Notes: generated from the sequence alone by a model not told the origin. Counted from the first letter of the stretch, positions 1 to 39,051 are shown. The stretch: DNA of 39,051 bases from an uncultured delta proteobacterium (GCA_903822335.1 CAIJOT010000220.1:1-39051); one strand, 5' to 3'. Made by a program: numbers and translations.

Positions 1-1
1 A

Positions 2-2401
2 GAGGTAGAGGGCATTACGATAATCTCCGCAGGGTTCAAAGAGATTGGAGATGAGGGGAAGAAATTAGAAGATAAAATAATAGAAATGAGAAAAAGGTAT
101 GGCATGAGAATCATAGGGCCAAACTGTATCGGTGTGATCAGGCCCAACATTGGTTTAAATACATCCTTTCTCAAAGCCAACCCTGCACAGGGTAATATTG
201 CCTTTATATCACAAAGCGGTGCTCTGGGTGGTGCCATACTCGACTGGGCAATGAATGCCCATATAGGTTTTAGTATGTTTGCATCCCTTGGTTCAATGAT
301 TGATGTGGATTTTGGTGACCTGATTGATTTTCTTGGCGAGGATTATCAGACAAGAAGTATCATGCTTTACATGGAAGGGGTTGGCAATGCAAAGAAATTT
401 ATGAGTGCTGCAAGGGGATTTGCACGGAGTAAGCCCATAATTATTGTCAAACCAGGAAGGTTTATGGAGAGTGCCAAAGCTGCTCTCTCCCATACAGGGG
501 CAATGGCAGGTGATGACCAGGTTTACGATGCTGCATTCAAGAGGGTAGGGGTAATAAGGGTAAAAGAATTCGCAGGTCTATTTAATACAGCGGAGGTGCT
601 TGACTCCAAGTATTTGCCAAAAGGGCGTAAGCTCGCAATTATAACGAATGCCGGCGGTTTTGGTGTAATGGCGACAGACGCACTGATTGATTTAGGTGGA
701 GAACTTGCAAAACTTTCAGAAAAAAGCATCAAAGAGTTAAACTCCTTTTTGCCTCCATTCTGGAGTAAAGGCAACCCTGTTGATGTACTGGGAGATGCGG
801 ATAACAAGAGGTACGTGAAGGCTATCAAGGTTTGCCTGAGTGACAATGAGGTAGATGGTATGCTGGTGATTTATGCGCCACAGGCGATTCTCAAGCCTGA
901 TAAACTGGCAAATTCCATTGTTGAAATTGTAAAGCAGGCATGGAAACCCATCATCACTGCACTGGTAGGCGGGGAATATGTTCAAAAAGCAAGGGCAATC
1001 CTCCTCCGCAATAATATTCCGAGCTATGAAACCCCTGAAGATGCTGTGAAGACATACCTTTACATGTATAAATACTACAAAAACCTTGCCCTCCTCTACG
1101 AAACTCCCTCTGAGCTCTCATTAAAAGAGGCGCCACCAAAGAACCATCTGAAAGCTTTTATCAAAAGGGTTGTCAAGGAGGGGAGGACCCTTCTATCCGA
1201 GGAGGAGTCAAAGGATTTTTTGAACAATTATGGCATACCGATAACCACACCGTATACGGTGCACAGTGTGGATGGGGCGATAAGCGCAGCGAACAGGATC
1301 AGATACCCCATCGTTTTAAAAATTGCATCTCCTGATATCTCACATAAGAGTGATGTGGGCGGTATTAAGGCGGGGATAAAGTCAGATGACGAATTAAGGG
1401 AAGGGTATACGCAATTGCTTAAAGCTATCAAAGAAAATGCCCCGCAGGCAAAAATAGCAGGCGTAACGGTCCAGAAGATGATTGAAAATATTGATTATGA
1501 GATTATCTTAGGCACAAAAAAGGACAAAGATTTTGGTTCCGTTATCCTTTTCGGAATGGGGGGTATAGGCACAGAGATATTTAAAGATATTTCTATTGGT
1601 CTTCCTCCTCTAAACCAGACACTGGCAAGAAGACTGATGGAGGAAACAGAGGTGTTCAAGATGCTCCAGGGCTACAGAGGGAAACCGCCAGCAGACATAA
1701 AACAGCTTGAGCACATATTGGTAAGCTTTTCCAACCTGATTGTAGATTTTCCTGAAATAGCTGAAATGGATATAAATCCCATTGCAATATCTGACGGGAA
1801 AGCATATGCCCTTGATGCAAGAATCATTATAGATAAAGAGTCCATAGATCATACTGCCCAGTACCCGCACCTTGTGATCACGCCTTACCCTACGCGGTAT
1901 ACGATGCAATGGAAATTAACAGATGGGACTGAGGTCACACTCCGGCCCATACGCCCTGAAGATGAACCATTAGAGCACGAGTTGCTTTCCACGTTATCTC
2001 AGGAGACAATGAGGGTGAGGTTTTTTTCAATCATCAAAGATATTACCCATGAGATGCTCGTCAGATTTTGCAATATAGACTACGACAGGGAGATGGCAAT
2101 TGTGGCTGAGCTGAGAGAAGGAGATAAGAGAAAAATAATAGGTATCGGCAGATTAATTGTCGAACCTGACTTCAGGAGTGGTGAGTACGCTGTGCTTGTG
2201 CATGATGATTACCATGGGAAAGGTCTTGGTTACAAGCTCGTAGATGTAATAATAGGCATAGCCCAGGACAAAGGATTGGAAGAGATCTATGGTACGGTGC
2301 TCACGGAGAATCAAAAAATGCTGGGGGTTGCAAGAAAATTGGGATTCACAACAAAGTGGCAACCTGATGGAATAAGTAAAGTAACCCTGACGTTGAAGTA
2401 A
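2..2401 (+). CDS. ADP-forming acyl/acetyl-CoA synthetase (fused alpha+beta, ATP-grasp) with C-terminal GNAT acetyltransferase domain; 5' truncated by window edge
   Basis: Open frame continues upstream of the listed ATG to the window edge (EVEGITIISAGFKEIGDEGKK...). SHTGAMAGDD phospho-His motif, ATP-grasp region (FLNNYGIPITTPYTVHS...IVLKIASPDISHKSDVGGIK) and C-terminal GNAT (VHDDYHGKGLGYKLVDVII). Confidence 0.9.
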   Translation, partial: EVEGITIISAGFKEIGDEGKKLEDKIIEMRKRYGMRIIGPNCIGVIRPNIGLNTSFLKANPAQGNIAFISQSGALGGAILDWAMNAHIGFSMFASLGSMIDVDFGDLIDFLGEDYQTRSIMLYMEGVGNAKKFMSAARGFARSKPIIIVKPGRFMESAKAALSHTGAMAGDDQVYDAAFKRVGVIRVKEFAGLFNTAEVLDSKYLPKGRKLAIITNAGGFGVMATDALIDLGGELAKLSEKSIKELNSFLPPFWSKGNPVDVLGDADNKRYVKAIKVCLSDNEVDGMLVIYAPQAILKPDKLANSIVEIVKQAWKPIITALVGGEYVQKARAILLRNNIPSYETPEDAVKTYLYMYKYYKNLALLYETPSELSLKEAPPKNHLKAFIKRVVKEGRTLLSEEESKDFLNNYGIPITTPYTVHSVDGAISAANRIRYPIVLKIASPDISHKSDVGGIKAGIKSDDELREGYTQLLKAIKENAPQAKIAGVTVQKMIENIDYEIILGTKKDKDFGSVILFGMGGIGTEIFKDISIGLPPLNQTLARRLMEETEVFKMLQGYRGKPPADIKQLEHILVSFSNLIVDFPEIAEMDINPIAISDGKAYALDARIIIDKESIDHTAQYPHLVITPYPTRYTMQWKLTDGTEVTLRPIRPEDEPLEHELLSTLSQETMRVRFFSIIKDITHEMLVRFCNIDYDREMAIVAELREGDKRKIIGIGRLIVEPDFRSGEYAVLVHDDYHGKGLGYKLVDVIIGIAQDKGLEEIYGTVLTENQKMLGVARKLGFTTKWQPDGISKVTLTLK

Positions 2402-2404
2402 TAA

Positions 2405-4498
<2,094 letters not shown>

Positions 4499-4505
4499 CT
4501 CACCA

Positions 4506-4537
4506 AAGCAGTAAATAGTAAATAGTGAACTGTGAAT
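4506..4537. repeat. degenerate 7-bp tandem repeat (agtaaat agtaaat agtgaac tgtgaat)
   Basis: Direct reading; starts ~10 bp after the ligA stop and runs into the GTG start of the next gene. Confidence 0.75.
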
Positions 4538-5227
4538 GTAATCATCGGTGGTACATCTTTATTAAATTCTTCCATTTTCAATAATTGGGATGAACAAAAG
4601 ATAGAGACACCTTATGGTTATGTTCAGGTAAAAATCAACGAGAATAATGTATTTCTTCAGAGGCATGGGAACCCACTCAAACCTCCTCATATGATCAACC
4701 ATAAGGCAAATATATGGGCACTCAAGGGCCTGAATGTCCAGAGGGTTTTCTCAATCAATTCTGTTGGCAGCCTGAAGGTAAAGATCAAACCTGGTATGTT
4801 TGTCTTACCTGATGATTTTATATCCCCCTGGCACATACCTACCTTTTTTGACGATGAAGTGAGGTTTATAGTGCCCGAAATGAACAGGGCATTGAGGGAT
4901 TACATATACATTCTGTGTATGGAGCTTCATATGGATGTGCACGGTAGTGGCGTGTATATCCAGACTACAGGGCCGAGGCTTGAAACAAAAGCGGAAATCA
5001 TTATGCTCAGGCGATTTGGGGATATCGTCGGGATGACAATGGCATCGGAGGCTACACTGTGCATGGAATACGAAATCCCCTATACAAGCATATGCTCTGT
5101 TGACAACTATTGCCATGGTATTGTAAAAGTACCTCTTACAATCGAAGAAATAGGAAAAAACTCACAAAAAAATATGAAAGCTATTGAAAAGCTTATCCAC
5201 ACATTACTCAACAGGGGTTTTGCATGA
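4532..5227 (+). CDS. MTAP/MTIP-type purine nucleoside phosphorylase (candidate 5'-methylthioinosine phosphorylase), GTG start
   Basis: MNVIIGGTSLL, QRHG, TTGPRLETKAEI and DIVGMTMASEATLCMEY are characteristic of the MTAP/PNP_UDP_1 family; next to an MTA deaminase. Confidence 0.85.
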   Translation: MNVIIGGTSLLNSSIFNNWDEQKIETPYGYVQVKINENNVFLQRHGNPLKPPHMINHKANIWALKGLNVQRVFSINSVGSLKVKIKPGMFVLPDDFISPWHIPTFFDDEVRFIVPEMNRALRDYIYILCMELHMDVHGSGVYIQTTGPRLETKAEIIMLRRFGDIVGMTMASEATLCMEYEIPYTSICSVDNYCHGIVKVPLTIEEIGKNSQKNMKAIEKLIHTLLNRGFA

Positions 5228-6480
5228 ACATACTCATAAAGAATGTATCGTTAGATGGAGAGATAAGAGACATTTTTATCAAAAATGGCACAATAGAAGA
5301 GATTTTGGAACACTGCGGGAAGGAGGCAGATAAGATTATAGATGGTAGAGACAAGGTTGCCTTACCGTCACTTATTAACGGTCATACCCATGCAGCCATG
5401 ACCCTTTTCAGGGGATATGCGGATGATATGCAGTTGAAAAACTGGCTTGAGGAAAAGATATGGGTGCTGGAAGCAAAGCTTACCGAGGAGGATGTATACT
5501 GGGGCTCAAAACTTGCGTGCCTTGAAATGATAAAGAACGGGATAACCGTATTTAATGATATGTACTGGCACTGGGAAGCGACCGCAAGGGCAAGCAATGA
5601 TATGGGTATCAGAGGTCTTATAAGCGCAGTTTTTATAGATATGTTTGATAGGAAGAAAAGTCAGGAACAGATAGAACACAACATAAAGCTATTCGAAATA
5701 TCTGAAAAATACAAACCTTATGTAACATTTACCTTTGGACCCCATGCTATTTATACGGTTTCCAGGGAAAGCCTCCAATGGATGAGGGAATTTTCAGAAG
5801 CACACAACATATTGATCCATATGCATCTTTCTGAGACACAGGAGGAAACACGATTTTCCAAAGAAAAATATGGATTATCGCCTGTAGATTTTCTCGATTC
5901 AATCGGGGTACTCTCTGACAGGTTTATCGGTTGCCATGGATGCTGGCTTGACGAGCATGATTGCACTATATTGAAAAGTAGAAAATCAAAGTTGGTCCAT
6001 GTCCCTGTGTCTAATCTGAAATTGGCAGTAGGAAGGGTGGTTCCCCATTTCCTCATGAAGGAACATGAAATACCCTTCTGTTTTGGGACAGATGGATGTG
6101 CCTCGAATAACCATCTTGACATCATCGAAACGATGAAATTTGCTTCCCTTATCGCAAAATTTTTTACCCACAATCCAACCATGTTCCCTGCAAAAGAAAC
6201 CTTTGATATAGCAACGAAGATTGCCGCAAACATATTCTTCTTAGGAGACTGGGAGATTAAGGTTGGCAACAGCCCTGATATTATCCTTATTGATACCATG
6301 AGGCCCGAACTTGTCCCAAATTTTGATATCTATTCTGACATCGTGTATGCCTCCAATGGTTATATCGTTGATACCGTGATATGCATGGGTAAAGTCCTGA
6401 TGGAGAACAGGCAAGTGCCAGGCGAAGAAGAGATATTAAGGCACACTAAAAAGGTTGCAAGAGCATTAGTAGAACGATGA
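5224..6480 (+). CDS. mtaD: amidohydrolase, 5'-methylthioadenosine/S-adenosylhomocysteine deaminase
   Basis: LPSLINGHTHAAMTLFRGYADDMQLKNWLEEKIWVLEAKLT, HMHLSETQEE, FGTDGCASNNHLD metal/active-site motifs; 4-bp overlap with upstream CDS. Confidence 0.9.
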   Translation: MNILIKNVSLDGEIRDIFIKNGTIEEILEHCGKEADKIIDGRDKVALPSLINGHTHAAMTLFRGYADDMQLKNWLEEKIWVLEAKLTEEDVYWGSKLACLEMIKNGITVFNDMYWHWEATARASNDMGIRGLISAVFIDMFDRKKSQEQIEHNIKLFEISEKYKPYVTFTFGPHAIYTVSRESLQWMREFSEAHNILIHMHLSETQEETRFSKEKYGLSPVDFLDSIGVLSDRFIGCHGCWLDEHDCTILKSRKSKLVHVPVSNLKLAVGRVVPHFLMKEHEIPFCFGTDGCASNNHLDIIETMKFASLIAKFFTHNPTMFPAKETFDIATKIAANIFFLGDWEIKVGNSPDIILIDTMRPELVPNFDIYSDIVYASNGYIVDTVICMGKVLMENRQVPGEEEILRHTKKVARALVER

Positions 6481-6944
6481 AATTTATCTGCGACGTTATG
6501 CTTGGCAAACTCACACAGTATTTGAGAATCCTCGGTTTAGATACTGAATACATCAGAGATGTTAAGATGTTAGAAACCTATAAAGAGATTGATGAACCCC
6601 CGTACTTTTTTACGAAAAGGAGTAAGATGGTGGGTTATGAGAGGTGCATCTTTATAAAATCCGACAAAGTAAAGGAACAACTCAAAGAAATCAGCCACAT
6701 CATCAGACCATTTATAGATTCCGGAAAGGTAATGAACAGGTGTATGATATGCAATATTGAATTGATTGATGTTGCAAAGGCGGATATTGAACAGCTTGTC
6801 CCGGAATTCGTATTCCATAAATACGAAGAATTCAAAAACTGTCCATCCTGTGGAAGGGTTTACTGGGAAGGCTCGCATACAGAGCATATGGCGGAATGGA
6901 TAGAAGAGATAGCGGGGCATACACCCGATCCGAACCCATTGTAG
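6477..6944 (+). CDS. Mut7-C RNase-domain protein with zinc ribbon
   Basis: MKFICDVMLGKLTQYLRILGLDTEYI plus CMIC...CPSCGRVYWEGSH pattern of the Mut7-C family. Confidence 0.85.
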   Translation: MKFICDVMLGKLTQYLRILGLDTEYIRDVKMLETYKEIDEPPYFFTKRSKMVGYERCIFIKSDKVKEQLKEISHIIRPFIDSGKVMNRCMICNIELIDVAKADIEQLVPEFVFHKYEEFKNCPSCGRVYWEGSHTEHMAEWIEEIAGHTPDPNPL

Positions 6945-6948
6945 GTAA

Positions 6949-7605
6949 ATGAAAAACTTTCCATTTAGCGAGATGATAGAAACCCTCACAGCAACCTTTA
7001 AGGACGATGTGCCAGTTGTTACAAAAATCTCAAAAAGGGAGAGGGGCAACCCCTTTCTCGTTCTCATCGGTACTCTTTTGAGTCTCAGGACAAAGGATGA
7101 ATTGACTGACAAGGTTATGGAAAGGCTTATGAAAAAGGCAAAAACACCTGAAGAAATCTTACAATTACCCATTGAAGAGCTACAAAAACTCATATACCCT
7201 GTTGGTTTTTACAGAAACAAATCCAGGGTTTTGAAACATGTTTCACAGGTGATTCTTGAAGATTACCATGGGGTGGTTCCGGACACCATAGACGAATTGT
7301 TGAAAATAAATGGCATAGGGAGAAAAACCGCAAATCTTGTCATTACAGAAGCTTATGGGAAATTGGGCATATGTGTGGATACCCATGTACACAGGATTTC
7401 AAACAGGATGGGTATTATAAGAACAAAAAACCCTCATCAAACGGAAGAGGCATTGAAGAAGATACTGCCTGAAAAATACTGGATAATCTACAATACACTC
7501 CTTGTGACCTTCGGGAGAAATATATGTAAACCCATCTCGCCTCTATGCAGCACCTGTCCTTTATTCCATTTATGTCCGAGGGTAGGGGTAACAAGGCACC
7601 GGTGA
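6949..7605 (+). CDS. nth: endonuclease III
   Basis: HhH (INGIGRKTANLVITEAYG), VDTHVHRISNRMG, C-terminal 4Fe-4S cysteines (CKPISPLCSTCPLFHLC). Confidence 0.94.
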   Translation: MKNFPFSEMIETLTATFKDDVPVVTKISKRERGNPFLVLIGTLLSLRTKDELTDKVMERLMKKAKTPEEILQLPIEELQKLIYPVGFYRNKSRVLKHVSQVILEDYHGVVPDTIDELLKINGIGRKTANLVITEAYGKLGICVDTHVHRISNRMGIIRTKNPHQTEEALKKILPEKYWIIYNTLLVTFGRNICKPISPLCSTCPLFHLCPRVGVTRHR

Positions 7606-7692
7606 GTGCATGGAAAGGAGTCTTCGACTTTACCTTATGCGCTCTACGCCAGAATATCCTGCCAGGGTTGCCATTGACATGTTCCGCTAAAT

Positions 7693-8199
7693 TTATATTG
7701 TGAACCTCCATTTACAGAATGTATCCTTCGGGTGAGGATCAGGTGGGGCAAAAAGACATTCAATCCTGATGTCCGGGTCAATAGCGTGGGCAAAGCTTAT
7801 GAACTCGGCCTTATGCATGTCCTTGCAGACAAACTCATCAAGACCACGTCTCAGCCTTGCCTCCTGTGTCGGGCAGTTGGGTACGTTAATGATTACCTCA
7901 CTATCCTTTTCTTCAATCTGATACTCCGCAAGGATGGCCCACGGAAAATACCTCAAAGCCTTTACAAAACCTTTAAGACCTTTTTCATTTATATTGAAAC
8001 GGGTTATGAAGTCTTTTGCTGCCATCTGAGGTACTCTCCCCCAAACCCTTTCATTGATGCGTTCGGCCGTGGGCTGGTCAAACTCTTCCGCCACGTAAAG
8101 AAACCAGAATGCGTCAATGACCCTGTAATGCCAAAGGAGAAATTCAATGTAACTGCGGAGTTGAGGCGCTTCCATTTTTTCAAAATTTTTTAGATTCAT
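7693..8199 (-). CDS. DUF6125-like protein of unknown function (intact copy)
   Basis: [66 protein letters not shown] aaggaga upstream; paralogous to the truncated copy at 29.3-29.5 kb. Confidence 0.7.
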
Positions 8200-8222
8200 A
8201 TAGTCTCCTTTTTTTTAGTATG

Positions 8223-8262
8223 GTGTGAATGTGTGAATGTGTCAATGTTTTAATGTGCTTGT
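8223..8262. repeat. degenerate 8-bp tandem repeat (gtgtgaat gtgtgaat gtgtcaat gttttaat gtgcttgt)
   Basis: Direct reading, immediately upstream of the - strand DUF6125-like gene. Confidence 0.75.
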
Positions 8263-8908
8263 ATTTTTTTAGCAATCACGCATTTTGCTCATTTTTGCTT
8301 GAAATTACTTACTTCACAATATGGTCATATTCTATCATATACGACTTAGGTGTCAAATCGAAGTTGAAGTGACCAGACACTTCGGGGTTCTGGATAGAGG
8401 AATATCTTTTAGCGTTGAGCTCAAACTGGATCATGGAAGCCAAAATGCTGCTCACCTTTTTATGCATGAGGCGCAATAGTTAGGGTTTGATCTGGCTTTT
8501 AACTATTTGGGTAATCCTTAAGGGTAACGCTATTACATAGAGAATCATTGGCTCGGTGAAGCGGGAGCGTATCTAACATCACTGGTTCCAGAACCTTGCC
8601 GAGGTTGAACAGAATCATTGCAGCGCATATTGTACGATATAACACCAAAACTCGTCACAGCAGGTCTGTGGGTTGAATTACCGGACACCTTCCCAGGCCT
8701 ATGCAGATTTAATGAGCATACAAGAGATGGCATAAGTATGGTCCGGAAGATTCAAAGGCGCTTTGTCTTGACAAATTGGGGTCAGCACAGAGCGTTGATA
8801 GCAAAAGATGCTCGCAAAGTGGCTACTCAGGAGTTTAGATCCCAGTGCTTGGCTAAGACTTCTTCATGAATAGTCCAAAAGTATTACTAAATTAGTCGGT
8901 TCTCTCTA

Positions 8909-8937
8909 TTGAATTGTCTTTTTGATACGGGTATAAT
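8909..8937 (+). promoter_or_regulatory. putative sigma70-type promoter (TTGAAT - 17 bp - TATAAT)
   Basis: Consensus -10 at 8932-8937, 4/6 -35 at 8909-8914 with 17-bp spacing, 51 bp upstream of the first operon start codon. Confidence 0.5.
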
Positions 8938-8988
8938 TTCGCAAGATTCGGAAGATTAAAAATAAAGCTTCGTGGAAAGGAGTTCAAC

Positions 8989-10716
8989 ATGACGTTTGTG
9001 GAAAAAAGGACAGATGTGCTGGTCATAGGAGGGGGCATCGCGGGCATCAGAGCAGCCATTGAGGCTTCCGAGAGCGGAGCTGACGTGATCCTGATAAACA
9101 AAGGTGCGTTTTGTAAGGATGGGGCAGCAGCGTGGATGGCCGGAAACGGTTTCCAGGCCGCCCTCTATTCTCCCGACAGCGTTGAAACTCACGTTATGGA
9201 CACCATAAAGGGAGGATGGTATCTGAACAACCAGACACTTGTGAAGACCTTCTTGGCGCTCGGCCTCAAAACTGTTGCAGACATGAATAAGTGGGGTGTC
9301 AGATTAGCGAAAAAGGACAATCGGTTCTATCAGTTGCCCTTTCCAGGACACTCATTTCCCCGAAGTGTTTGCGGTAAACCAGGTCTTTTCTTAGGCCCTG
9401 AATATAGAAAGGCCTTGTACAGACAAATCAAGAAGAGAAAGATCAGGGTGAAGGAAGATTTTTTCGTTGTGGATCTCTTAGTGTGCGACGATGCCGTCGG
9501 GGGGGTGATTGGGCTTGACCTGAGAAATGGCACAATAGAAGTATACAGGGCAAAATCGACGGTTCTGGCCACTGGAGGGTTCATGGGCTGTTACAACTTT
9601 ACAACAGCAAACCCAACTGCCACTGGTGACGGTCACGCCATGGCTTACAGGGCTGGAGTCAAAATGATGGATATGGAGTTTGTTCAGTTTATTCCTGCCG
9701 CACACCTATGGCCCCCCAATGCCCGTGGTGATATTTATCCGTATATGCTCTGGATTAACCTTCATCCACATTTTTATAATAATCTCGGTGAAAGGTTTCT
9801 CGAAAGATATTACCCTGAGAAAAAAGAATGGGTAACAAGGGAGGCAGCCGCGCGCGCAATTGTAAGCGAGGTGAGAGCAGGGAGAGGATCTCCACACGGT
9901 GGGGTTTATATGAGCTTCCGCCATCTCCCAGTAAATCTCATAGACAACTTCTTGGAAAAATCAGCAGGTGTTCACTACTTCGAGAAGTTAAAGGATGCCG
10001 GTTTAGACATACGTCATGACGCCATTGAAGTTGCGCCGGGCGCTCACTATGTGCAGGGAGGCTGCTGGATCAATAAAAGGTGCGAAACAAGTCTCAAAAG
10101 GCTCTACGCCGTGGGAGAAGCTGGGTCAGGAGGAAAAGACGGAGCGGACAGATTAGCTGGCAATTCAATTACCTTCTGTCTTGCTATGGGCTTAATTGCG
10201 GGACGAGAAGCGGCTGAAAGAGCAAGAGAGCTTCGTCTACCGGACATCAACAAGGCCGACGTTGAAAGACTGTCTCAACACATTATGTCACCCCTCAAGG
10301 CAATGAAAGGTAAGAGGCCCCTTGAGGTGAAGAAGAAGGTACAAGAAATACTCTCTACGCATGCTATGTTGGGAAGGGACAAGGCAGGGTTAACGGCTGC
10401 GCTCGAACAGCTTAAGCAAATCAGGGAGAAAGAAATCCCGGCAATGGCCACCGTAGCTAAGCACAAGAGCTTCAATCTTGACTGGCTTGATGCTCTTGAG
10501 GCCAGGAATATGCTTGATGTGGCGGAGATAGTCTGCACTCCGGCCCTTATGAGGACAGAGACTCGTGGTCTCCATGAAAGAATCGATTTCCCCAAGGCAG
10601 ATCCTGGTTGGCTAAAGCATATCATAATCAATAAGGTGGGTGATGAAATGAAGATTTCCACCGAACCTGTTGACTTGTGCATTGTCCAGCCCGAAAAGGA
10701 GGCCCAAATTGGATGA
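8989..10716 (+). CDS. FAD-dependent oxidoreductase, fumarate reductase/succinate dehydrogenase flavoprotein superfamily
   Basis: TDVLVIGGGIAGIRAAIEAS dinucleotide-binding fold; ATGGFMGCYNFTTANPTATGDGHAMAYRAG; LYAVGEAGSGGKDGADRLAGNS. RBS ggaaaggag. Confidence 0.9.
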   Translation: MTFVEKRTDVLVIGGGIAGIRAAIEASESGADVILINKGAFCKDGAAAWMAGNGFQAALYSPDSVETHVMDTIKGGWYLNNQTLVKTFLALGLKTVADMNKWGVRLAKKDNRFYQLPFPGHSFPRSVCGKPGLFLGPEYRKALYRQIKKRKIRVKEDFFVVDLLVCDDAVGGVIGLDLRNGTIEVYRAKSTVLATGGFMGCYNFTTANPTATGDGHAMAYRAGVKMMDMEFVQFIPAAHLWPPNARGDIYPYMLWINLHPHFYNNLGERFLERYYPEKKEWVTREAAARAIVSEVRAGRGSPHGGVYMSFRHLPVNLIDNFLEKSAGVHYFEKLKDAGLDIRHDAIEVAPGAHYVQGGCWINKRCETSLKRLYAVGEAGSGGKDGADRLAGNSITFCLAMGLIAGREAAERARELRLPDINKADVERLSQHIMSPLKAMKGKRPLEVKKKVQEILSTHAMLGRDKAGLTAALEQLKQIREKEIPAMATVAKHKSFNLDWLDALEARNMLDVAEIVCTPALMRTETRGLHERIDFPKADPGWLKHIIINKVGDEMKISTEPVDLCIVQPEKEAQIG

Positions 10717-11047
10717 GAAGGCTAATGTGAAGATTTTCATGTTTGATCCATCGAAAGACAAAGAACCCAAGTACAAAACGTATGAAGTTGAATGGAAAGG
10801 GCTTACTGTTCTTCAGGTGTTAAAGCACATCTATGAAAACCAAGACGCCGAAATAGCCTTTCGTTGTGGATGTAACGGTGTTGGTCCTGCCAGGTGCGGA
10901 GGATGTGTCGTAGAAGTTAATGGTGCTCCTGTTCTCGCCTGTCAAATGCTCGCTACCAAGGAGATGGTAATAAAACCTCATCGAAAGTTCACCATCATAA
11001 AGGACCTGGTGGTCGACTTCGAGAGAGAAAGGGGTACTGATGCTTAA
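10709..11047 (+). CDS. 2Fe-2S protein resembling the N-terminal domain of SdhB/FrdB; TTG start inferred
   Basis: KIFMFDPSKDKEPKYKTYEVEWKGLTVLQVLKHI...FRCGCNGVGPARCGGCVVEVNGAPVLACQM; aaaaggagg 7 nt upstream of TTG at 10709; overlaps the flavoprotein stop. Confidence 0.8.
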   Translation: MDEKANVKIFMFDPSKDKEPKYKTYEVEWKGLTVLQVLKHIYENQDAEIAFRCGCNGVGPARCGGCVVEVNGAPVLACQMLATKEMVIKPHRKFTIIKDLVVDFERERGTDA

Positions 11048-11246
11048 GATTATCGTAGATGAAGCAAAGTGCACTGGATGTGGCGACTGTGCTTTCATCT
11101 GCCCCGTAGGGGTATATGAGATACATAAGGGAAAGGCTATTCCTGTCGACGTCGAAAGCTGTTGTGGCAAAACATGCAGGCTTTGCGTTGAGTACTGCTG
11201 GAAGGATGCTATTCGACAAACAGAGCAGTGGCAAAACATCTTATAG
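11040..11246 (+). CDS. 4Fe-4S dicluster-type ferredoxin
   Basis: CTGCGDCAFICPVGVYEI...CCGKTCRLCVEYCWKDAI; overlaps the preceding CDS. Confidence 0.88.
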   Translation: MLKIIVDEAKCTGCGDCAFICPVGVYEIHKGKAIPVDVESCCGKTCRLCVEYCWKDAIRQTEQWQNIL

Positions 11247-11306
11247 GGTTTTGAGAGCATTGAGCAGGTTTTTAATTACAGAATATTTTTTTGGAGGACT
11301 AACATT

Positions 11307-12956
11307 ATGAATATGAGACAAGAGCTACTTCTCAGAACGAGGGTTCCAAAAGAGTATTGGCCGCCCGCTGATGCGTGGCCATCTATAAGGCCGACCCGTT
11401 TAGTGCCTTGGACGGAGGATTTTAACCTGGCAGAGTACCTCGTAGAACGGAATCTCGACGAAGGGAGAGAACAGAAAAGGGCTGTCTTTTTCCGGGACAA
11501 GTTCCTTAGTTATGGTCAACTTTCCCAAATGTCAAATAAACTTGGGAGTAGCCTGAAGAGACTTGGGATCAGGTCAGGTGACAGGGTTGCGATTAGAATG
11601 ACCAATAGCCCGGAATTCGTCATAAGCGATATGGCTATTCAGAAGATAGGCGCCATCTTGGTTCCCCTGTTTGTCTTGTTGAAGGCCCCCTCGATTGCCC
11701 ATATTCTTAAAGATGCAGAGGTTAGGGCAGTAATAGTCGATGCTGGTCTTATTGATGAGGTCGAGAAGGCAGGAATCGGTGATGGGGTGAATGTTATCGT
11801 TTATGGGGGAAACGAAGCACACACAAGTAAAAATTATCTTCTCTGGGAACGTCTTCTTGAAGAGGGTGACAAAAACGCAAAAAGCGAAAATATTTACTAC
11901 CATGATGCGGTAATGATCCATTATACGTCAGGGACAACAGGTTCCCCTAAAGGATGCATTCAGACACCCGTGGGTATATTGGGGCACGTGGCAGGGACTG
12001 TGAATCGTGCAGGTCTCAGGGAAGATGATATACTCTCAATTGCCCCACCCCTGCCTTTTGCTTATGGCCATGCTGCGGTCATGTATGCGCTTTGCGTCGG
12101 TGGTTCTTTTATCTTAATGGAGCGATTCAGTGTGGAAGAGTTCTTATCACAGGCAGAATGTTACCGGGCAACAGTCCTAGTCGGTGTTCCGACCACCTAC
12201 CGAATGATGTTGCCTGAAATACCAAAATACGACCTTAGTTCTGTCAGATTGCTAATGACGGCAGGTGAGACGTTCACAGAAGACCTGGAGTCTTCGCTTA
12301 AAAAAATCCTACCAAAGGTCAAATTTTTCAACTCTTACGGGTATACTGAGATGTGGAATTTTATTGGCACCATACCTGGTGTTCATTCCGCAACTTCGCT
12401 TGGCATACCTTATGATGGATATGAGGTAAAAATTGTCGACGAGCAGACCGGAAAAGAAGTGGGGGTCAGAGAGGTCGGGGTAATTAAGGCGTGTGGTGCG
12501 GCCGGTACCCTATACTGGAGGATTCCTGATAAACAAAGTCTCGTCGTAAGTAACGGTATGTTCTATTCCGGCGATCTCGCCTATCGAGATGAACAGGGGG
12601 TATTTTGGTTCAAGGCCAGGGACGTGGATATCATTAAGAGTTCCGGTTACCTGATTGCTCCCTACGAGATTGAGGGTGTACTCAGCAGCCATCCCGCGGT
12701 CGCAATTGTCGGCTGTATTGGTGTACCAGATCCTGTCAAAGGAGAAATAATAAAGGCGTTCGTAAAATTGAAGGCTGAATTTCAGCCTTCTGAGAAACTC
12801 ATTGCAGAATTGGAGCGGTTTGCTGAGGAAAAGCTTGAGAAGTACAAGGTTCCGAAAGCGTGGGAGTTCATCCAAGAGATGCCTGTAACGGCAAGTGGCA
12901 AAACAATGCGCCGGGGCTTGAAGGAACTGGAGCTAAAAAAGAAAACTGCGGGGTAA
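11307..12956 (+). CDS. AMP-dependent acyl-CoA ligase (benzoate/2-aminobenzoate-CoA ligase-like)
   Basis: IHYTSGTTGSPKGCIQTP (P-loop), NSYGYTEMWN, FYSGDLAYRDEQGVFWFKARDVDIIKSSGYLIAPYEIE, VTASGKTMRR. RBS ttggagg. Confidence 0.9.
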   Translation: MNMRQELLLRTRVPKEYWPPADAWPSIRPTRLVPWTEDFNLAEYLVERNLDEGREQKRAVFFRDKFLSYGQLSQMSNKLGSSLKRLGIRSGDRVAIRMTNSPEFVISDMAIQKIGAILVPLFVLLKAPSIAHILKDAEVRAVIVDAGLIDEVEKAGIGDGVNVIVYGGNEAHTSKNYLLWERLLEEGDKNAKSENIYYHDAVMIHYTSGTTGSPKGCIQTPVGILGHVAGTVNRAGLREDDILSIAPPLPFAYGHAAVMYALCVGGSFILMERFSVEEFLSQAECYRATVLVGVPTTYRMMLPEIPKYDLSSVRLLMTAGETFTEDLESSLKKILPKVKFFNSYGYTEMWNFIGTIPGVHSATSLGIPYDGYEVKIVDEQTGKEVGVREVGVIKACGAAGTLYWRIPDKQSLVVSNGMFYSGDLAYRDEQGVFWFKARDVDIIKSSGYLIAPYEIEGVLSSHPAVAIVGCIGVPDPVKGEIIKAFVKLKAEFQPSEKLIAELERFAEEKLEKYKVPKAWEFIQEMPVTASGKTMRRGLKELELKKKTAG

Positions 12957-13021
12957 TAAGGCGGCAAAAATCAATGTGCTTCATTCATGTGGAGATTATT
13001 AAAAGTTAGGAGGGTTAAAGT

Positions 13022-15139
13022 ATGAACGAGGATACTTCAATAAAGAGAGATTCAACAGTCAGGAAAACAATATGTTTCTTCTGCCCGCCCGGTTGTGGTA
13101 TCGACATCGAAGTGAAAGACAATAAGCCTGTAAGTGTTGTGGGCATGATGGAGAGCATTATAGGGCCGATCTGTATTAAGGGCGAAGTAATCCCAGAATG
13201 GTATGAACACGAACTGAAGAACAGGCTCCTGAACCCGCTAAAAAAGGTGAAAGGGGGATGGAAAAAGGTTGACTGGCACGACGCTTTTAATCTGATGATT
13301 GATAAACTTGGCCAAATAAAAGAGAAATACGGCGCTCGGGCCTTGGCCTCTTATATTGGTCAGGTTGAGAGCTTCCGAGATTTTGGATACGCAGCCAGGA
13401 GATTCTTTATTGGATTTGGGTCAGATTCATATTACTCTGTTGACTCGACATGTTATTTTGCAAAGGTAATAGCTGGCGAGACTACTTACGGCGGTTATGC
13501 ACCCCCAACCCTTGTTGGGACAAAGCTCATTACCACATGGGCAGCAAATCCCACAGGTTCTGTCCCCTTTGCAGCAGACAATATGTTTCTTATGAAGCAG
13601 CAGGGCACAAAACTGGTGGTTGTAGACCCCAGACGTACATTTTTGGCGAAAGCCGCGGATATGCATTTGCAGTTGCGGCCAGGCACGGATTGTGCCTTAG
13701 CGCTCGGTATTATTAACGTGATGATAGAGGAGCAGCTTTATGATAAAGAGTTTGTAGAAAAGTATACAACGGGGATTGCAGAGCTAGCCCAACACGTAAA
13801 AGCATATACGCCGGAAAAGGTCCAGGAAATAACATGGGTTTCTGCTGATCTAATAAGGGCTTACGCGAGACTCTACGCGACATCCAAACCAGCAGTGATA
13901 TTTCAAGGGAACTGTCTTGATTGTGTGGAGAACGGTTTCCAGGCATGCCGGGCTTTATGTTTCATGATAGCACTCTCGGGCAACCTTGATGTGCGTGGTG
14001 GGTCTACACTTATGCCCTTTTATATATTCAGCAAAATTGCCTTGGAAACGGTTCCGGAGGAGGAAAGACCGCCAAAGGGAGCGGGGGCAAAGACGTGGCC
14101 TCTCTTTTATGAACGTGTCGGCCAGCCGCCGATGGAAGGAATGATACGAGCTATTCTTGACGAAAGACCATATCCAATCAAAGCGCTCATTGTGCAGGCA
14201 GGCAATCCTGTTCTCACATGGGTAGATGCGAACCGGCAAAAAAGGGCATATGAGAAGCTTGACTTTATGGTGGTTCATGACCTTTTCATGACAGAAACTG
14301 CCGAACTGGCTGATCTTGTGCTCCCAGCCTGCACAACTTTCGAGCAGCAAGAAATCTATCAGTACGTAGGTAGACCCATGTTCGCTCTAATGAACAAGGT
14401 TATAGAACCTCCCGAGGGCTGCCTGGAAGACTGGAAATTGTGGTGGGAGTTGGCCTATAGGATGGGTTTTGGCGAAAAGTACTTGCCATGGAAGGATGTC
14501 ACGGAAATGCAGAATCAGCTATTGAGGGATTGTAAGCTTAGCATTCCTGTCACTGTCGATGACCTTAAAGCTAATCCTGCTGGTTTTTTTCACAAGAAAA
14601 GGGAATGGAAAAAATATGAAAAAGAGGGCTTTAATACACCCAGCGGAAAGTGCGAGTTCTATTCGCAAAAGCTAAAAGAGTTTGGACTTGATCCCCTACC
14701 CACTTTTTATGAGACTTCTGAAAGCCCTGTCTCTGCGCCACGGCTTTTTGAAAGGTTCCCGTTAATCTTGACCACCGGCACCCGTTCACTTCACTTTATG
14801 CATTCTCTTCATAGGAATACCCCCAGTTTAAGGGCAAGAGACTCGGAACCGCTGGTGGAGATCAATACACAGACTGCGCAAAAATTGGGGATAAAAAGTG
14901 GTGATATGGTCACTATTGAAACACAAAGAGGGATGGTGTTGATGAAGGCCGCAGCCACAGCCGACATTCATCCTATGGTAGTGTCCTTACCCCACGCGTG
15001 GGGCGGACTGGCAAATGGGAACCTACTTACAGGCGGCAATTATGATCCCGCATGGGGTGGGATGCCTGCAAGGGCACTTTTGTGTCGGGTAAGAAAGGCA
15101 GATCCCGTGCAATCCCCGGAAGTCAGGGTGGAGGGCTAA
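13022..15139 (+). CDS. molybdopterin (bis-PGD) oxidoreductase, DMSO-reductase family
   Basis: N-terminal Cys cluster (CFFCPPGCGIDIEV...GPICIKG), DSTCYFAKVIAGETTYGGY, LVVVDPRRTFLAKAADMHLQLRPGTDCALALGI, C-terminal LEINT..DMVTIETQRG-like molydop-binding domain. Confidence 0.9.
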   Translation: MNEDTSIKRDSTVRKTICFFCPPGCGIDIEVKDNKPVSVVGMMESIIGPICIKGEVIPEWYEHELKNRLLNPLKKVKGGWKKVDWHDAFNLMIDKLGQIKEKYGARALASYIGQVESFRDFGYAARRFFIGFGSDSYYSVDSTCYFAKVIAGETTYGGYAPPTLVGTKLITTWAANPTGSVPFAADNMFLMKQQGTKLVVVDPRRTFLAKAADMHLQLRPGTDCALALGIINVMIEEQLYDKEFVEKYTTGIAELAQHVKAYTPEKVQEITWVSADLIRAYARLYATSKPAVIFQGNCLDCVENGFQACRALCFMIALSGNLDVRGGSTLMPFYIFSKIALETVPEEERPPKGAGAKTWPLFYERVGQPPMEGMIRAILDERPYPIKALIVQAGNPVLTWVDANRQKRAYEKLDFMVVHDLFMTETAELADLVLPACTTFEQQEIYQYVGRPMFALMNKVIEPPEGCLEDWKLWWELAYRMGFGEKYLPWKDVTEMQNQLLRDCKLSIPVTVDDLKANPAGFFHKKREWKKYEKEGFNTPSGKCEFYSQKLKEFGLDPLPTFYETSESPVSAPRLFERFPLILTTGTRSLHFMHSLHRNTPSLRARDSEPLVEINTQTAQKLGIKSGDMVTIETQRGMVLMKAAATADIHPMVVSLPHAWGGLANGNLLTGGNYDPAWGGMPARALLCRVRKADPVQSPEVRVEG

Positions 15140-15180
15140 TAGTAGCTGTTTATGACTCAACTTGCGAGGTACCGGGAAGA

Positions 15181-15849
15181 ATGCAATTGTATAATGAGAT
15201 GGTGGCAGCGCTGAAGGAGTGGGATAAAGAGGCGTTTCTAAATGTGGTACAGTCAGGCCTTTCTCGGGGTCTAAGCGCTCTCGAGATTGCAAAGGAGGAA
15301 CTGCGTCCGTTAGTTAAAGAAATCTCTGAAAGATTCCAGCAGAATGACATTATTTTCCCGGAATTTCTGTTGATGAGCGATGCGATTCAGGCAGGATTTC
15401 AATTTCTCCTCCCCCTCATTAAGGAATCCACGATAAAGCAAAACAATCCGGAAAAGGTGGTTCTGGGTGTAATTGAAGGAGATATCCATGATATAGGCAA
15501 AAATATTGTGAAAATGGCACTCGAAGTTGAGGGCTTCGAAGTGATTGACTTGGGCTGTGATGTACCTGTTCATAAGTTTGTGGAAGCAGCCAGGGAAAGC
15601 GGGGCAAGAATCATTGCCAGCTCCAGCCTCATGACTCCCACGCTTACTAAGATGCAGGAACTGGAGAATGAATTGGGAAGGGCTGGCCTTAAAGGCAAGA
15701 TTAAGACGATCATAGGAGGGGAAGCGACGTCCCGCGAATTTGCAGAGAAGATAGGCGCTGATGCCTGGGGAGAAGAAGCAATAGAGGGTGTCGAGAAAAT
15801 CAAAGAACTGGTGGTGCAAATGAAAAGGGACTGCATAGAGATAGTATAG
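15181..15849 (+). CDS. methyltransferase-associated corrinoid (B12-binding) protein, MtbC/MttC-like
   Basis: GDIHDIGKNIV (DxHxxG), ASSSLMT (SxL), IIGGEA; N-terminal helical cap. ATG 15181 preferred over the listed 15052 start, which overlaps the Mo-enzyme gene. Confidence 0.9.
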   Translation: MQLYNEMVAALKEWDKEAFLNVVQSGLSRGLSALEIAKEELRPLVKEISERFQQNDIIFPEFLLMSDAIQAGFQFLLPLIKESTIKQNNPEKVVLGVIEGDIHDIGKNIVKMALEVEGFEVIDLGCDVPVHKFVEAARESGARIIASSSLMTPTLTKMQELENELGRAGLKGKIKTIIGGEATSREFAEKIGADAWGEEAIEGVEKIKELVVQMKRDCIEIV

Positions 15850-15916
15850 AAGTTCTGTTTGTAGCACGGCACTTTTCCGATAAGGATAAAGTGAACGAAA
15901 TAAAAGGAGGTAGACT

Positions 15917-16981
15917 ATGAATGGAAGGACAAGAAGTAGGCAAATCAGTCTATTAATTATGGTGGGTTTCATGTGTGTGTTTTTCTTTGCAAGCATGCAA
16001 TCGGTGGGAGCAGCTCCGGAAGCGCCTATGGTGCTCTCGTTTTCGAGCTGGGGAACTGATAAAGAGCCTGCGATTCCCGCATGGCTGCAGATGGATAAAG
16101 ACCTGCAGGAGGCTACTAAGGGTAAGGTAAAATTGAAAATTTACCACGGCGAGACATTGGGTAAGGCTAAAGAGCATTATGAAATAGCACTTAAGGGAAT
16201 AGCTGATATGGCTTATTTGAACATCTCATTCACACCTGGACGCTTCCCGATCACCGATCTGGTAACCTTTTCTTATGCGTCTTCAGCTGAGGCAATGACC
16301 GAAGGTTTGATGGAGTTGATGAAAAAGGGATATCTAAACAAAGAGTACGCAAATGTGAAACTGCTCTACGTTTTCACTGGAGGTCCTTGCCACCTCATGT
16401 GGAGGAAAGGGACCAAACCTGCAACCTCTCTTGTTGAATTAAAAGGGATGAAGATCAGAATTCCAGGGATGGCTGCGAGAGACTTAATCACAACCGCAGG
16501 AGCAACTCCTGTGAGTATCCCTATGCCGGAAGTCTACACTGCCCTCGAAAGGGGAGTGATAGATGGCGTATTCAGTACGGCAGAAGTGTTGGATACCTTC
16601 CGGTTGGCCCATGTATCTAATGAAATCACGAAAGTGAACTTCTTAACCTTCGCCTTCGCAACTTTGATGAACAAGAATACCTGGGAAAAACTACCAAAGG
16701 AAGCTAAGGACGTGCTTGAGAGGAATAGGGCTAAATATGCCCTTATGGCCAGTAGCCAACATGACCGTGATGATGTAAAAGCTATCGAGAATAACAAGCC
16801 GAAAATCTATAACCTGCCTGCATCCGACACGAAGAGGCTCAAAGAGATATTGGCGCCATCAGTAAAGGCCTATATTGAAAAATACGAGGCGGCTGGATAT
16901 CCGATGAAAAAGGCGGCGAAAGACTATTATATGTTTATGAAGCAAAAATACGGCGAGGAACCCTTTATTCTCGATTTCTAA
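15917..16981 (+). CDS. TRAP transporter solute-binding subunit DctP-like
   Basis: Signal peptide, IYHGETLGKAKEHYEIALKGIADMAYL, ELKGMKIRIPGMAARDLITTAGATPVSIPMPEVYTALERGVIDG; RBS aaaggaggt. Confidence 0.93.
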   Translation: MNGRTRSRQISLLIMVGFMCVFFFASMQSVGAAPEAPMVLSFSSWGTDKEPAIPAWLQMDKDLQEATKGKVKLKIYHGETLGKAKEHYEIALKGIADMAYLNISFTPGRFPITDLVTFSYASSAEAMTEGLMELMKKGYLNKEYANVKLLYVFTGGPCHLMWRKGTKPATSLVELKGMKIRIPGMAARDLITTAGATPVSIPMPEVYTALERGVIDGVFSTAEVLDTFRLAHVSNEITKVNFLTFAFATLMNKNTWEKLPKEAKDVLERNRAKYALMASSQHDRDDVKAIENNKPKIYNLPASDTKRLKEILAPSVKAYIEKYEAAGYPMKKAAKDYYMFMKQKYGEEPFILDF

Positions 16982-17017
16982 TAGAGAAAAGCACTCGCAG
17001 AGGGGAGGAAGCGAAAC

Positions 17018-17506
17018 ATGGAAGCTATGGAGAGATATATGAAAGGGCTCACAAACATCACCCTTATGTTAGGCCTATTTGTAATGGCTGGTTTAATGTT
17101 CCTCACAGCTTTTGATGTCATAGGACGATCTTTTGGGCACTCTGTTCCCGGCGCCTACCAGATCAGCGAGATCATGGAAGTGTGGGTAATCTGCCTTGCA
17201 TGGCCCGTTACTGAGTTGGTAAAAGGGCATGTTGAGATGGACATAGTCTTTACGCGCCTTTCCCGCCCAACTCAACATAGAATAGAGATTCTTACCAACC
17301 TTCTTACGCTGGGAATCTTCTGCCTTGTAATCTGGCAAGGTATAACACTTGTGAAAAGGAATTTCGAGCTGGGTGAGCTTATCCCGATTCTCCAAATCCC
17401 CCTTTATCCATTCCAGGTTGTCATTTCAATCGCTGCGGCAGTAAACTGTCTGGTATTGATCGTCCGGTTGTTAGGGTTCTTCGGATATAAGTCCAAGGGC
17501 GTATAG
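17018..17506 (+). CDS. TRAP transporter small permease DctQ-like
   Basis: Four hydrophobic segments, FDVIGRSFGHSVPGAYQISEIMEVWV...GHVEMDIVFTRL; position between DctP and DctM. Confidence 0.9.
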   Translation: MEAMERYMKGLTNITLMLGLFVMAGLMFLTAFDVIGRSFGHSVPGAYQISEIMEVWVICLAWPVTELVKGHVEMDIVFTRLSRPTQHRIEILTNLLTLGIFCLVIWQGITLVKRNFELGELIPILQIPLYPFQVVISIAAAVNCLVLIVRLLGFFGYKSKGV

Positions 17507-17580
17507 CCAAAATCTGCTTAAGGGTCGTGGCTGAACATACTTAAACACGTACCCTTGAGTTTACTCGGAGGTAGAGTATC

Positions 17581-18882
17581 ATGTCTGATATACTGATTAT
17601 TGGAATCACCATGTTGACCTTTGTTGTGCTTCTTGTCCTTAGAGTGCAAATTGCCATTGTCTTTGCCGTATCGGGACTCGTAGGTGTTACATTGATGAGA
17701 GGATTCGATTCAGGGGTTGCTGCACTTGGGCTTGCAGTGTATTCCGAAAGCTCAAATTATATTCTCCTGTCTATTCCTCTCTTCATTGTTATGGGTAATT
17801 TCCTTTTCCACAGCGGGATAAGCAGCCTGCTATACGAATTCGCCTTTACGTGGTCAGGGGGAGTAAGAGGGTCGCTTGCCTATGCAACCATCATCGCCTG
17901 CACGTTTTTCGGAGCCTGTACCGGCTCAAGTATGGCTGCAGTGGGGACCATTGGTCCGGTAGCGCTGCGGGAGATGGAGAAGCACAATTACAAATCGAGT
18001 CTGGCTTACGGCTGCATAACCTCTGCCTCGAGTCTTGGCATAATGATCCCCCCGAGCCTCGCATTCATTGTGTACGGCTATATATGCTCGGTACCCATAG
18101 GGCCCCTATTCATTGCCGGAATATTCCCCGGAATCTTGACTGCCTTTATGCTGATGGGCCTTGTGCTCTATATGGTTAACAGGAATCCAAGTCTGGCTCC
18201 GAAAAGCGAGCTGAGATTTACCTTGAAGGAAAAATTGGTGAGCACGAGCAAGATATGGTGGATAGTTGTCCTCTTCGTGGTGATTGTAGGCGGATTACTG
18301 GTCGGCATCTTTACTGCTACAGAGGCGGCCGGGGCAGGTGCGTTCACGACATTTCTCATACTGGTGTTTACGAGAAGAATGAGCTGGAAAGTCTTTAGGG
18401 CTTCGCTCGTGGATACCGCCAAGACTTCCTGCATGATATTCACCATCATCATAGGCGCCAAGGTCTTCAATACCTTTCTCGGCTTGAGCGGTCTTCCACA
18501 GACTTTTGCCGAATATATGGTTGCGCTCCCCGTATCCCGATATTGGGTCCTGGCCCTTATACTTTTTCTTTACGTCCCGCTTGGCTGTTTCATAGACTCG
18601 GTACCCATGTTTTTTCTTACCTTGCCCGTTGTCTTCCCTGTGATCGACAAGCTGGGATTCGACCCTCTGCTGTTTGGTGTTCTGGTCACCTTGATGGCGC
18701 AGATATCTCTGTTGACGCCGCCGGTGGGTATGAACGTGTATGTGCTGAGCGGCGTCTCCGGTAGGCCCCTCACGGAGTGTTTTGCCGGATCGATACCCTT
18801 TCTCATCCCCATGTGTCTGACTGTTGTCCTTTTGGTGTTATTCCCGCAGATAACGCTGTTCCTGCCGGCTCTGATGAAATGA
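17581..18882 (+). CDS. TRAP transporter large permease DctM-like
   Basis: LLSIPLFIVMGNFLFHSG, FFGACTGSSMAAVGTIGPVALREMEKHNYKSSLAYGCITSASSLGIMIPPSLAFIVYG. Confidence 0.95.
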   Translation: MSDILIIGITMLTFVVLLVLRVQIAIVFAVSGLVGVTLMRGFDSGVAALGLAVYSESSNYILLSIPLFIVMGNFLFHSGISSLLYEFAFTWSGGVRGSLAYATIIACTFFGACTGSSMAAVGTIGPVALREMEKHNYKSSLAYGCITSASSLGIMIPPSLAFIVYGYICSVPIGPLFIAGIFPGILTAFMLMGLVLYMVNRNPSLAPKSELRFTLKEKLVSTSKIWWIVVLFVVIVGGLLVGIFTATEAAGAGAFTTFLILVFTRRMSWKVFRASLVDTAKTSCMIFTIIIGAKVFNTFLGLSGLPQTFAEYMVALPVSRYWVLALILFLYVPLGCFIDSVPMFFLTLPVVFPVIDKLGFDPLLFGVLVTLMAQISLLTPPVGMNVYVLSGVSGRPLTECFAGSIPFLIPMCLTVVLLVLFPQITLFLPALMK

Positions 18883-20744
18883 ATGAAAGTAATGTAACGT
18901 TCCTACCCGCTGGCAAACACATCATAGCACCGCCGGGCAGCAGGGTAATGGATCTGGCAAAGATGCTGAATATCAATATTGCCTTTACATGCGGGGGAAA
19001 AGGGAGGTGTGGCCGCTGCAAGGTCTTCGTGAGAAAAGGTATGGAGACCTTGGGACCATTGACCGAAACGGAGAAGAACCTACTATCGCCGGAAGAAATA
19101 AGGAGCGGATTGCGACTCGGATGTGCTATCTGGTCTCCCCTTGCCGTCGATCTCGTAATAGACGTCCCTGAGGACTCGACCGAACACCTGAAGATCCATA
19201 CAGGTGGTACCAGTGTAATCGTTGAACCAGACCCGTCGGTGAAGAGATATGTAATCGAGCGTTCTCTATTCAGGTCTGGAAGTCTTTTACCATATGAGAA
19301 GCTGATCCTTGACAAATTGGAGAAAGAGCATGGGTTGGCACAGGTATCATTCGGCTACGAAGCGCTACAGCAGCTATCAAAGAGCATCAGCAATTCAGAG
19401 GAGGGCGAAGCAGTCGGACTCACGATATGGAACGACAGAGAGATTATTTCTGTGCAAAGGGAAGGAGGAAGGGGCATTTATGGGCTTGCAGTTGACGTAG
19501 GAACGACAACTGTTGTCTGCTACCTTCTCAATTTGAACGATGGGAAGATTTTATCGATTTCGTCTTCAGGCAACCCCCAGGCGAATATGGGCGATGACCT
19601 GATGACACGCATATCGGCCGTCATAGAGAATGAAGAAAATTTGTTTAGGTTGCAATCTTCTGTAGTTGAATCCATTAATCGACTGATCAAGGATTGTTGT
19701 GTCGCAACAGGGATAGCGCCAGAGGATATCTACGAGTGCTGTTGCGCGGGCAACACCTGCATGCAACACCTCTTTCTCGGTCTGTCACCCCAGTCGCTCG
19801 GTTTCTCCCCATACAGGCCTGTGACAAAGCAGGGGATTACGATTACTGCCAATGAACTACACCCTCCTCTCCTGATGAATCAGAAAGGGAAAATATATGT
19901 ATTGCCCTCCATCGCAGGTTTTGTGGGTGGAGATAATGTGAGCGTGCAGTTGATTGTTAATCATCTTGCTCCCAACAACGGTATAAGATTGATATTAGAT
20001 ATTGGCACAAATACCGAAATGGCACTTGCAGACAGTCAGGGTGTGATCGTCTGCTCGTGCGCTTCCGGACCGGCTTTTGAGGGCATGCACATTACCCACG
20101 GTGTGAGAGGTATCATCGGGGCCATCGAGCGTGTCCTGATGACACCTGGGTCGATTGAGGTGAAATGTGAAACCATCGGCAACAAAAAACCCATCGGCAT
20201 ATGTGGCTCTGGCTTAGTAGATGCAATAGCTGGTCTTATACAGACCGGATTGTTGCACCGAAATGGAGTCCTCAAAGCGGACTCAGCGACTCCGAGGCTG
20301 AGGGTGGGTGCCAGCGGGGAAAGGGAGTTTGTGTTGGTCTGGAAAGAGGAGACAGACCTGGGAAAGGACATCGTGATTGGTCAGCGAGATGTTATAGAGT
20401 TTCAGAAAGCGAAGGCAGCGATTCAGGCTGCCTGCAAAATTCTGATGCGCAGGAAAAAAATAACCGAAAATCAAATCGGCAAAATTTTCATTGCAGGCGC
20501 CTTCGGCCAGTATATAGATCCCGATAATGCAATCGTAACAGGTATGTTGCCATCGGTACCTTCGGAGAGAATACAAGCAATCGGAAATGCAGCAGGGAGT
20601 GGCGCCAGGATGGCACTGATTTCACGAGAGTCAAGGAGAGAAGCCGAAGCGATCGCAGAAAAGTCAGAGTACATTGAGTTATCAGCTGACCCCGAGTTTT
20701 CACGCGAGTTTATGCAATCCATGTTCTTTTCCTTACCACAATGA
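18879..20744 (+). CDS. reductive activator of corrinoid enzymes (RACE/RamA-like; N-terminal 2Fe-2S ferredoxin + ASKHA/DUF4445)
   Basis: FTCGGKGRCGRCKVFV...LGCAIW; GLAVDVGTTTVVCYLLNL; VGGDNVSVQ; LILDIGTNTEMAL; CASGPAFEG; IFIAGAFGQYID. ATGA overlap with dctM fixes the start at 18879 rather than 18777. Confidence 0.92.
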   Translation: MNESNVTFLPAGKHIIAPPGSRVMDLAKMLNINIAFTCGGKGRCGRCKVFVRKGMETLGPLTETEKNLLSPEEIRSGLRLGCAIWSPLAVDLVIDVPEDSTEHLKIHTGGTSVIVEPDPSVKRYVIERSLFRSGSLLPYEKLILDKLEKEHGLAQVSFGYEALQQLSKSISNSEEGEAVGLTIWNDREIISVQREGGRGIYGLAVDVGTTTVVCYLLNLNDGKILSISSSGNPQANMGDDLMTRISAVIENEENLFRLQSSVVESINRLIKDCCVATGIAPEDIYECCCAGNTCMQHLFLGLSPQSLGFSPYRPVTKQGITITANELHPPLLMNQKGKIYVLPSIAGFVGGDNVSVQLIVNHLAPNNGIRLILDIGTNTEMALADSQGVIVCSCASGPAFEGMHITHGVRGIIGAIERVLMTPGSIEVKCETIGNKKPIGICGSGLVDAIAGLIQTGLLHRNGVLKADSATPRLRVGASGEREFVLVWKEETDLGKDIVIGQRDVIEFQKAKAAIQAACKILMRRKKITENQIGKIFIAGAFGQYIDPDNAIVTGMLPSVPSERIQAIGNAAGSGARMALISRESRREAEAIAEKSEYIELSADPEFSREFMQSMFFSLPQ

Positions 20745-20771
20745 GCAACGCTCATACTGATTTGCAATCAG
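20741..20771. promoter_or_regulatory. two tandem perfect 6-bp hairpins at operon end (ATGAGC-AAC-GCTCAT; CTGATT-TGC-AATCAG)
   Basis: Direct reading; the first overlaps the RACE stop codon. No T-tract, so a terminator role is uncertain. Confidence 0.5.
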
Positions 20772-20936
20772 AGGCTGAGGTTTAGGGTATGGTTGAGGTG
20801 CCATGACAACCAATCGGCATGCTTAAGAAGAGATAAAAACAGCAGGATCTATTCTTCTTGACCAGTTTGTCGTGATCATTTGCAAATTGCGAGGACCTGA
20901 GCCAGGGAGACGATCAAGCTTCATAGTCCCATCACA

Positions 20937-22325
20937 CTAAGAGGGGGGATCAACAAAAACACTCAACCTCTTGAAACAAGAGGTATCCCTAACCCTCATT
21001 TTCGAAACAAATTTCACCTCAACGAACGTTCTGCTTCCAAGGGCATCTCCTTTAATAAGCGAATCCTGCTTTATAACCTTTGCGATCTCCTTCACGGCAG
21101 ACCGGGTAGCTTGTCTCCTGTTTACAATCTCTACAAGAAAGATGAGTGTTGTCTTATCTTGCTCTTTTTTGACTTCAAGCTGGTAGTCGAGAACCATAGG
21201 GATTGAAAAGAGGCTCTCATCAAAGGTAAAAGGGTATATCTCGCTCGTGCCAAGTTTGATCCCGGTGCAGGTCCTTTTGGTTATCATGTCGATCCTCTTG
21301 AGGATTGAACCGCATGCACACTTTTTTACAATTATTCTTGCAAGATCGCGCGTTCTATACCTGATGAGAGGCATACCTTCTCTTTTAAGAGAGGTTATGA
21401 CGAGTTCACCTTCCTCACCATCGACAACGGGTTGACCTGTTTGAGGATTAATCACCTCCACGAGATAGTCGCTTTCATGGATGTGGTACCCTTTACCAGA
21501 GTGGCACCCCATTCCTGCATTGAAACCCATCTCTGTGAGACCGTAGTGGCAAAACACCTTGGCTTTCCACGCATCCTCAAGTGCGTTTCTCACGGCTTCT
21601 GGAACAGGTTCGCCAGTAATCACGATTGTTTCTATCCCCATCTCTCGGAGCTTACATCTTTCACTGGCGAGCTTGGTTAGGCGGTGGAGGTAAAAAGAGT
21701 ACCCCACCAGAGCGGTGCTTCCATGTTCCGCTATGGCTCTAACCTGTTTCATGATATCTGATGTGATGCCGGTTACCACTGGCGTGGCGCCCGCCTTTTC
21801 CACACCCCTTGCAAGTACATCGGCCTGTCCCATTATAGTCTCGCCTGGAAGCATTATTTGAACTACGGCCTTTTTCTCCCCCAGAACTGCTTTTGTATTA
21901 GCTGAAAGCAAGTCAACGATACGTCGAAGATCGCCTTCCGTAAAGAAGATCCTTTTCTTTTCACCAGTTGTACCCGAGGTTGCGAGACTAACAATGCGAG
22001 ATATTTCCCCCATTGGCACACATAAGAACCGATACGGGTCTTTGATGATGTCCTCGGGTTCAGTAAAGGGAATCCGTCGAAGATCGGCCGGGGTTCGTAC
22101 AAGGGACGGAAGAACACAGTGTTTTGAGAAAAGGTCACGGTAAAAAGGGCTTTTCTTAATCACGTAGGCTACCATTTGGCGCAGCTTAAAAATCTGAAAT
22201 CTCTCCAGGACAACTCTATTGAATTGCTCCTGATTTATCCTTAGAATGTGTCGGAGGCTGATATCGCTTGTTGCTTCCCTCTTAATGTGTCCCCAGATCC
22301 ACTCGTCCAGATAATTTGAATTCAT
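20937..22325 (-). CDS. PaaK-like AMP-dependent CoA ligase (resembles the family annotated DVU_1553-like, from memory)
   Basis: VSLATSGTTGEKKRIFFTEGDL, CHYGLTEMGFNAGMGCHSGKGYHIHESDYLVEVINPQTGQPVVDGEEGELVITSLKREGMPLIRYRTRDLARI. Confidence 0.85.
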   Translation of the reverse strand: MNSNYLDEWIWGHIKREATSDISLRHILRINQEQFNRVVLERFQIFKLRQMVAYVIKKSPFYRDLFSKHCVLPSLVRTPADLRRIPFTEPEDIIKDPYRFLCVPMGEISRIVSLATSGTTGEKKRIFFTEGDLRRIVDLLSANTKAVLGEKKAVVQIMLPGETIMGQADVLARGVEKAGATPVVTGITSDIMKQVRAIAEHGSTALVGYSFYLHRLTKLASERCKLREMGIETIVITGEPVPEAVRNALEDAWKAKVFCHYGLTEMGFNAGMGCHSGKGYHIHESDYLVEVINPQTGQPVVDGEEGELVITSLKREGMPLIRYRTRDLARIIVKKCACGSILKRIDMITKRTCTGIKLGTSEIYPFTFDESLFSIPMVLDYQLEVKKEQDKTTLIFLVEIVNRRQATRSAVKEIAKVIKQDSLIKGDALGSRTFVEVKFVSKMRVRDTSCFKRLSVFVDPPS

Positions 22326-23647
22326 CGGTGATACAGCCTTTTACCTCTAATGCTGGTTAGATAGTAGGCGCAGAAAGGCACAAGACTCCCATCGGTGGCG
22401 ACGTGAATGCAGCACCCCTCCAACCTCTCGAGATCAATATTCCAAACGTCCTGAAAAGGCATCCCGGAAATCGTAAGAGAATGCGCCTGCACCCAATTGA
22501 GAAGTTCATCGGGGATTGAATCCATTCCACATGAACAGGGCTGGCATGAGCATCTCCTGGGGGTAGGGGACCAATACGTCTCAAGAAAGCGCCTAACTGC
22601 CGCCGCAGGCTTGGAGGTACTCCTGACCACTGGGCTGAAAGCAGAAATGAGGGCACCATCATCCCCAAGTACAAAGAAACCGGCAAATGCACAATGAGCG
22701 TCTTTACTTCTCCGGGGTTTGAAATCAGATATCCGAACCTCTCCATCTGTTTGTTTTTCCAGGGCATTAAGCACTTCCGGCAGGGTTATCCTCTCTCTGT
22801 TATCGGGTACTTGAGGATATCTTCCGAAGTAACTAATAGGTTGAAAATGTACCCCTCTGACAACTGGCATCCATTGCTTTGCGAACTGGACAATACGGCC
22901 TATCTGGCTATCATTGATACCAGGCACAATGGTTGGAACCAGTACTACTGCCAGTCCCACATTGGAACAGTTCTCTATCACCTTAATTTTCGTATTGATT
23001 AAAGGACCCCCTCTTGTGGCATAGTAAACATCGTCCGTTACGCCATCGAACTGTAGATAAAGTATCTTTACCCCATTCTCCTTTAGTTTTAACAGGTACC
23101 TCGTGTCCTCAGCCAACCTTACCCCGTTGGTGTTGATCTGAATCATCTCGAATCCCAGATCGCTTGCAGCTGCTGCTATTTCCGGGAGGTCATCCCTGAG
23201 GGTAGGTTCGCCCCCGCTAAACTGTAAAGGCGGGGTTGTTCCTGTTGCAAGGATAGTTCTATAAAGACGTTTGATGGCTTCGATGTCCGGTTCAAAAGCG
23301 GGGACTTCGGGTGAGCTGGAAAAACAGATTGGGCACCTCATATTGCACCGGTGAGTGACTTCTATCAGAGCCACACAGATACCGCCCGTGTGGGCCAAAC
23401 ATGGACCACAATCGTAGGGACAACCCTTCTTGATCTCGGACAAATCCCCTCCTGGTCCGCCCCCATTCTCCGCGTATCTATCCCATATGAGGAAGGAATC
23501 TCCACTGCCTCTCCATAGCACTGTTTTAAAGTTTCCATGATCAAGACAGGTTTTCGCCAGATAAACGCCATCTTCCTCCTCCACAATCTCTGCATCAATC
23601 TTCCCCAAGCAGACAGGACAGAGGCTTTGCGTTTTTCTGAGAACCAT
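22322..23647 (-). CDS. radical SAM protein (MoaA/Tes-like architecture; possibly TrsS-like)
   Basis: CPVCLGKIDAEIVEEEDGVYLAKTCLDHGNF N-terminal ribbon; CVALIEVTHRCNMRCPICFSSS (CxxxCxxC); SGGEPTLRDD; C-terminal GCCIHVATDGSLVPFCAYYLT. 4-bp overlap with the ligase. Confidence 0.88.
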   Translation of the reverse strand: MVLRKTQSLCPVCLGKIDAEIVEEEDGVYLAKTCLDHGNFKTVLWRGSGDSFLIWDRYAENGGGPGGDLSEIKKGCPYDCGPCLAHTGGICVALIEVTHRCNMRCPICFSSSPEVPAFEPDIEAIKRLYRTILATGTTPPLQFSGGEPTLRDDLPEIAAAASDLGFEMIQINTNGVRLAEDTRYLLKLKENGVKILYLQFDGVTDDVYYATRGGPLINTKIKVIENCSNVGLAVVLVPTIVPGINDSQIGRIVQFAKQWMPVVRGVHFQPISYFGRYPQVPDNRERITLPEVLNALEKQTDGEVRISDFKPRRSKDAHCAFAGFFVLGDDGALISAFSPVVRSTSKPAAAVRRFLETYWSPTPRRCSCQPCSCGMDSIPDELLNWVQAHSLTISGMPFQDVWNIDLERLEGCCIHVATDGSLVPFCAYYLTSIRGKRLYHR

Positions 23648-23675
23648 CTTTATTACCTCGCTGAAAAATATGCCT

Positions 23676-24425
23676 TTATTTTGTACCCGCCATGATACAA
23701 TACCCTAGCGTCTCATTCCGAAAAGCCCTCGTTATCTCTCTGTAACTATCATTACTACATGCACCAGAGCAGAGTCCCGGTAGTTTGTCCAGAAAGGTAT
23801 TGATGCTACCGAAACGGAATATGGTATCAAAAAAAAGCTCCTTAAGTTTATCTGTGTGATCCTCGAAGTGGACGCTATGGAAGCCGTTGCCAGTCAATAA
23901 AGCCCTATAAGCTGCCTCTGGTTCGGCGCCGTTGATACAGGGAAATAGAACTCTGCTTCCAAAAAATGGGGTTTGCTTCTTTAGATAGAAATCGGCAATA
24001 GCGATTCGACCACCTTTGCGAAGAACTCTCCAGAACTCTCGAGCGACTTTTCCTTTGTCAGTGAACACCGAGAAGCTGCATTCACATAAGATTACATCGA
24101 AAGAATGGTCTAAAAAGGGAAAGGTTTCCGCTTCACCTACAAGAAAAAACACCTCATCTTGTAACCCTTCATCAGCCGCCTTGGTCTTCGCATAATTTAC
24201 CATTTTAGACGATAAATCCATGCCGATTACTTGGCACCCATATTTTCGATATAAAAAAAGGGCACTCCCCCCTTTTCCACTTGCTACATCAAGCACTCTG
24301 CATTCTCTTTCGACCCGCGTAAGTTCTGCTATCCTCTTTGTTAAACCAGTTTCTCCCGGGTGTAGAGTTTCCCCCCACACATCCGCCTCATAAAACTTAA
24401 CTGCAACCTTGCTATCCTCGGACAT
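23676..24425 (-). CDS. class I SAM-dependent methyltransferase (UbiE-like; possibly TrsM-like)
   Basis: RVLDVASGKGGSALFLYRKYGCQVIGMDLSSKMV; VILCECSFSVFTDKGKVAREFWRVLRKGGRIAIADFY. Confidence 0.85.
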   Translation of the reverse strand: MSEDSKVAVKFYEADVWGETLHPGETGLTKRIAELTRVERECRVLDVASGKGGSALFLYRKYGCQVIGMDLSSKMVNYAKTKAADEGLQDEVFFLVGEAETFPFLDHSFDVILCECSFSVFTDKGKVAREFWRVLRKGGRIAIADFYLKKQTPFFGSRVLFPCINGAEPEAAYRALLTGNGFHSVHFEDHTDKLKELFFDTIFRFGSINTFLDKLPGLCSGACSNDSYREITRAFRNETLGYCIMAGTK

Positions 24426-24466
24426 TATAATAAATCCCGCTAATTAAGTTTCAATTTCTTTCCTTT

Positions 24467-25183
24467 CTAAAGCCCTACCATAAAAGCTACTGTACCGATT
24501 CCACAACAAAAGGCTATAGTAGCAGTTGAAGCAACATAGCTAAGCGAAGGTCTTCTCGCAACCTCGGGGGCAAACCTCGATTGGAGCTTCACCCCTGCTA
24601 AATAACCTAATGGAAGGAAAATAGCCGCAGCAGACATCCATACAACTCCACCTATGGCAAGGAAGTCAGGCAGCGGCCTTGCATACCCCAAGTCAGCACA
24701 GATAGGCTTGTCCACCCCATAGGTAGTGGATAGGATGAATAGTGTGGAAGCTAATAAGGCGGATAACACTCCCACCCCTATGCGAGTGGGGATACTCCTC
24801 TCCAGCCTCTTCATTGAAAAGCGTGCCACCAGAGCTAAGAAAATGGACTCTATGATAGCGGCCGCGGCAGAAGCTACTATTGGTGAATAATAAGTCGAAC
24901 GAACAGAGGTGGGTAAGAATGGAACACTAAGCCAGCAAAACGCAGCAGCTACTAAACCTATGCCTACTAACATGGCAGGCTTTTTATAAATAGCCAAAGC
25001 TGATCCCATCACAAAGGAGCCAAAGGTGGCGGCCATGAGAAAGCAGGGACATAAGTGATATAGGAAAAGGTCACCCCAATGAGAATGTAAAGCACCCAAA
25101 AAAGTAATGGCTTCAAGGAACCCCCAAATACAGCCGAAAGTTACTATCCCCAAAAAAATTCGAAAAACCTGTCTTTTTTCCAT
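24467..25183 (-). CDS. polytopic membrane protein of unknown function
   Basis: About six hydrophobic segments; RBS aaggaggtaagat upstream of ATG; no family recognised. Confidence 0.75.
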   Translation of the reverse strand: MEKRQVFRIFLGIVTFGCIWGFLEAITFLGALHSHWGDLFLYHLCPCFLMAATFGSFVMGSALAIYKKPAMLVGIGLVAAAFCWLSVPFLPTSVRSTYYSPIVASAAAAIIESIFLALVARFSMKRLERSIPTRIGVGVLSALLASTLFILSTTYGVDKPICADLGYARPLPDFLAIGGVVWMSAAAIFLPLGYLAGVKLQSRFAPEVARRPSLSYVASTATIAFCCGIGTVAFMVGL

Positions 25184-25212
25184 ATTATCTTACCTCCTTA
25201 CTACTTAAGATA

Positions 25213-25416
25213 TTATTTATCCTCTATCTGTTCTTCGATACTGCGTAACTTGCGCCCCATCTCTTCGGAGACGAATACGGCCCCACATTTTGGGCATCGA
25301 GTACCTTTAACAGGTTTTTTGAACTGAAGATAACTGAACTGAACTTCACCTTCCGTGACCTTCTCGTTGCACTTAAAACAGTACCATTCTTCCCATGCTT
25401 CTCCCATCTCTGCCAT
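25213..25416 (-). CDS. small zinc-ribbon-like/redox protein (resembles DVU_1557-like family, from memory)
   Basis: WYCFKCNEKVTEGEVQFSYLQFKKPVKGTRCPKCGAVFVSEEM: two CxxC pairs; tight operon spacing. Confidence 0.75.
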   Translation of the reverse strand: MAEMGEAWEEWYCFKCNEKVTEGEVQFSYLQFKKPVKGTRCPKCGAVFVSEEMGRKLRSIEEQIEDK

Positions 25417-25430
25417 ACACCTATACCTCC

Positions 25431-25673
25431 TCAGCTTAGTTCAGATTTATACCAGTACGCAGAATGCACAGTGTACTGAGATTCTTGTACTGAATAAAGT
25501 ACGTAGTAGGTTGCTTGCCCAAGCCTTTCATACGCCAAGTATCTTCCGGTCTCCGGATGGTAAAACTTCTGACCTGTATTCTCACCATGTAGTATAACTT
25601 CGATCAATTCTTCGTCACGGATGTTCCTTGACTCTAACAAAGCCGTGATTTCCTTGCTTTTCTTGATCTCCAT
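25431..25673 (-). CDS. small protein of unknown function
   Basis: MEIKKSKEITALLESRNIRDEELIEVILHGENTGQKFYHPETGRYLAYERLGQATYYVLY...; internal ATG at 25673 has SD aaaggag and avoids overlap with the upstream gene. Confidence 0.7.
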   Translation of the reverse strand: MEIKKSKEITALLESRNIRDEELIEVILHGENTGQKFYHPETGRYLAYERLGQATYYVLYSVQESQYTVHSAYWYKSELS

Positions 25674-25698
25674 TTTTTCTCCTTTCCCTGGATTGAGC

Positions 25699-26847
25699 TT
25701 ATCTCCCAACCGGCTTCTCTGATTTGGTATTTTGAAGTAGCTCCAAAAGTAAGATTTTCGTTTGTGACTGCGCTTCTCTCCTTTTCTTACCCGTTTTGGT
25801 AACTTGGTGCCCGACTTCTTTCCAGTTTGGGTTGAAGATTAGATCCAAGAGGTGAAGGCTGGTTTTATTCATCGCCAATGCTTCACGACATCCGGCACAA
25901 TAGCTGACTATATCAAAATGGAATTCGTCAGTCCGTCTCTTTGTTATATTACCAGCCAAGTCAAAATCTATAAAAGGCACCATACCACCCATACCACAGC
26001 ACCGCGCTTTTTCCCCGGAATATTCGACCTCCTCAATCTCATAACCTATCTCCCGGATCAAAAACCTGACACTTTCTCGTAAACCCGTTAGATTACGTGC
26101 CGTACAGCTATCATGAATCGAGAAAATCCTACGTTCACCCTTTACGCCTTCGGGGAGCCCCAGTTCCACCATGACCTCGTAAATCGATTTGAAGTGTATA
26201 TGTGGGAGATTCTCTGTCATGTTCCGGTAACAATCGGGACAGGCTACGATCATTTCGCTTGCACCCAGTTTTTTCATGTCGTTCTCGATATCAGTCAAAA
26301 TTTGCCTGAACACTGCCTGTTCCCCAAGAAAATGATTAGGCCCTCCGCAGCAACCTAGGATGATTCCTGTATCCGTCAATCTATTCAGGAGATATTCGTA
26401 ACTTTTAACAACAAGGCCCGGGGCATAGCCTGACAAGTTGCATCCCGGGAAAAACACTCTTTCACACTTACCCGTTCTTGGGTCTGAATGAATGAGGTGA
26501 AAGGCATCCGAGAGGACGAATTCTTGAGTTTTCTTCACCGCTTGATGTTCAGGAAGGGGTGCTTTTCCGTCGCTTACAAGTTCCTTGCGTGCAGCCATGC
26601 ATAGCTTTCCAGTGTCGATTCCTTCAGGACAGACCTTCCCACAGAGACCACAAATATTGCAGGAGTATGCAATCTGAGATTCCCCTATAAGCTGATTTTG
26701 GAAGATTTTCGCAAGTTGATTTGGAAAACCATACTTCTTAAGGAATTCACAGTCATTTACACAAGAACCGCACTCGCTGCAATTCTTAAGTACTTGGTCT
26801 GCAATCAGATGGATATTTTCCATATACTCCATATTACGAGCACTCAT
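25699..26847 (-). CDS. dicluster 4Fe-4S/CCG-domain protein (HdrD/GlpC-like)
   Basis: CSECGSCVNDC...CNICGLCGKVCPEGI; CCGGPNHF and CCGMGGMVPF CCG motifs. Start at 26847 (MSARNMEYMEN) supported by aaggag 6 nt upstream. Confidence 0.88.
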   Translation of the reverse strand: MSARNMEYMENIHLIADQVLKNCSECGSCVNDCEFLKKYGFPNQLAKIFQNQLIGESQIAYSCNICGLCGKVCPEGIDTGKLCMAARKELVSDGKAPLPEHQAVKKTQEFVLSDAFHLIHSDPRTGKCERVFFPGCNLSGYAPGLVVKSYEYLLNRLTDTGIILGCCGGPNHFLGEQAVFRQILTDIENDMKKLGASEMIVACPDCYRNMTENLPHIHFKSIYEVMVELGLPEGVKGERRIFSIHDSCTARNLTGLRESVRFLIREIGYEIEEVEYSGEKARCCGMGGMVPFIDFDLAGNITKRRTDEFHFDIVSYCAGCREALAMNKTSLHLLDLIFNPNWKEVGHQVTKTGKKRREAQSQTKILLLELLQNTKSEKPVGR

Positions 26848-26934
26848 CCAGAACTCCTTAGTACCTACCAAGTTAACAGTGGAACTTACTTATACTATTT
26901 CTCACTTTCACAGAATTGTTTCAATAGGAAGATT

Positions 26935-26952
26935 GGACTATTTTTATAGTCC
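26935..26952. promoter_or_regulatory. perfect inverted repeat GGACTAT-TTTT-ATAGTCC
   Basis: Direct reading; ~90 bp upstream of the - strand cassette start. Confidence 0.5.
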
Positions 26953-27033
26953 TTTCAATTGCGCTTTCTAATCTCTGGCCACCCATGTCACTAAATGAAA
27001 TAAGTCTGTGACCCCCTCACCTTTGATGGCGAA

Positions 27034-27067
27034 ACAATGCTTTAACTACAGTAAGACGCAGCATTGT
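27034..27067. promoter_or_regulatory. 8-bp inverted repeat ACAATGCT-N18-AGCATTGT
   Basis: Direct reading; between the response regulator stop and the cassette. Confidence 0.4.
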
Positions 27068-27135
27068 CAGTTTGAATTTAACCGGACCGGGGAAAAGACA
27101 TGAAAGTTAAAATAACTTTAAGAGCCGGCAATGTA

Positions 27136-27783
27136 TCAAATGATTCCGTACCGCTGTGCGGCAAGGATCGCTTCAATTCTATTGTGGCAGTCGAGTTTTT
27201 CATAGATTTTTGCAAGGTGGTTCTTAACAGTATATTCACTTAGTTTCAGGTTTACAGCGATCTCTTTGTTTAAATATGCTTTGGCCACAAGTTGCAGGAT
27301 TTCGACTTCCCGTCTTGTCAGCTTATCGCTCACTAAGTTCACTGGCGTATTGCTCTTTCTCGCAAAATCTCTCAGGATTTTCCGCACAGTCTTGTATTCC
27401 AGCCTAGTCTCCCCTTTTATTGAAGAGTCTATTATATCAAATAACTCCCCCAGGGACGAATCTTTCAAAACGTAACCGCATGCGCCCTTCTCCAGAGCCC
27501 GAATCAGATATTCTTCCCTCTTGTGCATTGTCAGCATTACAATTATGACATCGGGCAGAATTGCCTTCAAAGTACCAAGGACTTCAAAGCCATCTCCCCC
27601 GGGCATCTCTATATCCAAAAGCACAATATCAGGTTTTTCTCGCTGAGCTGTTGCGATTGCCCCTCGCGCGTCATTAGCGACGCCGACTACCTGCAAATGG
27701 TTCTGAAACTTAATTAGTTGACGGAGACCTTCACAAAATAGTTTATGATCATCTACGATCAAGACTTTATACTTTCTTATCAT
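27136..27783 (-). CDS. NarL/LuxR-family response regulator
   Basis: KVLIVDDHKLFCEGLRQLI, DIVLLDIEMPGGDGFEVL, C-terminal LTRREVEILQLVAKAYLNKEIAVNLKLSEYTVKNHLAKIYEKL. Confidence 0.95.
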   Translation of the reverse strand: MIRKYKVLIVDDHKLFCEGLRQLIKFQNHLQVVGVANDARGAIATAQREKPDIVLLDIEMPGGDGFEVLGTLKAILPDVIIVMLTMHKREEYLIRALEKGACGYVLKDSSLGELFDIIDSSIKGETRLEYKTVRKILRDFARKSNTPVNLVSDKLTRREVEILQLVAKAYLNKEIAVNLKLSEYTVKNHLAKIYEKLDCHNRIEAILAAQRYGII

Positions 27784-28903
27784 CAGACGGTATATCTATC
27801 TCTATCCTGGTTCCTTGACCAAAGGCGGTTTGGATATGGAACAAGCCATCGAAACCCCTTGTCTGCTCACTCACGCTCAACAGCCCAAAGGTAGCAGAGG
27901 AAGGCAGGTTTGCAAGCGTTTGTGGCAGATCAAAACCAATGCCATCATCCTCTATAGCGAGATGAATCCGCTCATCTTCAGTCGATATCTCTATTCGTAC
28001 GTGGTTCGCATTTGCATGTTTCCTCACATTTGTCATCAATTCATGGATCATCCGGTAAATGCTCACTTGTGTGTCTTTGTACCACTTGTTTTTGTCAAGG
28101 GCTTCGGGTGCGACAATATCAACGAATACCCCAGTTTCTCTCTGGAAGCCGGCCACATAGTTGTGCAGTGCAGCTATTAGCCCTTGTTCACGGAGGGAAG
28201 GTGGATAGAGATCATAGTTAAGATCCCTGATCTTCCGGATTGTCTCAGTGATAACCTCCTGCAAGCGAAGAAGCTCCTGTGTTAACTTCTTTCTCTGGTT
28301 TGGCTTTATCAGTTTCTCTACAATTTGAGTCCGCACGAGGGCGGTTGCAAGGGATTGAAGAACGCCATCATGTAGTACTATGGCTAACTCTTGTCGTTCG
28401 TTCTCATAAGCTTTCATCGTTTTCTTCAAAAGTTTTTGAATGATATTTTTTTGAAACCTGTGACTTACAATAGTTGTAATCCACAAATCCTCGTAGGAGA
28501 GATAGATCAGCTTGTCGAGAAAAGGTGCAATACGAGCATACGGAAAGGTAGAGCGGACCCCTCTGTTAAAGATGTGCTCCTTGACGGTGTCAGTGAACAA
28601 CTCAAGTGTGCGGATCAGTCTGCTTGACTTCAAGTCTTGAGAACAAAAGGGTATGATCTGAACCGCATAAGTTGTGTCCTCCAGCGAAGCAGAATTGATG
28701 TATTTTCCGGTCCTCAGGTATGAGACTTGTCTGTTCAGAATATCTGAAAATCTGGCTCGGATGATCGCGATAAGCCACTCAGGCATGGGCTGACTACTCT
28801 GTCTTGGCCAAAAACAGACAATAAGCTTGCTACAGAATTCATCCAGAATTACCTCCTTCTCAGTATCAATTAGTTTAGCTATCTTTTCCCTAAGCTTTTG
28901 CAT
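27767..28903 (-). CDS. sensor histidine kinase, HisKA_3 type, no obvious transmembrane segment
   Basis: LAIVLHDGVLQSLATALVRTQ H-box; HATPase motifs MIHELMTNVRKHANA, LAIEDDGIGFD, GLLSVSEQTRGF; overlaps the RR gene. Confidence 0.92.
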   Translation of the reverse strand: MQKLREKIAKLIDTEKEVILDEFCSKLIVCFWPRQSSQPMPEWLIAIIRARFSDILNRQVSYLRTGKYINSASLEDTTYAVQIIPFCSQDLKSSRLIRTLELFTDTVKEHIFNRGVRSTFPYARIAPFLDKLIYLSYEDLWITTIVSHRFQKNIIQKLLKKTMKAYENERQELAIVLHDGVLQSLATALVRTQIVEKLIKPNQRKKLTQELLRLQEVITETIRKIRDLNYDLYPPSLREQGLIAALHNYVAGFQRETGVFVDIVAPEALDKNKWYKDTQVSIYRMIHELMTNVRKHANANHVRIEISTEDERIHLAIEDDGIGFDLPQTLANLPSSATFGLLSVSEQTRGFDGLFHIQTAFGQGTRIEIDIPSDDKKV

Positions 28904-28905
28904 CC

Positions 28906-29185
28906 TTGCCTCCCCTACAAACGAGAAAAGAAAACAAATCTAAACGACTTAACGCCCATACGGTTTTTGCATGGGCCATAACAATTTTTATAATACAATT
29001 AATTCTCGTTCCATGTCAACTATATGGTATATGGAATAAAGGATATCTTTGGTTTAGAGTGTCCCGGATGTGGTATGATAAGGGCCGCGTTTTACCAGTT
29101 GCATGGTGATTTTATGAGTGCTTTTGCATCAAATAAGCTAATGGTATTAGTTTTTCATTTACCTAACCATATTTATTTACAGTAG
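28906..29185 (+). pseudogene. frameshifted DUF2752-like small membrane protein
   Basis: Frame 1 (28906..) encodes TM FAWAITIFIIQLILVPCQLYGI; frame 2 (29024..29185) continues with KDIFGLECPGCGMIRAAFYQLHGDFMSAFASNKLMVLVFHLP, the DUF2752 CPGCGxxRA motif. The two halves are in different frames. Confidence 0.65.
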
Positions 29186-29222
29186 TTATGGGCTGTTTTT
29201 AAAGGATACAGGGGGGAAAGAC

Positions 29223-29345
29223 ATGAACATTATTGCAATTAATGGAAGCCCTAAAAAATGGCAAGGTCAGTGCTATAGTTGATCAAATCCTTAAGGGTGC
29301 CAGTGAGAACGGTCACTCTTGTGAAGTTGTTCATTTCGTTGGATA
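29223..29345 (+). pseudogene. broken NADPH-dependent FMN reductase/flavodoxin-fold gene (N-terminal fragment with frameshift)
   Basis: RBS ggggggaaa + MNIIAINGSPK, then +1 frame NGKVSAIVDQILKGASENGHSCEVVHFVG*; stops after ~40 aa. Confidence 0.65.
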
Positions 29346-29536
29346 AGATCCTTGGCAGCCATCTGTGGCACACGTCCCCAGACCCTCTCATTGATACGTT
29401 CTGCGGTGGGCTGGTCAAATAGGTCTGCGACATATAGAAACCAGAAGGCATCTACAACCCTGTAATGCCAAAGCAAAAACTCAATGTATTTCCGAAGTTG
29501 GGGTGCTTCCATCTTTTCAAAGATTGTTAAGTCCAT
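29291..29536 (-). pseudogene. C-terminally truncated DUF6125-like paralogue
   Basis: [65 protein letters not shown] closely matches the first ~65 aa of 7693..8199, then diverges into sequence antisense to the flavodoxin fragment. Confidence 0.75.
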
Positions 29537-29637
29537 GGAACCTCCTTTTTATTTATCCGTAAAACGTTAATTTGTTTCAGATAACGTTTTTTTATTGTAA
29601 ATTACTACAGGAAAAAACGCAATGAGGAGTCATAAGA

Positions 29638-30864
29638 TTGAATAAAAAAATACTTTCCTGGTGTCTCTTTGACTTTGCTAATTCAGGTTATTCCGCTGTA
29701 ATTGCTGCAGTAATTTTTCCTGTTTATTATGCAAATGTGATAGTCGGGAATCAGTCTGGTGAGGGTGATTTATGGTGGGGGAGGGCAATTGCTTTAAGTA
29801 TGGCTATTGTAGCAGTGAGCTCGCCTTTCCTTGGAGGGATCGCTGATTATGCAAAAGCGAGAAAGCGATTGCTTATTGTTTATACCCTTCTCTGCATGTC
29901 TGCTGTTGCCTGTTTGTATTTCCTTCGAAAGGGTATGGTTATTGAAGGGTTCATCCTCATTGTTCTTGCTAACATCGGACTGGAGGGAGGCATTGTTTTC
30001 TATAACTCCTTTTTACCAGAAATTGCAGAAACGACCCATCATGGCAGGGTTTCTGCATGGGGTTTTGGAATCGGGTATTTAGGTTCTATCCTTTCATTGT
30101 TGCTGGCATTTTTTCTGTTCAGCAGAGGTAGTATAAATGTAATATGGCCCATGGTGGCTTTGTTTTTTGGAATATTCTCTTTACCGGCTTTTTTGTTTTT
30201 ACCAGCAGACAGCAAGACAGGAATAAGGGCATTCTCTGCGGCCATTGATGGTTTCAAACACACGGGTAACACGTTCAGAACGATATGGGCGAATAAAGAG
30301 CAGAGGAAGTTCTTGATAGCCTATCTTATATACGAGGATGGGGTGAATACAGTGATAGTTTTTTCAAGTATATTTGCTGCTACTACCCTCCAATTTACAT
30401 CAGCAGAATTGATTGGTATGTACCTCATTGTGCAAACTACAGCCCTCATAGGGGCCTTTATTATGGCAAAACCAACGGATTACTGGGGACCAAAAAAGGT
30501 TGTTATGCTCTCTTTGATTCTATGGTTTATTATCACCTGTTCCGTGTTCTCTGTTCATGAAAAAACACCCTTTATGGTAATCGCATCAATGGCGGGTTTT
30601 GGTCTCGGGACAGTGCAAGCTGCTACGAGGGCATTCTATACCCAATTTATCCCTGAAGGTCAGGAATCTGAATATTTTGGCGTCTTTACCCTTGTAGGCA
30701 AATCGTCAGCGATTATTGGTCCCCTTGTTTTTGGCTATGCTTCATCAATCTTTAAAAGCCAGAGACCTGCAGTATTATTTGTTGCTTTATTTTTTCTCGC
30801 AGGATTGATTATTTTACAAACCGTGAAAGGTGGAAGGCCAAATGCTAATACTCTTCTTCTTTGA
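29638..30864 (+). CDS. MFS transporter, UMF1/Atg22-like; TTG start
   Basis: CLFDFANSGYSAVIAAVIFPVYYANVI; 12-TM pattern; TTG at 29638 preceded by gaggag. Confidence 0.88.
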   Translation: MNKKILSWCLFDFANSGYSAVIAAVIFPVYYANVIVGNQSGEGDLWWGRAIALSMAIVAVSSPFLGGIADYAKARKRLLIVYTLLCMSAVACLYFLRKGMVIEGFILIVLANIGLEGGIVFYNSFLPEIAETTHHGRVSAWGFGIGYLGSILSLLLAFFLFSRGSINVIWPMVALFFGIFSLPAFLFLPADSKTGIRAFSAAIDGFKHTGNTFRTIWANKEQRKFLIAYLIYEDGVNTVIVFSSIFAATTLQFTSAELIGMYLIVQTTALIGAFIMAKPTDYWGPKKVVMLSLILWFIITCSVFSVHEKTPFMVIASMAGFGLGTVQAATRAFYTQFIPEGQESEYFGVFTLVGKSSAIIGPLVFGYASSIFKSQRPAVLFVALFFLAGLIILQTVKGGRPNANTLLL

Positions 30865-31837
30865 GCTCCCTGCTGGTAATATCGTTGAGTGAAGCCTGAA
30901 GGCCTTTCCCTTTATACACGATTTTGTAGAGTTCTTCAGTTATGGGCATTTCTATCCCTAATTTTTTTGCAAATCTGTACGCTGCATCTATCGTGTAGTA
31001 CCCCTCAACAACAACCTTTTGCAGTTTTATGATGTCTTCTGGTTTTTTACCTTTTGACAATTCTATACCAAACTGTCTGTTTCTGCTTAAGTGTCCATAG
31101 GAGGTGAGGATAAGGTCTCCTATGCCGGAAAGCCCCATAAATGTAGTTTCTTTTGCTCCAAGTGCTTTTCCCAATCTTTTGATCTCTGCGAGTGCACGGG
31201 TTATGAATGCTGCCTCAGTGTTGGTCCCGAGGTTTAAACCCTCTATGATGCCTGCCCCTATTGCCATGACGTTTTTCATTGCGCCACCTAATTCCACCCC
31301 AATAATATCATCACTCGTATAAACCCTGAAATGGTCGTCATGGATGACGATTTGAAAATATAACGAGAGCTCTTTATCCTTTGAAGATACCACCACAGAG
31401 GTAAATGCACCTTTCGCCACTTCTTTTGCAAAAGATGGTCCGGAAAGCACACCTATATGTGCATCTTGCCCCAGAATCTCCTCAGCTACTTCACTCATCC
31501 GGAAGAGGGTTGTCTGTTCAAGGCCTTTTGTGAGTATAAGGGTATTTTTATTGGATATTGTTTTAGACACACGTTCTATAACACTTCTCATTGCAAAGGA
31601 AGGTGTTGCAATCACAATATCGTCTGAAGATACTGCAAGCTTTTCAAGGTTTTCTGTAAAAATAATCTGTTCTGGTAACGTGAACCCTGGAAGGTAATAG
31701 GTATTTTCCCTGTCTTTTTTTAAAATCTTGCAGAGTTCCGGTTCATACACCCAGAGCAGCACCCTTCTACCTTTCCTTGCAAGATGCATTGAAAAGGCAG
31801 TTCCCCAGGCACCTGCACCAATAACCCCTATATCCAT
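30845..31837 (-). CDS. gpsA: NAD(P)-dependent glycerol-3-phosphate dehydrogenase
   Basis: IGVIGAGAWGTAFSMHLARKG; LSGPSFAKEVAKG; GAMKNVMAIGAGIIEGLNLGTNTEAAFITRALAEI. Confidence 0.95.
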   Translation of the reverse strand: MDIGVIGAGAWGTAFSMHLARKGRRVLLWVYEPELCKILKKDRENTYYLPGFTLPEQIIFTENLEKLAVSSDDIVIATPSFAMRSVIERVSKTISNKNTLILTKGLEQTTLFRMSEVAEEILGQDAHIGVLSGPSFAKEVAKGAFTSVVVSSKDKELSLYFQIVIHDDHFRVYTSDDIIGVELGGAMKNVMAIGAGIIEGLNLGTNTEAAFITRALAEIKRLGKALGAKETTFMGLSGIGDLILTSYGHLSRNRQFGIELSKGKKPEDIIKLQKVVVEGYYTIDAAYRFAKKLGIEMPITEELYKIVYKGKGLQASLNDITSRELKEEEY

Positions 31838-31860
31838 AACCTTTCCCCTGATATTACCAT

Positions 31861-31916
31861 TTCTGTCCTCTGTACTTTTAATTCTGACTTCTGTCCGCTC
31901 ATATCTGTCTTCTGTT
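31861..31916. repeat. degenerate 7-bp tandem repeat (ttctgtc ctctgta cttttaa ttctgac ttctgtc cgctcat atctgtc ttctgtt)
   Basis: Direct reading; fills most of the gyrA-gpsA gap and ends 2 bp from the gyrA stop codon. Confidence 0.75.
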
Positions 31917-31918
31917 TA

Positions 31919-34336
31919 TCAGTCTTCCCCTATCACTGCTACCCCGTTAATTGTCTCTATACTCTGTAAATTCATAAGCTTTACACCGAGTCCACCCCTT
32001 CTCTGTACCGGTATATCTTTTGCGTTAAACCTGATTGTCCTTCCTGTATCTGTAACAAGTATGATTTCATTGTCTTCTTTTACCTGTTTCAAACACACAA
32101 CCTGACCATTTTTAATGCCGCACCTCACGTTTATCACACCTGAGCCACCACGTGCCTGCATCCTGTATTGTGTGCATGGGGCACATTTTCCATAACCTTT
32201 TTCAGTAACGGTGAATACTGTGCAATCCTTGTGCACGATCTCAACGGACACCACCTCATCGTTCTTCCTTAATTTTATACCCCTTATCCCGTATGCTACT
32301 CTTCCCATAGGTCTTATTTCTGCCTCTTTGAAACGTATTGACTTGCCCTTTTTGGTAGCAATCATAACTTCGTTTTGCCCATCTGTTTCGAGGACTCCCA
32401 GAAGGCTGTCCCCTTCCGGCAGGCTTATTACTCTTATCCCTGGCGACCGTAAATGTTTTAACAGGCTTAGGCTTATCTTTTTTACCTGGCCTTTCTTTGT
32501 TGCAAAAAACAGGTATTTGTCCTCCGGAAACTCCTTCACGTTGGCAATAGCAGTAATCCTTTCGTCTTTATCTGCATTTATTAAATTTATTACAGGTTTT
32601 CCCTTTGAAGATAACGTAGCTTCTGGAATGGTATACACCTTAATGATATATGCTTTGCCGGTATTGGTAAAGAACAACATGTAGGAATGAGTAGAAGCGA
32701 TATAGAAATGGTCAACCACATCTTCTTCCCTCACAATGATACCTATTTTCCCCTTCCCCCCTCTCAACTGGTGTTTATACTGATCTAAGGGTGTCCTTTT
32801 TATGTAACCCTTGTATGTGATCGTGACAACCACATCCTCCTCTTTAGTCATGTCCTCAATACTGATTTCAGGCAGCTCATCTACTATCTCAGTGAGTCTT
32901 TCGTCTCCATATTTGTCTTTAATCTCTAAGAGTTCTTTCTTTACAATTCCCAGTAATATTTTTTCACTCTGAAGTATCCTCTGCAGCCTTTTTATGTCCT
33001 CTGCAGTCGCATTAAAATCTTCTATGATCTTTGTTCTTTCAAGGGATGTTAAACGTTGCAGCCGCATTTCGAGGATGCTTGTAGCCTGTTTTTCAGAAAA
33101 GGTAAAACGCTCCATCAGCGAAGCTTTTGCTTCCTGCGTGTTTTTTGCCTGTTTGATGAGGGCTATGACCTCGTCTATGTGTTCAAGAGCTATTTTAAGC
33201 CCTTCGAGGATATGGAGCCTGTCCTGCGCCTTGTTCAGTTCAAAGGTAGACCTTTTTGTTACTATATCCTTCCTGAAGTTTACAAACTCCGTTATAATCA
33301 CTTTCAAATTAAGCACTTTTGGCTCATTGTTCACAATGGTGAGAAAAATGATGCCGAATGTGGTTTGTAACTGGGTATGTTTATAGAGTTTATTGAGAAT
33401 AGGCTCTCCTATTTCCCCTCGTTTCAACTCAATAACCACCCTTATCCCTTCTCTATTTGATTCATCTTTTATGTTTGAGATCCCTTCAATCTTTTTTGTA
33501 TTTATAAGCTCGACAATTGTTTCAATGAGCCGTGCCTTGTTGACCTGATAAGGAATTTCCGTTATGACAATCGCTTCTCTGCCATCTTTTCTCTGTTTTT
33601 CTATGTTTGTCCTTGCCCGAAGTATGATATGTCCCCTTCCAGTTTCGTACGCATCCCGTATGCCTTGCCTGCCATAGATTATTCCCTGTGTGGGAAAATC
33701 AGGTCCTGTGATGTAATTTAACAGCTCACCTATGGTAATATCAGGATTGTCTATATAGGCGATGATACCGTTAATCACCTCGCTGATGTTATGGGGAGGT
33801 ATGTTTGTTGCCATACCGACGGCAATTCCTGATGACCCGTTTATTAACAAGTTTGGTGTTTTTGAAGGCATGACTGTGGGTTCTTTCAGACTGTCATCGT
33901 AGTTTGTCTTAAAAGATACCGTTTCTTTTTCTATATCCTTCAGTATCTCTTCGGATATCCTTGAGAGTCTGATTTCTGTATATCTCATAGCAGCAGGTGC
34001 ATCTCCGTCAATAGAGCCGAAGTTTCCCTGTCCGTCTATGAGTGGATACCGCAGGGAAAAGTCCTGTACCATCCTTGTAATCGCATCGTAAACTGCCTGG
34101 TCTCCGTGGGGGTGAAATTTACCGATTACATCACCTACTACCCTTGCAGACTTTTTATAGGGTTTGTCGTGGGTATTATTCAGTTCATACATTGCAAATA
34201 AGATTCTTCTGTGGACAGGTTTCAGACCATCCCTTATATCAGGTAATGCCCTGCCTATAATGGTGCTCATTGCATAGTCAAGGTATGACCTTCTCATCTC
34301 CTCTTCAATTGGTACGGTAACAACAGATGTGTGCAT
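31919..34336 (-). CDS. gyrA: DNA gyrase subunit A
   Basis: [77 protein letters not shown]-terminal beta-propeller. Confidence 0.97.
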
Positions 34337-34390
34337 TCAAATCCTCCCTCTGGATGCTTTTGTTTTGTATTAATCTAACATAACAATAAC

Positions 34391-34408
34391 CTGTTGACAA
34401 TTCAACAG
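34391..34408. promoter_or_regulatory. perfect inverted repeat CTGTTGA-CAAT-TCAACAG overlapping a TTGACA hexamer
   Basis: Direct reading; in the 87-bp divergent gyrA/lipoprotein gap. Confidence 0.45.
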
Positions 34409-34423
34409 ACATTATAGAAAATA

Positions 34424-34735
34424 ATGCATATGAAATTTTTGCTATATGCTATTGCCTTGTTTATCCTGATCACTGGATGCGCTTCGTGCAGTCAAGAAAC
34501 AAAGGGTCTCAGAGAGGAAGTCAAACTGCTGAAAGAGGAGAACAGCTTCCTAAAAGCCGAGAATGCTGGTTTAAAAAAGGAGATAGAGGAGTTGTACAAA
34601 AAAATTGAAGAAAAAACAGCCATAAAAGAGAACATAAGAGCAAAGGAAGATATAAAAGAGGTTGCAAAGACGAAAGAAAATGCAAAAGAGCATACAAAGG
34701 CAAGAGAAGGTGCAAACAAGAAAAAGATCAGATGA
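34424..34735 (+). CDS. small lipoprotein with coiled coil and Lys/Glu-rich tail
   Basis: LFILITGCASC lipobox; heptad-like LREEVKLLKEENSFLKAENAGLKKEIEELYKKIEEK; overlaps truA by ATGA. Confidence 0.7.
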   Translation: MHMKFLLYAIALFILITGCASCSQETKGLREEVKLLKEENSFLKAENAGLKKEIEELYKKIEEKTAIKENIRAKEDIKEVAKTKENAKEHTKAREGANKKKIR

Positions 34736-35466
34736 GAAATATAGCACTAATTGTCTCGTATGATGGGTCAAATTATCATGGATGGCAATGTCAGCCAAAT
34801 GCAATAACAATTCAGCAGGTTCTGCAGGAAAGAATCGAAAGAATCCTCAATCATAAAGTAAAAATTTACTCTGGGGCAAGGACAGATACGGGTGTCCATG
34901 CATACGGGCAGGTAATAAATTTCTTTACTGAGAAAGGAATAGAGCTAAGGGACCTCGCCAGGGGACTGAATAGCCTTCTCCCCCCGGATATAAGAATCAG
35001 GGATGCCATTGAGGCAGATGAGCATTTCCATGCCCGGTATTCTGCGAAGACCAAAACCTATGTGTATTGCATCTTGAATGCACCCTATAATTCACCTTTT
35101 TATGCCCGCTATGTCTGGCATATCCCTTTCACCCTGAATGTTTCGTTGATGCATGAAACAGTCAAATTAGTTTCAGGACAGCACGATTTCTCGGCTTTTA
35201 AGAAAAAGAATGAAGTGTACCGGAACCCTGTGAGAGAGGTGTTAAGGTCAGGGGTGAAAAGGAGGGGGGAGTTTTTATATGTTGTGCTGGAAGCCACAGG
35301 GTTTTTGCGGTATATGGTGAGAAATATCGTGGGAACCCTCATGCTTGTTGGTGCGGGAAGGCTTACAAAGGAAGATTTCAGTGACATCATGCAGTCGAAG
35401 GATAGAGAAAAGGCAGGCCCAATAGCACCAGCCCAGGGACTGTTTCTGAGAGAGATAAAGTACTAA
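34732..35466 (+). CDS. truA: tRNA pseudouridine(38-40) synthase
   Basis: SYDGSNYHGWQCQPNAITIQQVLQERIERI; SGARTDTGVHAYGQVINF; FLRYMVRNIVGTLMLVG. Confidence 0.95.
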   Translation: MRNIALIVSYDGSNYHGWQCQPNAITIQQVLQERIERILNHKVKIYSGARTDTGVHAYGQVINFFTEKGIELRDLARGLNSLLPPDIRIRDAIEADEHFHARYSAKTKTYVYCILNAPYNSPFYARYVWHIPFTLNVSLMHETVKLVSGQHDFSAFKKKNEVYRNPVREVLRSGVKRRGEFLYVVLEATGFLRYMVRNIVGTLMLVGAGRLTKEDFSDIMQSKDREKAGPIAPAQGLFLREIKY

Positions 35467-35515
35467 CAGTAGGGAGTAGGCAGGAAACAGTAACAAGTAA
35501 TGAGTAAGCAGGAAA
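35467..35515. repeat. degenerate 7-bp tandem repeat (cagtagg gagtagg caggaaa cagtaac aagtaat gagtaag caggaaa)
   Basis: Direct reading; begins on the base after the truA stop codon. Confidence 0.75.
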
Positions 35516-35589
35516 AGCAAAATCGTTCAATATTTGCCGTGCATGCGACAAACCATTGAAGCCATAGAAGAAGAGAGGGTTAGGTAATT

Positions 35590-36174
35590 ATGGCGAATCT
35601 ATCTGAGCTATTAGTGAATCTGGTGTATAAAATTGCAACAGGTACAAGAAAAGTTCGCATGATTCTTACCCCTCTGGGCGGTATGTTCTTTCTCACCATC
35701 ATTCTACTGGTAATTTATATTGCGATAAAAATGGATCAGCTTTTACATTTTCCTGTATTTCTTCTCAGGCCATGGAATATTGTTGTATCTCTTCCTTTTG
35801 TTATTATGGGTGTGTGCTTGTGGTTATGGGCTTTATGGCAATTTGTTAAGGCGAAAGGAACACCGGTACCTTTCAATCCACCGAAGAAGTTGATTACTAC
35901 CGGTCCTTATGCTTATATGAGAAATCCCATGCTTGCCGGTGTATTTCTCATGTTGTTCGGGCTTGGTATTTTGTTACACTCCCTATCTCTCACCTTTATA
36001 TTCACACCCATATTCATATTTTTTAGCATCCTTGAGTTTAAATTCATTGAAGAGCCAGAGCTTGAGAAGCGTCTGGGCATGGAATACATTGAATATAAAG
36101 CAATAACCCCCTTAATATTTCCAAAGAAAATCAAAAGCACCATGCTCTCTGCCCTATGCTGCTTTATTTGTTGA
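35590..36174 (+). CDS. isoprenylcysteine carboxyl methyltransferase/PEMT-like membrane methyltransferase
   Basis: LITTGPYAYMRNPMLAGVFLMLFGLGILLHS...FIEEPELEKRLGMEYIEYKA, typical ICMT/PEMT C-terminal signature. Confidence 0.85.
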   Translation: MANLSELLVNLVYKIATGTRKVRMILTPLGGMFFLTIILLVIYIAIKMDQLLHFPVFLLRPWNIVVSLPFVIMGVCLWLWALWQFVKAKGTPVPFNPPKKLITTGPYAYMRNPMLAGVFLMLFGLGILLHSLSLTFIFTPIFIFFSILEFKFIEEPELEKRLGMEYIEYKAITPLIFPKKIKSTMLSALCCFIC

Positions 36175-36235
36175 CATAAAAAAACCTTTTGATAACATTG
36201 AGTTAGTTGAAGGGGTAACAAATATTTAAAAAAAA

Positions 36236-36258
36236 CTGATAATTCAAGACCTGACCCC
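36236..36258. repeat. possible REP/RAYT-associated motif (ctgataattcaagacctgacccc; reverse GGGGTCAGGTCTTGAATTATCAG)
   Basis: Resembles, from memory, GGGGTCAGG(T)-type sequences near REP-associated tyrosine transposases; single copy here. Confidence 0.3.
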
Positions 36259-36416
36259 AAAAGTTTCAAAAGTTTTCTTTGCGAATAGAATCTGCCAATA
36301 TTACTGTTTATTATTGAGCAAGATAAAATAACAAAAAAAGTGAATCCTTTCAATCCTTAATATTGAAAATCCTTTATTCATTACATGTGATGTGATGCCT
36401 GATAATAAAGATAAGG

Positions 36417-37742
36417 TTAAAAAAACACGAAAGTAATGATGATAAAGAGTGGGACCAATATCCCAACCGACCATGCCATGTAGCCGAAAAAGGATGGCAT
36501 TGTTATATTGTTCTCCTCACAAATAGCCTTCACCATCAAGTTCGGTCCATTTCCAATGTAACTGTTCGCTCCCATGAAGACAGATCCCACTGAGATTGCC
36601 TTTAGGTAAGTTACTGGAACTCCGATGATCATAATACCTTTTGTATGGGCAACACCCAGAGCAGTGGAGATAAATACAAGATATGTTGGAGCATTATCAA
36701 GAAAGCTGGAGAGACCCCCCGCTGCCCAGAAAAACTGCCAGGGTTCCGTTATACCCAATTTGCTGCCGTTGACCTCAAGCATAGTTAACATGGGGACCAT
36801 GGTAATAAAGATACCTGCAAAGAGGATTGCTACTTCAATGATGGGGTGGTATGTAAAAGTGTTCTCTTCTCTCATAGTAAAAGGGGTAAAATATATTGAA
36901 AGGCCAGCTGCTATAAGCATCACGATTTCTCTAAAAATGGTAGGAATAAAAAAGGACCCTATCACCATAAAAAGGAAAAGGAAATTGATTTTTCCCTCTA
37001 TTTCGACTCTTTTTTGAGAACTTTCATCGAGAGATTTTAAAAACCACTCTTCACTTTTCACGTCTTCTTGTTTCAAAAAATAAGAATCAATAAAGAAAAA
37101 AATAGGGAGAAGGATGGCAACTGCAAAAAGCCAGAATGGGATGAGCCTAAGTGTCCAGAAGAAGGGCACACCTCTCAAAAATCCAAGGAAGAGTGGTGGG
37201 TCGCCGAGGGGAGTCAGGATACCCCCGATGTTAGAAACCATGAAGATAAAAAAGATGAATATATGAGAAATATTATTACGCCATCTGTTAGCTCTGATTA
37301 TAGGTCTTATAAGGACCATGCTCGCCCCTGTTGTCCCAATAAGGCTTGCGAATATAGATCCTATAAAGAGGAGTATACAGTTTAACTTTGGAGTGCCCCT
37401 GGCACTTATTCTGATTACTATTCCCCCTGAAATGACAAAAAGGGAACCTAAGAGTATTATGAATGAAATGTAATCTATAACAGAATTAAGGAGGAGATGC
37501 CAATCTTTTAAAAATACAAGAATCGCTGCTGGGATGGCTAATCCCAGAGAGACATAACCGTATTTCTTCCCCCACCACTCAGAGTTCACAAGAGGAAAAA
37601 TAGCAATCGCGAGAAGTAAGGCGACAAAAAAGGAACCACTCCATATAGGGAAATCAACCTGATGATTGCCACCTTCTGATGCAAGAACAATTGATGGGAG
37701 TAAGAGAGTAAAGAAACTTATGAGAACCCGATGGTATTTCAA
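36417..37742 (-). CDS. sodium:proton antiporter NhaD-like (ion transporter superfamily)
   Basis: GTTGASMVLIRPIIRANRWR, FIFFIFMVSNIGGILTPLGDPPLFLGFLRGVPFFWTLRL, SSFLDNAPTYLVF, NSYIGNGPNLMVKAICEE. Confidence 0.88.
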   Translation of the reverse strand: MKYHRVLISFFTLLLPSIVLASEGGNHQVDFPIWSGSFFVALLLAIAIFPLVNSEWWGKKYGYVSLGLAIPAAILVFLKDWHLLLNSVIDYISFIILLGSLFVISGGIVIRISARGTPKLNCILLFIGSIFASLIGTTGASMVLIRPIIRANRWRNNISHIFIFFIFMVSNIGGILTPLGDPPLFLGFLRGVPFFWTLRLIPFWLFAVAILLPIFFFIDSYFLKQEDVKSEEWFLKSLDESSQKRVEIEGKINFLFLFMVIGSFFIPTIFREIVMLIAAGLSIYFTPFTMREENTFTYHPIIEVAILFAGIFITMVPMLTMLEVNGSKLGITEPWQFFWAAGGLSSFLDNAPTYLVFISTALGVAHTKGIMIIGVPVTYLKAISVGSVFMGANSYIGNGPNLMVKAICEENNITMPSFFGYMAWSVGILVPLFIIITFVFF

Positions 37743-37756
37743 GTTATCCTGCTTGT

Positions 37757-38602
37757 TTAATAAAGGACACGTGAAAAAATCCCTATTTTTACATGATCCT
37801 CGATTTTTTTGATTTCCTTAATGTTTTTAAGGGCTTCAAATAGTCTTTTCTTTTCGTGTTTCCCGCCGATCACACCTTTTACGACGAGAATGCCTTCCTC
37901 ATTTACCTCAAAAATGACTTTTCCGTAATCGTGCACAATCCCAAGCCTGAATAGGAGGATTTCAGCCCTTTTCTCTAACAGCCTGTTTTTCAGTATAGCC
38001 AGGGCTGCATCATGCTTCTCCTCGGTAAAATATCGTTGCCCAAAAAGAGACACCATTTCAATAGCACGTTCCAGGCTTACGTAACTTGAATTTATTGTGA
38101 GGTGATAGAGGATTGGATCATTGACATTTCTTAAATTTCTACTGAAATAATTAGTAACGAATTCGTGTCTCTCTTTATCTTTAGAGGATACTATATCGAA
38201 GGCATCATGATAGGGAATCCCCTTTATTTGGGCAATAGCCTCAACCCTTTCAGAAAGAAGACGCACTATTTTTAAATTGATCGTATTCGGGACACCGGAG
38301 AGGATGAGATGGCCACCCATGCCCATGAACACTACATTATTTTTCAGGGCAAAGTCATAAATATTTGCCATAAGGGCAACTTTGTAAAAACTTCTGTTTG
38401 CCATTAGTTCTTTAATCTTGTCGAGAAATGTAGGAAAAACTTCATCTTCTAAGCCAAACATACAGACATGTTCTTTGCTTATCTCGCAAAAGTTGTTCAC
38501 ATATTGGCGGTCAATGAGCTGGTAATTCATCCGCCGGGCAAGTTCCTGTGCAAATATTGCTCCGCCTGAACCATAAGTCCTTGATACAGTTATTATTCCC
38601 AT
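37757..38602 (-). CDS. cytidylate kinase-like family protein with extra C-terminal BON-like domain
   Basis: GIITVSRTYGSGGAIFAQELARRMNYQLIDRQYV; C-terminal DYGKVIFEVNEEGILVVKGVIGGKHEKKRLFEALKNI resembles a BON fold. Confidence 0.75.
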   Translation of the reverse strand: MGIITVSRTYGSGGAIFAQELARRMNYQLIDRQYVNNFCEISKEHVCMFGLEDEVFPTFLDKIKELMANRSFYKVALMANIYDFALKNNVVFMGMGGHLILSGVPNTINLKIVRLLSERVEAIAQIKGIPYHDAFDIVSSKDKERHEFVTNYFSRNLRNVNDPILYHLTINSSYVSLERAIEMVSLFGQRYFTEEKHDAALAILKNRLLEKRAEILLFRLGIVHDYGKVIFEVNEEGILVVKGVIGGKHEKKRLFEALKNIKEIKKIEDHVKIGIFSRVLY

Positions 38603-38810
38603 GTATACACCCTTAATGGGTAAATTTCGAAAGATTATAAAAAATTATTCTTTTGTTTACAAGCATTATATTGTATCTGTCAGTTAAGAATTAAAAGTGC
38701 ATACCTGAAAGCATTACCCTAACTATGAGATTATTGCTGAATAAAAGCCCTGAAAAGAGCCTGATGTAAGTATTAATGAACGGGGAAAAGGGGAAGCGGA
38801 GTTTTTTCAT

Positions 38811-39051
38811 TTAACTCGTCAAATCATTCATGACCCCGTCCACATCATAGTTTTTATCAGGGAGTTTTGCCTGAATAAAAGAGAGTACCCCTTTGGCCTG
38901 ATCCATGGGATTTAAGTCTTCTCGCTGGAGGTTCTCTGTCAGTTGAAAGGCTATAGTCTCACCCAATTCCTTACCTGCTTCTATGACCCGCACCGGTACG
39001 GATTCAAGTCCGAGTTGCCGGGCTGCTGCCAGACGCCTCTCCCCGCAGAGG
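38811..39051 (-). CDS. parB: ParB/Noc-like partition protein, truncated by right window edge
   Basis: Frame continues to the edge: LCGERRLAAARQLGLESVPVRVIEAGKELGETIAFQLTENLQREDLNPMDQAKG, the canonical GERR...ENLQREDLNP ParB motif. Confidence 0.88.
   Translation of the reverse strand, partial: LCGERRLAAARQLGLESVPVRVIEAGKELGETIAFQLTENLQREDLNPMDQAKGVLSFIQAKLPDKNYDVDGVMNDLTS

Follow-up and report, generated by a model that had tools for sequence, protein, structure and literature searches.

The seven genes on the minus strand at 20937-26847 of the window (the whole stretch of DNA that was analysed, 39,051 nt) are a form of the TrsS cassette that lacks MOP and is linked to corrinoid genes; the usual setting of this gene set is the mop (aldehyde oxidoreductase) operon. 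We propose, with a probability of about 45%, that this cassette makes a small organic cofactor at low flux through radical bond formation, and that it also includes an iron-sulfur electron branch.

Gene layout and protein families

The tight same-strand cluster given in the preliminary description was recovered in full: all seven ORFs were present, the gaps between them were short, and TrsS and the ligase shared an ATGA overlap at 22322-22325. Ribosome-binding-like sequence was found ahead of the small genes of the cassette. The claimed convergence with a corrinoid operon was also borne out, as that operon lies on the plus strand at 8989..20744. It encodes an acetylene-hydratase-like Mo/W enzyme (13022-15139, plus strand), a corrinoid protein (15052-15849, plus) and a RACo-type corrinoid activator (18777-20744, plus), and also contains genes for a TfrA-like flavoprotein, an acyl-CoA ligase and a TRAP transporter. 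Directly upstream of the cassette and on the same (minus) strand are a two-component response regulator and a histidine kinase (27136..28903), which are possible regulators.

We compared the cassette proteins with models of the mop (DVU_1551-1559-type) operon (NF045646, NF045663, NF045645, NF045667, NF045666 and NF045668). The methyltransferase, the radical SAM protein and the PaaK-like ligase that had been named beforehand all passed their NCBIfam cut-offs, with scores of 533 bits against 490 for the Tes-like radical SAM enzyme TrsS (22322..23647, minus strand like the whole cassette; NF045646), 160.3 bits against 155 for the DVU_1556-type SAM-dependent methyltransferase (23676..24425) and 336.5 bits against 300 for the DVU_1553-type AMP-forming ligase (20937..22325). 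The sequence motifs of the methyltransferase are present. The ligase retains a P-loop, the motifs YGxTE and YRTRD and, towards its C-terminus, the conserved Lys452; it shares AMP-forming ligase motifs with the phenylacetate-CoA ligase PaaK (PDB 4r1l) over residues 35-401, but belongs to a family of its own (DVU_1553). The DVU_1557-type small redox protein (25213..25416), which contains two CxxC motifs, scored just below its NCBIfam cut-off (57.5 bits against 60) and matched Pfam DUF7479 (66.5 against 27).

The HdrD-like dicluster protein (DIC; 25699..26847) and two small proteins were present as described, but it had not been seen that DIC and the adjacent ORF of 92 amino acids (d92; 25431..25673), a separate gene here, are parts of a single larger family protein, NF045663. 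The two match consecutive parts (310-671 and 675-753, the latter C-terminal) of this 759-position model, so that positions 310-753 are covered over two genes, with a score of 326.7 bits against a cut-off of 530; the cut-off for the full-length NAD(P)H/FAD-dicluster protein was thus missed, and the N-terminal NAD(P)H/FAD domain is absent from DIC. An alternative TTG start for DIC is possible at 26871. The sequence motifs of DIC comprise two 4Fe-4S motifs and two complete CCG motifs, recalling the thiol:fumarate reductase TfrAB and HdrD-type CCG proteins, and the TfrA-like flavoprotein lies in the adjacent operon; however, DIC scored 56.8 bits against the TfrB cut-off of 385.

The membrane protein (24467..25183) should not have been counted in the set. 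It matched no NCBIfam or Pfam family, and among the 46 genomes in the class only two, that of the window and G041, contain it; it lies inside the cassette but outside the conserved set, and is lineage-specific.

TrsS and the tetraether lipid synthase Tes

TrsS is a paralogue of the archaeal tetraether lipid synthase Tes (GDGT-MAS), an enzyme that links the chains of membrane lipids. Over 460 residues TrsS shares 38.7% identity with Tes MJ0619 (E 5e-100), and it has the same fold, domain order and metal ligands; the AF2 model of TrsS (pLDDT 86.5) found its best structural match in Tes (PDB 7tol), with a TM-score of 0.81 on query length. Taking the ligand positions of the rubredoxin iron and the three 4Fe-4S clusters from the Tes structure paper (PMC9433317), we found the Tes metal ligands kept in 91-92 of the 92 aligned TrsS proteins. 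These are C10, C13, C34 and H37 for the rubredoxin-type iron, C76, C80, C83 and H86 for the N-cluster, C101, C105 and C108 for the SAM cluster and M396 as the labile Met ligand of the C-terminal cluster, for which C319 (94/94), C412 and C426, C-domain cysteines that align with Tes and are equally conserved, are candidate ligands. TrsS nevertheless differs from Tes in scoring 362 bits with the Tes model NF045702, under the cut-off of 450, in being shorter, with a variable C-terminal half, in its gene neighbours, and in having an extra, invariant cysteine (Cys91) where Tes has Ile.

The selenium site that gives the TrsS family its name appears to be optional, because position 314 is Cys in 48 of 94 sequences and an in-frame TGA in one (L066), and Ser in the window TrsS, which has no in-frame TGA (Sec). 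The terminal TGA of the window TrsS was also considered as a Sec codon and rejected, as it is an ordinary stop within the ATGA overlap. The Pfam HMPTM zinc ribbon suggested a pterin-methylase label, which was abandoned for want of corroboration in the Tes structure paper (PMC9433317).

Conservation of the cassette and its MOP-less branch

We sampled 80 loci with TrsS relatives from named genomes, together with loci of the window's class; the sample was similarity-ranked. Neighbours were counted within 9 kb of 92 TrsS genes, with mechanical gene calls and several loci stopping at contig edges: the ligase was found in 83, the d92 domain in 77, the HdrD-like dicluster in 76, the methyltransferase in 73, a C-GCAxxG-C-C protein in 69, DVU_1557 in 60, MOP in 46, an NTP transferase in 35, an XdhC-type protein in 32, a CobC-like protein in 30 and a MoeA-like protein in 19. 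This conservation is far above chance, the cassette core is conserved across phyla, and the elements of the electron branch (dicluster, d92 and DVU_1557) are present in nearly all variants. The NCBIfam scores and the 92-locus count therefore gave neither hits to unrelated families nor a cassette confined to this locus, either of which would have contradicted the preliminary description. The usual order is MoeA-like, MOP, dicluster, DVU_1557, methyltransferase, C-GCAxxG-C-C protein (CGC), TrsS, ligase, XdhC, NTP transferase, phosphatase. Among the variants, an archaeal locus (L121) has TrsS, ligase and d92/DVU_1557 without the methyltransferase, and a separate group (L038, L039 and L041) has TrsS with other acetylene-hydratase-like enzymes and FmdE-like proteins, the cassette lying downstream of acyl-CoA catabolic genes in L039 and L041.

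Phylogenetic profiling against molybdenum-hydroxylase genes, which had been suggested at the outset, bore out an association. A first count in 120 Desulfovibrionia genomes gave 84 in which TrsS exceeded its cut-off and 87 with MOP. When the discordant genomes were rechecked, G082, G136 and G149 gained TrsS (it had been scored as separate segments of one frame), giving 87 genomes with each: 86 with both, 1 with TrsS only, 1 with MOP only and 32 with neither. The Fisher p for this co-occurrence is ~8e-27, although the genomes are related, so that it is no independent-sample probability, and the 32 'neither' genomes were left as first scored. TrsS and MOP lay within 10 kb of each other in 76 of 84 genomes. 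In one genome (G092), whose operon runs MoeA, MOP, dicluster, DVU_1557, methyltransferase, CGC, TrsS, ligase, XdhC, phosphatase, the first 309 residues of MOP are 100% identical to the PDB 1sij/1vlb chain, and we infer from this identity that the genome is that of D. gigas. On this evidence the MOP of the crystal structures is encoded beside TrsS, and the crystallised enzyme belongs to a conserved operon whose other products apparently lack characterisation in the literature searched: no functional study turned up for TrsS, DVU1551-1558 or the gene combination, and DVU1559 was mentioned only in proteomics tables. The flavin/NAD(P)-dicluster protein of the mop operon is a candidate for the missing flavin partner of MOP.

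The window cassette shares with this Desulfovibrio operon TrsS, the DVU_1556 methyltransferase, DVU_1557, the DVU_1553 ligase and the dicluster protein, all in one cluster. It differs in that its genome (G000; 342 contigs, 98% complete) lacks MOP, with 0 matches to NF045668 at E 1e-150; in that no DVU_1555, DVU_1551, XdhC-, MoeA- or CobC-type gene lies beside the cassette, and no DVU_1551, XdhC-, DVU_1555- (C-GCAxxG-C-C) or MOP-type gene within 9 kb of TrsS; in that the dicluster protein is split and without the NAD(P)H/FAD domain; and in that the cassette is coupled to a corrinoid operon and its TrsS is on a separate branch of the tree. The likeness to DVU_1551-1558 (TrsS/TrsM-type names) noted in the preliminary description was thus right as to the TrsS set, but no model named TrsM was matched and there is no DVU_1551 nearby. 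It had also gone unseen there that the DVU_155x set is the mop operon, that TrsS is a Tes paralogue and that the window falls in a MOP-less branch.

In a maximum-likelihood tree of 89 TrsS sequences plus Tes, the window TrsS belonged to a clade of 10 members (support 96/87), none of which has MOP as a neighbour, and every MOP-linked TrsS fell in a 78-member group (support 100/98) apart from it. The two groups are sisters relative to Tes, and the cassette may therefore predate its link with MOP, although the long branches of Tes and L121 leave the root uncertain.

The position beside a corrinoid operon is a feature of the window's clade and recurs in other genera of the class. Linkage of the cassette to corrinoid/RACo genes was seen in six genomes (the window's and five others), which represent four genera and two families and show three gene orders; in four of the six the linked genes are on the same strand. 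It is convergent with RACo/TRAP in the window genome and G041; on a single strand in G034, G035 and G036, in the order TRAP, TfrA, d92, DVU_1557, methyltransferase, TrsS, ligase, dicluster, corrinoid protein, RACo; and on a single strand in G043, where corrinoid, RACo, an IclR-like regulator (by sequence inspection), d92, DVU_1557 and methyltransferase are followed by the contig end. The closest solved structure to the Mo/W enzyme of the window operon is acetylene hydratase (2e7z), and relatives of this enzyme (53-55%) occur in the latter four genomes. The corrinoid-linked version offers a MOP-free system for finding the cassette product.

Proposed function and alternatives

In the proposed cofactor pathway, which agrees with the cofactor or small-molecule biosynthesis suggested in the preliminary description, the ligase would activate a carboxylic-acid building block and the methyltransferase would methylate it. 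Because the auxiliary-cluster site of Tes is kept, the most likely reaction of TrsS is the formation of a C-C or C-S bond at an unactivated carbon. The product would be a small organic cofactor of which catalytic amounts suffice, and the HdrD-like protein, d92 and the DVU_1557 protein would either supply TrsS with electrons or exchange electrons with the completed cofactor. In the window lineage this cofactor would be used by the adjacent corrinoid/Mo/TRAP operon, and in most anaerobes by the MOP aldehyde oxidoreductase module; the occurrence of one core with quite different neighbours (MOP, acetylene-hydratase-like enzymes, corrinoid operons) was counted in favour of a cofactor. Methylation may be non-essential, because the archaeal locus L121 has no methyltransferase.

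We consider it unlikely, though worth serious attention, that the cassette acts directly in catabolism, where an acid imported by the TRAP transporter would be activated by the ligase and then transformed by TrsS, the methyltransferase and the corrinoid protein. In the window's class the cassette does occur near, and on the same strand as, a TRAP transporter, a TfrA-like flavoprotein, a corrinoid protein, RACo and an IclR-type regulator, and the acyl-CoA catabolic genes preceding it in L039 and L041 point the same way. However, two SAM-consuming enzymes and an AMP-forming ligase would be expensive at bulk flux, so that low-flux cofactor synthesis fits better, and the mop operon has the same core without a transporter or corrinoid protein. 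The TRAP transporter, IclR-type regulator and acyl-CoA ligase fit direct action on a substrate as well as cofactor synthesis, and in this respect count against the latter.

That TrsS is a true tetraether-type lipid synthase, joining fatty or isoprenoid chains in bacterial membranes, seems improbable. Its identity to Tes and its full set of Tes metal ligands would suit this function, and bacterial Tes homologues have been proposed as makers of membrane-spanning lipids (PMC8941075), but TrsS passes its own family cut-off and not that of Tes, Cys91 is invariant in TrsS and absent from Tes, and the neighbours of TrsS are Mo, corrinoid and redox operons rather than lipid genes. The distinction matters because bacterial 'Tes homologues' have been counted as possible makers of tetraether biomarkers at E < 1e-50 and >30% identity, or E < 1e-30 and ≥30%, with other Tes queries (PMC8941075, PMC11868695). 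The match of TrsS to MJ0619 is well within such thresholds, though the published queries differ, and since the TrsS neighbourhood points to Mo, corrinoid and redox metabolism, searches of this kind may yield false positives among sulfate reducers and Chloroflexota.

C-C joining by Tes runs via a C-S intermediate on the auxiliary iron-sulfur cluster (PMC9433317). A speculative form of the cofactor proposal, to which we give little credence, is that TrsS halts Tes-like chemistry at this C-S stage and puts auxiliary-cluster sulfur into a small acid, giving a new thiol electron carrier whose disulfide the HdrD-like protein would oxidise or reduce. If so, the cassette would both build and recycle a cofactor for MOP-type and corrinoid-type anaerobic pathways.

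Modification or insertion of the Mo/W cofactor of a neighbouring enzyme by TrsS and its partners is very unlikely, and was set aside as the main explanation. A molybdoenzyme often adjoins the cassette (MOP in 46 of the 92 loci, acetylene-hydratase-like enzymes in others), and the mop operon also holds MoeA-, MocA- and XdhC-type genes; however, the genes for cofactor maturation accompany MOP, with none near the window cassette, and the cofactor of the crystallised D. gigas MOP, encoded in a TrsS operon, was defined as ordinary MCD at a resolution of up to 1.28 A (PMC10223205). Least probable of all is that the cassette and the corrinoid operon are functionally unrelated chance neighbours, as their opposite strands in the window might suggest, because their linkage spans six genomes, four genera and two families.

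Flavin domain of the dicluster protein

Like that of the window, the dicluster protein of G036, a genome of the same class with the cassette and the corrinoid genes on one strand, lacks the NAD(P)H/FAD domain (L045:12138-13238). Its close relatives at loci L044 and L047 have kept this domain, which therefore appears to have undergone repeated loss. In the operon of the crystallised aldehyde oxidoreductase MOP, a gene for an NAD(P)H/FAD-dicluster protein lies immediately 3' of mop (L142:7585-9873). MOP itself has no flavin domain, and the partner proposed for it is flavodoxin (PMC10223205); the NAD(P)H/FAD-dicluster protein is an obvious alternative.

Unusual TrsS loci

A Methanolobus MAG encodes a divergent archaeal TrsS with the ligase and a d92/1557 protein (dicluster C-terminal piece/DVU_1557-type), adjoining genes for a URO-D-type protein, another radical SAM protein and an ABC transporter. 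A methyltransferase was not seen at this locus (L121:7306-15238). At L052:2247-11392, genes of the 2-hydroxyacyl-CoA-dehydratase and BcrAD/BadFG types lie between two TrsS-ligase pairs. The TrsS gene of an Acidobacteria MAG (L066) has an in-frame TGA (PPGUEEAHC), probably encoding selenocysteine, where about half of TrsS proteins have Cys.

Genes around the window cassette

The corrinoid protein and RACo-type activator are encoded in the same operon (15052-20744), and no obvious corrinoid methyltransferase was seen adjoining them. About 14 kb from the cassette lie a methylthioadenosine-phosphorylase-like gene and an amidohydrolase gene related to deoxyadenosine/S-adenosylhomocysteine deaminases (4532-6480), whose role is possibly salvage of SAM by-products.
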